This document shows, piece by piece, positions 1 to 54,822 of a stretch of DNA of 54,822 bases (its first letter is position 1; each line of letters opens with the position of its first letter). The stretch comes from Oscillospiraceae bacterium. GTDB taxonomy: Bacteria > Bacillota > Clostridia > Oscillospirales > Oscillospiraceae. Made by a program: the position numbers and the translations under genes. The DNA lies in NCBI GenBank assembly GCA_017541995.1, contig JAFXYD010000068.1, positions 1 to 54,822 on the forward strand, written 5' to 3'. Below the pieces are notes generated by a model. That model made no database searches. It saw nothing but the letters and a program-made list of their open reading frames with translations, and was not told the DNA's origin.

Positions 1-80
1 CACCCGCCGTAGCGGCGGCCATTGGCCGCCACCCACCCACCCGCACCCGCCGTAGCGGCGGCCATTGGCCGCCACCCACC
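1..80. repeat. Two tandem GTAG-headed REP-like palindromes
   Basis: A 37-bp unit occurs at 1-37 and again, identical, at 44-80 (period 43). Each copy has GTAG (9-12 and 52-55), then one base, then a 7-bp stem GGCGGCC/GGCCGCC closed by the 3-nt loop ATT. The same architecture recurs at 326-348, 378-399, 22850-22874 and 33291-33526 with other stem sequences. GTAG at the foot of a small hairpin is the hallmark of REP sequences recognised by RAYT (TnpA-REP) Y1 transposases. No such transposase is in this window, so the assignment rests on structure only. Confidence 0.75.
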
Positions 81-103
81 CCCCGCCAGCGTACCCCGAA
101 GCA

Positions 104-174
104 AAGGAATAGGGAATAAGCAACGACATCCGTTCGCTTATTCCCTATTCCTTATTATTTGTTATTTGTTCCTG
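104..174. repeat. Inverted 7-bp-periodic repeat
   Basis: An 18-bp perfect inverted repeat (104-121 with 136-153, 14-nt loop) is followed by AT-rich heptamers in register: ATTCCCT, ATTCCTT, ATTATTT, GTTATTT, GTTCCTG (140-174). It overlaps the last codons of the minus-strand pseudouridine synthase, which stops at 145. The 7-nt period matches the arrays at 421-489, 19911-19938, 20414-20455 and 42080-42107. It could also act as a weak transcription terminator for the gene. Confidence 0.55.
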
Positions 175-1242
175 CTGCTGGCCGACGCCCAGCACGATTT
201 TGGAGACGAAGCACAGCCGCTCCCCGGTCAGGGGGTGCTCCAGGCTGACCCGCCGGGCCACCAGCTGCTGGCCGGAGAGAGCTGTCCGCAGGGAGGCGGC
301 CCCTGACGCCTCCGCCGGGACGGGCGGGCGCTCGGTGAGCGCCCCTACGGCGGATTCGGCAGGCGGGTGCGGGCTGGGCGGGCAGATTGCCCGCGCTACA
401 TCCTGTTCGTCAGGCGCCTCTGTTCCCTGTTCCCTGTTCCCTTCCCTCACCCTGATCCCTGATCCTTGATCCCTGATCCCTGCTCCGTGATACTGGGGAT
501 CCCCCAGAATCGGGAAGCCCAGGTAGGCGCAGTGGACCCGCAGCTGGTGGGTGCGGCCGGTGAGGGGCCGCAGCTCCAGGCGGCAGAGGGCGGGGCTGTC
601 GGGGGCGGCCCGCAGGCCCCGCTCCAGCACCCGGAAGCCGGTCCGGGCGGGCTTGCCCGCTGGGCTGACGAAGCGCAGCAGGCTGGGGTTGGGCCGCTTG
701 GCGATGGGCAGGTCGATGAGCCCCTCGTCGGCCTCGGGCCCGCCCAGGGTCAGGGCCTCGTAGACCTTCTCCAGCCGCCCGTCCGCCAGCTGCTCCATCA
801 GCAGCCAGTGGGCCCAGGCGTTCTTGGCGAAGACCACCACCCCCATGGTGTCCCGGTCCAGCCGGGTCAGCACGTGTACCCCGCAGGCCTGGCCCGTGCG
901 GCGGTAATAGCCCAGCAGGTAGTTGGCCAGGGTGCCGGTCTGCCGGGAAAAGGTGGGGTGGACCAGGATGCCCGCGGGCTTGTCCAGGACCAGCAGGCAG
1001 GGGTCCTCATAGAGGATGGAGAGGGGCCCGTCCTCGGCGGGGAAGTCCGGGGCCGCCTCCTCGATGGTGACGCTGACCCGGTCGCCGGGCTCCAGGATCC
1101 GGTTGGTGTGGGCGCGCTCCCCGTTGACCCGGAAGACGTCCAGGGGCTTGAGCCGCCGCACCAGCCCGTCGGAGATCCGCAGCTCCCGCCGCAGGGCCGA
1201 GAGCAGCTTGGTTCTCCGGGTCATCACGCAGGATAATTCCAC
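145..1242 (-). CDS. RluA/RluD-family 23S rRNA pseudouridine synthase with repeat-derived insert
   Basis: The product isomerises uridine to pseudouridine in large-subunit rRNA. It has an N-terminal S4-like RNA-binding region (residues ~12-60) and a synthase domain. Asp129 in the RLDRDT motif is the catalytic aspartate of this family, and TGRTHQLRVH (228-237) is the conserved family motif. The start is GTG at 1242, with GGGAGG 8 nt upstream. Residues ~254-323 are foreign to the family: they translate heptamer repeats and two GTAG palindromes (DNA 274-483). A normal-looking end resumes at ~324 (HPLTGERL...). The reading frame survives the insert, so the enzyme may still work. The last ~15 residues come from a further repeat. 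It converges on nothing inside the window. Confidence 0.85.
   Translation of the reverse strand: MELSCVMTRRTKLLSALRRELRISDGLVRRLKPLDVFRVNGERAHTNRILEPGDRVSVTIEEAAPDFPAEDGPLSILYEDPCLLVLDKPAGILVHPTFSRQTGTLANYLLGYYRRTGQACGVHVLTRLDRDTMGVVVFAKNAWAHWLLMEQLADGRLEKVYEALTLGGPEADEGLIDLPIAKRPNPSLLRFVSPAGKPARTGFRVLERGLRAAPDSPALCRLELRPLTGRTHQLRVHCAYLGFPILGDPQYHGAGIRDQGSGIRVREGNREQGTEAPDEQDVARAICPPSPHPPAESAVGALTERPPVPAEASGAASLRTALSGQQLVARRVSLEHPLTGERLCFVSKIVLGVGQQQEQITNNKE
326..348 (-). repeat. GTAG-headed REP-like palindrome inside CDS
   Basis: An 8-bp stem GGGCGCTC/GAGCGCCC with a 3-nt loop (334-336) has CTAC at 345-348, so on the minus strand it reads GTAG followed by the hairpin. It lies inside the coding sequence of the pseudouridine synthase. 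Confidence 0.7.
378..399 (-). repeat. GTAG-headed REP-like palindrome inside CDS
   Basis: A 7-bp stem GCGGGCA/TGCCCGC with the loop GAT has one base and then CTAC (396-399). On the minus strand this is GTAG, C, hairpin. Loop and layout match the units at 33291-33526, while the stem differs at two compensating positions. Confidence 0.7.
421..489. repeat. 7-bp tandem repeat arrays inside CDS
   Basis: Three copies of TGTTCCC (421-441) are followed after an imperfect stretch by ATCCCTG-type heptamers (455-489: ATCCCTG, ATCCTTG, ATCCCTG, ATCCCTG, CTCCGTG). The array lies within the pseudouridine synthase gene and encodes residues around 252-274. Confidence 0.8.
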
Positions 1243-1322
1243 GGCGGAGGCCTCCCTTCTGTCTGTTTTTGTTGATTATATCGAAGCCTGGGGAAAAAAT
1301 CAAGATTAACATAAAATAGTCC

Positions 1323-1351
1323 TTGACAACAGGGCTCTTACCCGGTAAAAT
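1323..1351 (+). promoter_or_regulatory. Promoter of rny
   Basis: TTGACA (1323-1328), a 17-nt spacer and TAAAAT (1346-1351) form a near-consensus sigma-A promoter about 100 nt before the rny start. Confidence 0.75.
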
Positions 1352-1454
1352 AATCGGTGGATTAGTTTGCCCGCCCGGTCCTTAGGGAAGGCAGGAGCGG
1401 GTATTTCTTTTTCTCGGCATACCCAATTCTGAGTGAAAGGAGGTGTGCGGAGTT

Positions 1455-3005
1455 ATGGAATGGATTTGGTATATCCTCCTGCCCCTTCTGGGCATCGCCG
1501 TTGGCGTCATTGCATCGGTCCTGGTCTTCACCAAAATGAAGAAGGACGCGGTTGAAAAGATAAAGAGCGCGGATGAGGAAGCCACGCGTCTGTATAACGA
1601 GGCCATCAAGGCCGGAGAAAACAAGAAGCGTGAAATGCTTCTGGAGGCCAAGGAAGAGATCCATAAAACTCGCACCGAAAACGAGAGAGAAAACAAGGAA
1701 CGCCGCACCGAGCTCAACAAGCAGGAGCGCCGCCTGCAGCAGAAGGAAGAGTCCCTGGACAAAAAGCTGGACAACTTCGAGCGCAAGGAGGAGGAGCTCC
1801 GCAAGCGTCAGCAGGCCGTGGTCAACACCCAGGAGGAGGTCAACTCCATCAAGAAGGCCCAGCTGGAGATGCTGGAAAAGATCTCCGGCCTGACCCAGGA
1901 GGAGGCCAAGGTCCTCATCATCAAGAACGTGGAGCAGGAGGCCCGGCATGACGCCGCCGTCAAGCTCAAGGACATCGAGGCCGAGCTGAAGGACAACGCC
2001 GATCAGCTGGCCCGGGAGATCATCTCCACCGCTATCCAGCGCTGCGCCGCCGACCACGCCGCCGAGACCACCGTCTCCGTGGTGGCCCTGCCCAACGACG
2101 AGATGAAGGGCCGGATCATCGGCCGCGAGGGCCGCAACATCCGCACCCTGGAGACCATCACCGGCGTCGATCTCATCATCGACGACACCCCGGAGGCCAT
2201 TACCGTCTCCTCCTTCGACCCCGTCCGCCGGGAGATTGCCCGGGTGGCCCTGGAAAAGCTGATTGCCGACGGCCGCATCCATCCCACCCGCATCGAGGAC
2301 ATGGTGGAGAAGGCCCGCCGGGAGGTGGAGACCACCATCAAGCGGGAGGGCGAGCGCGCCGTCTTCGAGACCGGCGTGCAGGGCCTGCATCCCGAGCTCA
2401 TCAAGCTCCTGGGCCGTCAGAAGTACCGCACCTCCTACGGCCAGAACGTGCTCAACCACTCCATGGAGGTGGCCCACATCGCGGGGCTGCTGGCCTCCGA
2501 GCTGGGGGAGGACGTGGCCCTGGCCAAGCGGGCCGGTCTGCTGCATGACCTGGGCAAGAGCGTGGACCACGAGATGGAGGGCAGCCACGTCCAGCTGGGC
2601 GTGGAGCTGGCCCGGAAGTACAAGGAATCGGCCGAGGTCATCCACGCCATCGAGGCCCACCACGGCGACGTGGAGGCCAAGACCGTCATCGCCTGCCTGG
2701 TGCAGGCGGCCGACGCCATCTCCGCCGCCCGCCCCGGTGCCCGGCGGGAGAACGTGGAGAACTACGTCCGCCGTCTGGAGAAGCTGGAGGAGCTCACCGG
2801 CTCCTTCCCCGGCGTGGAAAAGGCCTACGCCATCCAGGCCGGCCGGGAGGTCCGCATTATGGTGCGGCCCGAGGACGTCTCCGAGGACAATATGGTCCTC
2901 ATGGCCCGGGACATCGCCAAGAAGATCGAAGCCGAGCTGGAATACCCCGGCCAGATCAAGATCAACCTCATCCGCGAGACCAAGGCCGTGGATTACGCCA
3001 AGTAA
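1455..3005 (+). CDS. rny: Ribonuclease Y
   Basis: Membrane-anchored endoribonuclease that starts mRNA decay in Firmicutes. The 516-residue product has a single N-terminal membrane helix (~3-25), a long charged coiled coil (~30-190), a KH domain ([12 protein letters not shown] in the middle) and a metal-binding HD domain (HDLGK) near residue 360. Length and order match the family. ATG at 1455 is chosen because GGAGGTG lies about 9 nt upstream; an in-frame GTG at 1443 overlaps the ribosome binding site. It is a single gene, with its own promoter (1323-1351) and terminator (3016-3045). RNase J is encoded at 42845-44503 in the same window. Confidence 0.97.
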
Positions 3006-3015
3006 AGAACAAACC

Positions 3016-3045
3016 AAAAACGCGCGGCGCGAGCCGCGCGTTTTT
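3016..3045. terminator. Bidirectional terminator between rny and the Y-family polymerase gene
   Basis: A GC-rich stem (CGCGCGGC/GCCGCGCG, loop GCGA) is flanked by A5 on the left and T5 on the right, so it can end transcription from both convergent genes. Confidence 0.9.
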
Positions 3046-3052
3046 GTTCTTT

Positions 3053-4561
3053 TCAGGCCTTGTGGCCGCCTACCTGCTGGTTGCGGTCCATGGCGGTGCC
3101 GGCCTCCTGGAGGTTCATGGCCTTGACGACGGCATTCTTGCCGAAGCGCTTGCGGATGGCAAGGATGGCCTCCTGCTGGCGGCGCTCCTTTACCGCCCGG
3201 GCGGCCTGCTCCGCCTGGGCCTCCGGGTCCTCGAAGAGACTGAGCTGGACCGGCTGCTCCGCCAGCTTCGCCTCCTCCTGGACGTGGTTTGCCACCACGT
3301 AGAGCCGCCGCACCGTCAGGGCCGGATCCGCGATCCGCGCAAAGAGGGCCACAGCGGCCTCGGTGATCTGCCGGGTGGAGGCGGTGAAGCCCCCGAGATT
3401 TTGGGAGCCGTGGACCCCGTCGGGCACCGAACGCCCGTACCAGTCCCGGGAGACCGTGCCGGAAAAGAGGGTCCGGGCCTCCGGGGTTTTCAGATTTTCA
3501 ATGTCGTAGCCCACGGAGAGCACGATCTGATCCGTCACCAGCCCCTTGTCCACCAGATCCAGCACCAGGGAGTCCGTCATCTCCCGGACGATGAGCCGGG
3601 TGTCCTCAAAGGAATAGGGCCGGTGCAGCACCTGCCCCACGGAGAGGGAGCTGCCCTTGGGCTTGTAGGCCTTGATGTCCGGGATGCCGCAGGGCTCCAG
3701 ACCCCAGGCGTGGTCGATCAGCAGCTCGGCGTTGACCCCAAAGAGCTTGTAGAGCAAATTTTCGTTGTGCCGCTCGTGCTCCTTGCCCAGCGAGCAGCGG
3801 GCCACGTCCCCCATGGTGAACATGCCGTTGGCCTCCAGCTTCCGGCTGATGCCCCGGCCGACGCGCCAGAAGTCTGTCAGAGGCCGGTGCTCCCAGAGCT
3901 GCTCCCGGAAGCTGCGCTCGTCCAGCTCCGCGATGCGGACCCCGTCGGCGTCGGCGGGGAGCTTCTTGGCCACGATGTCCATGGCCACCTTGCAGAGGAA
4001 GAGATTCGTTCCGATGCCCGCCGTGGCGGTGATGCCCGTCCTGCGCAGCACGTCCCGGATCATGCGGATGGCCAGCTCGTGGGCGCTGCACTTGTAGGTG
4101 TTGAGGTAGGGGGTCACGTCGATGAAGACCTCGTCGATGGAATATACGTGAATATCCTCCGGGGAGACGTAGTTGAGATAGGTCTGATAGATCCCGGCGC
4201 TGCAGTCCATGTAATGGGCCATCTGGGGCGGGGCGATGATGGGCTCCAGCTTCAGCCCGGGGTTGGCCCGCAGCCGGTCCGCCTGGGCGGAGACCCCGGT
4301 GAAGACCCGGCCCGGGGCGTCGGAGAGGCGGCGGGCGTTGATGCGCTCCACGGCCTGCTTCACCTCAAAGAGCCGGGGCCTGCCCGGGATGCCGTAGGCC
4401 TTCAGGGCGGGGGAGACGGCCAGGCAGATGGTTTTGTCGGTGCGGCTCTCGTCGGCCACCACAAGGGCGGCGTTCAGCGGGTCCAGGCTCCGCTCCACGC
4501 ATTCCACGCTGGCATAAAAGCTTTTCAGATCGATGGCAAGATACTGCCGCTGCCGCTCCAC
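3053..4561 (-). CDS. Y-family DNA polymerase (UmuC/UvrX type)
   Basis: Error-prone translesion polymerase of 502 residues. The palm carries the metal-binding Asp11 (AIDLKSFYASVE) and Asp143/Glu144 in YSIDEVF. A helix-hairpin-helix region and a little-finger domain follow. QLSLF at 439-443 is a textbook beta-clamp binding motif. The start appears to be GTG at 4561, with an uninterrupted G-run (plus-strand 4568-4574) as the Shine-Dalgarno. A minus-strand TATAAT lies at 4634-4639, but the -35 is weak. The family is often under LexA control, yet no clear Clostridium/Bacillus-type LexA box (GAAC-N4-GTTC) was found here. The gene is divergent from the pilus operon and shares a terminator with rny. 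Whether it is DinB- or UmuC-like cannot be settled by eye; the length and 'STRQITEAA' region favour UmuC/UvrX. Confidence 0.92.
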   Translation of the reverse strand: MERQRQYLAIDLKSFYASVECVERSLDPLNAALVVADESRTDKTICLAVSPALKAYGIPGRPRLFEVKQAVERINARRLSDAPGRVFTGVSAQADRLRANPGLKLEPIIAPPQMAHYMDCSAGIYQTYLNYVSPEDIHVYSIDEVFIDVTPYLNTYKCSAHELAIRMIRDVLRRTGITATAGIGTNLFLCKVAMDIVAKKLPADADGVRIAELDERSFREQLWEHRPLTDFWRVGRGISRKLEANGMFTMGDVARCSLGKEHERHNENLLYKLFGVNAELLIDHAWGLEPCGIPDIKAYKPKGSSLSVGQVLHRPYSFEDTRLIVREMTDSLVLDLVDKGLVTDQIVLSVGYDIENLKTPEARTLFSGTVSRDWYGRSVPDGVHGSQNLGGFTASTRQITEAAVALFARIADPALTVRRLYVVANHVQEEAKLAEQPVQLSLFEDPEAQAEQAARAVKERRQQEAILAIRKRFGKNAVVKAMNLQEAGTAMDRNQQVGGHKA

Positions 4562-4869
4562 GGAAGTCCCCCCCTTTTTTTATATGTATGATTTTGCACA
4601 CTTATGTATAAATCGGATATACCGGGTGAACATATTATACCACAATTCCCGCGATTTGAAAAGCCGCAGCCTGGAATTTATGAAGAATTGGTTAAAAAAT
4701 TACCAGAAAATGACAAAAAACTGTTGCAATATATATCCCGGAGGTGTATAATTGGAACGAACATAGAGTAGTGTACGGTATGATGCCCTAATAGGAATAT
4801 TCCGCCGTCCGCTGCTTGGCCGAATGATCCGCGCTCCGGCGCGGAGACCCGAATGCGAGGCGATCAAAT
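4562..4869. other. Divergent intergenic control region
   Basis: These 308 bp hold no credible gene. They carry the minus-strand -10 (4634-4639) of the polymerase gene, the plus-strand pilus promoter (4724-4752) and, in the ~110-nt pilus leader, a 6-bp hairpin CCGCGC/GCGCGG with a UCCG (UNCG-type) loop at 4829-4844. The A+T content is clearly higher than in the flanking genes. Confidence 0.7.
4724..4752 (+). promoter_or_regulatory. Promoter of the pilus operon
   Basis: TTGCAA (4724-4729), 17-nt spacer, TATAAT (4747-4752). The next terminator in this direction is at 15433-15470, which implies a ~10.7-kb transcript. Confidence 0.75.
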
Positions 4870-6528
4870 ATGACAAATAAGGAACTGCGCCGACTCCGCA
4901 AAACCGAGCTTATGGAGCTGCTGGTGGACCAGATGAAGCAGAACGAGTGGCTGCAAAAGAAGCTGGAGGGCCAGGAAACAGAGCTCAAGAGCTCCAACTC
5001 CCGCCTGGAGGAGGAGCGCCAGCAGTACGCCGAAAAGACGGAGCAGCTGGCTGAGAAGGATCGCCTCCTGGCCGGGAAAGACGACCAGATGGCCGAGAAG
5101 GACCGTCAGCTGATCCAGAAGGACCGTCAGCTCAGCGAGAAGGACGAGCGAATCGCCGAGCAGGCCCGGCTCTACGCCGAAAAGGACGCCCTCCTGGCCG
5201 ACAAGGATCGGCAGCTTCGGGAAAAGGACTCCCAGATCGCGGAGAAGAACGATCTTCTGGAAACCCGGCTCAACGACCGCGCCCAGGAGATGGAGCGCCA
5301 CCAGGCCATCTACGCCGAGAAGGACGGCCAGCTGGCCGAGAAGGATCGGATCCTGGCGGCCCGGGATGAAACAATCAACGCCCAGACTGAACGCCTCAGC
5401 AAGCTGGAGCTGCACTCCGCGCAGACGGAGGCGGAGCTTCTGGAGACCAACCGCAAGCTCAGCGACGCCGAGAGCCGCCTGCAGGAGCGGGAGGCCGCCC
5501 TGGAGCGCCGGGACGCCATTCTGCTGGAGGCTGGCTCCATTGCCGAGGCGAGCCTTCGCCTGAACGGGGTCTTCGAGGCCGCCCAGGCCGCCGCCGACGA
5601 GTATCTGGCCAACGTCAGCCGCATCGAGACCGAGCGCCGCAGCGCCGCCGAGAGCCTGGAGTCCGAGGCCCGGGCCAACGCCGAGGAGCTGGTCCGCCAG
5701 GCCGAGACCGAGGCCGCCGCTCTGCGGGATCGGGTCCGGCAGGAGACCGAGGAGCTCCGGCAGAACGCCGAGCAGGAGGCCGCCGCCCTGCGGGAGACCG
5801 CCCAGCGGGAGACCGCGGCCCTGCGGGAAAAGACCCAGAAGGAAGCCGAGCAGCTTCTGACCGAAGCCCGGGAGAAGGCGGACACCCTGCTGGAGAACTC
5901 CCGCACCAAGGCCAGCATCGTGGAGAAGGAAGCGGACCTGGTCAGCTCCCAGAAGCACAACATGGCAAACTCCGCCCTGCTGGAGGCCCAGATGAAGGCC
6001 ACCTCCTCCGTGGCGGAGGCCCAGAAGCACGCGGACGCCATTCTGACCAAGGCCCAGGAGGAGGCCGACCGGCTGACCCTGGAATCCCGGCAGCAGGCGG
6101 AGCAGCTCCTGTCCGTGGCCCACGCGGAATCCGCCCGGCTGGACAGCGAGGCCCGCAGCCAGGCGGAGGCCATCCGCAGCGGCGCCGAGGAATACGAGAG
6201 CGCCAAAAAGGCCGAGGCCGACAGCGCCGCGGCCCAGGCCAGGGAGGACGCCGAGCGCAGAATCCGGGAGGCCGAGGAGCGGAAGACCGAGATCACCCGC
6301 CAGGCGGAGCAGATCAAGGCCGACGCCGAGAAGGAAGCAGAACGCATTGTTCACACCGCCAATCTCCAGGCCGACCGCCTGGGCCGCGAGGCCGCGGAGC
6401 TCTACGTCCGCAAGGTCCGCGAGGCGGACGATCATTGGAATAAGATCACAGGCGATCTGGAGCAGTTCTACGATCAGCACCAGGGCCTGCGGGAAATGCT
6501 GAAGATGATCGGCAACGTACAGGTATAA
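4870..6528 (+). CDS. Long coiled-coil protein at the head of the pilus operon
   Basis: A 552-residue, highly charged, almost wholly helical protein with no signal peptide or membrane segment, so probably cytoplasmic. A short N-terminal motif (KELRRLRKTELMELL, residues 4-18) precedes a coiled coil. Residues ~50-130 are built of seven-residue repeats of the type EKDRQLx. Residues ~260-520 are Ala/Glu/Arg-rich, like DivIVA or ATPase-b-type stalks. The sequence is translated from an ATG with GAGG 8 nt upstream. It is followed after 19 nt by a signal peptidase gene. It may be a scaffold or localisation factor for the pilus secretion/sortase site (inference from position). Function is unknown. Confidence 0.8.
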   Translation: MTNKELRRLRKTELMELLVDQMKQNEWLQKKLEGQETELKSSNSRLEEERQQYAEKTEQLAEKDRLLAGKDDQMAEKDRQLIQKDRQLSEKDERIAEQARLYAEKDALLADKDRQLREKDSQIAEKNDLLETRLNDRAQEMERHQAIYAEKDGQLAEKDRILAARDETINAQTERLSKLELHSAQTEAELLETNRKLSDAESRLQEREAALERRDAILLEAGSIAEASLRLNGVFEAAQAAADEYLANVSRIETERRSAAESLESEARANAEELVRQAETEAAALRDRVRQETEELRQNAEQEAAALRETAQRETAALREKTQKEAEQLLTEAREKADTLLENSRTKASIVEKEADLVSSQKHNMANSALLEAQMKATSSVAEAQKHADAILTKAQEEADRLTLESRQQAEQLLSVAHAESARLDSEARSQAEAIRSGAEEYESAKKAEADSAAAQAREDAERRIREAEERKTEITRQAEQIKADAEKEAERIVHTANLQADRLGREAAELYVRKVREADDHWNKITGDLEQFYDQHQGLREMLKMIGNVQV

Positions 6529-6547
6529 AACAGAAGCGAATTGAGGC

Positions 6548-7132
6548 ATGAAGAACAAAAAGCCCATTGAGCTGCCCACCATCGAGGAGCTGGAGGCGGA
6601 GATCAACCGAAAAAAGCACAAGCAAAACCAGCACCATCTGATGCGGAACGCCATCTACGTCCTGATCGTCGTGGCGGCCGTCACCTCCCTGATTTCGATT
6701 TTCTTTGTCCGGGCGCTGAAAACCTTCGGCAGCTCCATGACCCCCACCCTGGAGGACGGGGACATCGTGGCGGTCTATCTGACCGACGAGGCCGAACCCG
6801 GCCAGCTGGTGGCCTTCTACTTTAATAATAAACTGATCATCAAGCGGGTGATCGCCCTGGGCGGCTCCGTGGTGGATATGGACGAGGCGGGCAACGTGTT
6901 CGTGGACGGCAGCCCCCTGGAGGAGCCCTATCTGGCGGAAAAGGCCCTGGGGGAGGTCTCCGTGGAGTTCCCCTTCACCGTCCCGGACGGGCAGTACTTC
7001 GTCCTGGGCGACAACCGGATCACCTCCACGGATTCCCGCAGCAGCATCATCGGCTGCGTGGATCCCGACAATATGCTGGGCCGGGTGGTATTCAAGGTCT
7101 GGCCCCTGGAGGACTTCGGCAAAATCCGCTGA
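6548..7132 (+). CDS. lepB: Type I signal peptidase (pilus-associated)
   Basis: Membrane serine protease that removes signal peptides. The 194-residue product has a cytoplasmic N-terminus, one membrane helix (~34-54) and an extracytoplasmic catalytic domain. Ser63 (GSSMTPTL) and Lys99 (IIKRVIAL) form the Ser/Lys dyad, and the LGDNRxxSxDSR box follows near residue 150. Placement between the coiled-coil protein and the pilins suggests it processes pilin precursors. Pilus islands of other Gram-positives often carry their own signal peptidase. Confidence 0.95.
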   Translation: MKNKKPIELPTIEELEAEINRKKHKQNQHHLMRNAIYVLIVVAAVTSLISIFFVRALKTFGSSMTPTLEDGDIVAVYLTDEAEPGQLVAFYFNNKLIIKRVIALGGSVVDMDEAGNVFVDGSPLEEPYLAEKALGEVSVEFPFTVPDGQYFVLGDNRITSTDSRSSIIGCVDPDNMLGRVVFKVWPLEDFGKIR

Positions 7133-7199
7133 GGCGCCCCTTGCCCCGGCGGCGATCTGATCTCACGATCCGACATACACGACGAAGAAGGAAAGAAAG

Positions 7200-10100
7200 A
7201 TGAAGCATGACCTGTCTCAGAGCGGAGTAGCCGTCTATACGGCCCGCCGGAGAAACAAGTCAATATGGATGCGAGGCAGCCTGATTGTGGCCCTGGTGGT
7301 GGCTGTTCTGACCAGCTATGCCCTGATCTTCCCCGCCCGTACCGTGGGCCGGGATCTGATCTGCGGTCAGACGGAGCACAGCCACACGGAGGACTGCTGG
7401 CTTGCCGCGCTGACCTGCGGACTGGAGGAGGGCGAGAGCCACACCCATTCCGCGGCCTGCTACACGACGGTGCTGGTCTGCGGCATGGAGGAGCACGTAC
7501 ATTCCGACGGCTGCTACGCGGAGCTGGCCCCGACAACCGAGGCCACAGAGGCCACCGAGGCGGCGACCGAGCCTGCGGCCACCCAGCCGGAGGAGAGTCT
7601 GCCGGTGAGCACCGAGCCGGAGCAGAGCAGCGAGCCCGTTGAAACGCAGCCCGGGGAGATCCCCGTGGTGACGGAGCCCGCGGCCGCCGAGCCGACGGAG
7701 CCCGCTGTGACCGAGCCCGTCGTGACCGAGCCGGAGCCCGAGCCCGTGACGGAGCCCGCCAGGATGGAGGACACCGACTGGTGGCTGGAGTTTGGCGACG
7801 AGGGAATCGACCTGGCCCCCTATCTGGAGAGCGCCGTCTTCCAGCGCCAGCAGGGCAGCGTCCTGGTGGAGGACACCGTGTTTGAGAACGGCGAGATCGT
7901 AAAGGCCGCCATCGTCTACGACATTCCCGAGCAGATTGTCACCCCGGACTGCAAGTACGTGTACTACAAGCTGCCCGAGGGCGTCCGCCCCATCGAGCGC
8001 ACCTCCGGCGACGTAATGGACGAGGGTGTGGCCGTGGGCGTCTACACCATCACCGAGGACGGGGTCATCCACATCCTCTTCAACGACGACTTTGCCAACG
8101 GCAACGCCATCATGGGAACCGTGGAATTCACCAGCCGGCTCTATGCCAACGACGACGGCAGCGACCGGGAGGTGGAGTTCGAGAACGACGCCGGCACCAT
8201 TACCATCATCGTTCCCGACGAGCAGCGCTACGATCTCGCCATGGAAAAGAGCGGCGAGCTCAGCAGCGATTACAACAGCGTGGAATTCGTGCTGAGCGTC
8301 ATCTCCGAAAAGGGGACCGGCGCTCCCATCACCGTCACCGATCAGCTCACCAACCAGACCCCCGCCACCCTCTTCTCCGCCGCCTATGATCCCGGAGCCT
8401 TCCGGGTGGTCCACGTGGACGCCGCGGGAGTCGAGACCGTGATCAGCGACTACCTGCTGGTCTGGGGCGAGGACGAAATGAGCTTCACCATCGACCCGCT
8501 GCCCGCCCTGGAGGCCGGGGAGCGCTACGAGATCTACTACCGGGTGGAGCTGGATCCCGATCTCAGCGGCAGCTTCGAGCTGGATAACGACGCCTCCGCC
8601 ACGGCGGGCTGTCTGCACGCCGAGACCACCTTCTTCATTACCTACGTCTGCGACATCACCAAGACCGGCAGCTTCAACCCGGTCACCGGTCTGATCGACT
8701 GGGTCATCACCGTGAATCCCGAGAGCCGTCCCGTGGCGGGCTGGCGCATCGAGGACGATCTGCCCTACCCCGCGGTGGGCAAGGTGCTGCTGACCAACGC
8801 CAACGGCGTCCGCTACGCGGACATCACCCCGGCGGACGGCCGCACCATCCGCTATACCTTCCCCTCCAACGCGCCGGCCAGACCCTACTTCATCCGCTAC
8901 AGCACCCTGGCGCCCACCACCTCCGAGACCGTTACCAACGCGGTGCGGCTGATCAACGATCGGGATACCACCGTGGTGTCCGAGGTGGAGGTCAGCGAGC
9001 GGGCCGAGGGCGTGGAGAAATCCGTGGACGCCGAGTACCTCCGCTCCAACGGCATGGTTCAGACCTACTGGAGCTTTGTGGTGTCCATGCCCGCCGGTGA
9101 GCTGGAGAGCTACACCTTCCGGGATCTGATTGCCGCCGGCGTGGTGGATATGAACCAGGGCAGCGCCCTGGACTCCGGCCTTCACTTCGGCTGCGCCGCG
9201 GAGCTGGACGCCGCCTTCCGGGGCAACCTGCGCCTGGTCAGCGACGGCAAGAGCTGGTTCTACGGCGACCCCGGGAACGACTACGTGGTCTTTGAGCTGA
9301 GCTACTACGACGCCCAGGGCAATCTCGTGGAGCCCAGCGACGAAAGCACCCCCGTTTCCCACGTCAGCTTCCGGCTGAGCCCCGCCAAGGGCGTCAGCTT
9401 CCACGGCTATGAGATCATTGCCGACCGATATCCCACCTGGCTGGACGTCAGAGGGGCGGAGATCGGGTCTTACTGGTCCTACCAGAACAACGTGATCCTC
9501 CCCGGCGGGGAGATGGACCAGGTCAACGCCTACTTCCGCAAGGGCAAGGCCTTTGAAAAGCAGATCAAGCTGGGCAGCCGCTACGTCGGCGAGGACGCCT
9601 CCGTGAACTACGGCGACTGCGGCGGCCAGCTGGAGTACCGTCTGGTGCTGGATCTTGACGCCCTGGACGGCGAAAGCTTCTCCGTCACCGACCTGCTGCC
9701 CGCCGGCATGGAGCTGGTGGAGGACAGCCCCCGGGCCTATTTCACCGGCGAGAGCTTCCACGGCGAGTATCTCGGGGCCTTTGCCCACCCGGAGAACTTC
9801 AGCTGGCAGCTCCTGCCCGAGGCGGACGGGAGCAGCCGGGTCCAATTCATGGGCAGCGGCGTCACCGAGGCCATGCGGGAGGCCTACGCCTACGCCTGCG
9901 TGGTCTACCGGGTCCGGCTCACCGACCAGGAGCTTTGGAACGACTACACCGAGACCCACCGGAGCTTCGTCAACAACGCCCAGTGGGGCGACTTCACCGA
10001 TTCCCATTCCGTCACGGTCCACAACGAGCCCAAGCGCCTGGAGAAAACCGGCGGTCAGCTCCTGGACCAGGACGGCGGCGGCCTGCCCCGGATCCGCTTC

Positions 10101-11357
10101 AGCCTGCTGATCAACGCCGGCGCGGAGGATCTGGATCCCGAGAGCGACTGGATCACCCTCAGCGACCAGTTCAGCTCCGAGATCGGCGCGGGCCTGGAGC
10201 TGAGCAGCATCCGTCTGTACCACTACGATCCCAGCCGCCCGGACAATCTGGGCAACATGGTTCGCACCAACGAGTACAGCCTCAGCTACAACTCCGCCGA
10301 GCGGCGCATGACCGTCACCCTGCCCGATGAAAACGCCTACGTCATGTGCTACGACTACACCGTGGACTATACGGCGATTCTGGACGGGCAGACCACCGTC
10401 AGCAACAGCGCCACCCTGGCCGGACGCTTCCATTCAAGCACCGAGCTCGCCCTGAAGGGCGTCAGCTCCAGCGCCACCGCCTGGCAGCGGGTCATCACCG
10501 TCACCAAGGTGGACGCAGACAACAACGCCAAGGTTCTGCCCGGCGCGGAGTTCATCCTGGAGTACTGGGACAAGGAACAGCAGCAGTGGCGCTCCGCCGA
10601 CGACAGCGAGGAGCCCAGACGCTACGTCACCGATGAAAACGGGAAGATCGTTCTGAATCTGCTGGGCACCGAGCGGGATCTCGACGCAGCCCTGCTCTAC
10701 CGCTTCACAGAGGTTCAGGCGCCCCTGGGCTATGACGCCGACGGCACGGTCATGTGGTTCATCTGCATGCCCAAGAACAATCAGAGCTACGTCCAGGTCT
10801 TTGAGGAGGCTGCGGAGGGCTCCGGGGTGACGATTGAAGAGGTGAACTTCTTCGCGCCCAACGGCGGCGCCTGCTACATCGCCAACCCCTTCACCGGTCT
10901 GACGGTGGAGAAGCGCTGGTATGAGCAGGACGGCAGAGAGATGGAGAAGCCCATGCGGCAATCCATCGACGTGACCCTCTACGTCTCCACGGATCCCAGC
11001 GGTGAGAGCGGCAAGACCCTGGTTCCTGCCGATGAAAACGTGGCGAATCCTGTGCGAATCACCGCGCAGGACAATTGGAGCTACACCTGGGACGCCCTTC
11101 CCACGAAGAATGAAAACGGCGAGCAGCTGTACTACTTCGCGGTGGAGGCTCCGGTTCCCGGATTCACTACGTCATATATAAACAACGGCATTACAGGCGG
11201 CACAATCGTGATCACGAATGACTGCGAGCCCTACGAACTCCCGGCTACTGGCGGAACTGGGAGTCGGCAGTTCGTATGTCTCGGAGCGCTGATGATGTCC
11301 CTGGCTGCTCTTGTCTATATAAAATTTAAAATGAAAAATATGGAGGAAAAGCAATGA
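7200..11357 (+). CDS. LPXTG-anchored pilus tip/adhesin protein (SpaA/isopeptide type)
   Basis: A 1,385-residue surface protein. An N-terminal membrane/signal segment (~25-45) precedes three Cys/His motifs of the form CGxxE-H-H-C (residues ~55-105; for example CGMEEHVHSDGCY) and a Thr/Glu/Pro-rich stalk (~110-190). At least five repeated beta domains follow, each opening with a K(T/S)-type lysine strand (near 344, 483, 605, 785, 945). Then come two Cna-B/SpaA-like domains (~1099 and ~1234), one with an E-box (FTEVQAPLGY). The end is LPATG (~1346), a membrane helix and a basic tail, which is a sortase signal. ATG 7200 has GAAGGAAAG just upstream. The stop overlaps the next ATG. Size and operon position suggest the pilus tip adhesin; the ligand is unknown. 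Confidence 0.88.
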   Translation: MKHDLSQSGVAVYTARRRNKSIWMRGSLIVALVVAVLTSYALIFPARTVGRDLICGQTEHSHTEDCWLAALTCGLEEGESHTHSAACYTTVLVCGMEEHVHSDGCYAELAPTTEATEATEAATEPAATQPEESLPVSTEPEQSSEPVETQPGEIPVVTEPAAAEPTEPAVTEPVVTEPEPEPVTEPARMEDTDWWLEFGDEGIDLAPYLESAVFQRQQGSVLVEDTVFENGEIVKAAIVYDIPEQIVTPDCKYVYYKLPEGVRPIERTSGDVMDEGVAVGVYTITEDGVIHILFNDDFANGNAIMGTVEFTSRLYANDDGSDREVEFENDAGTITIIVPDEQRYDLAMEKSGELSSDYNSVEFVLSVISEKGTGAPITVTDQLTNQTPATLFSAAYDPGAFRVVHVDAAGVETVISDYLLVWGEDEMSFTIDPLPALEAGERYEIYYRVELDPDLSGSFELDNDASATAGCLHAETTFFITYVCDITKTGSFNPVTGLIDWVITVNPESRPVAGWRIEDDLPYPAVGKVLLTNANGVRYADITPADGRTIRYTFPSNAPARPYFIRYSTLAPTTSETVTNAVRLINDRDTTVVSEVEVSERAEGVEKSVDAEYLRSNGMVQTYWSFVVSMPAGELESYTFRDLIAAGVVDMNQGSALDSGLHFGCAAELDAAFRGNLRLVSDGKSWFYGDPGNDYVVFELSYYDAQGNLVEPSDESTPVSHVSFRLSPAKGVSFHGYEIIADRYPTWLDVRGAEIGSYWSYQNNVILPGGEMDQVNAYFRKGKAFEKQIKLGSRYVGEDASVNYGDCGGQLEYRLVLDLDALDGESFSVTDLLPAGMELVEDSPRAYFTGESFHGEYLGAFAHPENFSWQLLPEADGSSRVQFMGSGVTEAMREAYAYACVVYRVRLTDQELWNDYTETHRSFVNNAQWGDFTDSHSVTVHNEPKRLEKTGGQLLDQDGGGLPRIRFSLLINAGAEDLDPESDWITLSDQFSSEIGAGLELSSIRLYHYDPSRPDNLGNMVRTNEYSLSYNSAERRMTVTLPDENAYVMCYDYTVDYTAILDGQTTVSNSATLAGRFHSSTELALKGVSSSATAWQRVITVTKVDADNNAKVLPGAEFILEYWDKEQQQWRSADDSEEPRRYVTDENGKIVLNLLGTERDLDAALLYRFTEVQAPLGYDADGTVMWFICMPKNNQSYVQVFEEAAEGSGVTIEEVNFFAPNGGACYIANPFTGLTVEKRWYEQDGREMEKPMRQSIDVTLYVSTDPSGESGKTLVPADENVANPVRITAQDNWSYTWDALPTKNENGEQLYYFAVEAPVPGFTTSYINNGITGGTIVITNDCEPYELPATGGTGSRQFVCLGALMMSLAALVYIKFKMKNMEEKQ

Positions 11358-13210
11358 AGACTATGCAAAAGCTTGTCAGCATCCTGGTTGTTTTGGCGTT
11401 GGTTTTCACCCTGAGCCTGGGCGCCTTTGCTGACCCCGATGCGCAGCACACCATCACGATCCCGAATCCCGATGCCGCTGAGACCCACGAGTATACTGCC
11501 TACCAGGTCTTTGCCGGCGACTATGACGCTTCCACCACGGCTCTGTCCAACGTCAGCTGGGGCTCCGGCGTCAACGGCCTGGCTCTGCTCGAGGCTCTGC
11601 GCGCCGAGCTGCCCGACTTTGCCGCCTGCGAGACTGCCGCTCAGGTCGTTCAGGTTCTGACCGGCTACGCTTCCAACAGCGAAGAGCTCCGCGCCTTTGC
11701 CGCTGTTGTGGATCGCTTCACCACCACTCCCGCCGGCGTCGCCAGCGCTGACGCGGAACATCCCGCGGAAATCAATGTGACCGGCGACGGCTACTACTAC
11801 GTGAAGGACACCAGCGCTTCCCTGCAGCAGGACACCTACTCCGACTACATCCTCCTGGTTGAGGGCGACGTGACTGTGGAAGCCAAGGATACCACCGGCG
11901 TCACCTCTCAGAAGAAGGTCAAGGACATCAACGACTCCACCCTGGTGGGCTCCGACTGGCAGGACTCCGCTGACTACGACATCGGCGATCCCGTTCCCTT
12001 CCAGTTCACCGGCACCGTGGCCTCTGACTACGACAAGTACACCACCTACAAGCTGGTGTTCCACGACGTGGAGAGCGAAGGCCTGACCTTCGAGGGCGTC
12101 ACCAAGGTTTGCGTGGACGGCGTTGAGATCGAGAGCGGCTGGACTGTCGTCACCGATCCCGAGGACGGCTGCAGCTTCGAGGTTGTCTTTGAGAACCTGA
12201 AGACCATCGAGGCCGTCCACGGCGGCTCCGTCGTCACCGTGGAGTACATCTCCATCCTGAACGAGAACGCCGTCATCGGCGAGCCCGGCAACCCCAACGA
12301 GATGCGGATGGAATACTCCAACAACCCCACCGACGAGACCTCCACCGGCTTCACCCCCTGGGACAAGGTTGTTGTCTTCACCTACGAGGTCATTGTTGAC
12401 AAGGTTGACGAGAACCGCGAGCCCCTGCCCGGCGCCGAGTTCGAGCTGTGGAAGTGGATTCCCAACGACGGCGAAGCCCCTGTTGAGCCCGATCCCTACC
12501 AGCTGGACGAGGAAGGCAATCTGATTGTCGAGACCCCCAATGGCCACTGGGAGCTGGTTCCCGGCGAGAAGAACGGTGATACCACCACCTCCGGCGACGG
12601 CAAGATCGTCAAGATCAACGGCAAGATTCTCCGCGAGTACACCGACGCCAACGGCGTTCTGTACTATGTGATTCGCGACAAGGCCAACGAGGAGTCCGCT
12701 GAGACCGACATTTACCTGAAGGCTTCCGAGGTCGAGGCTGTTTCCGGCGTCATCGCCAACGGCATGTCCATCGGCGTTCCCTACTACGAGCTGAAGAACG
12801 GCGTTGTTACCCCCGTTGCCGGCAACTTCTCCTACACCATCCGCACCCTGGAGCGCGAGTCCACCGCCGGCACCGAGTTCACCTGGAAGGGCGTTGACGA
12901 CGGCCACTACATCATCATCGAGACCGAGACCCCCGCGGGCTTCAACACCCTGGATCCCATCGAGTTCGACGTTGTTGCCGAGCACGAGGAAGAGTCCGAG
13001 GATCCTGTTCTCATCAGCGTGGACGGCGATCCCTTCCTGCCCACCGAGGAGAATATGGGCATTCTGCAGGCTCAAATCGTGAACCACAGCGGCGGCCAGC
13101 TGCCCTCCACCGGCGGCATCGGCACCACCCTGTTCTATGTCCTGGGCGGCATGCTCGTCCTGGGCGCCGGCATCCTGCTGGTTGTCAAGAAGTTCTCTGA
13201 CGCCAAGTAA
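11354..13210 (+). CDS. Major pilus backbone protein (fimbrial isopeptide D2 type)
   Basis: A 618-residue pilin precursor with a signal peptide ending near AFA-DP (26). Domain 1 is followed by a D2-type domain opening with QKKVKDIND (186-194), where a lysine of this cluster is the likely pilin-linking or isopeptide lysine. A Cna-B-like domain follows (VDKVDENREPLPGAEFEL). The E-box YIIIETETPAGF lies close to the end, and then LPSTG, a membrane helix and a basic tail. It overlaps the tip gene by 4 bp (ATGA), so the two are translationally coupled. The codons include many GCT, GTT and TCT unlike the GCC/GTC-rich neighbours, as in HU, which fits high expression. A stable hairpin follows at 13243-13270. 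Confidence 0.9.
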   Translation: MKTMQKLVSILVVLALVFTLSLGAFADPDAQHTITIPNPDAAETHEYTAYQVFAGDYDASTTALSNVSWGSGVNGLALLEALRAELPDFAACETAAQVVQVLTGYASNSEELRAFAAVVDRFTTTPAGVASADAEHPAEINVTGDGYYYVKDTSASLQQDTYSDYILLVEGDVTVEAKDTTGVTSQKKVKDINDSTLVGSDWQDSADYDIGDPVPFQFTGTVASDYDKYTTYKLVFHDVESEGLTFEGVTKVCVDGVEIESGWTVVTDPEDGCSFEVVFENLKTIEAVHGGSVVTVEYISILNENAVIGEPGNPNEMRMEYSNNPTDETSTGFTPWDKVVVFTYEVIVDKVDENREPLPGAEFELWKWIPNDGEAPVEPDPYQLDEEGNLIVETPNGHWELVPGEKNGDTTTSGDGKIVKINGKILREYTDANGVLYYVIRDKANEESAETDIYLKASEVEAVSGVIANGMSIGVPYYELKNGVVTPVAGNFSYTIRTLERESTAGTEFTWKGVDDGHYIIIETETPAGFNTLDPIEFDVVAEHEEESEDPVLISVDGDPFLPTEENMGILQAQIVNHSGGQLPSTGGIGTTLFYVLGGMLVLGAGILLVVKKFSDAK

Positions 13211-13242
13211 GAGACGGCCTACATAATCGCAAGAATAACAAG

Positions 13243-13270
13243 CCGCGGTGCGGAGCAATCCGCACCGCGG
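13243..13270 (+). promoter_or_regulatory. Intercistronic GCAA-loop hairpin
   Basis: A perfect 12-bp GC-rich stem (13243-13254 with 13259-13270) is capped by a GCAA (GNRA) loop between the backbone pilin and sortase C genes. No T-run follows, so it is not a classical terminator. It may protect the 3' end of the pilin mRNA or partly attenuate the sortase genes (inference). Confidence 0.75.
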
Positions 13271-13288
13271 CAGCAAGGAGAATCCTGC

Positions 13289-14140
13289 ATGAAGAGATGG
13301 CAAACCGCGTTATTGGTTCTGATCTTTTTTGCAGGACTGTCCTTGCTGGTTTATCCCAGCTTCAGCGACTACTGGAACTCCCTGCGGCAGTCCCGCCTGG
13401 TGGCGGAGTACATGGGGAACGTCAGCTCCCTGGCGGAAAAGCAAAAGCAGGCTTTTTTTGAAGACGCCGCCGCCTATAACGAGGAGCTGGCCCAGCTTCC
13501 CATGCATTTTAATCTGACCCCGGAGGAGCAGGTCCGCTACGAGAACACCCTGGACGTCAGCGGAACCGGCGTCATGGGCTATCTGGAGGTTCCCAAGATC
13601 AACGTCTCCCTTCCCATCTACCACAACACCGACAAGGCGATTCTGGAGTTTGCCATCGGCCATCTGGCCGGGACCTCCCTGCCTGTGGGCGGCCCCAGCA
13701 CCCACGCCGTCCTCACGGGGCACACCGGCCTGCCCAGCGCCAGGCTGCTGACGGATCTGGAGGAGCTGGAGCTGGGGGACGTCTTCTACGTCCAGGTCAT
13801 GACGGAAACCCTGACCTATGAGGTGGATCAGATCCGCACGGTGCTTCCCGAGGTCACGAAGGATCTGGCCATCGTCCCGGGAGAGGACTACTGCACCCTG
13901 GTGACCTGTACCCCCTACGGCGTCAACACCCACCGCCTTCTGGTGCGGGGCCACCGCATCGAGACCGCCAAGGAGGCCACCCTGCGCTACGCGGCGGACG
14001 CCATTATGATTGACCCCCTCATCGTGGTCCCCTGCCTGGCAGCCCCGCTGCTGCTGATCATCTTCATCCTGGTGATGATCCAGCCCAACTGGGGCAAAAA
14101 ACGAAAAGAAACCGTCCGGGAGATCCTGTCCCGGCACTGA
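13289..14140 (+). CDS. srtC: Class C sortase (pilin polymerase)
   Basis: Transpeptidase that joins pilin subunits. The 283-residue product has an N-terminal membrane helix and a C-terminal membrane helix (~235-257), the class C topology. Catalytic residues are His145 (LTGHTGL), Cys207 (TLVTCTPYG) and Arg216 (NTHRLLVRG). The stretch GVMGYLEVPKI and LPVGG are typical of the class. The usual DP(W/F) lid motif in the region before the catalytic core was not recognisable, so the lid may differ. It sits directly after the backbone pilin gene. Confidence 0.95.
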   Translation: MKRWQTALLVLIFFAGLSLLVYPSFSDYWNSLRQSRLVAEYMGNVSSLAEKQKQAFFEDAAAYNEELAQLPMHFNLTPEEQVRYENTLDVSGTGVMGYLEVPKINVSLPIYHNTDKAILEFAIGHLAGTSLPVGGPSTHAVLTGHTGLPSARLLTDLEELELGDVFYVQVMTETLTYEVDQIRTVLPEVTKDLAIVPGEDYCTLVTCTPYGVNTHRLLVRGHRIETAKEATLRYAADAIMIDPLIVVPCLAAPLLLIIFILVMIQPNWGKKRKETVREILSRH

Positions 14141-14165
14141 GAGAAAGAAACCGGAGGAAACTGTT

Positions 14166-14861
14166 ATGCTGCGAAAAATGCTGTGCTGCCTTCTGTGCTG
14201 CATTGCCATATTGGGCCTGACAGCGACCTCCGTGTTCGCTTCCGGCGAGTATGGCTATTTTAACGGCTCGCAGGAGCCCGCCTCCATCCGCTTCGATTTC
14301 AGCGGCGGCGAGATCCCCGTCACCGGGGGCAAGCTCCAGCTGCGGCAGGTCGCCCGCTGGGACGACGCGCAGAAGAAGCTGGTCTGGTGCGAGGGCTACG
14401 AGAACGCCGGCCTGCCCATCGAGAAGCCCTTCGGCGGCGACAGCGCGGCCTGGCTCTTCGTCTTCGCGGAGAAGGGAGAGTTCCCCGCCCGGGAGGTGGA
14501 GATCGGCTCCGACGGCAAGGCTCGGGTGGAGGGGCTGGAATACGGCCTCTATCTGGTGAGCCAGCGGGAGCCCTTTGAGGGCTACACCGCCATTCAGCCG
14601 GCGCTGATCTCCGTACCGCTGGAAATCAACAAGACCTGGATCTTTGACGTGGAGGCCAGCCCCAAGCTGGAGCCCCTGATCCCCGAGACCAGCGAGACCA
14701 CGGAGCCCACCCAGACCACGGTGCCCTCCACCACGGAGCCCACCACCGACATTCCCAAAACCGGTCAGGTCAATTGGCCGGTTCCCATCCTGCTGCTGGC
14801 GGGCAGCGTTCTGATCATCCTGGGCCTGTGTCTGCGCAGAGAAAAGCGCCATGAGACGTAA
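14166..14861 (+). CDS. Minor/basal pilin with IPKTG sorting signal
   Basis: A 231-residue exported protein: signal peptide (~1-26, VFAS), one SpaA-like beta domain (~35-165), a short Thr/Glu/Pro linker (TTEPTQTTVPSTTEP), then IPKTG, a membrane helix and a basic tail. Single-domain pilins of this type usually form the base that is anchored to peptidoglycan. ATG 14166 is preceded by GGAGGAAA. It overlaps the next sortase gene by 11 bp. Confidence 0.88.
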   Translation: MLRKMLCCLLCCIAILGLTATSVFASGEYGYFNGSQEPASIRFDFSGGEIPVTGGKLQLRQVARWDDAQKKLVWCEGYENAGLPIEKPFGGDSAAWLFVFAEKGEFPAREVEIGSDGKARVEGLEYGLYLVSQREPFEGYTAIQPALISVPLEINKTWIFDVEASPKLEPLIPETSETTEPTQTTVPSTTEPTTDIPKTGQVNWPVPILLLAGSVLIILGLCLRREKRHET

Positions 14862-15453
14862 GCTCAGCAGCTTCCTCATTGGGCTTGGAGTCCTGATGAT
14901 TTTCGGGGCCGCCGGTCTGCTCCTGCATAACCGGCAGGAGTCGGAACAGGCGGCCTCCATCTCTGCCAGGATCCTGCCGGAGATCTCGGCCTACGTAGAG
15001 GCGGCCCGGGAGACCGCCACCCTGCCCCCTCTCATGACCGATCCCGCAGCCCAGCCCCGGCAGATGACCGTCGCCAGCATCGACGGCCACGACTATATCG
15101 GCGTGCTCAGCATCCCCGCCATCGGCTATGAGAGCCAGGTCCTGGCGGAGTGGAGCTACCCCCTGCTGGAGCTGGGGGCCTGCCGCTTCCACGGCTCGGT
15201 CTACAGCGACGATCTGGTGCTCTGCGCCCACAATTATCAGCAGCTCTTTCGCCGCGTCACCCAGCTGCAGCCCGGGGACGAGGTCCTCTTCACGGATATG
15301 GACGGCCTCACCTGGACCTACGAGGTGGCGGATCTGGAAACCCTGCAGCCCGATATGGTGGAGGAAATGAACGACTCCGGCTACGACTTCACCTTTTTTA
15401 CCTGTACCTACGGCGGCCAGTCCCGCCTCACCCTCCGCTGCGTCCGTAACTGA
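14851..15453 (+). CDS. Second sortase of the pilus operon
   Basis: A 200-residue sortase with one N-terminal membrane helix (~8-27). His127 (LCAHNY), Cys185 (FFTCTYGG) and Arg192 (QSRLTLRC) are the expected catalytic triad. It lacks the C-terminal membrane helix of class C enzymes and the C-terminal motif is TCTYGG rather than TCTPYG. It may therefore be the anchoring enzyme that transfers the finished pilus to the wall, close to class B/D (class not resolved by eye). Its start overlaps the minor pilin gene. Confidence 0.88.
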   Translation: MRRKLSSFLIGLGVLMIFGAAGLLLHNRQESEQAASISARILPEISAYVEAARETATLPPLMTDPAAQPRQMTVASIDGHDYIGVLSIPAIGYESQVLAEWSYPLLELGACRFHGSVYSDDLVLCAHNYQQLFRRVTQLQPGDEVLFTDMDGLTWTYEVADLETLQPDMVEEMNDSGYDFTFFTCTYGGQSRLTLRCVRN

Positions 15454-15470
15454 CACAGCGGAGCTTTTTT
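15433..15470 (+). terminator. Terminator of the pilus operon
   Basis: An 8-bp stem (CTCCGCTG at 15433-15440, CAGCGGAG at 15456-15463) with a 15-nt loop is followed by T6 (15465-15470). The left arm and the stop codon lie within the sortase gene end. Confidence 0.65.
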
Positions 15471-15487
15471 CAGAAAGGACCCTGTTT

Positions 15488-16966
15488 ATGAAGCTCTATC
15501 TCTCCGGCCATACCGACCGCTACGCCCTGGAGCAGCTCCAGCTCTGCCTCTTCCCGGAGGAGCCCATGGAATACTGCGAAACCCCCTTCCGGGGGGACGG
15601 GGCGGTGTCGAAGCTCAGCCGCGGAAAAAAGTACCTGACCGCCACGGCCAAAATCACCCGGGGCGGCGTCAGCACCCGGGCCGTCCAGCGCCTGGCCCTG
15701 GACCGGGAGAGCTATGCCCTCCGCCGCCGGATTTTGCAGCGGGCCTACTATCTGGCGGCCCTGCCCCAGCTCCCCGCGGCCCCGCCCTGGGGCGCCCTCT
15801 CCGGGGTCCGGCCCACCAAGCTCACCACCCGCCACCTGCTGGCCGGGGGCACGGTGGAGAGCGCGGACCGGCTGCTGGAGGAGAGCTTCTTCGTCACCCC
15901 GGCCCGGCGGCGGCTCTGCCTCCGGGCCAGCCAGGCCTCGGTGCGGGCGGCGGCCCTGCTGGAGCCCGGCGACGTCTCCGTCTACGTGGGCATTCCCTTC
16001 TGCCCCACCCGCTGCGCCTACTGCTCCTTCGTCAGCCAGACCGAGGGCAGCGCGGGCAGGCTGCTGACGCCCTATTTCGACTGCCTGCTGCGGGAGATCG
16101 AGACCGTGGGCGCCGGGCTGCGGCGGGCCGGACTGAGCCTGCGGACCCTCTACGTCGGCGGGGGCACCCCCACCACCCTCTCCGCCCTCCAATTAAAGAC
16201 CATGATGGAGGCCATCAACCGGCATTTTGACCGGAGCCGGTTGATAGAATATACGGTGGAGGCCGGGCGGCCCGACACCGTGGACCCGGAGAAGCTCCGG
16301 GTCATCCGGGCGCTGGGGGCGAACCGGATCAGCGTCAACCCCCAGAGCATGAACGACGCCGTGCTGCGGGCGGTGGGCCGCCCCCACACCGCCGCGGACG
16401 TGGAGCGGGCCTTCGCCCAGGCCCGGGAGGCGGGCTTTGAGAGCGTCAACATGGATCTCATCGCGGGCCTGCCCGGGGACGACCCGGAGAGCTTTGCCCG
16501 CTCCCTGGACCGGGTCCTGGCCCTGGATCCCTCCAACATCACCGTCCACACCCTGGCCCTGAAAAAGGGGGCGGAGCTCTTCTCCCGCCGGGAGGGCCTG
16601 CCCAGCCAGGCGGCGGTGGAGGCCATGGTGGATCACGCCAACGAGCGGCTCAGCAGCCGGGGCTACGCCCCCTACTATCTCTACCGGCAGAAGTACATGT
16701 CCGGCAGCCTGGAAAACGTGGGCTGGTGCCGGGACGGGGATCTGTGCCTCTACAACATTTATATGATGGAGGAGCTCAGCTCCATCCTGGCCCTGGGGGG
16801 CGGAGCCGTCAGCAAGCGGAACCTGCCGGAGCACCGCCTGGAGCGCCAGTGCAACCCCAAGTATCCCAAGCAGTACGTGGAGCGGATCGAGGAGGTGCTG
16901 GCCGCCAAATCCGCTCTGCTGGAGCAATTGACAAGCGACGCAAAAAATAGTATAATCGTGCAATAG
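15488..16966 (+). CDS. hemZ: Radical SAM coproporphyrinogen dehydrogenase-like protein (HemZ family)
   Basis: A 492-residue radical SAM enzyme. The N-terminal ~150 residues are the HemZ-type extension with ALSGVRPTKL near 103-112. The 4Fe-4S cluster motif is C172-x3-C176-x2-C179 (CPTRCAYC), followed by GGGTPTTL. The GANRISVNPQSM and VNMDLIAGLPGD motifs follow the HemN/HemZ pattern. Related enzymes act on coproporphyrinogen III, but many clostridial HemZ homologues lack a haem pathway, so the substrate is uncertain. No haem genes are near it. A consensus promoter for the next gene lies inside its 3' end (16928-16956). Confidence 0.85.
   Translation: MKLYLSGHTDRYALEQLQLCLFPEEPMEYCETPFRGDGAVSKLSRGKKYLTATAKITRGGVSTRAVQRLALDRESYALRRRILQRAYYLAALPQLPAAPPWGALSGVRPTKLTTRHLLAGGTVESADRLLEESFFVTPARRRLCLRASQASVRAAALLEPGDVSVYVGIPFCPTRCAYCSFVSQTEGSAGRLLTPYFDCLLREIETVGAGLRRAGLSLRTLYVGGGTPTTLSALQLKTMMEAINRHFDRSRLIEYTVEAGRPDTVDPEKLRVIRALGANRISVNPQSMNDAVLRAVGRPHTAADVERAFAQAREAGFESVNMDLIAGLPGDDPESFARSLDRVLALDPSNITVHTLALKKGAELFSRREGLPSQAAVEAMVDHANERLSSRGYAPYYLYRQKYMSGSLENVGWCRDGDLCLYNIYMMEELSSILALGGGAVSKRNLPEHRLERQCNPKYPKQYVERIEEVLAAKSALLEQLTSDAKNSIIVQ
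16928..16956 (+). promoter_or_regulatory. Perfect consensus promoter inside the hemZ-like gene
   Basis: TTGACA (16928-16933), exactly 17 nt, TATAAT (16951-16956). The predicted start site is near 16963, just before the hemZ stop, and drives the nucleoside kinase gene. Confidence 0.85.
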
Positions 16967-16999
16967 ACTGCCAATACAACAAAAAAGGAGACTAAGGCC

Positions 17000-17923
17000 A
17001 TGCGGATTGAACTCAACGACATCAACTACGCCCTGCGGACGGATCCCAGGGGCTTTGTCAAGCGCTGCGACAATCTCTATGACAACCGGGTGGACAAGGC
17101 GGCGGAGACGGTGGCGAACCGGCTCAAGCACAGCCAGGTGGCTCTGCTGGCGGGGCCCTCCTCCTCCGGCAAGACCACCACGGCCTCCCGAATCAAGAAA
17201 GCCCTGGAGACCCGGGGCATCTACGCCCACATGATTTCCCTGGACGACTACTACCGCTCCAAGTCCGAGCCGGACTTCCCCCGCACCAAGGACGGGGAGC
17301 TGGACCTGGAGGCCCCCGAGGGCCTGGATACCGCCCTGCTGGGCCGCCACCTGGAGGCCCTGGACAAGGGAGAGGAGATCGTCGTGCCCTACTTCGACTT
17401 CAAGCTCCAGGCCCAGGTGCCGGAGAAGTTCCGCAGACTGCGGCTGCGGGAGAACGAGGTGGTGATCTTCGAGGGCATCCACGGGCTGAACCCCATGCTC
17501 ACGGACCGGAACCCCGAGGCCACCCGCCTCTTCGTCTCCACCGCCTCCTCCATCTACGACAACGACGTGGAGGTCTTTGACCGGGTCTGGATGCGGGTGC
17601 TGCGGCGCATCGTCCGGGACTTCAACTTCCGCTCCGCCAGCGCCGAGGAGACCCTGGGCATGTGGCGCAACGTCCGCCTGGGGGAGAAGAAGTACATCAC
17701 CCCCTTCAAGAGCAGCGCCCACTACGCCATCGACTCCTCCCTGGCATATGAGGTGGCGGCCTTCCGCAGCATCGCGGAGCCCATGCTCATCGAGGCCGAG
17801 GAGCACCCCCAGCCCAAGCTGGTGGATCTGATCCTGGAGGGCCTGGAGGCCTTTGATCCCCTGGACCCGGCCACCCTGCCCGAGACCTCCCTGCTGAAGG
17901 AAGAATTTTTGCCGAAGGATTGA
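17000..17923 (+). CDS. P-loop nucleoside (uridine kinase-like) kinase
   Basis: A 307-residue member of the phosphoribulokinase/uridine kinase family. Walker A is GPSSSGKTT (52-60). SLDDYY is the nucleoside-site motif and VVIFEGIHGLNP the lid/Walker B region. The family phosphorylates uridine or cytidine, though this longer clostridial form is often annotated only as 'nucleoside kinase'. It has its own promoter (16928-16956) and a GGAGA ribosome binding site. Substrate specificity cannot be read from the sequence. Confidence 0.85.
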   Translation: MRIELNDINYALRTDPRGFVKRCDNLYDNRVDKAAETVANRLKHSQVALLAGPSSSGKTTTASRIKKALETRGIYAHMISLDDYYRSKSEPDFPRTKDGELDLEAPEGLDTALLGRHLEALDKGEEIVVPYFDFKLQAQVPEKFRRLRLRENEVVIFEGIHGLNPMLTDRNPEATRLFVSTASSIYDNDVEVFDRVWMRVLRRIVRDFNFRSASAEETLGMWRNVRLGEKKYITPFKSSAHYAIDSSLAYEVAAFRSIAEPMLIEAEEHPQPKLVDLILEGLEAFDPLDPATLPETSLLKEEFLPKD

Positions 17924-17929
17924 AAATGC

Positions 17930-17958
17930 TTGAATTGTAACGACAAATGCGTTACAAT
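17930..17958 (+). promoter_or_regulatory. Toxin-antitoxin promoter with overlapping operator
   Basis: TTGAAT (17930-17935), 17-nt spacer, TACAAT (17953-17958). A perfect inverted repeat TTGTAACG / CGTTACAA (17935-17942, 17950-17957, 7-nt gap) spans the -35 edge and the -10. This position fits autorepression by the RHH antitoxin. Confidence 0.75.
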
Positions 17959-17979
17959 AATAAGCAGGAGGTGAGAGCG

Positions 17980-18294
17980 ATGGAAAAAACCACGACCCTG
18001 AATTTACGGGTGAATCCGGTGGTCAAGCAGCGGGCGGAGGATGTGCTCGCCAAGCTGGGAATTCCCATGTCCACCGCCATCGATATGTATTTGAATCAGA
18101 TTTCCCTGACCGGAGGGATCCCCTTTCGGGTCGCGCTGCCCTACGCGCCGACGTCTGTAAATATGGATCTGATGACAGAGCAGGAGCTGCGCGGGAAGCT
18201 GGCACAGGGAATGGAGGAGGCGGCTGCCGGACGGATCAGAGAAGCCGGTCCCGCAATGGCGGAGCTGCGGGAGAAGCTGCATGGAGCGGTATAA
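17980..18294 (+). CDS. RelB/DinJ-family antitoxin
   Basis: A 104-residue protein. The N-terminal TTTLNLRVNP is the beta-strand of a ribbon-helix-helix DNA-binding domain, followed by LGIPMSTAIDMYLNQI, typical of DinJ. The C-terminal half is the acidic, toxin-wrapping segment. The start ATG 17980 is set by AGGAGGTGA 5 nt upstream; an upstream in-frame ATG at 17947 lies in the promoter. The gene overlaps the toxin gene by 14 bp, as is typical of toxin-antitoxin pairs. Confidence 0.9.
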   Translation: MEKTTTLNLRVNPVVKQRAEDVLAKLGIPMSTAIDMYLNQISLTGGIPFRVALPYAPTSVNMDLMTEQELRGKLAQGMEEAAAGRIREAGPAMAELREKLHGAV

Positions 18295-18592
18295 AGTAGA
18301 GATCACAGACCAAGCGCTGTCAGATTTGGAAGAAATATACCGCTATATCGCGGAAAAGCTCTCCGCCCCGGATACAGCGATCCAACTCTATGACCGCCTG
18401 ATGGAGGCCGTCTTGTCTCTGGAGCGATTCCCGGCCAGGGCGGCCCTGGTTTCCTTTGAGCCGGAGCGTTCTGCGGGGCTTCGGCGGCTCAATGTGGGCC
18501 GCTACGCGATCTTTTTCCTGGCAGGAGAAAAATGCGTCCGGGTGACAAACATCCTGTATGGAAGCTCCGACATCGAAACAAGATTGAAATGA
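18281..18592 (+). CDS. RelE/ParE-family toxin
   Basis: A 103-residue protein with the ParE/RelE pattern: YKVEITDQALSDLEEIYRYI at the N-terminus, LERFPARA in the middle and RRLNVGRYAIFFL at the end. RelE-type members cut ribosome-bound mRNA, while ParE-type poison gyrase; the target is not decidable here. It is translationally coupled to the antitoxin. The next gene starts only 8 nt downstream, so this toxin-antitoxin pair may share a transcript with the amidohydrolase. Confidence 0.9.
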   Translation: MERYKVEITDQALSDLEEIYRYIAEKLSAPDTAIQLYDRLMEAVLSLERFPARAALVSFEPERSAGLRRLNVGRYAIFFLAGEKCVRVTNILYGSSDIETRLK

Positions 18593-18600
18593 GGAACACT

Positions 18601-19956
18601 ATGGATACTCTGTTTTCCAACGTCACCATCGTCACCATGGATGAGGCCATGCACGTTTACTACGCCGCCTTCCTGGGGGTCAGCGACGGGAAGATCTCCT
18701 ACCTGGACCGCCAGCCCCCCAAGGAGCAGCCCAAGCAGATCATCAACGGCGAGGGCATGGTGCTGATGCCCGGCCTGATCAACTGCCACACCCACCTGCC
18801 CATGAGCCTGCTGCGGGGCTACGGCGACGGCCACGATCTGCACACCTGGCTCAACGAGTATATCTTCCCCCGGGAGGCGAAGCTGGACGACCGGGCGGTG
18901 AAGGCCGCCGCCCTGCTGTCCATTGCCGAGTGCCTGCGCTTCGGCACCACCTCCGTCTCGGATATGTACGACCACTGCGACGCCATTGCCCAGGCCGTGG
19001 CCGAGAGCGGCATCAAGGCCAATCTGAGCCGGGGCACCACCCTCTGGTCCGAGGACTTTGACTTCGAGGACTATCCCGCCTGCCGGGAGCTCCGGGAGCT
19101 TCACGAAAAATGGAACGGCTACGACCGGGGCCGCATCCGGGTGGAGGCCTCCGTCCACGCGGAGTATACCTCCAACTACCATCTCTGGGAGGCCCTGGGG
19201 GAGTACGCCCTCAACGAGGGCCTGGGGATGCAGGTCCACCTCTCCGAGACCAAAAAGGAGCACGAGGCCTGCAAGGAAAAGTACGGCCTGACCCCCGCCC
19301 AGCTCCTGGACTGCCACCACGTTTTCGACAGCCGCACCCAGGCGGCCCACTGCGTCTGGCTGGAGCCCGAGGACATGCGGCTGCTGGCCAAGCGGAGGGT
19401 CACGGCGGTTCACTGCCCCGTGTCCAATCTGAAGCTGGCCTCCGGCAAGGCGGACGTCATCGCCATGGTGAAGGCGGGCATGAACGTGGCCCTGGGCACC
19501 GACGGGGCCTCCTCCAACAACAATCTGGATCTCTTTGAGGAGATCAAGGCGGCCTCTTTGATGGCGAAGGACGTGCAGAACAGCGCCGAGGCCCTGCCGC
19601 CCCAGGCGACGCTGATGATGGCCACGGTCTGCGGCGCCCGGGCCCAGGGCCGGGAGAAGGAATGCGGGATGCTGAAGCTGGGCATGGACGCGGATCTGAT
19701 CCTCCTGGACTTCACCGCCCCCCATCTGATGCCCTGCCACGACGTCCTCTCCCATCTGTGCTACGCCGCGGGCGGCTCCGACGTGGTCATGACCATGGTT
19801 CGGGGCAAGATCCTCTACGCCGCCGGAAAATGGCCCACCATCGATCTGAACGAGGTGGTGAAGGAGCTGGCAGAGTATGCCATGCCCAAGGTGTTTCTTG
19901 ACGGCGTTGAGGCAACAGGCAACAGGCAACAGGCAACGGGGGAGCGGGCAGAATAG
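18601..19956 (+). CDS. SAH/MTA deaminase-like amidohydrolase (MtaD family)
   Basis: A 451-residue metal-dependent hydrolase. The HTH metal motif is at His63/His65. A VHLSETKKEH motif, HCPVSN and GTDGASSNN (Asp301) follow, the standard set for deaminases of S-adenosylhomocysteine, 5'-methylthioadenosine and sometimes adenosine. It would act in the cytoplasm in purine/methionine salvage. ATG 18601 has GAGGAA 5 nt upstream. The last ~17 residues (EATGNRQQATG...) are a translated GGCAACA repeat and do not belong to the family, so the array has replaced or extended the natural C-terminus. The stop lies 1 nt before the ATG of the four-helix-bundle gene. Confidence 0.88.
   Translation: MDTLFSNVTIVTMDEAMHVYYAAFLGVSDGKISYLDRQPPKEQPKQIINGEGMVLMPGLINCHTHLPMSLLRGYGDGHDLHTWLNEYIFPREAKLDDRAVKAAALLSIAECLRFGTTSVSDMYDHCDAIAQAVAESGIKANLSRGTTLWSEDFDFEDYPACRELRELHEKWNGYDRGRIRVEASVHAEYTSNYHLWEALGEYALNEGLGMQVHLSETKKEHEACKEKYGLTPAQLLDCHHVFDSRTQAAHCVWLEPEDMRLLAKRRVTAVHCPVSNLKLASGKADVIAMVKAGMNVALGTDGASSNNNLDLFEEIKAASLMAKDVQNSAEALPPQATLMMATVCGARAQGREKECGMLKLGMDADLILLDFTAPHLMPCHDVLSHLCYAAGGSDVVMTMVRGKILYAAGKWPTIDLNEVVKELAEYAMPKVFLDGVEATGNRQQATGERAE
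19911..19938 (+). repeat. GGCAACA heptamer array (left flank of four-helix-bundle gene 1)
   Basis: Four tandem copies, GGCAACA x3 plus GGCAACG, at the 3' end of the amidohydrolase gene. The inverted counterpart lies at 20414-20455 on the other side of the next gene. Confidence 0.85.
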
Positions 19957-19957
19957 A

Positions 19958-20323
19958 ATGAATCCCATCAGAGATTACAAGGACCTTGCTGTTTGGCAAA
20001 GAGGGCGTGAGCTTGTTCGTGAAATATATCGTATCACGAATATGTTGCCGCGAGAGGAACTGTTTGGCCTCAGTTCTCAGCTTCGGAGAGCCGCTGTTTC
20101 CATCCCCTCCAATATCGCGGAGGGATACGGCAGACAGGCTCTGAATGATTATATTCGTTTTTTGAAGATTGCCCGAGGCTCTTGCTATGAACTGGAAACT
20201 CAGCTGATTCTATGTACAGATCTGGGACTTCTCTCTGAAGCAGAAACAGAGACGGCAGATTCTTTGCTGAAACAAACGCAAAAGCTGCTGTTTTCCCTGC
20301 TGAGAAGTCTGGAATTGTCATGA
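19958..20323 (+). CDS. Four-helix-bundle protein (23S rRNA IVS/Avd-like), copy 1
   Basis: A 121-residue, all-helical protein of the TIGR02436/S23 type. It shares the family signature GLSSQLRRAAVSIPSNIAEG with copy 2 (42269-42622), then FLKIARGSCYELETQL. The surface-exposed basic helix suggests nucleic-acid binding. The family includes proteins encoded in 23S rRNA intervening sequences and relatives of the Avd accessory protein of diversity-generating retroelements. Neither an rRNA gene nor a reverse transcriptase is present here. Base composition is lower in GC than the flanks, which suggests transfer. It is bracketed by inverted GGCAACA arrays. Confidence 0.85.
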   Translation: MNPIRDYKDLAVWQRGRELVREIYRITNMLPREELFGLSSQLRRAAVSIPSNIAEGYGRQALNDYIRFLKIARGSCYELETQLILCTDLGLLSEAETETADSLLKQTQKLLFSLLRSLELS

Positions 20324-20413
20324 AAATAGGATAGAGTTTTACAAAATCCCTTCCTAACACGGCACAGACGAGGAACAGAATGATGGAGCCACAGCTTCGA
20401 CAAGGAACTGTTC

Positions 20414-20455
20414 CTGTTGCCTGTTGCCTGTTGCCCGTTGCCTGTTGCCCGTTGC
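20414..20455 (-). repeat. CTGTTGC heptamer array (right flank of four-helix-bundle gene 1)
   Basis: Six tandem heptamers alternate between CTGTTGC and CCGTTGC, preceded by a partial CTGTTC. On the minus strand they read as GCAACAG, the same family as 19911-19938, so the two arrays are inverted around the gene. Confidence 0.85.
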
Positions 20456-20474
20456 CTATCCTAACGTGAAAGGA

Positions 20475-22091
20475 ATGAACGCCTTGCTGAAAGCCAATAC
20501 AAATAAGAAGCAAACCTTCCTGGGCGGCGCCGCGGTTCTGGCGCTGGCGGTGGCCATCGTCAAGGTGCTGGGGGCCTTCTACAAGATCCCGTTGAACCGG
20601 CTCATCGGGGACGAGGGCTTCGGCTACTTCAACACCGCCTACGACATCTACTCCGTGCTGCTGATGATCTCCACCACCGGTCTGCCCGTGGCCATGTCCC
20701 GGATGATCGCGGAGGCCAGGACCCTGGGCCAGACCAGGCAGATCCGGCAGATCTTCCAGACCTCCCTGCTGGTCTTTCTGAGCCTGGGCGTGGTGGGTAC
20801 GGCGGGCATGGCCCTGCTCTGCCGCCAGCTGGCGGCCGTCATGAGCCAGTCCGAGAGCTGGTTTGCCATTCTCTGCCTGTCTCCCGCCGTCCTGTTCATC
20901 TGTCTGATCTCCGCGGAGCGGGGCTTCTTCCAGGGCCAGGGCAATATGGTGCCCACCTCCGTCTCCCAGGTCATGGAGGCCGTGTGCAAGCTGGTGGTGG
21001 GTCTGAGCCTGGCCTATATCCTGAACAAGACCACCGGCAAGATGTCCTACGCCGCCGGCGGCGCCATCCTGGGCGTCACCCTGGGCACCGTGATCTCCAC
21101 GGCCTACCTGTCCTTCAAGCGGCGGAGGGCCGCCGCGGAGCTGGATACCGAGTGCCTGGATCCCACGGTCTATTCCCGCAAGACCACGGTGAAGAAGCTG
21201 CTGGCCATCGCCATTCCCATCACCCTGGGCTCCGCGGGGCTGCAGATCATCACCACCATCGACGCCGCGGTCTATATGGCCCAGCTCAAGGGGGCCGCCG
21301 GCATGGTGAAGGAGGCCGACGGGCTGAAGGGCATCTACAACTTCACCCAGACCATCTTCAACCTGCCCTGCGCCTTCATCACCCCCATCACCGTGGCGGC
21401 CATTCCCGCCATCACCGAGCAGCTCACCCTGCGCCGCCGCCGCCAGGCCAACACCGTGGCGGAGTCCGCCACCCGGGTCATGAGCCTCATCGCCATGCCC
21501 TGCTCCATCGGGCTGGCGGTGCTCTCCGAGCCCATCATGCAGCTGCTGGGGGGCTACACCGGCCGGCGGCTGGAGCTGGCGGGGGCCCTCATGAGCATTC
21601 TGGCCTTCTGCGTCTTCTTCAACTCCTTCGTGCTGGTGATGAACGCCATTATGCAGGCCCACGGCTACGTCTATATCCCGGTCATCAACATGGTCATCGG
21701 CGGCATCGCCAAGGTCATCATCAACTTCATCCTGGTGAGCAACCCCAAAATCAACATCGTGGGGGTCCCGGTGGGCACCGTCATCAGCTATATGATCATC
21801 GCCATGCTGGATCTGATCGCCATCAACCGGATTCTGAAGCACCCCCCGCGGCTGATTCCCAACGTGGTGAAGCCCGCCCTGGCCGCCCTGGTCATGGGGG
21901 CGGCGGCCTTCGGGCTGAACCGGCTGTGCCTGCTCATCGGCCTGCCCCTGGTGCTGCGGGCCGCCCTCTCCATCGGCGGGGCGGGGGCCGTCTATCTGGC
22001 CCTGGTGCTGCTGCTGAAGGTCATCACCCGGGAGGATTGCGCCCTGCTGCCCAAGGGGGATAAGATCGCCCGGCTGCTGCGGATTGAGTAA
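20475..22091 (+). CDS. SpoVB/MurJ-like polysaccharide flippase
   Basis: A 538-residue membrane protein of the MVF/MOP flippase superfamily with ~14 predicted helices. It opens KKQTFLGGAAVLALAVAIVKVLGAFYKIPL, as in SpoVB, and contains ERGFFQGQGNMVPTSVSQ, the family hallmark. It likely moves lipid-linked cell-wall or spore-cortex precursors across the membrane. The start ATG 20475 lies immediately after AAAGGA, an unusually tight spacing. An upstream in-frame ATG (20424) sits inside the heptamer array and would add repeat-encoded residues, so the true start is uncertain. Confidence 0.88.
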   Translation: MNALLKANTNKKQTFLGGAAVLALAVAIVKVLGAFYKIPLNRLIGDEGFGYFNTAYDIYSVLLMISTTGLPVAMSRMIAEARTLGQTRQIRQIFQTSLLVFLSLGVVGTAGMALLCRQLAAVMSQSESWFAILCLSPAVLFICLISAERGFFQGQGNMVPTSVSQVMEAVCKLVVGLSLAYILNKTTGKMSYAAGGAILGVTLGTVISTAYLSFKRRRAAAELDTECLDPTVYSRKTTVKKLLAIAIPITLGSAGLQIITTIDAAVYMAQLKGAAGMVKEADGLKGIYNFTQTIFNLPCAFITPITVAAIPAITEQLTLRRRRQANTVAESATRVMSLIAMPCSIGLAVLSEPIMQLLGGYTGRRLELAGALMSILAFCVFFNSFVLVMNAIMQAHGYVYIPVINMVIGGIAKVIINFILVSNPKINIVGVPVGTVISYMIIAMLDLIAINRILKHPPRLIPNVVKPALAALVMGAAAFGLNRLCLLIGLPLVLRAALSIGGAGAVYLALVLLLKVITREDCALLPKGDKIARLLRIE

Positions 22092-22154
22092 GCCAAAAAA
22101 ATCTGAAAAAAGAAGCTGATTTTCAGAATTTATACTTGCGAAAGCGTGCAAAAT

Positions 22155-22853
22155 ATGATAGATTTTACGGAGAAATCCGAATACGGCTTTTCCGACCTGG
22201 TTCGGCTGGTGGCCGCCCTGCGGGGCCCCGGGGGCTGCCCCTGGGATCAGGCCCAGACCCACCAATCCATTCGCCGGAATTTCCTGGAGGAAGCCTACGA
22301 GGCCTGCGAGGCCCTGGATCAGGACGAACCCATCCACCTGCGGGAGGAGCTGGGGGACGTGCTGCTGCAGGTGGTCTTTCACGCCGGCATCGAGGCCGAC
22401 GCCGGACGCTTCGACATCGACGGGGTCTGCGACGCGGTGTGCAAAAAGCTCATCGCCCGCCACCCCCAGCTGTTTGACCGGGCGCCGGGCCGTATGGATT
22501 GGGAGGACGTCAAGCGGGCCGAGCGGGGCAACCAGACCGTTGCCCAGGCCATGGCCGGCGTCTCCCGCGCTCTGCCTGCCCTCTGGCAGGCGGATAAGCT
22601 CCTGTCCAAGGCGGAGAAAAGCGGCCTGTATCCCCAGGACGCCCAGGACGCCCGGGCAGAGCTGCTTCGGCAGACGGAGGCCCTTCTGCAAGGGGAGGCC
22701 TCCCAGGCCCAGACCCATTTGGGGGAGGCCCTGTTTGCCCTGGTCCGGCTGGGCCGGGGGGCGGGGGCGGACCCGGAAGCGGCGCTGAGCCAGAGCTGTC
22801 AGCAATTCATTGCGCGCTTCTCCCAGTGGGAAGCCGCCGCGTCAAAACCGTAG
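22155..22853 (+). CDS. mazG: MazG-family nucleotide pyrophosphohydrolase
   Basis: Hydrolyses (d)NTPs to monophosphates and pyrophosphate. The 232-residue product has the MazG signature [14 protein letters not shown] near residue 27, then [10 protein letters not shown] and [14 protein letters not shown], which supply the metal-binding acidic residues. A shorter second half matches the C-terminal MazG repeat only loosely. GTG at 22146 is an alternative start. It is followed by a GTAG palindrome and the HU gene. Confidence 0.9.
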
Positions 22854-22874
22854 GGCGGCCTGAACCAGGCCGCC
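22850..22874 (+). repeat. GTAG-headed REP-like palindrome
   Basis: GTAG (22850-22853) is followed directly by a perfect 9-bp stem GGCGGCCTG/CAGGCCGCC with the loop AAC. It overlaps the mazG stop codon, whose TAG is part of the GTAG. Confidence 0.75.
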
Positions 22875-22878
22875 GGGA

Positions 22879-22912
22879 CCGGTCAGCGGGCGGGATTCTC
22901 CCAGCTGACCGG
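22879..22912 (+). promoter_or_regulatory. Hairpin in the HU leader
   Basis: A 9-bp inverted repeat CCGGTCAGC/GCTGACCGG with a 16-nt loop lies 34 nt upstream of the HU start codon. No T-run follows. It could be part of the leader of a nearby unseen promoter or a regulatory hairpin; the role is unknown. Confidence 0.45.
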
Positions 22913-22945
22913 ATGCAAAAAACAAAAAAGAAAGAGGTATCATCC

Positions 22946-23221
22946 ATGAACAAGACCGAACTCGTGGCCGCTGTCGCCGCAAAGACCGAACTGACCAAGA
23001 AGGACGCTGAGAAGGCTGTTGCCGCCGTCCTGGATACCGTGGCCGAGACCCTCGCCGCCGGCGAGAAGGTCCAGCTGGTGGGCTTTGGCACCTTCGAGAC
23101 CAGAGAGCGGGAAGCCCGCACTGCCAAGAACCCCCGCACCGGCGAGACTGTGGAAGTCGCCGCCAGCCGCGTTCCCGCTTTCAAGGCCGGCCAGGCTCTG
23201 AAGACCAAGGTCGCAAAGTAA
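22946..23221 (+). CDS. hup: HU-family DNA-binding protein
   Basis: A 91-residue nucleoid protein. MNKTELV, the [13 protein letters not shown] beta-arm region and [12 protein letters not shown] are diagnostic. It bends DNA as a dimer. Codons are of the high-expression type (GCT, GTC, AAG). ATG 22946 has AAGAGG 9 nt upstream. A strong terminator follows at 23231-23264. Confidence 0.97.
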
Positions 23222-23230
23222 AGCCATAAA

Positions 23231-23264
23231 AACGCCGGGAGCTGAAAAGCTCCCGGCGTTTTTT
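23231..23264 (+). terminator. Terminator of HU
   Basis: A 13-bp stem AACGCCGGGAGCT / AGCTCCCGGCGTT with a GAAA loop is followed by T-runs (to 23264). Confidence 0.92.
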
Positions 23265-23286
23265 CGTGGAAAGCCGCGGAAAGGGC

Positions 23287-23315
23287 TTGTTCCGCGGCGC
23301 TTTTTGTGCTACAAT
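23287..23315 (+). promoter_or_regulatory. Promoter of the giant phosphatase gene
   Basis: TTGTTC (23287-23292), 17-nt spacer, TACAAT (23310-23315) with extended -10 TGC (23307-23309). Confidence 0.65.
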
Positions 23316-23378
23316 AAAAGAGCTGAAAAAGTCCCTCCCGGGGCTTTGAGGAAATCTATTTACAAAGGAGTACGCAGT

Positions 23379-26300
23379 ATGAAGACAAGGTTTTCCAAGC
23401 GAATCCTGGCGCTGCTTCTGACCCTGCTGATGGTGCTTTCCCTGCTGCCCATGAGCTTTGCGGAAGAGGCGCCGAAGTCCGACGACCTGGTGATCCTGTT
23501 TACCAACGACATCCACTGCGGCGTGGATCAGAGTGACAGCTCCATCGGCATAGCCGGACTTGCGAAGATCAAGAAGGACATGGAGGCAACTCACAAGAAC
23601 GTCGCCCTGGTGGACAACGGCGACGCCATCCAGGGTGAGCTGATCGGTACCGTTTCCAAGGGCGAGTACATGGTTCAGCTCATGAACTTTGTGGGCTTCG
23701 ACTACGCCGCCTTCGGCAACCACGAGTACGACTACACCATGCCCCAGCTCAAGAAGCTGGTGGATATGGCCAAGGTCAAGTACCTGAGCTGCAACTTCCG
23801 GTACATCGGGGCTTCCGAGGACGAGAACGCGGTGAATCTGGACGGCTACACCGTGGTGGACTACGACGGCCTCAAGGTGGGCTACGTGGGCATCACCACC
23901 CCCGAGTCCCTGGTGAAGTCCACCCCCACCTACTTCCAGGACGAGAACGGCGAATGGATCTACACCTTCTGCAACGGCGGCGACGGCCAGGAGCTGTATG
24001 ACGCGGTGCAGACCGCCGTGGACGCGGCCAAGGCCGACGGCGCCCAGGTGGTGGTGGCCCTGGCTCATCTGGGCATCGACGAGCAGAGCGCCCCCTGGCG
24101 CTCCACCGACGTCATCGCCAACACCACCGGCATCGACGTCGTGCTGGACGGCCACTCCCACAGCACCATCGAGCGGCAGGAGGTGGCCAACAAGAACGGC
24201 GAGACCGTCCTCCTGTCCTCCACCGGCACCAAGCTGGCCCACGTGGGCAAGCTCACCGTCACCCCCGAGGGCGCGGTGAACACCGAGCTCATCAAGCGCT
24301 CCGACGTGGACGGCGTGGACCCCGAGACCCAGGCCTATCTGGAGCAGATCGAGGCCGAGTTCGAGGAGATGAAGCAGCAGGTCGTGGCCCACGTGGACTA
24401 TGACCTCCTCACCACCCACCCCGAGACCGGCAAGCGGATGATCCGCATGCGGGAGACCAACCTGGGCGACGTCTGCGCCGACGCCTACCGTACGGTGCTG
24501 GAGGCCGACGTGGCCTTTGTCAACGGCGGCGGCATCCGGGCCAACATCCCCGCCGGCGACGTGACCTATGAGCAGATCATCAACGTCCATCCCTACAGCA
24601 ACATGGGCTGCAAGGTCAAGACCACCGGCCAGCAGATCCTGGACGCCCTGGAGATGTCCGCCCGGAATCTGAACATGAACGAGGCCGGCGAGCTGGAGGG
24701 CGAGAACGGCGGCTTCCTCCACGTTTCCGGTCTGAAGTTCACCATCAACCTGGCCATTCCCTCCAGCGTCGTGGTGGATGAGAGCAAGATGTTCGTGGAA
24801 GTGGCCGGCGAGCGCCGGGTCCAGGACGTGAAGGTCCTGCAAAACGGCAAGTACGTGCCCATCGACCCTGCGGCCACCTACAGCCTGGCCTCCCACAACT
24901 ACATGCTCAAGGACTCCGGCGACGGCCTGAACATGTTCAAGAACGACGAGCTGCTGCTGGACGAGGTGAAGGTGGACAACCAGATCCTCATTGAGTACAT
25001 GAGCTCCGAGGAATTCGCCAAGCACGACTACTCCAACTGGGAGGGCGAGGGCCGCATCCGCATCGTCAACTTCAAGGGCGACGAGCTGGCGGGCAAGACC
25101 ATCATCCTCCACACCAACGACACCCACGGCGCGCTGCTGGGCTTCGCCCAGGTGGCCCAGGTCAAGGCCGACCTCGAGGCCCAGGGCGCCAGAGTGATCC
25201 TGGTGGACGCCGGCGACTTCAGCCAGGGCACCACCTACGTCTCCACCAACAAGGGCGCTGCCGCCGTCACCATGCTGAACGCGGCTGGCTACGACGTGGT
25301 CACCCTGGGCAACCATGAGTTCGACTTCGGCTTCAAGCAGCTGATGAAGAACCTGGGGGACAAGGAATTCACCGCCATCTGCGCCGACGTCTTCTACAAG
25401 GGCACCGACGAGACCATCCTTCCCACCTCCATCTCCATCGCCGGTGACGGTCTGAAAATCGGCTTCTTCGGCATGGAGACCCCCGAGACCCAGACCAAGG
25501 TCAATCCCGGCCTCATCACCGAGATCGACTTCGGCACCAACGAAAACGGCAAGTTCCTCACCTCCGCGCAGAACGCTGTGGCTGAGCTGAAGGACGGCGG
25601 CGCTGATATCATCATCGGCCTGGTGCACCTGGGCGTGGATCCCGAGTCCGAGCCCTACCGCTCCATGGATCTCTACAACGCCGTGGAGGGCATTGACTTC
25701 CTCATCGACGGCCACTCCCACACCCAGATGACCCCGGGCGCGGCGGAGTTCGGCGGCGATACCAACCCCTGCCCCGAGCTGCCCATCCAGTCCACCGGCA
25801 CCAAGGCCAGCGCCACGGCGCTGATGAACGTGGGCATGATCCAGATCGACAACGCCACCAAGACCATCGAGAAGACCGAGCTCATCCCCCTGGGCGCCAA
25901 CGCCCCCGTGGATGACGAGGTGGCCGCTGTGGCCCGGGAGATCATGGACACCGTGGACGCCGAGTACGGCGCCAAGTTTGCCGAGTCCCTGGTGGACCTC
26001 AACGGCGACCGGGCCCCCGGCAACCGCAACCAGGAGACCAACCTGGGCGATCTGATCACCGACTCCATGCTCTGGAGCGTCATGAAGGATATGGACGCCG
26101 AGACCCTGGGCGTGCCCGAGGAGAACGTGGTGGCCATCACGAACGGCGGCGGCATCCGTGCCTGGATCAAGAAGGGCGATGTCACCAAGAACGACGTGAA
26201 CACTGTCCTGCCCTTCGGCAATACCGTGGCCGTGGTCTACGTCAGCGGCGCGGAGCTGCTGGAGGCTCTGGAGGCTTCCACCCACTGCACCCCCACCGCC

Positions 26301-29300
26301 GTGGGCGGCTTCCCCCAGATCAGCGGCATGAACATCACCATCGACACCAAGAAGAGCTACGATCAGGGTGAGCTCTATCCCGGCTCCACCTACCATCAGC
26401 CCGCCTCCGTCCGCCGCGTCACCATCAACGACGTGAACGGCAAGGACTTCGATCCCGAGGCTACCTACGCGGTCATCACCAACAACTTCTGCGCGGCCGG
26501 CGGCGACACCTACTACGCCTTCCACGCCGCCTCCAGCCAGTTCGACACCGGCATCCCCCTGGACGAGGCCCTGATCAACTTCATCATGGACCCCGAGGGC
26601 ATGAACGGCGTCATCGGCGAGGACTACGCCGAGCCCCAGGGACGCATCACCCTGAAGAACGGCTTCGACGACGTGCAGGATCCCTCCAAGTACTACTACG
26701 CCCCCGTCTACTGGGCCTACGACCATGAGCCCCAGATCACCGGCGGCAAGACCGAGACCCTCTTCGGCGTCAAGAGCCCCTGCACCAGAGAGCAGATCGT
26801 GACCTTCCTGTGGAAGGCCTACGGCGCCGAGCAGCCCACCAATACGGAGAACCCCTTCACCGACGTGAAGGAGGGCAAGTACTACTTCAAGCCCGTCATG
26901 TGGGCCAAGGAGAAGGAAATCACCGGCGGCATCAGCAAGACACTCTTCGGCGTGGGCAAGCCCTGCAAGCGCGAGCAGGCTGTGACCTTCCTGTGGAAGG
27001 CGGCCGGCGCTCCCGAGCCCAAGACTACCGAGAACCCCTTCACCGACGTGAAGGCGGGCAAGTACTACTACAAGGCCGTCCTGTGGGCCCTGGAGAACGG
27101 CGTCACCGGCGGCGTCAGCGAGGACAAGTTCGGCGTTGGCAAGGACTGCACCCGCGCCCAGATCGTGACCTTCCTCTATGCCGCCCTGGAGAAGGAGCAT
27201 GAGGATACCGTCCGGGTCTTCGAGACCACCGACATCCACGGCTATCTGCTGGACACCTCCTCCGGCAACGAGGATACCTTCCAGTACCGCATGGCCTACC
27301 TGGCCAACATCTTCAACGAGGCCAGAGCCTCCGAGGAGTATGACGACGTGCTGCTCCTGGACGGCGGCGACATCTACCAGGGCACGCCCGTCTCCAACCT
27401 GCTGCAGGGCCGCGCCATTCGGGCCGCCCTGGACAAGATGGGCTACGACGCCGTGGCCCTGGGCAACCATGAGTTCGACTGGGGCGTCACCAAGAACGCC
27501 GACGCCGAGGGCACCGTCCCGGCCTATGAGCTGGGCTCTTTCAGCGGCGACCCCGATATCCCCGTTTTGGCCTACAACCTCTACGAGGCCGAGACCGGCG
27601 AGCCCGTCCCCTTCACCAAGGACTACGTGGTGGTGGAGAAGGCCGGATACCGCATTGCGCTGATCGGCTACATCCCCAACTACCGCGGCGACATCATGGC
27701 CGCGGAGATCAACCCCTATACCATCGACGAGGATCTGAACAAGCTGGCCGAGAAGGTTCATGAGATCAACGAGGCCGAGAAGCCCGACGTGACCATGATC
27801 CTGGCCCACGAAAGCCCCGCTGGCATCGCCAAGGCCATGGATCCCGCCGAGGTGGATCTTGTGCTGGGCGGCCACAGCCACACCGGCAGAGCCGGCGTCG
27901 CGGAGAACGGAATCCCCTACCTGCAGGGCAACTGCCAGGCCCAGGGCTACGCCAGCGCCAACCTTGTCATCACCAGAAAGGGCGCCGGTGAGCCCAGCGT
28001 CACCGTGACCGATCCCCTCTACACCGGCATCACCGCCTCCTCCAACCGCCCCAACCTCTACGACACCGAGGCCAACGCGGACAAGCTGGATCCCGTGATC
28101 CTGGAGCTGTCCCACCTGGCCTGGGATGAGGTCAAGGACGAGATGGAAGAGGTGCTGGGCTGGATTGACGTGCCCATCACCAAGAGCGGCAAGCTCAGCG
28201 ACAACGGCGCCACCCGTGCGGGCAACTGGATCTCCGGTCTGATGCTCCAGGGCACGGCCGAGCTCCATCCCGTGGCCGCCTTCTACAACAGCGGCGGAAT
28301 CCGCACCAGCTTCAACATTCCCGAGGGGGAGACCACCCGGGAGATCACCACCGGCGATATCTACACCATCAACCCCTTCGGCAACTCCTGGCTGGTCTAT
28401 GAGCTGACCGCCCCGGAGATTGCCCAGCAGCTGCTCAACGGCTTCAAGGAGCCCAACTACGGCGATCAGATGTCCGGCCTGACCTTCACCTACTGGCAGG
28501 AGGGCTCCGGCAAGAACGCTGAGCGCGGCATCGTCAGCATCACCCTAAGCGACGGCACCAAGCTGGACCTCAACGACAACGAGACCAAATACCGCGTCTG
28601 CACCACCAACTACAGCGCCACCCTGGACGGCAGCGTCTTCCAGGGCAAGGAGCCCATCGTCCCCATGGCTGACGCCCCTGTGGACAACGTCACCATCATC
28701 GAGCTGCTTCGGGCCGCCAAGGCCCAGGGCGACGGCTACATCCCCGTGGATGAGACCGGCCGCGGCACCAAGGTGGAGAAGCCCCAGGAGGTTCGGCTGG
28801 AGATGTGCTTCCCCAGCACCTCCAACGACGACATTGCCAAGTACGGCAACGTCTACGCCGACTGCAGCATTGACGACTTCCTGGCCGCCGGCTTTCAGCT
28901 GGGCGACTTGGTCACCGTGAAGTTCCTGGACCAGGAGCTGGAGCTGCCCGTGGTGCCCGACTATTCCTACGTGGACTCCGGCACCCCCGGCGTCTTCCTC
29001 CGCCGCACCAGAGCCGAGGGCGCCGACCGGGTGATCTTTGCCATCAACATGGGCAACTTCGCCGATACCTACGGCCTGGCCACCAAGACCACCAACCCCG
29101 ACAAGAGCTATTACTGGACCGCCAAGGAGGGCGTGGAGTTCCCCGTCCCCGTCACGGTGGAGCTGAAGGAAGCCGAGGGCTATATGGCCGAGCTGCTGCT
29201 GCACTCCATCGTGCGCACCAACAACCGGGAGGACTACCCCGAGCTGAGCGACGCCGAGTTCGCCAACTTCCGGAGAATCGACACCACCGGCATGGGCGAC

Positions 29301-32300
29301 CATCTCTACCGGGGCTCCAGCCCCATCAACCCTGAGATCGGCCGGAATACCTACGCCGACGCCGCTCTGGAGGAGGCCGGGGTCACCGTGGTGATGAACC
29401 TGGCCAACAGCCAGGCGGATGCCGAAGCCTATCCCGGCTTTGCCGAGACCTACTACTCCAAGCAGAACGTGGTCTACCTGAACCTGGGCGTGGACTTCTT
29501 TGCCCAGGAGTTCAAGACCGGCCTGGCCGCCGGCCTGCGGCACTTTGCCGCCAACCCGGGCGTCTACTACGTCCACTGCACCGAGGGCAAGGACAGAGCG
29601 GGCTTCGTCTCCGCCCTGCTGGAGTGCCTCATGGGCGCGAGCTATGACGAGGTGGTGGCCGACTATCTGAAGACCTACACCAACTACTACACCGTGGTGG
29701 ACGGCGTGCAGCAGCCCCTGTCCCAGGAGACCCTGGACGCCATCGCCCAGTCCAACATCATCAAGACCCTGCAGCGGGCCTTCGGGGTGGAGGATCTGAA
29801 GAACGCCGACCTGGCCGCCGAGGCCGAGGCCTACGTCAAGGAGCTGGGTCTGAGCGACGAGGAGCTCGCCGCCCTGAAGACCAACCTGGGGGGCGGCAAT
29901 CAGCCCTCCGTGAAGACCAGCTTCCCCTCCGCCACCAAGGCGGACATCGACAAGTACGGCGACGTGCACCTGTCCATCAGCTCCGCCGATCTGGCTGCCG
30001 CCGGCTTTGCCTACAAGGATCTGGTGAAGCTGAGCTTCCTGGATCAGGAGCTCATCGTGCCCATCATCCCGCAGTACCGCTATGTCGGGGCCAAGGCCGT
30101 GGGCCTGGTCATGTGGGAGGACGGGACCAAGCCCGCCGAGGTGGAGGTTTTCAACGGCAGCTTTGCCGCCAGCTACGGCCTGGCTGACGTGGTCCGCGAG
30201 GGCAGCGACTACACCGTCACCCCCAGAGAGGGCGTGGAGTTCCCCGTTCCCGTCACCATTGAGCTGTACGAGAAGCAGGGCTACGCCGACACCTACGCCA
30301 TTTTCGACCTGACCCGTTCCAACAACCGGGAGGACTACCGGGGCAACACCGAGCCCTATCCCAATCTGACGGATGAGGAATTCGCCAACTTCCGCAAGAT
30401 CAGCACCACCGGCATGGGCGAGGGCACCCTCTACCGCTCCTCCAGCCCCATCAACCCCGCCATCGGCCGTAACGGCTACGCCGACGCGGCTGCCGAAGCC
30501 GCCGGGATCAAGTCCTTCGTGAACCTGGCCGACTCCGCCGCCTCTGCCGCCAAGTACGCCGGCTACGCCGAGACCTACTACAGCAACCAGAACATCGCCT
30601 TCCTGAACCTGGGCGTGGACTTCACCACCGAGCTCAACCGCGAGGGCGTGGTGAGAGCCATGGACTTCATCGCCGCGGAGGATTCCGAGGCTCCCTTCCT
30701 GGTTCACTGCAACGAGGGCCAGGACCGGGCCGGCTTCGTCTCCGGTCTGCTGGAGTGCCTCATGGGCGCCAGCGCCGAGGAGGTCATTGAGGACTACATG
30801 ATCACCTTCTACAACTACTACGGCGTGCAGAAGGGCAGCGACCAGTACGCTCAGATCTCCAACAACATCGTCAAGAACCTCTCCACCGCCTTCGGCATCG
30901 AGACCGCCGACTTTGCCTCCGCCGACCTGGCCCAGGAGGCCGCCGACTACCTCAAGGAGCTGGGCGTTTCCGAGGAGACCATCGCCGCCGTCAAGGAAAA
31001 GCTGGGCGGAGCCGCCGGCAGCGAGGCGGAGTTTGAGTTCCTCATCACCTCCGACATCCACGGCCAGTTCTTCGCCACCGACTACACCAGACCCTATGAG
31101 CAGTCCGGCACCCACAACCAGGGCATGACCCGCATTTCCACCTACCTGAAGGAGCAGAAGGCGGAGTACGGCGACAACGCCTACATCGTGGACATGGGCG
31201 ACACCTTCCAGGGCGCGCCTCTGACCTACTACTACGCCTTCAACAAGCCCGAGGTGGAGGACCCCGCCATCAAGACCTTCCGCCACATCGGCTACGACAT
31301 GTGGATCGTGGGCAACCATGAGTTCAACTACGGTCTGGATATCCTGACCCGGCAGATGGACTACGCGGTTTCTCCCTCCACCGAGAACGAGAAGCAGCTC
31401 ACCATCTCCATGGCCAACTATCTGAAGGCCGAGACCAACAACGACGAGACCAAGGACTGGGCCACCTGGAGAGACGTGGCTCCCTACGTCATCAAGGACT
31501 TTGACGGGGTCAAGGTGGCCATCATCGGCTTCGGCAACCCCAACATCCCCCAGTGGGACGTTCCCGCCAACTGGGAGGGCATCTACTTCGCCAACATCAT
31601 CGACACCTACAAGCACTATGAGGCCGAGATGCTGGAGCAGGCCGACATGATCGTGGCGGTCGCCCACAGCGGCATCGGCTCCGATCCCGATTCCGACTTC
31701 ATGGAGCGGCTGATCAACGCCACCGACAGCATCGCCTTCGCCTTCTCCGGCCATGAGCACGGCAGCAAGGTCTACAACGCCACCAACGCCAAGGGCGAGA
31801 CCGTTCCCATTCTGCAGCCCGGCACCAAGGCCCGCTACGTGGCCAAGGTTGTGGTGAACTACGACAAGGCCGCGGGCAGCTACGAGATCGCGCCGGAGCT
31901 GGTGGATCTGCGGAACTATCCCCTGGACGAGGCGCTGGTGGAGATCCTCCAGCCCTACGAGACCGATACCTGGGAGAACTACATGCTCCAGCCCATCGGC
32001 AAGGCGCTGGGGGACTATCCCGCCGCCAACCTGGGCACCGCTCCCTCCGCCTTCGTGGACCTGATCAACACCGTGCAGCTCTGGGGCGCCTATGACCGGG
32101 GCGGCGTCAACACCCCCGACGATCCCTCCGACGACAGCCCCGCCATGCTGTCCATCACCGCGCCCCTCACCGCCGGCAACAACGCCAACCTGATCTCCCA
32201 GGGCGATATCTACCTGGGCGACATGTTCGGCCTGTACCGCTTCGAGAACTGGTTCTACCAGATCACCATGAGCGGCGAGGAGGTCCATCAGTGGCTGGAG

Positions 32301-33215
32301 TACTCCGCCTCCAAGGTCGTGCCCAACGGCAGCGGCGGCTACAACATCCAGGGCGGCCTGACCTACTACGACATCATCTACGGCGAGGGCTTCCACTATG
32401 ACTTCGACGTCAGCAAGCCCGCCGGCGAGCGCGTGGTCAACATGAGCTACAACGGCCAGCCCGTCACCGCCGACCAGGAGTTCACCGTGGTGGTCAACAA
32501 CTACCGCTACAACGGCGGCGGCGACTATGTCAAGTATCTGAACGAGCACGGCTGCAGCTTCACCCCCAACGACCCCGACCGTATCATCTACTCCACCCAG
32601 TTCGACATGATCCAGGGCGAGGATGAGGGCCAGGCCCGCACCCTGCTGACCCGCTACATCCAGCAGGAGACCGAGGCCCACGGCGGCATCACCCCCTCCA
32701 TCCTCTCCGACTGGCGGATCCTGGACGGCAGCGAGGAAGAGCCCCAGACCGGCTTTGTGCCCGCCGATTCCGTGGAAGACGGCGATGAGATTATCTACGT
32801 GGTTTCCTACAATGGCAAGAATTACGCCATGACCAACGATACCTCCCTCAGCAGCGCCCTTGGCGTTGAGGAAGTAACCGTGGAGGAGGATGGCACCATT
32901 GCCGAGGCCGGCGACGCTGCGGTCTGGACGCTGACTGCCGGTTCTGCCGACGGAAAGTTCACCCTGAAGGATGCCAACGGCAAGTTCATCAGCTATTCCA
33001 GCGGCACGACGCTGAAGCTGGCGGATGCCGGTACCGAGTTTGCCGTGACCTGCGGCAGCGGAACCGCCGCCATCAAGGCCAACGACACCAGACAGATTTT
33101 CCTGCGGGACAACAGCGGCACACTGCAGTTCCGCTGCTATGCCACGCAGAATCTGACCGCCAACGGCTATTGCGGCGTCCTGACCGTCTACAAATGGGTC
33201 GAGCCCGAAGCATAA
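23379..33215 (+). CDS. Giant exported multi-domain 5'-nucleotidase / MptpB-like phosphatase with internal SLH array
   Basis: A 3,278-residue secreted protein starting at ATG 23379 (AAAGGAG 8 nt upstream), signal peptide 1-28. Four UshA-type modules each carry the metallophosphoesterase motifs (D-x-H, GD, GNHE, H-x-H/H-x-H-like): ~36-565 (TNDIH, GNHEYDY), ~573-1098 (GNHEFDFGF), ~1276-1809 (GNHEFDWGV) and ~2550-3120 (GNHEFNYGLD). Module 1 and 2 C-domains show ETNLGD and NGGGIRA, the nucleoside-binding part. Between modules 2 and 3 lie three SLH repeats (~1104-1275). Between 3 and 4 lie two tyrosine/dual phosphatase domains with HCxEG(K/Q)DRAGF loops (Cys2067/Arg2073; Cys2444/Arg2450) of the MptpB/LipA type. 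A C-terminal beta-rich domain (~3125-3278) follows. No LPXTG is seen. It likely hydrolyses extracellular nucleotides, cyclic nucleotides and perhaps phosphoinositides or inositol phosphates at the cell wall; substrates are inferred. Confidence 0.88.
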   Translation: MKTRFSKRILALLLTLLMVLSLLPMSFAEEAPKSDDLVILFTNDIHCGVDQSDSSIGIAGLAKIKKDMEATHKNVALVDNGDAIQGELIGTVSKGEYMVQLMNFVGFDYAAFGNHEYDYTMPQLKKLVDMAKVKYLSCNFRYIGASEDENAVNLDGYTVVDYDGLKVGYVGITTPESLVKSTPTYFQDENGEWIYTFCNGGDGQELYDAVQTAVDAAKADGAQVVVALAHLGIDEQSAPWRSTDVIANTTGIDVVLDGHSHSTIERQEVANKNGETVLLSSTGTKLAHVGKLTVTPEGAVNTELIKRSDVDGVDPETQAYLEQIEAEFEEMKQQVVAHVDYDLLTTHPETGKRMIRMRETNLGDVCADAYRTVLEADVAFVNGGGIRANIPAGDVTYEQIINVHPYSNMGCKVKTTGQQILDALEMSARNLNMNEAGELEGENGGFLHVSGLKFTINLAIPSSVVVDESKMFVEVAGERRVQDVKVLQNGKYVPIDPAATYSLASHNYMLKDSGDGLNMFKNDELLLDEVKVDNQILIEYMSSEEFAKHDYSNWEGEGRIRIVNFKGDELAGKTIILHTNDTHGALLGFAQVAQVKADLEAQGARVILVDAGDFSQGTTYVSTNKGAAAVTMLNAAGYDVVTLGNHEFDFGFKQLMKNLGDKEFTAICADVFYKGTDETILPTSISIAGDGLKIGFFGMETPETQTKVNPGLITEIDFGTNENGKFLTSAQNAVAELKDGGADIIIGLVHLGVDPESEPYRSMDLYNAVEGIDFLIDGHSHTQMTPGAAEFGGDTNPCPELPIQSTGTKASATALMNVGMIQIDNATKTIEKTELIPLGANAPVDDEVAAVAREIMDTVDAEYGAKFAESLVDLNGDRAPGNRNQETNLGDLITDSMLWSVMKDMDAETLGVPEENVVAITNGGGIRAWIKKGDVTKNDVNTVLPFGNTVAVVYVSGAELLEALEASTHCTPTAVGGFPQISGMNITIDTKKSYDQGELYPGSTYHQPASVRRVTINDVNGKDFDPEATYAVITNNFCAAGGDTYYAFHAASSQFDTGIPLDEALINFIMDPEGMNGVIGEDYAEPQGRITLKNGFDDVQDPSKYYYAPVYWAYDHEPQITGGKTETLFGVKSPCTREQIVTFLWKAYGAEQPTNTENPFTDVKEGKYYFKPVMWAKEKEITGGISKTLFGVGKPCKREQAVTFLWKAAGAPEPKTTENPFTDVKAGKYYYKAVLWALENGVTGGVSEDKFGVGKDCTRAQIVTFLYAALEKEHEDTVRVFETTDIHGYLLDTSSGNEDTFQYRMAYLANIFNEARASEEYDDVLLLDGGDIYQGTPVSNLLQGRAIRAALDKMGYDAVALGNHEFDWGVTKNADAEGTVPAYELGSFSGDPDIPVLAYNLYEAETGEPVPFTKDYVVVEKAGYRIALIGYIPNYRGDIMAAEINPYTIDEDLNKLAEKVHEINEAEKPDVTMILAHESPAGIAKAMDPAEVDLVLGGHSHTGRAGVAENGIPYLQGNCQAQGYASANLVITRKGAGEPSVTVTDPLYTGITASSNRPNLYDTEANADKLDPVILELSHLAWDEVKDEMEEVLGWIDVPITKSGKLSDNGATRAGNWISGLMLQGTAELHPVAAFYNSGGIRTSFNIPEGETTREITTGDIYTINPFGNSWLVYELTAPEIAQQLLNGFKEPNYGDQMSGLTFTYWQEGSGKNAERGIVSITLSDGTKLDLNDNETKYRVCTTNYSATLDGSVFQGKEPIVPMADAPVDNVTIIELLRAAKAQGDGYIPVDETGRGTKVEKPQEVRLEMCFPSTSNDDIAKYGNVYADCSIDDFLAAGFQLGDLVTVKFLDQELELPVVPDYSYVDSGTPGVFLRRTRAEGADRVIFAINMGNFADTYGLATKTTNPDKSYYWTAKEGVEFPVPVTVELKEAEGYMAELLLHSIVRTNNREDYPELSDAEFANFRRIDTTGMGDHLYRGSSPINPEIGRNTYADAALEEAGVTVVMNLANSQADAEAYPGFAETYYSKQNVVYLNLGVDFFAQEFKTGLAAGLRHFAANPGVYYVHCTEGKDRAGFVSALLECLMGASYDEVVADYLKTYTNYYTVVDGVQQPLSQETLDAIAQSNIIKTLQRAFGVEDLKNADLAAEAEAYVKELGLSDEELAALKTNLGGGNQPSVKTSFPSATKADIDKYGDVHLSISSADLAAAGFAYKDLVKLSFLDQELIVPIIPQYRYVGAKAVGLVMWEDGTKPAEVEVFNGSFAASYGLADVVREGSDYTVTPREGVEFPVPVTIELYEKQGYADTYAIFDLTRSNNREDYRGNTEPYPNLTDEEFANFRKISTTGMGEGTLYRSSSPINPAIGRNGYADAAAEAAGIKSFVNLADSAASAAKYAGYAETYYSNQNIAFLNLGVDFTTELNREGVVRAMDFIAAEDSEAPFLVHCNEGQDRAGFVSGLLECLMGASAEEVIEDYMITFYNYYGVQKGSDQYAQISNNIVKNLSTAFGIETADFASADLAQEAADYLKELGVSEETIAAVKEKLGGAAGSEAEFEFLITSDIHGQFFATDYTRPYEQSGTHNQGMTRISTYLKEQKAEYGDNAYIVDMGDTFQGAPLTYYYAFNKPEVEDPAIKTFRHIGYDMWIVGNHEFNYGLDILTRQMDYAVSPSTENEKQLTISMANYLKAETNNDETKDWATWRDVAPYVIKDFDGVKVAIIGFGNPNIPQWDVPANWEGIYFANIIDTYKHYEAEMLEQADMIVAVAHSGIGSDPDSDFMERLINATDSIAFAFSGHEHGSKVYNATNAKGETVPILQPGTKARYVAKVVVNYDKAAGSYEIAPELVDLRNYPLDEALVEILQPYETDTWENYMLQPIGKALGDYPAANLGTAPSAFVDLINTVQLWGAYDRGGVNTPDDPSDDSPAMLSITAPLTAGNNANLISQGDIYLGDMFGLYRFENWFYQITMSGEEVHQWLEYSASKVVPNGSGGYNIQGGLTYYDIIYGEGFHYDFDVSKPAGERVVNMSYNGQPVTADQEFTVVVNNYRYNGGGDYVKYLNEHGCSFTPNDPDRIIYSTQFDMIQGEDEGQARTLLTRYIQQETEAHGGITPSILSDWRILDGSEEEPQTGFVPADSVEDGDEIIYVVSYNGKNYAMTNDTSLSSALGVEEVTVEEDGTIAEAGDAAVWTLTAGSADGKFTLKDANGKFISYSSGTTLKLADAGTEFAVTCGSGTAAIKANDTRQIFLRDNSGTLQFRCYATQNLTANGYCGVLTVYKWVEPEA

Positions 33216-33236
33216 GCAAACAAACCAACACCCCGA

Positions 33237-33269
33237 GGGGCCGCTGCCATAGGCAGCGGCCCCGTTTTT
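33237..33269 (+). terminator. Terminator of the giant phosphatase gene
   Basis: A 12-bp perfect stem GGGGCCGCTGCC/GGCAGCGGCCCC with a 3-nt loop is followed after G by T5 (33265-33269). Confidence 0.92.
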
Positions 33270-33290
33270 GCGTCCCGCCAAATCGTAAGC

Positions 33291-33526
33291 CTGTAGCGCC
33301 GGCAATCTGCCGGCCGAAACGCGAACCAAGTCTGTAGTGCCGGCAATCTGCCGGCCGAAACACGAACTAAGTCTGTAGCGCCGGCAATCTGCCGGCCAAA
33401 ACACGAACCAAGTCTGTAGCGCCGGCAATCTGCCAGCCGAAACGCGAACCAAGTCTGTAGTGCCGGCAATCTGCCGGCTCTGACGCAAAGCTGAAGCGGA
33501 CCCGGCCGGCAGATTGCCGGCACTAC
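33291..33526. repeat. BIME-like array of GTAG-headed REP palindromes
   Basis: Five direct units with a 41-bp period start at 33291, 33332, 33373, 33414 and 33455, and one inverted unit ends at 33526. Each has GTAG, one base, the stem GCCGGCA/TGCCGGC and the loop ATC. Unit 4 has one mismatch in the stem. The ~20-nt segments between stems (CGAAACGCGAACCAAGT-like) are also conserved, so the unit is the whole 41 bp. The final inverted copy makes the arrangement resemble the paired BIME form of enterobacterial REPs. It lies between a terminator and a carboxypeptidase gene. Confidence 0.85.
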
Positions 33527-33610
33527 AATCAGACAAATCCCAATTTGCCTCCCCGGCATATTCCCCCGCCGCGGGCATATCCTGTACCAAACCGCTTTGG
33601 AGGGAGAAAG

Positions 33611-34756
33611 ATGCGAAAAACGCTTTGCCTGCTGATGATCGCCGCCCTGCTGCTGGGGACGGCGCCCCGGGCCTGGGGGGAGGGGCCCGCCCTGGAGCTC
33701 CACGCCCCCTCCGCCATTCTGATGGACGCCGCCACCGGCACGGTGCTCTTTGAAAAAAACGCCGACGAGCGACGGGAGCCCGCCAGCGTCACCAAGGTCA
33801 TGACCCTGCTGCTGGTGATGGAGGCCCTGGAGGCCGGACAGATCGGCTGGGAGGATCGGGTCACCGCCTCCGCCGCCGCCGCGGCCAAGGGGGGCAGCCA
33901 GATCTACCTGGAGGAGGGGGAGCAGCTCTCCCTGGACGAGATGCTGAAATCCGTGGTGGTGAGCTCCGCCAACGACTGCGCCTGCGCCCTGGCGGAGCAC
34001 GTGGCGGGGAGCGAGACGGCCTTTGTAGCCCGGATGAATCAGCGGGCCGGGGAGCTGGGCATGACCAATACTCACTTCGTCAACTGCACCGGCCTGGACG
34101 ACGGGCCCGAGGCCCGGGAGCACCTCACCACCGCCCGGGACGTGGCCCTGATGTCCCGGGCGCTGCTGGGGCATGAGGCCATCCGCCGCTATACCACCAT
34201 CTGGACGGATACGGTCCGGGGCGGGGCCTTCGGCCTGTCCAACACCAACAAGCTGGTGCGCTTCTACGAGGGCACCACCGGTCTGAAAACCGGCTACACC
34301 TCCACGGCGGGCCACTGCCTCTCCGCCACCGCCAGGCGGGAGGGCATGGAGCTCATCGCCGTGGTGCTGGGGGACGATTCCTCCTCCCACCGCTTCGAGG
34401 ACGCCAAGGCCCTGCTGAACTGGGGCTTTGCCAACTACGCCCTGGTGGAGCCCCTGGAGGGGGTGACCCCACCCCCCGTTCCGGTGGAGCTGGGCGCGGC
34501 GGAGGCCGTGACCCCGGTGCCGGAGCAGAGCGGCCCCATTCTGATCGCCAGGGCCAAGGCCGCCTCCGTCACCCGCCAGCTGGAGCTGCCGGAGGGGGTG
34601 CAGGCCCCGGTGGAGGCCGGGCAGCGCCTGGGGACGCTGCGGATCAAGGCGGGGGAGGAGCTGCTGGCGGAGCTGCCTCTGACGACCCCGGAGCCCGTGC
34701 CCCGGCTCAGCTTCGGTCAGATCTGGCTGCGGCTGCTGCAAAGCCTGCTGAGCTGA
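33611..34756 (+). CDS. D-alanyl-D-alanine carboxypeptidase (DacF/PBP5-like)
   Basis: Trims the terminal D-Ala from peptidoglycan stem peptides. The 381-residue product has a signal peptide (~1-23), then SxxK = Ser59-Val-Thr-Lys62, SAN = 119-121 and KTG = 226-228, the complete penicillin-binding triad. The C-terminal ~110 residues are the beta-domain that places it near the membrane, ending in an amphipathic helix (IWLRLLQSLLS) that acts as membrane anchor. ATG 33611 follows GGAGGGAGAAAG. Confidence 0.95.
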   Translation: MRKTLCLLMIAALLLGTAPRAWGEGPALELHAPSAILMDAATGTVLFEKNADERREPASVTKVMTLLLVMEALEAGQIGWEDRVTASAAAAAKGGSQIYLEEGEQLSLDEMLKSVVVSSANDCACALAEHVAGSETAFVARMNQRAGELGMTNTHFVNCTGLDDGPEAREHLTTARDVALMSRALLGHEAIRRYTTIWTDTVRGGAFGLSNTNKLVRFYEGTTGLKTGYTSTAGHCLSATARREGMELIAVVLGDDSSSHRFEDAKALLNWGFANYALVEPLEGVTPPPVPVELGAAEAVTPVPEQSGPILIARAKAASVTRQLELPEGVQAPVEAGQRLGTLRIKAGEELLAELPLTTPEPVPRLSFGQIWLRLLQSLLS

Positions 34757-34804
34757 GCCGCCCTCCGGCAAAAGAAAAAGCTGGATTTTTCCGCCGGGAT
34801 GTGC

Positions 34805-34810
34805 TATAAT
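34805..34810 (+). promoter_or_regulatory. Putative -10 of mfd
   Basis: TATAAT (34805-34810) preceded by TGC (extended -10). The -35 at the proper distance, TGGATT (34782-34787), is weak. Confidence 0.45.
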
Positions 34811-34848
34811 AGAACCCAATCAGTCATACAAATATACTGCATAATTGA

Positions 34849-34874
34849 CGGAAAGGGGCCTCGGCCTCTTTCCG
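34849..34874 (+). promoter_or_regulatory. Leader hairpin before mfd
   Basis: An 11-bp stem (one G-U) pairs 34849-34859 with 34864-34874 around a 4-nt loop, 26 nt before the mfd start codon. No T-run follows. Function unknown. Confidence 0.45.
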
Positions 34875-34900
34875 CGTTGCTGCGTGGAGAAAGGAACCCA

Positions 34901-37900
34901 ATGAACGAGCTGCTGCTGAACGCTCTGCATGAGCTTCCTGAATACGAGACGATCCGCAAGACCCTGGCCCGGAACAAATCCGTGGGGGTCTCCGGGGCGG
35001 CCCAGATCAACCGCTCCCATCTGATCGCGGGGCTCTTCCGGGATCTGGGGCGGCCCATGCTGGTGCTCTGCCAGGATGAAATGGCCTGCCGCCGGACCCA
35101 GGAGGAGCTGGCGGCCTTCCTGGGGACGAGCTTCCCCATCCTGCCGGGCCGGGAGCTGACCTTCTATGACAGCGCCGCCGCCTCCCGGCAGTGGGAGCAA
35201 AAGCGGCTGCGGCTGCTCTACCGGATGGCCTGCGGCCTGGAGCCCCTGGTGATCGCGCCTCTGGAGGCCCTGGCCCTGCGGACCCTGCCCCGGCAGGTGC
35301 TGCTGGGGGCCGCGGTGCAGCTGCGCCCCGGCGCCCTCTTCGACCCCGAGGAGCTGGCGGGCCGCCTGCTCCGCAGCGGCTACACCCGCTGCCAGATGGT
35401 GGAGGGCGTGGGCCAGTTCGCCCTGCGGGGCGGCATTCTGGACGTCTACAGCCCTGCCGCCGAGAACCCCCTGCGGGTGGAGTTCTTCGGGGACGAGGTG
35501 GACGCCATGGGCTATTTCGACCCGCTGACCCAGCGGCGGGTGGAGAACGTGGAGGAGGCGGTGCTGCTGCCGGTGGCGGAGTCCCTGCCCCAGCTGCATC
35601 CCGGCGGCCTGGAGGGCCTGTGCGGGGAGCTGGAAAAGCTCATCGCCCGGCAGAAGCGCCGCAAGGTCCGCCACGAGGCGCTGATCAAGACCCTGGAGAC
35701 CGACCTGGAAAAGCTGCAAAACCGCAGCTTCTTCGGAGCCAGCGACCGCTATATGAGCCTGATCTACCCGGAGTTCACCACCGCCGCCGACTATCTGCCC
35801 GCCGAGGCCGTCACGGTCTTCTGCGACCACGGCAATCTGCGCCGGGCCGCCGCGGGCTGGGAGGAGGATCTGGGCCTGCAGCTGGACTCTCTGCTCCAGG
35901 GCGGGATCCTGGCGGGGGAGCTCTGCGACTTCGGCAAGGACTGGGAGGGCCTCTGCGCCGAGCTGGAGGGCCGTCCCGCCCTCTTCCTGGACGCCTTTTT
36001 GCCCTCCGCCTACCCCGAGGGCCTGCGCCCCGGGGCGCTGACGGACCTGGTGGCGAAGCAGCTGCCCTCCTACGGCGGCAACCTGGAGGTGGCCGCCCAG
36101 GACCTGGCCCACTACCAGAAAAACGGCTACCGGACCCTGGTGCTCTGCGGCAACCGCCGCCGGGGGGAGATTCTGGAGAGCTATCTGAAAGACAAGGGCC
36201 TTGCCGTCAGCATGGCCTTCCCGGCGGCGGACTGGCCCGCCCCCGGGGGCGTGTATCTCACCGACGGCTCCCTGCCCTGCGGCCTGGAGTATCCCACGGT
36301 CCGGCTGGCGGTGCTCTCCGAGGGCCAGCTTATGGCCCGGGCCGCCCGGAAGCCCCGGGCCAAGGCCAAGACCACCAATCGCCAGAAGCTCAATTCCTTC
36401 ACGGATCTGAGCCCCGGGGATCTCATCGTCCACGAGCACCACGGCATCGGCCGCTACCTGTGCATGGAGCAGATGAAGGTGGACGGGGCCGTGAAGGACT
36501 ATGTGAAAATCGCCTACCAGGGCTCCGACGTGCTCTACGTCCCGGCCACCCAGATGGATCTGATCTACAAATACATCGGCGCGGCCCAGGACAGCCCCGT
36601 GAAGCTGAACAAGCTGGGGGGCGACGCCTGGGAGAAGACCAAGAAGCGGGCCCGGGCCGCCGTCAAGGACCTGGCCGACGGCCTCATCAAGCTCTATGCC
36701 GAGCGCAAGCGCCGCATGGGCTTTGCCTTCGCCGCGGACACCCCCTGGCAGGCGGAGTTCGAGGACAATTTCCCCTACGCGGAGACCGACGACCAGCTCC
36801 GCTGCATCCATGAGATCAAAAACGATATGGAGGCCCCCGCCCCCATGGATCGGCTGCTCTGCGGCGACGTGGGCTTCGGCAAGACCGAGGTGGCCCTGCG
36901 GGCGGCCATGAAGGCCATGCTGGACTCCAAGCAGGTGGCGATTCTGGTGCCCACCACGGTCCTGGCCCAGCAGCACTACGTCACCGCCTGCCGCCGCTTC
37001 GAGGGCTTCCCGGTGAACATCGAGGTGCTCTCCCGCTTCCGCAGCCAGGCCCAGCAGAAGCGGGCCCTGGCGGGGCTCCGGGCGGGCTCCGTGGATCTCA
37101 TCATCGGCACCCACAAGCTGCTGCAAAAGGAAGTGGTCTTCAAGGATCTGGGTCTGCTCATCGTGGACGAGGAGCAGCGCTTCGGCGTGACCCATAAAGA
37201 AAGATTGAAGGAACTTTCCCGGGGCGTTGACGTCTTAACCCTGTCGGCAACCCCCATCCCCCGCACCCTGAACATGGCCCTCTCCGGCATCCGGGACATG
37301 TCCACCATCGAGGAGCCCCCGCTGGACCGCTATCCGGTGCAGACTCTGGTGCTGGAGCAGAACGAGCCGGTGCTGGACGACGCCATCCGCCGGGAGCTGG
37401 CCCGGGGCGGCCAGGTCTACTACCTCCACAACCGGGTGGAGTCCATCGCCCAGTGCGCGGCCCGGCTTTCCGCCCGGCATCCCGGGGCGGAGATTGCCGT
37501 GGCCCACGGCAAGATGAACGAGGAGCAGCTGGGGGAGGTCATGCAGCGCATGGCCGACGGGGAGATCCAGATCCTGGTCTGCACCACCATCATCGAGACC
37601 GGCATCGACATCCCCAACGTCAACACCCTGATCATCGAGGACGCGGACCGGCTGGGCCTGGCCCAGCTCCACCAGCTTCGGGGCCGGGTGGGCCGCTCCA
37701 GCCGCCACGCCTTCGCCTATCTCACCTTCCGGCGGGGCAAGGTCCTCTCCGAGGACGCGGAGAAGCGCCTGGAGGCCATCCGGGAGTACGCCGCCTTCGG
37801 CTCCGGCTTCAAAATTGCCATGCGGGATCTGGAGATCCGGGGAGCGGGCAATCTGCTGGGGGCCGAGCAGTCGGGCCACATCGTCTCCGTGGGCTACGAT

Positions 37901-38416
37901 ATGTATCTGAAGCTGCTGGAGGAGGTGGTCCTGGAGGAGCAGGGCGGCCCCGAGGCCAAGCCCGTGGACTGCACCGCCGACTTCGACATCACCGCCAACA
38001 TCGACAAGGACTACGTGGAGAGCGGGGAGCAGCGCATGGACCTCTATCGGCGCATGGCCGCCATCCGCTCCCAGTCCGACGCCGACGAGCTGCTGGACGA
38101 GATCGTGGACCGCTACGGGGATCCCCCCCGGGGCGTGCTGAATCTCATCGACGTGGCCCTGCTCCGGGCCAAGGCGGCGCCTCTGGCCGTCACCGACATC
38201 ACCCAGAAGGGCCGGGAGCTCCTCTTCACCCTGCTGGCCCTGGACTTCGAGACCCTTTCCGCCCTCTGCGCCGCCCCGGGTCTGGCGGGCCGCCTCTTCC
38301 TGCTGCCCAAGTCCAGGCAGCCCCTGCTGCGGCTGCGGCTGGCGGAGGGAGAAAACAGCCTGAAGGCGGCGGGCCTGCTGGTGGAGACGCTGGAGCGGCT
38401 GGTGACAGCAAAGTAA
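34901..38416 (+). CDS. mfd: Transcription-repair coupling factor Mfd
   Basis: A 1,171-residue ATPase that removes stalled RNA polymerase and recruits UvrA. The N-terminal UvrB-like part is followed by the RNA-polymerase interaction domain (LSPGDLIVHEHHGIGRYLC), the helicase core (Walker A GDVGFGKTEVA ~655-665; DEEQ ~756-759; SATPIPRTLNMALSGIRDMS) and the C-terminal TRCF domain. Length matches the family. ATG 34901 follows AAAGGA with ~8 nt spacing. It has its own putative promoter. Confidence 0.97.
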   Translation: MNELLLNALHELPEYETIRKTLARNKSVGVSGAAQINRSHLIAGLFRDLGRPMLVLCQDEMACRRTQEELAAFLGTSFPILPGRELTFYDSAAASRQWEQKRLRLLYRMACGLEPLVIAPLEALALRTLPRQVLLGAAVQLRPGALFDPEELAGRLLRSGYTRCQMVEGVGQFALRGGILDVYSPAAENPLRVEFFGDEVDAMGYFDPLTQRRVENVEEAVLLPVAESLPQLHPGGLEGLCGELEKLIARQKRRKVRHEALIKTLETDLEKLQNRSFFGASDRYMSLIYPEFTTAADYLPAEAVTVFCDHGNLRRAAAGWEEDLGLQLDSLLQGGILAGELCDFGKDWEGLCAELEGRPALFLDAFLPSAYPEGLRPGALTDLVAKQLPSYGGNLEVAAQDLAHYQKNGYRTLVLCGNRRRGEILESYLKDKGLAVSMAFPAADWPAPGGVYLTDGSLPCGLEYPTVRLAVLSEGQLMARAARKPRAKAKTTNRQKLNSFTDLSPGDLIVHEHHGIGRYLCMEQMKVDGAVKDYVKIAYQGSDVLYVPATQMDLIYKYIGAAQDSPVKLNKLGGDAWEKTKKRARAAVKDLADGLIKLYAERKRRMGFAFAADTPWQAEFEDNFPYAETDDQLRCIHEIKNDMEAPAPMDRLLCGDVGFGKTEVALRAAMKAMLDSKQVAILVPTTVLAQQHYVTACRRFEGFPVNIEVLSRFRSQAQQKRALAGLRAGSVDLIIGTHKLLQKEVVFKDLGLLIVDEEQRFGVTHKERLKELSRGVDVLTLSATPIPRTLNMALSGIRDMSTIEEPPLDRYPVQTLVLEQNEPVLDDAIRRELARGGQVYYLHNRVESIAQCAARLSARHPGAEIAVAHGKMNEEQLGEVMQRMADGEIQILVCTTIIETGIDIPNVNTLIIEDADRLGLAQLHQLRGRVGRSSRHAFAYLTFRRGKVLSEDAEKRLEAIREYAAFGSGFKIAMRDLEIRGAGNLLGAEQSGHIVSVGYDMYLKLLEEVVLEEQGGPEAKPVDCTADFDITANIDKDYVESGEQRMDLYRRMAAIRSQSDADELLDEIVDRYGDPPRGVLNLIDVALLRAKAAPLAVTDITQKGRELLFTLLALDFETLSALCAAPGLAGRLFLLPKSRQPLLRLRLAEGENSLKAAGLLVETLERLVTAK

Positions 38417-38440
38417 ATTTCCAATCGTAACGAAATGTCA

Positions 38441-38469
38441 TTGCATTTTTTTCACGATCCGGATATAAT
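38441..38469 (+). promoter_or_regulatory. Promoter of the VanW gene
   Basis: TTGCAT (38441-38446), 17-nt spacer, TATAAT (38464-38469). Confidence 0.75.
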
Positions 38470-38510
38470 AATAAGTCAAGAAAGAAATCCATCGAAAGGG
38501 GGAAACTCCC

Positions 38511-40511
38511 ATGGCAAAAGGTAAATTCCAAGCGGGGAAGGGCGGCGCCCGTCCCGCGGCCCACAACGATCCCTACGCGGTGCAGGATAAGCCCGAGAGC
38601 AAGCACTCCGACCTGCGCCGGAAGCTCTGGCCCATTCTGGCCGCCGTGGCCGGCGTGGCCGTGCTGGTGGTGGGCATTCTGATTTTAACCAAAGGCGGCA
38701 GCAAGCTCCCCAGCCAGGAGAGCACGATGCCCGCGACCGTGGCCCTGGAGGGTCTGACCCGCTCCGAGCTGGAGCAGCGCTTCCGGGAGCTGGACAAGAT
38801 CTACGACCAGGCGCTGAGTCTGAAGCTCTCCCCGGAGACCACCGAGGGCGAGCCCACCGAAGAGCCCTTCACCCTGACTCTGACCCGGGCCGACAGCGGC
38901 GTGGGCCTGGATCTGACCAGGCTGAAATCCGATCTGGACGCCGGCGTGGGCCAGGAGGCCCAGGGGGTGGACAGCTATCTGCTGGACCCCCGGGACTACT
39001 TCAAAATGGACGAGGCCGCCATCCGGGCCTTCCTGGAGGACTTCGTCGGGAAGAACGGCACCGAGTATGAGGCCTCCTCCGCCAAGCTGGAGGAGCCCAC
39101 CCAGGAGGACCTGCCCAAGGACGAGAACGCGGAGGCCCCCGGCAAGATCCTGGTGATCCACACCGGCACCCCGGGCCGGGGCTTCACCGCCCAGCAGCTC
39201 TTCGACACCGTCAAGACCGCCTATGAGACGGCGCTGATCGCGGAACAGCCCGAGACCGTTCTGAGCCAGGAGCTCAGCTACGCCCTGCGCCTGCCGGAGC
39301 TGGTGGACGCCGAGAAGCTCCACGAGCAGTTCTGCACCGAGGCGGAGAACGCCTCCTACGACAGCGAAAAGAAGGAAATCGTGGAGGGCAAGGAGGGCTT
39401 CGGCTTTGACCAGGAGGCCCTGGCCGAGGCGCTGGCCAAGGCGGAGCCCGGCGCGGTGCTGCGCGTCCCCATGAACCGCATCAAGCCCGAGATCGACGCC
39501 GAGAAGCTGGAGGCCAACCTCTTCAAGGACGTGATCGGAGAGGCCCACACCAAGCACACCTCCAATTCCAACCGCACCAACAACCTGCGCCTGGCCTGCG
39601 AGGCCATCGACGGCACGGTGGTGCAGCCCGGCGAGGTCTTCTCCTTCAACCAGACCGTAGGCGAGCGCACCGCCGCAAAGGGCTATAAGGAAGCCCTGGC
39701 CTACGTCAGCGGCGGCCAGACCAAGCCCGAGCTGGGCGGCGGCGTCTGCCAGGTGGCCACCAGCATCTACTACGCCGTGCTGCTGGCGGATCTGGAGAGC
39801 GTGGAGCGGGCGCCCCACATGTTCACCGTGGACTACGTGCCCCTGGGCATGGACGCCACCGTGTACTGGGGATACCGGGACTACAAGTTCCGGAATACCA
39901 GCCCCTATCCCATCCGGGTCGACGCCTCCGTCTCCGGCGGCAAGGTCCACATCGTGCTCAACGGCACCGAGTGGAAGGACTACACCGTGGAGCTGAGCTA
40001 TGAGGTCCTGGAGAAGGAGACCTGGGAGGTGGTGGAGAAGGAGGTCAGCGCCGGCAGCGGCTATTACAACGGCCAGACCATCACCAGCCCCTATACCGGC
40101 TACAAGGTTCAGACCTACCGCACCACCAAGGACCGGGAGACCGGCAAGGTCATCGAGACCACCAAGATCGCCCTGAACCACTATGACAAGCGGGACAAGG
40201 TGGTGGCGAAGGTGGTGGGAGGCAGCACCCCGCAGCCCACCCAGCCCACGCCTACCCAGCCCCAGCCCACGCAGCCCAAGCCCACGGAGCCCGCGCCCAC
40301 CCAGCCCAAGCCCACCGAGCCCCAGCCCACCCAGCCTCCCGAGACCCAGCCCACGGAGCCCACGCCTCCCGAGACGCAGGCCACGGAGCCCCAGCCTCCC
40401 GAGACCCAGGCCACGGAGCCCCAGCCTCCCGAGACTCAGCCCGCGGCGCCTCAGCCCACGGAGACCCAGCCCGCGGAGCCTGCCCCCGGCGAGGGGGAGG
40501 GCGGCGCGTAA
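38511..40511 (+). CDS. VanW-family membrane-anchored extracytoplasmic protein
   Basis: A 666-residue protein. A cytoplasmic basic N-terminus and a membrane helix (~38-60) precede a peptidoglycan-binding-like middle and a VanW domain (~340-490: SNRTNNLRLACEAIDGTVV, PGEVFSFN, GGGVCQVATSIYYAVL). A G5-like segment (~495-560) follows. The last ~95 residues are Pro/Thr/Gln/Glu-rich repeats (PTQPKPTEP), a wall-spanning stalk without a sortase signal. VanW proteins occur in vancomycin-resistance and spore loci but the activity is unknown. ATG 38511 follows AAAGGGGGAA. Confidence 0.88.
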   Translation: MAKGKFQAGKGGARPAAHNDPYAVQDKPESKHSDLRRKLWPILAAVAGVAVLVVGILILTKGGSKLPSQESTMPATVALEGLTRSELEQRFRELDKIYDQALSLKLSPETTEGEPTEEPFTLTLTRADSGVGLDLTRLKSDLDAGVGQEAQGVDSYLLDPRDYFKMDEAAIRAFLEDFVGKNGTEYEASSAKLEEPTQEDLPKDENAEAPGKILVIHTGTPGRGFTAQQLFDTVKTAYETALIAEQPETVLSQELSYALRLPELVDAEKLHEQFCTEAENASYDSEKKEIVEGKEGFGFDQEALAEALAKAEPGAVLRVPMNRIKPEIDAEKLEANLFKDVIGEAHTKHTSNSNRTNNLRLACEAIDGTVVQPGEVFSFNQTVGERTAAKGYKEALAYVSGGQTKPELGGGVCQVATSIYYAVLLADLESVERAPHMFTVDYVPLGMDATVYWGYRDYKFRNTSPYPIRVDASVSGGKVHIVLNGTEWKDYTVELSYEVLEKETWEVVEKEVSAGSGYYNGQTITSPYTGYKVQTYRTTKDRETGKVIETTKIALNHYDKRDKVVAKVVGGSTPQPTQPTPTQPQPTQPKPTEPAPTQPKPTEPQPTQPPETQPTEPTPPETQATEPQPPETQATEPQPPETQPAAPQPTETQPAEPAPGEGEGGA

Positions 40512-40542
40512 GCCGGTCCCGGCGCGGAACGGTAACAGCCCG

Positions 40543-40572
40543 CCGGGGCGGCCCCAGGCCGCCCCGGCTTTT
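40543..40572 (+). terminator. Terminator of the VanW gene
   Basis: An 11-bp perfect stem CCGGGGCGGCC / GGCCGCCCCGG with a 3-nt loop is followed by CTTTT. The stem and loop resemble a REP but no GTAG is present. Confidence 0.7.
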
Positions 40573-40595
40573 GTCCGCAAAAAGCGTTCCAATGC

Positions 40596-40624
40596 TTGCG
40601 AAAGCGGGAAAACTGTGCTATACT
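40596..40624 (+). promoter_or_regulatory. Promoter of the TIGR04255 gene
   Basis: TTGCGA (40596-40601), 17-nt spacer, TATACT (40619-40624) with extended -10 TGC. Confidence 0.7.
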
Positions 40625-40653
40625 CAAAGAAAAAAGCCAATGGAGGCGACGAC

Positions 40654-41442
40654 ATGTTTTTCGACCGTGAGCGCTATCTGTACCGCAAGCCCCAGCTGGT
40701 GGAGGTGATCTGCCAGCTCCGCTTCCCCACCATTCTGTCCATCTCGGCCCGGGAGCCCGCGGATTTCCAGGAGGCCATCCGGGACAACTTCCCCCAGTAC
40801 AAGCGCCTGCAGGAGCGGCCCCAGCCCAAGCTCAGCGGCGGCCCCGGCAACTTCCGGGTGGAGGAGGGCCAGGCCATCACCAACTACCAGTTCCTCTCCG
40901 CCGACGGCCGCTGGAAGGTGAATCTCACCAACAGCTTCGTGGCCCTGGCCACTCCGGCCTATACCAAGTGGGAGGACTTTGCCGCCAAGCTGGATCTGGT
41001 GCTCTCCCAGTTCATTCCCATCTATCGCCCCGCCTACTTTGAGCGGGTGGGTCTGCGCTTCATCAACGTCTTTTCCCGCAAGGCCCTGGACCTGGAGGGA
41101 GTGCCCTTCCGGGAGCTCTTCCAGCCCGGCTACCTGGGCCTGCTGGGGGAGGAGGACGTCCGGGAGGAGAGCTTCGCCCGCTCCGGCCAGGACGTTGAGT
41201 TGGCCGTCTCCGGGGGCTGCCGGGTCAAGCTCCACGCGGGCCCCGGGATGCTGCAGCGGGGGAACCAGAAGGACAACGAGGTGAAGTTCATCCTGGACAA
41301 CGACGTGTTCATGAACGGCAAGCTCCCGGTGGAACAGTGCGCCCCCGCCCTCCAGACCGTCCATCTCCAGGCCGACCGCCTCTTTGCCGGCGCCATCACC
41401 CAGCGGCTCCACGAGGCCATGGAGCCCGCGCCCCTGGACTGA
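40654..41442 (+). CDS. TIGR04255-family protein
   Basis: A 262-residue soluble protein resembling the sporadic TIGR04255 family: LVEVICQLRFP at the start, then DFQEAIRDNFPQYKR and FERVGLRFINVF. The function is unknown. Some members sit next to restriction or defence genes, but here the neighbours are a VanW gene and a small zinc-ribbon membrane protein. ATG 40654 is preceded by GGAGG with 7 nt spacing. It has its own promoter and terminator, i.e. a single-gene unit. Confidence 0.75.
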   Translation: MFFDRERYLYRKPQLVEVICQLRFPTILSISAREPADFQEAIRDNFPQYKRLQERPQPKLSGGPGNFRVEEGQAITNYQFLSADGRWKVNLTNSFVALATPAYTKWEDFAAKLDLVLSQFIPIYRPAYFERVGLRFINVFSRKALDLEGVPFRELFQPGYLGLLGEEDVREESFARSGQDVELAVSGGCRVKLHAGPGMLQRGNQKDNEVKFILDNDVFMNGKLPVEQCAPALQTVHLQADRLFAGAITQRLHEAMEPAPLD

Positions 41443-41471
41443 TCCCGGAAAAACGGAAATCACGCAAGGAA

Positions 41472-41506
41472 ATCCAGCCGCCCCGGCCCCGGAGCGGCTG
41501 GATTTT
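41472..41506 (+). terminator. Terminator of the TIGR04255 gene
   Basis: A 10-bp stem ATCCAGCCGC/GCGGCTGGAT with a 12-nt loop is followed by a short T-run, with more T's at 41513-41518. Confidence 0.6.
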
Positions 41507-41547
41507 GAACGCTTTTTTAACTTTCCGTGAATTCTCCGCCCAGTTTC

Positions 41548-41575
41548 TTGATTTTGTCGGAAAAGCGGATATAAT
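41548..41575 (+). promoter_or_regulatory. Promoter of the zinc-ribbon gene
   Basis: TTGATT (41548-41553), 16-nt spacer, TATAAT (41570-41575). Confidence 0.6.
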
Positions 41576-41629
41576 GAACAGTGCCGGGAATCCCCGGCGG
41601 ATATCGTTTTCCGCAAGGTGGTGGAAACT

Positions 41630-42040
41630 GTGTTCCGAAGAATGCTCCAGCGATATTCCGCGGCCCTGCGGCGCTTTATGTACGGGCGCTGCGGCGCGGA
41701 CCAACTGAATGTTTTCCTGCTCATTACGGCAGTGGTGCTGAACGTCGTCAGTCTGATTCTCACCCGCCTGGGCGCGGTCTGCGCCGTCATCGGCATGGTG
41801 GTCAATCTCCTGGCCTACGGCGTTCTGATCTGGTATCTGTTCCGCTTCTTCTCCCGGAATCTGGAGAAGCGCATCCTGGAAAACCGGCGCTTTCTGACCT
41901 GGAAATCCCGGGTCACCGACCGGCAGAACCGCTATTACCGCTGCCCCAACTGCAAGCAGACCGTCCGCGTCCCCTGGGGCCGGGGCAAAATCTGCATCAA
42001 GTGCCCCAAGTGCAGCGAAAAGTTCATACGGAAAAGCTGA
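41630..42040 (+). CDS. Small membrane protein with C-terminal zinc ribbon
   Basis: A 136-residue protein with two membrane helices (~25-45 and ~50-75) and a cytoplasmic tail carrying CPNC-x19-CPKC-like pairs (RCPNCKQT, KCPKCSEK), a zinc ribbon. Function is unknown; conserved in many Clostridia. The GTG at 41630 is preferred because AAGGTGG lies at a proper distance; GTGs at 41618 and 41621 and an ATG at 41642 are alternatives. A hairpin (42040-42071) follows. Confidence 0.75.
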   Translation: MFRRMLQRYSAALRRFMYGRCGADQLNVFLLITAVVLNVVSLILTRLGAVCAVIGMVVNLLAYGVLIWYLFRFFSRNLEKRILENRRFLTWKSRVTDRQNRYYRCPNCKQTVRVPWGRGKICIKCPKCSEKFIRKS

Positions 42041-42071
42041 AACCGTCTCCGGCCACGCCGGGAGGCGGTTT
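42040..42071 (+). terminator. Terminator-like hairpin after the zinc-ribbon gene
   Basis: An 11-bp stem (one G-U) pairs AAACCGTCTCC with GGAGGCGGTTT around a 10-nt loop. Only a short T-rich tail follows, so termination may be partial. Confidence 0.55.
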
Positions 42072-42079
42072 GCTTTATC

Positions 42080-42142
42080 AGTTCTTAGTTGTCAGTTCTT
42101 AGTTCTTAGGGGCGGTATCCTTCAAATTGCGATTTGAAGGAT
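42080..42142 (+). repeat. Left flank of four-helix-bundle gene 2: heptamers plus hairpin
   Basis: Four heptamers AGTTCTT, AGTTGTC, AGTTCTT, AGTTCTT (42080-42107) are followed by an 11-bp hairpin (42117-42127 with 42132-42142, loop TGCG). The same order recurs at 42646-42708 after the gene, in direct orientation. Confidence 0.85.
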
Positions 42143-42200
42143 GATAAATAATATATTTCCTTCGGAACAATCAAGACTGGAGCGAACGACGGATTTCTTA

Positions 42201-42228
42201 TTGATTTTTCTTTTTTTCATGCTATAAT
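42201..42228 (+). promoter_or_regulatory. Promoter of four-helix-bundle gene 2
   Basis: TTGATT (42201-42206), 16-nt spacer, TATAAT (42223-42228) with extended -10 TGC. It lies inside the repeat-bracketed segment, so the gene appears to bring its own promoter. Confidence 0.65.
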
Positions 42229-42268
42229 AAGAAGAAAAATTTTCAATGGACGGGGGGAACTGTGCGGA

Positions 42269-42622
42269 ATGAGTGGATACAAGCAGCTGATCGTATGGCA
42301 AAAAGGCATCCAGCTGGTGAAGATTGTCTATTCCCTTTCCCGCCGCTTTCCGCCGGAGGAGCAGTACGGTCTGAGCTCCCAGCTGCGCCGGGCTGCCGTC
42401 TCCATCCCTTCCAATATTGCCGAGGGTAACGGAAGAGCTTCCCGAAGCGAATATCTCCGCTTTCTGAGCATTGCCAGAGGCTCCTGCTTTGAACTGGACA
42501 CCCAGCTGACCATTTGCCGGGAGATCGGGTTCTGCACAGAGGAAGAGCTGGCCCCAGCCTTCTCCCTGGCGGAGGAAATCGGCCGCATCCTCAACGGGAT
42601 GCTCCGCAAGCTGGCTGATTAA
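42269..42622 (+). CDS. Four-helix-bundle protein (23S rRNA IVS/Avd-like), copy 2
   Basis: A 117-residue helical protein of the same family as 19958-20323. Shared blocks are LIVWQKG-type N-terminus, GLSSQLRRAAVSIPSNIAEG and FLSIARGSCFELDTQL; the C-terminal thirds differ. No reverse transcriptase, rRNA or target-adhesin gene is near, so a diversity-generating retroelement role is not supported. It has its own promoter inside a repeat-flanked segment and lies between unrelated housekeeping genes, which suggests a small insertion. Confidence 0.85.
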   Translation: MSGYKQLIVWQKGIQLVKIVYSLSRRFPPEEQYGLSSQLRRAAVSIPSNIAEGNGRASRSEYLRFLSIARGSCFELDTQLTICREIGFCTEEELAPAFSLAEEIGRILNGMLRKLAD

Positions 42623-42645
42623 CGGCTGGTGCCGAGAATTCACCG

Positions 42646-42708
42646 AGTTGTTAGTTGTTAGAAATTAGTTCTTAGGGAATGTATCGTTCAAATTGCCATT
42701 TGAACGAT
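42646..42708 (+). repeat. Right flank of four-helix-bundle gene 2: heptamers plus hairpin
   Basis: Heptamers AGTTGTT, AGTTGTT, AGAAATT, AGTTCTT (42646-42673) are followed by an 11-bp hairpin (42683-42693 with 42698-42708, loop TGCC). Compared with the left flank, one stem pair has changed from C:G to G:C on both arms. Confidence 0.85.
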
Positions 42709-42726
42709 GAAAATAATTGATTTTCC

Positions 42727-42797
42727 ATTTTCCATATCGCAGATATGGAAAATACCTCCCCTAAGAACTAATACCTAAGAACTAGTAACTAAATTGA
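42727..42797. repeat. Second hairpin and inverted heptamers upstream of RNase J
   Basis: A perfect 12-bp AT-rich hairpin (42727-42738 with 42742-42753, 3-nt loop GCA) is followed by heptamers AAGAACT, AATACCT, AAGAACT, AGTAACT, AAATTGA (42763-42797). These are the reverse complement type of the AGTTCTT units at 42080 and 42646. The whole forms the leader region of the RNase J gene. Confidence 0.75.
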
Positions 42798-42844
42798 ACG
42801 AATACCTAATAAGGAATCACTAATATTTTTAAGGAGAACATAAA

Positions 42845-44503
42845 TTGTCTGACAAATTACGCATCATCCCCCTCGGGGGCCTCAATGAGATCGGCAAGAA
42901 CATGACTGTCCTGGAATACGGCAAGGACATGATCGTGGTGGACTGCGGTCTGGGCTTCCCCGAGGACGATATGTACGGCGTGGATCTGGTGATCCCCGAC
43001 GTGACCTATCTTGTCAACAACCAGAAGAAGCTGCGAGGCTACTTCATCACCCACGGCCACGAGGACCACATCGGCTCCATCCCCTACGTCCTCCAGGCCG
43101 CCAACGCCCCCGTCCACGGCACCCCCCTCACCAACGGCCTGATCCGCCTGAAGCTGGAGGAGCACCGCCTCACCGACGTGGTCAAGCTGGTGACCCACAA
43201 GCCCGGCGACGTGGTGAAGGCCGGCTGCTTCCAGGTGGAATTCATCCACGTCAACCACTCCATCGCCGACGCGGTGGCCTTCTGCATCCACACCCCCGTG
43301 GGGAAGATCATCATGACCGGCGACTTCAAGATCGACCCCACCTCCCCCGAGGGCATGGCCGACCTGGCCCGGCTGGGAGAGCTGGGCAAGGAGGGCGTCC
43401 TGGCCCTGCTCTGCGACTCCACCAACGTGGAGCGCCAGGGCTACACCCCCTCCGAATCCGTGGTCACCGAGGGCATCGACCGCCAGTTCCGGGGCTGCGA
43501 CAAGCGCATCATCATTACCACCTTCGCCTCCAATATGTACCGCATCCAGTCCATTCTGAACATCGCCAAGCGCCACGGCCGCAAGGTGGCCGTCACCGGC
43601 CGCAGCATGGAGAACATTCTGAAGGTGGCCGCGGAGCTGGGCTATCTCCAGGTGGCCAAGGATCTGGTGGTGGACATCGGGGAGATCAAGAGCATCCCCG
43701 CCAACCGCCTGGTCATCGTGGCCACCGGCTCCCAGGGGGAGAATATGTCCGCCCTGTCCCGCATGGCCTTCGATACCCACCGGCAGGTGAGCCTCACCGC
43801 CCAGGACCGGGTGCTGATCTCCGCTTCCGCCATCCCCGGCAACGAAAAGGCCATCGGCAAGATCATCAACGAGCTGTACCGCAAGGGGGCCGAGGTGATC
43901 TACGACAAGTCCGAGGGGCTCCACGTCTCCGGCCACGCCTGCCAGGAGGAGCTGAAGCTCATCCACGCCCTGCTGAGACCCCGCTTCTTCATCCCCGTCC
44001 ACGGGGAGCAGCGGATGCTCCGCACCCATGAAAAGCTGGCCCTGCAAATGGGCATGAGCCCCAAGCGGGTCTTCGTGGGGGACATCGGCCAGGTCTTTGA
44101 GCTCACGGCCAAAACCTGCAAGCTCAGCGGCGAGACCGTCCCCGCGGGCAAGGTCTTTGTGGACGGCGCCGGCGTGGGCGACGTGGGCAGCGTGGTGCTG
44201 CGGGACCGCAAGCACCTGGCCCAGGACGGCATGGTGGTGGTCTGCGTCAACATCTCCGCCCAGGACGGCTCCGTCCTCTCGGGCCCGGACATCATCACCC
44301 GGGGCTTCATCTATGTGAAGGACGCCGAGGATCTCATGGAGGCCCTGCGCTATATCGTCAACGACACTCTGGATCACTGCCGGGCCAAGCGCCTGCGGGA
44401 TCACAGCGCCATCAAGGCCGCCATTAAGAACGACCTGTCCGCCTATCTCTTCAAGACCACCAAGCGCAATCCCATGATTATCCCCGTGCTGACGGAGCTT
44501 TAA
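42845..44503 (+). CDS. rnj: Ribonuclease J
   Basis: Metallo-beta-lactamase-fold 5'-3' exonuclease/endonuclease of the Firmicute mRNA decay machinery, 552 residues. The HGHEDH motif begins at His70, TGDFKID and CDSTNVERQGYTPSE follow, then the beta-CASP region with TGRSMENILKVA and TGSQGE. A C-terminal domain follows. The start is a TTG at 42845, with AAGGAG 8 nt upstream; no ATG or GTG start is better placed. Its 222-bp upstream region is almost wholly repeat-derived. No clear promoter was found there. Confidence 0.96.
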   Translation: MSDKLRIIPLGGLNEIGKNMTVLEYGKDMIVVDCGLGFPEDDMYGVDLVIPDVTYLVNNQKKLRGYFITHGHEDHIGSIPYVLQAANAPVHGTPLTNGLIRLKLEEHRLTDVVKLVTHKPGDVVKAGCFQVEFIHVNHSIADAVAFCIHTPVGKIIMTGDFKIDPTSPEGMADLARLGELGKEGVLALLCDSTNVERQGYTPSESVVTEGIDRQFRGCDKRIIITTFASNMYRIQSILNIAKRHGRKVAVTGRSMENILKVAAELGYLQVAKDLVVDIGEIKSIPANRLVIVATGSQGENMSALSRMAFDTHRQVSLTAQDRVLISASAIPGNEKAIGKIINELYRKGAEVIYDKSEGLHVSGHACQEELKLIHALLRPRFFIPVHGEQRMLRTHEKLALQMGMSPKRVFVGDIGQVFELTAKTCKLSGETVPAGKVFVDGAGVGDVGSVVLRDRKHLAQDGMVVVCVNISAQDGSVLSGPDIITRGFIYVKDAEDLMEALRYIVNDTLDHCRAKRLRDHSAIKAAIKNDLSAYLFKTTKRNPMIIPVLTEL

Positions 44504-44530
44504 GCTCAGAACGAAACAGGAGAACCCGCC

Positions 44531-46102
44531 ATGAAACAGACCGCCTCCCGCGTCATGCTCCGGATCAGAGCCCTGTATACGGACCAAAAGGCCCGGGCTG
44601 CCGCCGCAGCCGCCCTGCTGACGGGGCTGCTGGCCTACGGCTACGGGATGAGCAACAGCATCTCCAACTACGACAGCATCTACAACAACCCCGGCATCGG
44701 CGTGGGCGGGCTGCGCTCGGGCCGCTGGCTGCTGGAGCTGCTGACCCGGCTGACCGAGGCCCTGGGCTGGCGGGGAAACCTGCCCTGGTTCAACATCGGC
44801 TTCTCCCTGCTGCTGCTGGCCCTGGTCTGCGTGCTGCTGTGCCGGCTCTTCCGCCTGCCGGATCGCCGGTCCTGCGTCCTGCTCAGCGCCGTCACGGTGG
44901 CCTTCCCCGCCGTGGCCTCCATGAGCTTCTTCTCCTTCACCATGCCCTACTACGCCCTGGCTCTGCTGCTGATTGCCGGGGGCTTCCTGCTGGCGGAGCG
45001 CTGGCGGAGCCTGCTCCGCTTCCCCCTGCTGGCCCTGCTGCTGGCCCTGGCCGCGGGCATCTACCAGGCCTACTACCCCTTCGCCCTGGCCCTGGCGGTG
45101 CTGCTGCTGATCCAGGACTGCCTGGACCCCGCCGGGAAGCCCGGGCAGATCCTCCGCAAGGGTCTGGCCTACGTGCTCACGGTGTTGGGCAGCTATCTGC
45201 TCTACCGCCTGCTGCTGGCCCTCTGTCTGAGCCTGGCGGATACGAGTCTGATCCAATACCAGGGCATCGACGAGATGGGCAGGCTGGAGCTCTCCCGGCT
45301 GCCGGAGCTGCTGAAGCAGATGGCCGCCCACTTCTACCTGCTGCCCTTCGACGGCTACATGTCTCTGGCTCCCAATCTTCCGGCGAAGCTGCTGCTTCTG
45401 CCCCTGCTGCCCGGCTCAGTTCTGCTGCTGCTCTTCCTGTGGCGGGAGAAGAACCGCTGGAAGCGCCTGGAGCTGGCGGGCCTTCTGCTGCTGGCCCTGC
45501 CCCTGGCCTCGGATTTCATCGTGCTGATGGTGCCCCGGGGCAGCACCTATACCCTCATGAGCCTGGGGCTGGTGAGCCTCTTCTATCTGCCCCTGCTGCT
45601 GGTGTACCGCCTGCCCTTCCCCAGGGCCGGGGCCAGGCGGGCCGCCGTGGGTCTGCTGACGGCGGTGCTGCTGCTGGCCTCCTTCAACTACGCCCGTCTC
45701 AGCAACGGCTGCTGGCAGGCCCTGGAGTGGTCCAACCGGCAGACGGAGAACTACTATACCACCCTCTTCACCCGGATCAAGGCCGCCCCCGGCTACCGGG
45801 CGGAGTACCCGGTGCTGCTCTCCGGCAGCGTCATCACCGACCCCTCCTACGAAAACCCCTGGTACGACCCGGCCCAGCGCTTCGGGGGCGTCCACCAGTT
45901 CGACAGCAAGGACCCGGAGAACAACGGCTTCAACGAGTACTCCCGGCTGCGCTTCATCCAGATGTACCTGGGCTATACGGCCCGGAGCCTGAGCTCCGCC
46001 GAAGCCGAGGGCTACGCCGCCCTGCTGGCGGAGATGCAGCCCTACCCCAACGACGGCTCCATCCGCGTCCTCGACGGGGTGGTGCTGGTGAAGCTCCAAT
46101 AA
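44531..46102 (+). CDS. GtrII-like glucosyltransferase-domain membrane protein
   Basis: A 523-residue protein with about 11-13 membrane helices. The N-terminal YDSIYNNPGIGVGGLRSGRWLLELL and the following hydrophobic repeats match the GtrII/'glucosyltransferase domain-containing' family, which moves lipid-linked sugars onto surface glycans. The acceptor is not predictable. It starts 27 nt after the RNase J stop with a CAGGAGA ribosome binding site, so it is likely cotranscribed. It converges on the ABC/TetR operon. Confidence 0.8.
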   Translation: MKQTASRVMLRIRALYTDQKARAAAAAALLTGLLAYGYGMSNSISNYDSIYNNPGIGVGGLRSGRWLLELLTRLTEALGWRGNLPWFNIGFSLLLLALVCVLLCRLFRLPDRRSCVLLSAVTVAFPAVASMSFFSFTMPYYALALLLIAGGFLLAERWRSLLRFPLLALLLALAAGIYQAYYPFALALAVLLLIQDCLDPAGKPGQILRKGLAYVLTVLGSYLLYRLLLALCLSLADTSLIQYQGIDEMGRLELSRLPELLKQMAAHFYLLPFDGYMSLAPNLPAKLLLLPLLPGSVLLLLFLWREKNRWKRLELAGLLLLALPLASDFIVLMVPRGSTYTLMSLGLVSLFYLPLLLVYRLPFPRAGARRAAVGLLTAVLLLASFNYARLSNGCWQALEWSNRQTENYYTTLFTRIKAAPGYRAEYPVLLSGSVITDPSYENPWYDPAQRFGGVHQFDSKDPENNGFNEYSRLRFIQMYLGYTARSLSSAEAEGYAALLAEMQPYPNDGSIRVLDGVVLVKLQ

Positions 46103-46108
46103 CAGCAC

Positions 46109-46143
46109 AAAAAGAGAGCGTCCGGCCAGGACGCTCTCTTTTT
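46109..46143. terminator. Bidirectional terminator
   Basis: A 15-bp perfect stem (46109-46123 with 46129-46143), A5 on one side and T5 on the other, with a 5-nt loop. It serves both the GtrII-like gene (+) and the ABC operon (-). Confidence 0.92.
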
Positions 46144-46145
46144 GT

Positions 46146-46877
46146 TCAGTTTTTCCGCATCTGTCGCAGGAAGGCCAAGACGGCCAGGGCGGTGAGGACG
46201 ATTGCCCAGCCCAGCACCCAGAGCAGATGGCCGGGGACGGCGGCGAAATCTCCGGCGTAGAGAGCCCGCTGCAGCTCCACCCCGTGCCGGAAGGGCAGCA
46301 GATCCGCGATGGTCTGGAAGATGCCTCCCACCAGGGCCACGTCGAACCAGATGCCGGAGAACCAGGCGGAGAGATTGGTCAGCAGGGCCCCGCAGACGGC
46401 TCCGGCCTGCTTGTCGTTCATCAGGCTGCCGCAGAGCAGGCCCAGAGCCAGGAAAACCAGGGCCATGGGGAGCCCCAAAACCAGGCAGAGCAGGATCCGG
46501 GGCGTCCAGCCCAGGCCCAGCACCAGGCCGAAGACGTAGCACACCGCCGTCTGCATCAGGGAGATGGGCAGCATGGGAAGCAGATAGCCCAGAATGTAGT
46601 CCACGGGCCGCAGGGGGGTGGTGTAGAGCCGCAGCAGCAGGGCGGAGCCCCGATCCTTGGACACCAGCAGGGCCGAAAACAGGGCCATAAAGGACAGGCC
46701 GAAGACCGTCACGCCGGGGGCCAGCTGCGCTATGGCGAAGAGGGGCACCGGCACGTTGGCCTGAATGGCCGAGAGCAGAGACAGAATCACCAGGGGGAAG
46801 CCCAGGCCGAAGGCCAGATTCAGGGGATCCCGCAGGATCTCCTTCCAGGTTCGCTTTGCCAGGATTATGGATTTCAT
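46146..46877 (-). CDS. ABC-2 type transporter permease
   Basis: A 243-residue membrane protein with six predicted helices and the ABC-2 pattern (RTWKEILRDPLNLAFGLGFPL at the N-terminus; LLRLYTTPLRPVDYILGYLLP). It forms an exporter with the ATPase encoded just upstream, with which it shares a 4-bp start/stop overlap. Such TetR-controlled ABC-2 pairs usually export antibiotics or other toxic compounds (inference). Confidence 0.9.
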   Translation of the reverse strand: MKSIILAKRTWKEILRDPLNLAFGLGFPLVILSLLSAIQANVPVPLFAIAQLAPGVTVFGLSFMALFSALLVSKDRGSALLLRLYTTPLRPVDYILGYLLPMLPISLMQTAVCYVFGLVLGLGWTPRILLCLVLGLPMALVFLALGLLCGSLMNDKQAGAVCGALLTNLSAWFSGIWFDVALVGGIFQTIADLLPFRHGVELQRALYAGDFAAVPGHLLWVLGWAIVLTALAVLAFLRQMRKN

Positions 46878-47602
46878 CTCGCCGCCTCCTTTGCCAGCTC
46901 AATAAAGGCCTCCTCCAGACTGGCCCTGCCGGTGCGGGCCTTCAGCTCCGCCGCCGTGCCCACGCAGAGCAGCCGTCCCGCCCCCATGACCCCGATGCGG
47001 TCGGAGAGGGCCTCCGCCTCCTCCATGTAGTGGGTGGTGAGGATGATGGTCATGCTGCCCTTCAGACCCCGGATCAGCTCCCAGAGCTCGGCCCGGGCCA
47101 GCACGTCCAGCCCCAGGGTGGGCTCGTCGAGAAAGAGAATTTTCGGGTGCAGCACCAGGGCCATGGCGATGGAGAGCCTGCGCTGCCAGCCGCCGGAGAG
47201 CTTCCCCGCGGCCTTGCGCAGCACCTGACCCAGGCCCAGCTCCCGGCTGATGGCCTCCGCCCGGGCCGCGGCCTCCGCCTTGTTGCAGTCCGCGATCCGG
47301 GCCAGCAGCTCCAGGTTTTCCGCCACCGTCAGCTTGGGGGCCACGGCGCTGTCCTGGGGGGACACCGCCAGCAGCTTCTTCACCGCCTCGGGCTCCGCTG
47401 TGACGGAGCGCCCCAGCAGCAGGGCGTCCCCGGCGCTGGGCCGGGTGAGACAGGAGAGCATCTTGATGGTGGTGGTTTTTCCCGCCCCGTTGACCCCCAG
47501 CAGGGCGAACAGCTCTCCCTGCCGTACCGTCAGCTCCAGCCCATCCACGGCGGTGAGATCCTTGTAGCGCTTGGTCAGCTTGTGGGTTTCAATGGCATTC
47601 AT
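46874..47602 (-). CDS. ABC transporter ATP-binding protein
   Basis: A 242-residue ATPase. Walker A is GVNGAGKTTT, the signature LSGGWQRRLSIAM and Walker B ILFLDEPTLGLD, followed by LTTHYMEEAEALSDRIGVM. The family is the ABC-A/DrrA-like drug exporter type. The start ATG at 47602 is set by GGGAGG 8 nt upstream; a longer in-frame start upstream lies inside the TetR gene. It overlaps the regulator gene by 4 bp. Confidence 0.93.
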   Translation of the reverse strand: MNAIETHKLTKRYKDLTAVDGLELTVRQGELFALLGVNGAGKTTTIKMLSCLTRPSAGDALLLGRSVTAEPEAVKKLLAVSPQDSAVAPKLTVAENLELLARIADCNKAEAAARAEAISRELGLGQVLRKAAGKLSGGWQRRLSIAMALVLHPKILFLDEPTLGLDVLARAELWELIRGLKGSMTIILTTHYMEEAEALSDRIGVMGAGRLLCVGTAAELKARTGRASLEEAFIELAKEAAR

Positions 47603-48162
47603 GCTCCGGCCTCCCTTTTTTGTTTGATTGCGAGATATACGTCGCTGAGCATCCGGCTGACGGTGCCCTCGTCCAGGGGCAGATAGCCCGTGGCCGCCAT
47701 GACGGCCACCCCGTGAACCAGAGCCCACATCTCCAGGTGAAAGAGCTCCGCCTCCGGTCCCGCCAGCCCGGCGCTGGATCCGGCCATGCGGGTGTCCGGG
47801 GCCCAGTCCACCGCCTCGGGGCTTTCCCGCTCCCCGCTCCGGCTGCGCATGAACAGCAGGCGGAAGAGGGCGGGCTCGTCCCGGGCAAAGCCGATGTAGG
47901 CCAGGCCCGCCGCCTTATAGGGCGGCTCCCGGGAGGCCGCCGTCCGGGCGGCCCGGCTCCGATGGTAGACCGCCAGGGCCTGCTCCAGCACGGCCCGGCG
48001 CAGCGCCTCCATGTTGGGGTAGAGCCGGAAGATGGGCTGGGTGGAGCAGCCCAGGGCCGAAGCCAGGGCCCGGGCGTTCAGAGCCTCCGGACCCCCGGCC
48101 CGGATCAGCCCAAGGGCGGCCTCCAGCAGAGCCTCTCTGGTGATCTTGACAGGCGCGGCCAT
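47599..48162 (-). CDS. TetR-family transcriptional regulator
   Basis: A 187-residue repressor with an N-terminal helix-turn-helix (ITREALLEAALGLIRAGG, ALASALGCSTQPIFRLYPNMEAL) and a ligand-binding C-terminus. It heads the operon with the ABC exporter. The start ATG at 48162 has GGGGAG 9 nt upstream. The promoter overlaps a perfect palindrome (48175-48210), so it probably represses its own operon. The inducer is unknown. Confidence 0.9.
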   Translation of the reverse strand: MAAPVKITREALLEAALGLIRAGGPEALNARALASALGCSTQPIFRLYPNMEALRRAVLEQALAVYHRSRAARTAASREPPYKAAGLAYIGFARDEPALFRLLFMRSRSGERESPEAVDWAPDTRMAGSSAGLAGPEAELFHLEMWALVHGVAVMAATGYLPLDEGTVSRMLSDVYLAIKQKREAGA

Positions 48163-48174
48163 TGTGCATTTCTC

Positions 48175-48210
48175 CCCGCAGTAAAATAACAATTGTTATT
48201 TTACTGCGGG
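48175..48210. promoter_or_regulatory. Perfect 36-bp palindromic TetR operator
   Basis: Two 18-bp arms meet without a spacer (48175-48192 and 48193-48210; core TAACAATTGTTA). It covers the -10 of the operon promoter and ends 13 nt before the TetR start codon. The position and symmetry are as expected for a TetR operator, though 36 bp of perfect symmetry is long for the family. Confidence 0.85.
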
Positions 48211-48226
48211 CTTCGCTGTTTGTCAA
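48198..48226 (-). promoter_or_regulatory. Promoter of the TetR/ABC operon
   Basis: On the minus strand TTGACA (48226-48221), 17-nt spacer, TAAAAT (48203-48198). The -10 lies inside the palindrome. Confidence 0.85.
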
Positions 48227-48245
48227 GTCCCTTTCAAAGAGACCG

Positions 48246-48287
48246 GGAAAATACACAAAATGAAATTGGGCATTTTGTGTATTTTCC
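48246..48287. repeat. 17-bp inverted repeat between the TetR operon and subtilase gene
   Basis: Perfect 17-bp arms (48246-48262 with 48271-48287, beginning GGAAAATACACAAAATG) flank an 8-nt centre. It lies upstream of the TetR -35 and about 20 nt upstream of the putative subtilase -35. It could be an operator for an unknown regulator or the hairpin of an incoming transcript; no T-run follows. Confidence 0.65.
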
Positions 48288-48306
48288 GAAAATAGGGGAT
48301 TATCCC

Positions 48307-48335
48307 TTGCCTTTTCATTCCAAAAATGATTAAAT
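48307..48335 (+). promoter_or_regulatory. Putative subtilase promoter
   Basis: TTGCCT (48307-48312), 17-nt spacer, TTAAAT (48330-48335); a moderate match. Confidence 0.45.
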
Positions 48336-48375
48336 ATATACAGCGGCCCCATATTTATAAAAAAGGAGAATCTGT

Positions 48376-51300
48376 ATGCAACAAAAGCACCTTCCCCGTC
48401 GGCTGCTTTCGCTCCTGCTGACCCTCGCCATGCTCTTTACGCTGCTGGTTCCCGCGGTCTCCGCGGCGCCGGACAGCCGGGCAGACGAGGGCCGGGAGCT
48501 GGAGCTCAGCCCCCTGGACCCCACCACCCTGCAGGTACAAAAGCTGGGTGAAACCGAGGACGCTGCCCCCGCGGCGGAGCAGTCTCCCTATGCCCTGACG
48601 GACCTGGTCCGCGTCTCCATCGTGCTGGAGGGCGCGGCCACTCTGGACCGTTACCCCCTGCGGAACGTGGCGCGAAACAGCGCCGCCCTGGCCTACCGGC
48701 AGACGCTGCGGGCGGCCCAGAACGTGATGCAGGCCAAGATCGAAGCGGCCACCGGCAAGAAGCTGGCGGTCAAGTGGAACATGACCCTGGCGGCCAACAT
48801 CATCTCCGCCAACGTCCGCTACGGCGAGATCGAGACCATCCGGCAGGTCCCCGGCGTGGCCCGGGTGGTGATCGAGAACCGCTACGAGGCCCCCAAGGAT
48901 GAAGCGGGCGACGCCTCCCCCAACACCGCCAATACCTCCGAGAACATGGTGGGCGCCTGGGAGGCCTGGGATCTGGGCTATACCGGCGCCGGCTCCCGGG
49001 TGGCCATCATCGACACCGGCATCGACACCGCGCACCAGTCCTTCGCCGCCGAGCCCTTCAACTACTCCGTGGGCCAGGCCGGGGCGACGGGCGAGCTGAT
49101 GACCCAGGCCCAGGTTCAGGCCCTGGCCAATCAGCTGAACTCCAAAACCGGCAACTACGTCAACGCCAAGATCCCCTACGGCTACAACTACGTGGACGGC
49201 AACACCACCATCGACCACATGAGCGACACCGAGGGCAACCACGGCTCCCATGTGGCGGGCATTGCCGCCGCCAACCGCTACGTCGGCTCCGCCCACGATG
49301 ACGCCGCCGAGACCGTCGGCGCCGTGGGCATGGCCCCCGATGCCCAGCTCTTTGTCATGAAGGTCTTCGGCGCGAACGGCGGCGCCTACGACTCTGACTA
49401 CATGGTAGCCATTGAGGACGCCATCGTTCTGGACTGCGACGTGGTGAACCTCTCTCTGGGCTCCGGCTCCCAGGGCTGGACCTATGACGGCACCTACCAG
49501 GATATTCTGAACAATCTGACCGACAAGGCCCATAACGAGGGCATGGTGGTGGCCATCTCCGCCGGCAACTCCTATGACTTCGCCTATGCCACCGGATCCC
49601 GGAACCTGTACAAGGACGACGTCTACTACCACACCGGCGGCAGCCCCGGCACCTTTGCCAACAGCCTCTGCGTGGCCGCTGCCCAGAACACTCTGAGCAA
49701 GGGTACCCCCATGAACTTCAACGGCGTGGGCGACGTGTTCTACTATGAGTCCACCGGCAACGAAGAGGAGGGCACCACCTACACGAACCCCGCCCTGAGC
49801 ACCATCAAGGGCAGCTATTCCTACGTCTACATCGACGGCGTGGGCAGCGCCGCGGAATACGCCGCGGTCAACAGCGCCCTCTCCCTCTCCGGCAAGATCG
49901 TTATCGTCAACCGCGGCGAGCTCTCCTTCGTGGAGAAGGGCGAGAACGCCAAGTCCTACAACCCCAAGGCGGTCATCATTGCCAACAACCAGGACGGTAC
50001 CATCTACATGGATCTGACCGACTTCACCGGCAGCTTCCCCATGGTGACCATCACCCTGAAGGACGCCAACAAGATCAAGGCGGCCTCCGCCTCCCAGACC
50101 GCCGGCGGCTATACCGTTTACACCGGCAGCGTTGAAGTCACCGACGTGGAGAAGGAGGTCACCATCGACCGCTCCCAGGCCACCATCAGCGACTTCTCCT
50201 CCTGGGGCGTTCCCGGCTCCCTGCTGATGAAGCCTGAGATCACCGCCCCCGGCGGCAACATCTACTCCGTCAACGGCACCAACAAGACCTCCTCCGGCAC
50301 CGCAGGCGGCGCCGATCAGTACGTCTCCTACTCCGGCACCTCCATGGCGGCCCCCCACATCGCTGGCCTCTCCGCCTTGGTGGCGGAGTATCTGCGGGAG
50401 AATCCCATCTCCGGCCGCAACAGCGAGCTCAGCGCCAACTATTCCACCCGCGCCATCATCCAGAGCCTGCTGATGTCCACCGCCACTCCCATGGCGCCGG
50501 ATAACGAGTACCTCTCCATCCTGCAGCAGGGCGCGGGCCTGGTGGAGGCGGCGAAGGCGGTTCAGTCCCCCTCCGTCATTATGATGACCGACGAGGGCAA
50601 CACCCTGACCGTCCGCACCGGTGCCAACGCCGACGGCAAGATCAAGGCCGAGCTGGGCGACGACCCCGCCAAGACCGGGGCCTACAGCTTCGGCTTCAAG
50701 GTCTATAACCTCACCGACAACGGCCTGACCTACGAGCTGGACACCGATCTCTTCTCCCAGAAGATCTCCGGCGAGTTCCTGGCCCACGGCACCAGCCTGC
50801 TGCCCGCCGGCGGTGTGAGCTATACCTGGAACGGCCAGAGCGCCGAGGCCGAGGGCCACGACGTGGACAAGGACGGCGACACCGACAATGACGACGCCCA
50901 GGCCATTCTGGACTACCTGTCCGGCGAGAAGGCCGCCGCCGAGCTGGATCTGACCGCGGCCGACCTGGACGAGGACGGCGAGGTCACGTCCCGGGACGCC
51001 TATCTGCTCATCGACTGGGTTCCCGAGGCAGCCCCCGACGCCTCCTACACCGTGCCCGCCCACGGCGTGGCGGAGGTGAAGGTCACCATCAATCTGAGCG
51101 CCGACCAGCGCGCCGCCCTGGCCGCCTACGCCAAGGGCGCCTATCTGGAGGGCTTCACCTATCTGAGCTGCTCCGACGGCAGCGAGCACTCCATCCCCAT
51201 CCTGGGCTTCTACGGCTCCTGGACCGAGCCCTCCATGTTCGACAACATGTCCTATGTGGACGAGCTCTACGGCGCCCAGCGCATCCCCTACTCCGGCACC

Positions 51301-54300
51301 TCCGACACCAACTACCTGCTGATGAACTACGCCGGGGCCAACGTCAAGTTCTCCGGCAACCCCTACATGGTGGAGGACGAGTTCCCCGCCCAGCGCCTGG
51401 CCATCAACGGCAGCACCAATCTGATCCGGATCTCCTACAACCTGATCCGCTCCGCCGCCACCACCGGCTATGCCGTGAGCAGACTGGACGCCGACCACAA
51501 GGTCACCGAGGTCATCTCCTCCACCGTCACCGGCAACGGCGTGCTGGGCCAGTGGTACTACGTCAACCAGGGCAGCTGGCAGAACACCATGACCAAGCTC
51601 TACGCCATCAACAAGACCGTGGCCTCCTACGGCCTCACCGACGGCGAGCTGTTCCGGGTGGGCTACTACGCTATCCCCGAGTACAACGGCATGGTGGTCA
51701 ATGAGAGCTACGACCAGGGCGACTGCGGCATGCTGGATCAGACTGGCTTCAACAAGCTGCTGCTGAGCAACAGCCTGGGCAGCGGCGCCTTTGTGGGCTA
51801 CGACTTCACCGTGGATAACACGGCGCCCCAGGTCACCAATGCGGTTCTGAACGGCAGCACCCTGTCCGTATCCGCCTCCGACAACCTGAACCTGGCCTAC
51901 GTGGCGGTTCTGAGCCTGGACGGCTCCGTCAAGTACGCCGAGAAGGCCCCCGGCGCCAGCGAGTATACCATCAGCTTCGATGCCTCCGAGGCCATTGCCA
52001 ACGCCAACGGCTACGTGGCCGTCTTCGCGGGCGACTACGCCGGCAACGAGGCCGCCGTGGCCGTCAAGGTCAACGACAACACCCATGTGGAAAAGACCGT
52101 CTACGTCCTCACCGACAGTCTGACTGCCGGCAACGACTACGTCATCGCCGAGGTCAACGCCGCGGGCACCGCCCACGTTCTGGGCTACACCGCCGGCACC
52201 TGGAGCAACACCGTGACCGCTGTCTCCGTCACCGTGAAGCCCGCCAGCGCGGACTCCGGCAACAAGCCCTATATCGAGACCGCCGACGTGCCCGCCACCG
52301 CCGTGTGGACCGCCAGCTCCGGCGTCAAGCTGATGAACGGCAATTACTATCTGCGCCGGAACTCCAATTCCGGTACGACCCTCCAGGTCAGCACCACCAA
52401 CAGCTACAACAGCTGGAGCTACGACGCAGCCAACAGTCGTCTGGGCTTTACTGACAGAGCTACCTACTTGCGGTTCTACAACAACAACTTCAGCCTCAGC
52501 ACCGCCACTACCAACAAGATCTACCTCTACGTCAAGACCACCATTTCCTACGAGGTGGATCCCTACGCCGTCTCCGGCGTCAGCGTGACCCCCGAGACCC
52601 TGGATCTCTACAAGGGCGCCACCGCGGACCTTACCGCCAAGGTGACCCCGCTGACCGCCAGCGACCGCACGGTGAGCTGGTCCTCCAGCAACACCGGCGT
52701 TGCTACCGTGGACCAGAACGGCCATGTGACCGCGGTTGCCAAGGGCACGGCTACGATCACCGCCAGCTCCAATGCCAATTCCGCCATCAAGGGCAGCTGC
52801 ACCGTCACGGTGGAGGCGGTGAACAAGGAGCTCAGCGCCATCATCTGGGACGAGGAGGGCAGCGTCTTCTTCTCCTACTTCAACGCCAACAACCTCCCCA
52901 CCTGGACCAAGCGTACCAACAATGCCACCACCCTGAACGGCAATCCCCTGTATCTGCATAACGCCTTTATGCAGTCCGCCTCCGCCCTGTATGCCTCCAC
53001 GCTGGACATCAACGACACCTCCGTGATCTACAGCATCAACCGCAGCACCTACGCCGCCACTGAATACGGCACCAACTATGTACCGGCCTTCGGCATGGCC
53101 AGAGGCCCCACAGGCTTCTCCGGCTATACCTTCTACGCCTACGGCTTCGCCAAGTATCTGATCCTGGGCAATCTGCCCCCCGAGACCGACGACGAGCTGG
53201 GCACCTTCTCCGGCTTCCCCTACGGTCTGCTGGATCTGACCGGCACCGACGTGGGCGACGCCTACGCCGTGGGCATCTGCGCCAGAACCGTCAGCTCCAC
53301 CTCCTGCTCCTACTATTTCCTGGATGAGACCGGCAAGATCTGGACCACCACCGTCAGCTACAGCAACGGCTTCAACTGGACCGCCCCCACCTTAGTGGTG
53401 GACACCGGCCTGGGCGCCGGGCTGCAGTACCAGTCCCTGTACTATGACGGCACCTGGATCTATTGGTCCCGTCAGGCGGACAACGTCTCCGAGCTGATTA
53501 TGTACAACCCCAGCACCGGCAAGCTCTACAACGCCGGCAACTTCGGCGAGGGCGTCTGGCCCGCCGCCGGTCTGTACGTGAACGGCTCCGCCGCCCCCGC
53601 CTCTGTGGAGGAGCCCGCCGAGGGTCTGGAGCTGAAGCCTCTGCGGATCAAGCGCGACGAGCTCATGACGGCTGAAATCAAGGCCCGCTTCGCCGCCGAG
53701 ACCGAGAAGAACGAGCCCGCCAACCTGGTCAACGGCGGCGCCAACGCGGTCTCCGTCTCCCCCCTGGTCAAGACCACCGACGGGAGCACCGGCGAGGCCG
53801 AGAACGGCAGCGTCACCCTCACCCTCACCGAGACCGAGGACGTGAACAACGGCCTGGTCACCGTGACCTACGATCCCGCCGTTCTGACCTACACCGGCAG
53901 CAGCTCCGATTTCGCCTATATCTCCGTCCATCCCGTGAGCGGCGTCATCACCCTGGCCTTTGCCGACAAGACTGCCCATACCGACCTGGCTGTGCTGAAC
54001 TTCAGCTACACCGGCATGCTGAACACCAACGTCACCGTCCATACCGCCCAGCGGAACACCGCCCTGGCTGTTGCCGAGGACGATATGGTGATTAACCTGA
54101 AGGACGGCTCCAAGCTCGTCTCCGTCTACGTGGTGGACGAGTTGGACGGCGAGAGCCTCTACGCCTGGGCCTGGGGCAACGCCGGCAACCTGGATGCTGC
54201 CTGGCCTGGTCGCGCTCTGAGCGCCGAGGGCGTCGACAAGGGCGGCCACCCCTACTACAAGATCGAGCTGGATCTGGTGGATTATGACAAGATCATCTTC

Positions 54301-54822
54301 AACCGCAACGGCCAGCCCCAGACCGAGACCCTGAACGTTTCCGCCGACGCCGGCGAAAATGCCTACGTGGTCTACTACATCTACGGCGTCAGCGGCAATG
54401 CCCTCCAGGCCTCCAAGGGCACCGACCTCTGGCCCGCGCCCGGCGTGGTCACCGAGCCCACTTGCACCGAGTCCGGCTACACCACCTACACCGGCATGTT
54501 CACCGGCGAGACCCGCACCGGCAATGAGACTCCCGCCCTGGGCCACACTTCCGGCGAGCCCGTCCAGGAGAACGTGGTTCCCGCCACCTGCTCTGCGGAA
54601 GGCTCCTATGAAGAGGTCGTCTACTGCACCGTCTGCCATGAGGAGCTGAGCCGCGAGACCAAGACCATTGAGAAGCTGGCCCACACTCCCGGCGAGGCCG
54701 TCCAGGAGAACGTGGTTCCCGCCACCTGCTCTGCGGAAGGCTCCTATGACGAGGTCGTCTACTGCACCGTCTGCCACGAGGAGCTGAGCCGCGAGACCAA
54801 GACCATTGAGAAGCTGGCCCAC
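48376..54822 (+). CDS. Giant S8 subtilase with internal dockerin and CBM26-like domains (partial)
   Basis: An exported serine protease that runs off the window; 2,149 residues are seen without a stop. Signal peptide ~1-31 and an I9-like propeptide precede the catalytic domain. The triad is Asp213 (IIDTGID), His289 (NHGSHVAG) and Ser656 (GTSMAAPH), with a PA-type insert (~470-570). Fn3-like regions follow, with a dockerin-like pair of Ca-binding loops (~829-881: DVDKDGDTDNDDA, DLDEDGEVTSRDA) inside them, a Big_2-type Ig domain (~1399-1485) and a CBM26-like starch-binding module (~1915-1992: LYAWAWGNAGNLDAAWPG...). Cys/His repeats (46 residues, from ~2057) end the visible part. ATG 48376 follows AAAGGAG. 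Lactocepin/C5a-peptidase-like enzymes degrade host or dietary protein. Confidence 0.88.
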   Translation, partial: MQQKHLPRRLLSLLLTLAMLFTLLVPAVSAAPDSRADEGRELELSPLDPTTLQVQKLGETEDAAPAAEQSPYALTDLVRVSIVLEGAATLDRYPLRNVARNSAALAYRQTLRAAQNVMQAKIEAATGKKLAVKWNMTLAANIISANVRYGEIETIRQVPGVARVVIENRYEAPKDEAGDASPNTANTSENMVGAWEAWDLGYTGAGSRVAIIDTGIDTAHQSFAAEPFNYSVGQAGATGELMTQAQVQALANQLNSKTGNYVNAKIPYGYNYVDGNTTIDHMSDTEGNHGSHVAGIAAANRYVGSAHDDAAETVGAVGMAPDAQLFVMKVFGANGGAYDSDYMVAIEDAIVLDCDVVNLSLGSGSQGWTYDGTYQDILNNLTDKAHNEGMVVAISAGNSYDFAYATGSRNLYKDDVYYHTGGSPGTFANSLCVAAAQNTLSKGTPMNFNGVGDVFYYESTGNEEEGTTYTNPALSTIKGSYSYVYIDGVGSAAEYAAVNSALSLSGKIVIVNRGELSFVEKGENAKSYNPKAVIIANNQDGTIYMDLTDFTGSFPMVTITLKDANKIKAASASQTAGGYTVYTGSVEVTDVEKEVTIDRSQATISDFSSWGVPGSLLMKPEITAPGGNIYSVNGTNKTSSGTAGGADQYVSYSGTSMAAPHIAGLSALVAEYLRENPISGRNSELSANYSTRAIIQSLLMSTATPMAPDNEYLSILQQGAGLVEAAKAVQSPSVIMMTDEGNTLTVRTGANADGKIKAELGDDPAKTGAYSFGFKVYNLTDNGLTYELDTDLFSQKISGEFLAHGTSLLPAGGVSYTWNGQSAEAEGHDVDKDGDTDNDDAQAILDYLSGEKAAAELDLTAADLDEDGEVTSRDAYLLIDWVPEAAPDASYTVPAHGVAEVKVTINLSADQRAALAAYAKGAYLEGFTYLSCSDGSEHSIPILGFYGSWTEPSMFDNMSYVDELYGAQRIPYSGTSDTNYLLMNYAGANVKFSGNPYMVEDEFPAQRLAINGSTNLIRISYNLIRSAATTGYAVSRLDADHKVTEVISSTVTGNGVLGQWYYVNQGSWQNTMTKLYAINKTVASYGLTDGELFRVGYYAIPEYNGMVVNESYDQGDCGMLDQTGFNKLLLSNSLGSGAFVGYDFTVDNTAPQVTNAVLNGSTLSVSASDNLNLAYVAVLSLDGSVKYAEKAPGASEYTISFDASEAIANANGYVAVFAGDYAGNEAAVAVKVNDNTHVEKTVYVLTDSLTAGNDYVIAEVNAAGTAHVLGYTAGTWSNTVTAVSVTVKPASADSGNKPYIETADVPATAVWTASSGVKLMNGNYYLRRNSNSGTTLQVSTTNSYNSWSYDAANSRLGFTDRATYLRFYNNNFSLSTATTNKIYLYVKTTISYEVDPYAVSGVSVTPETLDLYKGATADLTAKVTPLTASDRTVSWSSSNTGVATVDQNGHVTAVAKGTATITASSNANSAIKGSCTVTVEAVNKELSAIIWDEEGSVFFSYFNANNLPTWTKRTNNATTLNGNPLYLHNAFMQSASALYASTLDINDTSVIYSINRSTYAATEYGTNYVPAFGMARGPTGFSGYTFYAYGFAKYLILGNLPPETDDELGTFSGFPYGLLDLTGTDVGDAYAVGICARTVSSTSCSYYFLDETGKIWTTTVSYSNGFNWTAPTLVVDTGLGAGLQYQSLYYDGTWIYWSRQADNVSELIMYNPSTGKLYNAGNFGEGVWPAAGLYVNGSAAPASVEEPAEGLELKPLRIKRDELMTAEIKARFAAETEKNEPANLVNGGANAVSVSPLVKTTDGSTGEAENGSVTLTLTETEDVNNGLVTVTYDPAVLTYTGSSSDFAYISVHPVSGVITLAFADKTAHTDLAVLNFSYTGMLNTNVTVHTAQRNTALAVAEDDMVINLKDGSKLVSVYVVDELDGESLYAWAWGNAGNLDAAWPGRALSAEGVDKGGHPYYKIELDLVDYDKIIFNRNGQPQTETLNVSADAGENAYVVYYIYGVSGNALQASKGTDLWPAPGVVTEPTCTESGYTTYTGMFTGETRTGNETPALGHTSGEPVQENVVPATCSAEGSYEEVVYCTVCHEELSRETKTIEKLAHTPGEAVQENVVPATCSAEGSYDEVVYCTVCHEELSRETKTIEKLAH
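54544..54819 (+). repeat. 138-bp (46-residue) tandem repeat in the subtilase gene
   Basis: Two complete units (54544-54681, 54682-54819) are nearly identical in DNA; a third begins at 54820. Each encodes ATC-x8-YCTVCHEEL-x-H, a Cys/His pattern of clostridial surface-protein repeats. The array continues past the window, so the repeat count and the anchoring signal are unknown. Confidence 0.85.

What the first reader, a model, noticed from the sequence alone, without database searches (positions are those of the whole stretch)
23379..33215. 3,278-residue exported enzyme with four nucleotidase and two phosphatase modules
Single UshA/CpdB-like nucleotidases with SLH domains are common, but four intact metallophosphoesterase modules plus two HCxEG(K/Q)DRAGF phosphatase modules in one chain are not something I know as a described architecture. 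All four GNHE motifs and both Cys/Arg loops are kept, so all six sites may be active. The combination could strip phosphate from nucleotides, cyclic nucleotides, phosphoproteins and phosphoinositides/inositol phosphates in one place, and could convert host ATP/AMP to adenosine.
Basis: partly seen in the sequence, partly recalled or inferred. Interest (0 to 1): 0.75.

Follow-up and report, generated by a model that had tools for sequence, protein, structure and literature searches.

The report
Giant mosaic surface phosphate-stripping enzyme chain
A gut bacterium, probably of ruminants, appears to carry one enormous cell-surface protein that strings six phosphate-removing enzyme modules together, and related species hold modules of the same kinds in other numbers and orders, so it looks like a natural mix-and-match enzyme that deserves biochemical testing.

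Summary
Window 23379-33215 (+) is one open frame of 3,278 codons: NT1-NT2-SLHx3-NT3-(BD1-PTP1)-(BD2-PTP2)-NT4-C-domain (NT = UshA/CpdB-type nucleotidase, PTP = Cys phosphatase, BD = small front domain). All four NT modules keep metal motifs and two base-stacking aromatics; both PTP loops keep Cys, Asp and Arg. It is not one lucky fusion: ten genus genomes carry chains of the same kinds of modules beside the same neighbour genes, and another has 3,504 residues with six catalytic modules in another order. NT4 is about 96% identical in DNA to a congener's, other shared parts 78-86%, which suggests recent module exchange. Best reading: a wall-bound phosphate/nucleoside scavenging enzyme, an enlarged relative of YfkN-type double nucleotidases.

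The parts
23287..23315 (+). candidate promoter TTGTTC-17-TACAAT with TG before the -10
   Evidence: located by script; below the threshold of the consensus scan, which does not list it
23365..23370 (+). Shine-Dalgarno AAGGAG, 8 nt before the ATG
23379..33215 (+). whole gene, 3,278 aa, about 358 kDa
23379..23465 (+). signal peptide (residues 1-29)
   Evidence: read by eye; no predictor run
23478..25064 (+). NT1, 5'-nucleotidase-like module (34-562)
   Evidence: Pfam; PDB 2z1a 4e-27
25092..26618 (+). NT2, 5'-nucleotidase-like module (572-1080)
   Evidence: Pfam; PDB 2z1a 7e-43, CD73 about 1e-30
26661..27194 (+). three SLH repeats (1095-1272)
   Evidence: Pfam 3 stretches, 2.8e-22
27204..28802 (+). 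NT3, divergent nucleotidase module (1276-1808)
   Evidence: Pfam; separate clade; relatives in 9 of 400 family genomes, own included
28809..29078 (+). BD1, SAM_HAT_C-like domain (1811-1900)
   Evidence: Pfam 26.5 bits in the whole protein, cut-off 25.5; below the cut-off as a piece; profile of 23 BD rows to PDB 2zbu 1.2e-8
29079..29918 (+). PTP1, Cys phosphatase, HCTEGKDRAG at residue 2066 (1901-2180)
   Evidence: Pfam Y_phosphatase3; PDB MptpB 1ywf 1.4e-4
29922..30203 (+). BD2, second front domain (2182-2275)
   Evidence: 42% identical to BD1; the BD2-PTP2 piece itself has no SAM_HAT_C match at E<=1
30204..30998 (+). PTP2, Cys phosphatase, HCNEGQDRAG at residue 2443 (2276-2540)
   Evidence: Pfam Y_phosphatase3 5.7e-13
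31014..32798 (+). NT4, CpdB-like module (2546-3140); probably exchanged recently
   Evidence: Pfam; PDB 3qfk and YfkN 3gve; about 96% DNA identity to L031 from 31020 to about 32740
32850..33212 (+). C-terminal domain of uncertain type (3158-3278)
   Evidence: Fascin 0.004, below cut-off; similar stretches in L028, L029, L030, L033
33237..33263 (+). intrinsic terminator, 12-bp stem, 11 G-C pairs, T run
   Evidence: the scan found 9 sites in the region against 8.0 (sd 3.1) in shuffles, so this rests on the stem's strength and place

Best explanation
A single-gene, exported, SLH-anchored multi-phosphoesterase that collects phosphate and nucleosides at the cell surface. NT1 and NT2 should strip phosphate from 5'-nucleotides; NT4 (CpdB side) should open 2',3'-cyclic nucleotides and hydrolyse 3'-nucleotides; NT3 has an unknown substrate; PTP1 and PTP2 are cysteine phosphatases of the MptpB/Y_phosphatase3 kind, for phosphomonoesters such as phosphotyrosine, inositol phosphates or phosphoinositides. 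Keeping them in one wall-bound chain would let products pass between neighbouring sites and hold phosphate near the cell. The chain evolved by gain, loss and exchange of whole modules in a conserved chromosomal slot, probably on an older NT1-NT2-SLHx3-NT4 plan into which NT3-(BD-PTP)2 was placed. Shown here: the frame, modules, conserved motifs, the slot, different module orders, and an NT4 far more alike than its surroundings. Inferred: export, anchoring, activity, substrates, benefit, the ancestral plan, and exchange as the cause of the NT4 likeness.
For: Domains and motifs. Aromatic pairs in all four NT modules (Y406/Y508, F946/F1037, F1667/Y1745, F2955/Y3042; alignments, numbers), as UshA F429/F498 and CpdB Y440/Y544 (PMC7922932, passages). 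H, C, E, G, D, R and G of the P-loop invariant in 25 of 25 aligned BD-PTP rows. Slot: 10 genus genomes carry a chain beside at least one of the window gene's neighbours (7 upstream, 6 downstream, 3 both sides), three of them as NT1-NT2-SLHx3-NT4. G014 has SLHx3-NT2-PTP1-NT4-PTP2-NT3-PTP in 3,504 aa. NT4 against L031: 93-99 matches per 100 columns from 31020 on; orthologous parts 86% (NT2-SLH), 85% (BD1-PTP1), 78% (Dac); NT4 of L030 and L027 only 83% and about 78%. Genome has 92 SLH matches.
Against: No polysaccharide pyruvyl transferase (PF04230), the usual maker of the SLH ligand (recalled), was found in the 78%-complete genome. SLHx3-NT3, PTP2-NT4 and NT4-C-domain junctions were seen only in the window among the chains examined, so an assembly chimera is not excluded. 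Just outside NT4 the window and L031 hold different modules (PTP2 against PTP1; different C-ends), so the sharp edges of likeness there are not in themselves proof of recombination. Dac is inverted relative to 6 of 6 relatives with both genes, beside repeats.
Confidence: 0.7

Rival explanations
1. Assembly chimera: the contig joins parts of chains from two or more related species, so this exact order does not exist in any cell, although shorter mosaic chains do.
For: 122 contigs, 78% complete; NT4 about 96% identical to another species'; three junctions seen only here; Dac inverted and repeats downstream.
Against: All junctions keep the frame. The NT4 likeness starts at the module's first residues rather than inside an identical stretch, where assemblers tend to jump (general knowledge). 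A six-module chain in another order exists in G014, and frames up to 2,610 aa occur in the same slot elsewhere.
Confidence: 0.15
2. Host-directed immune modulator: the chain makes adenosine and removes cyclic dinucleotides near the host epithelium, like surface nucleotidases of streptococci.
For: NT2 resembles CD73; NT4 resembles CpdB enzymes, which act on cyclic dinucleotides (PMC4905662 and PMC9958556, starts of abstracts).
Against: No virulence context among the ten window genes scanned; related records are largely ruminant gut metagenomes (12 of 21 by title, 4 of these by a recalled prefix); the PTP modules do not need this role.
Confidence: 0.1
3. Phytate/inositol-phosphate degrader: the BD-PTP modules are the key activity and act as ALP-type phytases on plant feed, while the nucleotidases finish off nucleic-acid phosphate.
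For: PTP1 has the HCXXGKDR[TA]G loop; Pho16B with that loop and a Y_phosphatase3 domain hydrolyses InsP6 at about 30% of its best rate (PMC6409689, passages). Plant-fed animal gut.
Against: No match to a PTP-like phytase family among the Pfam hits; PTP2 lacks the lysine; Pho16B's preferred substrate was not InsP6.
Confidence: 0.15
4. Some modules are non-catalytic binding units; only NT2, NT4 and PTP1 work, and NT1, NT3 and PTP2 hold substrate or spacing.
For: NT1 has YSN where NT2 and NT3 have FGN; NT3 lacks the GGD after its second aromatic (by eye); PTP2 has Q for K.
Against: All metal motifs, GNHE and Cys/Asp/Arg residues are kept, and PTP2 and NT3 are kept at 83% and 71% identity in G014.
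Confidence: 0.15

Closest known systems
YfkN of Bacillus subtilis and NCBIfam PRK09419 (CpdB+UshA fusions)
   Same: several UshA/CpdB-type nucleotidase units in one exported chain; NT4 matches YfkN's solved domain
   Different: YfkN has two units (recalled) and a sortase motif (PMC3222306, start of abstract); here four units, SLH repeats mid-chain and two PTP modules; the four PRK09419 model cut-offs are missed
Atypical lipid phosphatases (ALPs: MptpB, Lmo1800, Pho16B)
   Same: Y_phosphatase3 domain; PTP1 carries HCXXGKDR[TA]G; Asp in the P-loop
   Different: ALPs are described as phosphatase domain only (PMC3091653, passages); here each has a front BD domain and is fused to nucleotidases; PTP2 lacks the lysine
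C-terminal domain of SAM hydroxide adenosyltransferase / chlorinase / fluorinase (PF20257)
   Same: profile of BD rows matches 2zbu (labelled uncharacterised), 7ccg (labelled RNA polymerase delta), PH0463, chlorinase and fluorinase chains; that the first three belong to this family is recalled. YGN of BD aligns with FGN of 2zbu and 7ccg
   Different: the N-terminal catalytic domain of that family was not seen here; used as front domain of a cysteine phosphatase; BD2 of the window has no direct match
NT-BD-PTP proteins in Lachnospiraceae, an Oscillibacter record and a Sphaerochaeta record
   Same: same three-part unit (L042-L048)
   Different: one unit only, frames of 918-1,121 codons plus one cut frame of 1,420

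Membership tests
5'-nucleotidase superfamily (PF00149 + PF02872) | both domains above Pfam cut-off in each module | tested here: met
   NT1 39.1/123.4, NT2 35.1/120, NT3 36.2/58.5, NT4 38.8/83.8 bits against cut-offs 21.5/23.6
5'-nucleotidase superfamily (PF00149 + PF02872) | metal motifs, GNHE and two stacking aromatics | tested here: met
   stacking role from PMC7922932; metal-ligand roles recalled
UshA, CpdB or Nt5e models (NCBIfam) | score above curated cut-off | tested here: not met
   best UshA 175 of 600 bits (NT2), CpdB NF006938 167 of 486 (NT4), Nt5e 196 of 1050 (NT1)
PRK09419 / YfkN | score above curated cut-off over the CpdB+UshA pair | tested here: not met
   NF006934 574 of 1646, NF006937 464 of 2554, NF006935 412 of 2801, NF006936 302 of 2542 bits
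ALP (PMC3091653) | HCXXGKDR[TA]G in PTP1 | tested here: met
   HCTEGKDRAG at 2066; 25 of 27 BD-PTP units fit
ALP (PMC3091653) | HCXXGKDR[TA]G in PTP2 | tested here: not met
   HCNEGQDRAG in the window and in its G014 counterpart
ALP (PMC3091653) | phosphoinositide phosphatase activity | not testable with these tools
   needs assay
PTP-like phytase | Pfam PTP-like phytase match | tested here: not met
   not among matches (E<=0.1; E<=1)
SAM_HAT_C (PF20257) | domain match, BD1 | tested here: met
   26.5 bits against 25.5 in the whole protein; 22.4-23.7 as a piece; 21 of 23 BD rows match at E<=0.01
SAM_HAT_C (PF20257) | domain match, BD2 | tested here: inconclusive
   no match of the BD2-PTP2 piece at E<=1; 42% identical to BD1
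SLH-anchored surface protein | signal peptide and SLH repeats | tested here: met
   3 SLH stretches; signal peptide by eye only
SLH-anchored surface protein | pyruvyl transferase for the wall ligand | tested here: inconclusive
   PF04230 not found, but the genome is only 78% complete

The most novel reading that the evidence does not exclude
The genus runs a single-polypeptide counterpart of a cellulosome for organic phosphate: a slot in which phosphoesterase modules are swapped, gained and lost between species to tune substrate range. The BD domains, kin of the C-terminal domain that helps hold adenosine in SAM-hydroxide adenosyltransferase/fluorinase enzymes (role recalled), still bind nucleosides or nucleotides and steer them to the cysteine phosphatase, giving a new class of nucleotide-directed PTP.
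Probability: 0.12. Interest if true: 0.75.

Novelty: new variant of a known kind. Interest (0 to 1): 0.52.

Why it matters
If real, it puts six phosphoesterase modules of two unrelated catalytic mechanisms (two-metal and cysteine) in one surface chain, and gives a natural series of chains of rising size in one gene slot, which allows direct tests of whether linking helps. A module far more alike between species than its surroundings hints at how such giants are built. It also points to a domain pairing (SAM_HAT_C-like plus Y_phosphatase3) whose function is open, and to enzymes that may matter for phosphate recycling in ruminants.

Tried and rejected
Assembly or gene fusion artefact as the whole explanation: set aside because of the G014 chain and the slot series, but kept as a rival for this exact order. 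Recent tandem duplication: rejected for the NT modules, which are 23-30% identical; BD1/BD2 are 42% and PTP1/PTP2 54% identical, and PTP2's nearest kin is in G014, so not a fresh duplication either. Phage origin: no match of the PTP pair in 50,697 phage records. PTP-like phytase family: no Pfam match. C-terminal domain: no reliable solved relative (best E 0.038); the trefoil label in my scripts is only a nickname. Literature: seven searches ran, which combined nucleotidase with SLH terms, returned nothing. Only bears on the SAM_HAT_C plus tyrosine phosphatase pairing, and it listed 8 of 1,923 papers, so absence in print is not established; the library is open-access only. PMC10454023 and PMC9958556 were searched by term only: the first mentions natural UshA-CpdB fusions, and the term SLH does not occur in either. 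No fold comparison was possible without a model. Correction: an earlier count said 7 relatives for the Dac strand; the count is 6. In checking, I withdrew the argument that sharp edges around NT4 prove recombination, because the flanking modules compared there are different ones.

Full report
Observation. The frame 23379-33215 on the + strand translates to 3,278 residues without a stop. Pfam finds four Metallophos and four 5_nucleotid_C stretches, two Y_phosphatase3 and SLH repeats (three SLH when the piece is scanned alone). The order is signal peptide (by eye), NT1 (34-562), NT2 (572-1080), SLHx3 (1095-1272), NT3 (1276-1808), BD1 (1811-1900), PTP1 (1901-2180), BD2 (2182-2275), PTP2 (2276-2540), NT4 (2546-3140), C-domain (3158-3278). 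The gene has a Shine-Dalgarno and a weak candidate promoter and is followed by a 12-bp terminator stem (the scan as a whole found no more sites than shuffles, 9 against 8.0). In the window's genome 4 of 4 PF02872 and 2 of 2 PF13350 matches lie in this ORF (genome 78% complete).

Active sites. All four NT modules keep D-x-H, D-x-G-D, GNHE and GH[SE]H. Alignment with solved enzymes shows both base-stacking aromatics in each: Y406/Y508, F946/F1037, F1667/Y1745, F2955/Y3042 (numbers). In UshA and CpdB these are F429/F498 and Y440/Y544 (PMC7922932, passages). NT2 is nearest to the 5'-nucleotidase 2z1a and CD73, NT1 to 5'-nucleotidases, NT4 to 3qfk and the CpdB/YfkN side, with GNHEFN in place of GNHEFD. 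NT3 is far from all others (own clade with its G014 counterpart), with matches in 9 of 400 family genomes at E<=1e-25, own included; the seven outside the two giants are frames of 818-1,088 codons with one NT3, six of them with SLH repeats. None of the modules reaches an NCBIfam cut-off, so I do not call them UshA or CpdB.

Phosphatase modules. PTP1 is nearest in the PDB to MptpB (1ywf, 1.4e-4) and 8dhi. Its loop HCTEGKDRAG fits the ALP signature HCXXGKDR[TA]G, in which Asp serves catalysis and Lys substrate binding (PMC3091653, abstract and passages). PTP2 reads HCNEGQDRAG. Of 27 BD-PTP units collected, 25 have GKDR and the two exceptions are PTP2 and its G014 counterpart, which are 83% identical: a kept change rather than decay. 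It predicts weaker phosphoinositide binding.

BD domains. A profile of 23 BD rows finds, at the top of the PDB list, 2zbu (1.2e-8, labelled uncharacterised), 7ccg (5.2e-6, labelled RNA polymerase delta), PH0463 (0.0044), chlorinase (2q6i, 0.0098) and fluorinase (1rqp, 0.021); that the first three are SAM-hydroxide adenosyltransferase-type proteins is recalled. 21 of 23 rows match PF20257. The window's BD1 is just over the cut-off within the whole protein and below it alone; the BD2-PTP2 piece has no match at E<=1 and is tied in by 42% identity to BD1. The pairing with Y_phosphatase3 occurs also in Treponema (L051). One literature search bears on the pairing (8 of 1,923 papers listed, none seen to describe it).

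Relatives and slot. In 23 genus genomes, own included, the PTP pair matches in 11 at E<=0.001, nine of them below 1e-50, and 5_nucleotid_C in 16. In ten genus genomes a chain of such modules sits next to genes that flank the window's gene: amidohydrolase or flippase upstream in seven, D-Ala-D-Ala carboxypeptidase (Dac) downstream in six, both sides in three; MazG was found between flippase and chain only in L030, and Mfd in two loci. The small gene just before the giant (HU by my recall) matches in seven loci. Complete frames, counted stop to stop: NT1-SLH-NT4-like (1,335), NT2-SLH-NT4 (1,476), NT1-NT2-SLH-NT4 (1,838, 1,850, 2,069), NT2-NT2-SLH-NT4-BD-PTP-C (2,412), SLH-NT-...-BD-PTP-BD-PTP-C (2,610); three more are cut by contig ends. 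This explains SLH lying mid-chain here. G014 has, in a stretch without these neighbours, SLHx3-NT2-PTP1-NT4-PTP2-NT3-PTP in 3,504 residues, six catalytic modules in another order. In 400 family genomes BD-PTP units occur in 79 at E<=1e-10 (38 of 106 genera), and the longest frames listed are G014's and the window's; in a class-wide draw they occur in 7 of 391 at E<=1e-40, own included. The PF02872 list for the family was cut, so I give no count of chains by NT number.

Exchange. Against L031 (G013), DNA identity in NT4 is 93-99 per 100 columns from 31020 on and ends near 32740. Orthologous parts of the same pair are at 86% (NT2-SLH), 85% (BD1-PTP1) and 78% (Dac), and NT4 of L030 and L027 is at 83% and about 78%, so NT4 is not simply slow. 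The likeliest cause is recent exchange of the module. The low values just outside (54-81 per 100 before, about 24 of 60 after) compare different modules (window PTP2 with L031 PTP1; unlike C-ends) and do not by themselves place recombination edges. An assembly chimera remains possible until long reads exist.

Mechanism and confidence. Export and wall anchoring are inferred from sequence; the usual SLH-ligand enzyme family was not found in the incomplete genome, though it has 92 SLH matches. Phosphate and nucleoside scavenging is the simplest role. I put 0.7 on this reading in outline and far less on any one substrate.

Noticed in passing
window 33298-33521: Palindromic repeat GCCGGCAATCTGCCGGC, five copies here and 65 exact copies in the genome (0 for the reversed control), several as inverted pairs about 43 nt apart. 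A weak Y1_Tnp match (6.7e-4) at G000:C98:7420-7683 lies between such copies: possibly a REP/RAYT system.
   Followed up: partly
window 33545-34753: The carboxypeptidase gene is on the same strand as the giant, while in 6 of 6 relatives with both genes it is on the other strand. Genes that look like GlmU, Prs and Pth (recalled labels) lie between it and Mfd in L028 and L033 and are absent at this place in the window; the rest of the genome was not searched for them. Real inversion or misassembly at the repeats.
   Followed up: partly
L057, L058, L059, L061, L062: Other giant frames (2,241-2,959 codons, L062 cut) in the genus with about 1,300-1,600 residues before SLH repeats and one NT. Pfam was run only on L057: nothing over a cut-off in that N-terminal part.
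   Followed up: no
window 48361-54822 (+): Second giant open frame, at least 2,154 codons, running off the contig: subtilase, PA, dockerin, Big_2 and a sub-threshold CBM26 match. The 1,534-residue minus-strand ORF there has no Pfam match and is probably its shadow.
   Followed up: partly
G000 genome: 92 SLH matches in one 2.48 Mb genome, several in frames over 2,000 codons, yet no PF04230 pyruvyl transferase found (genome incomplete).
   Followed up: no
L060 1097-9532: A cut 2,812-codon frame in G014 with F5/8-type, nucleotidase, ricin-like, FIVAR and SLH domains: nucleotidase fused to carbohydrate-binding parts.
   Followed up: no
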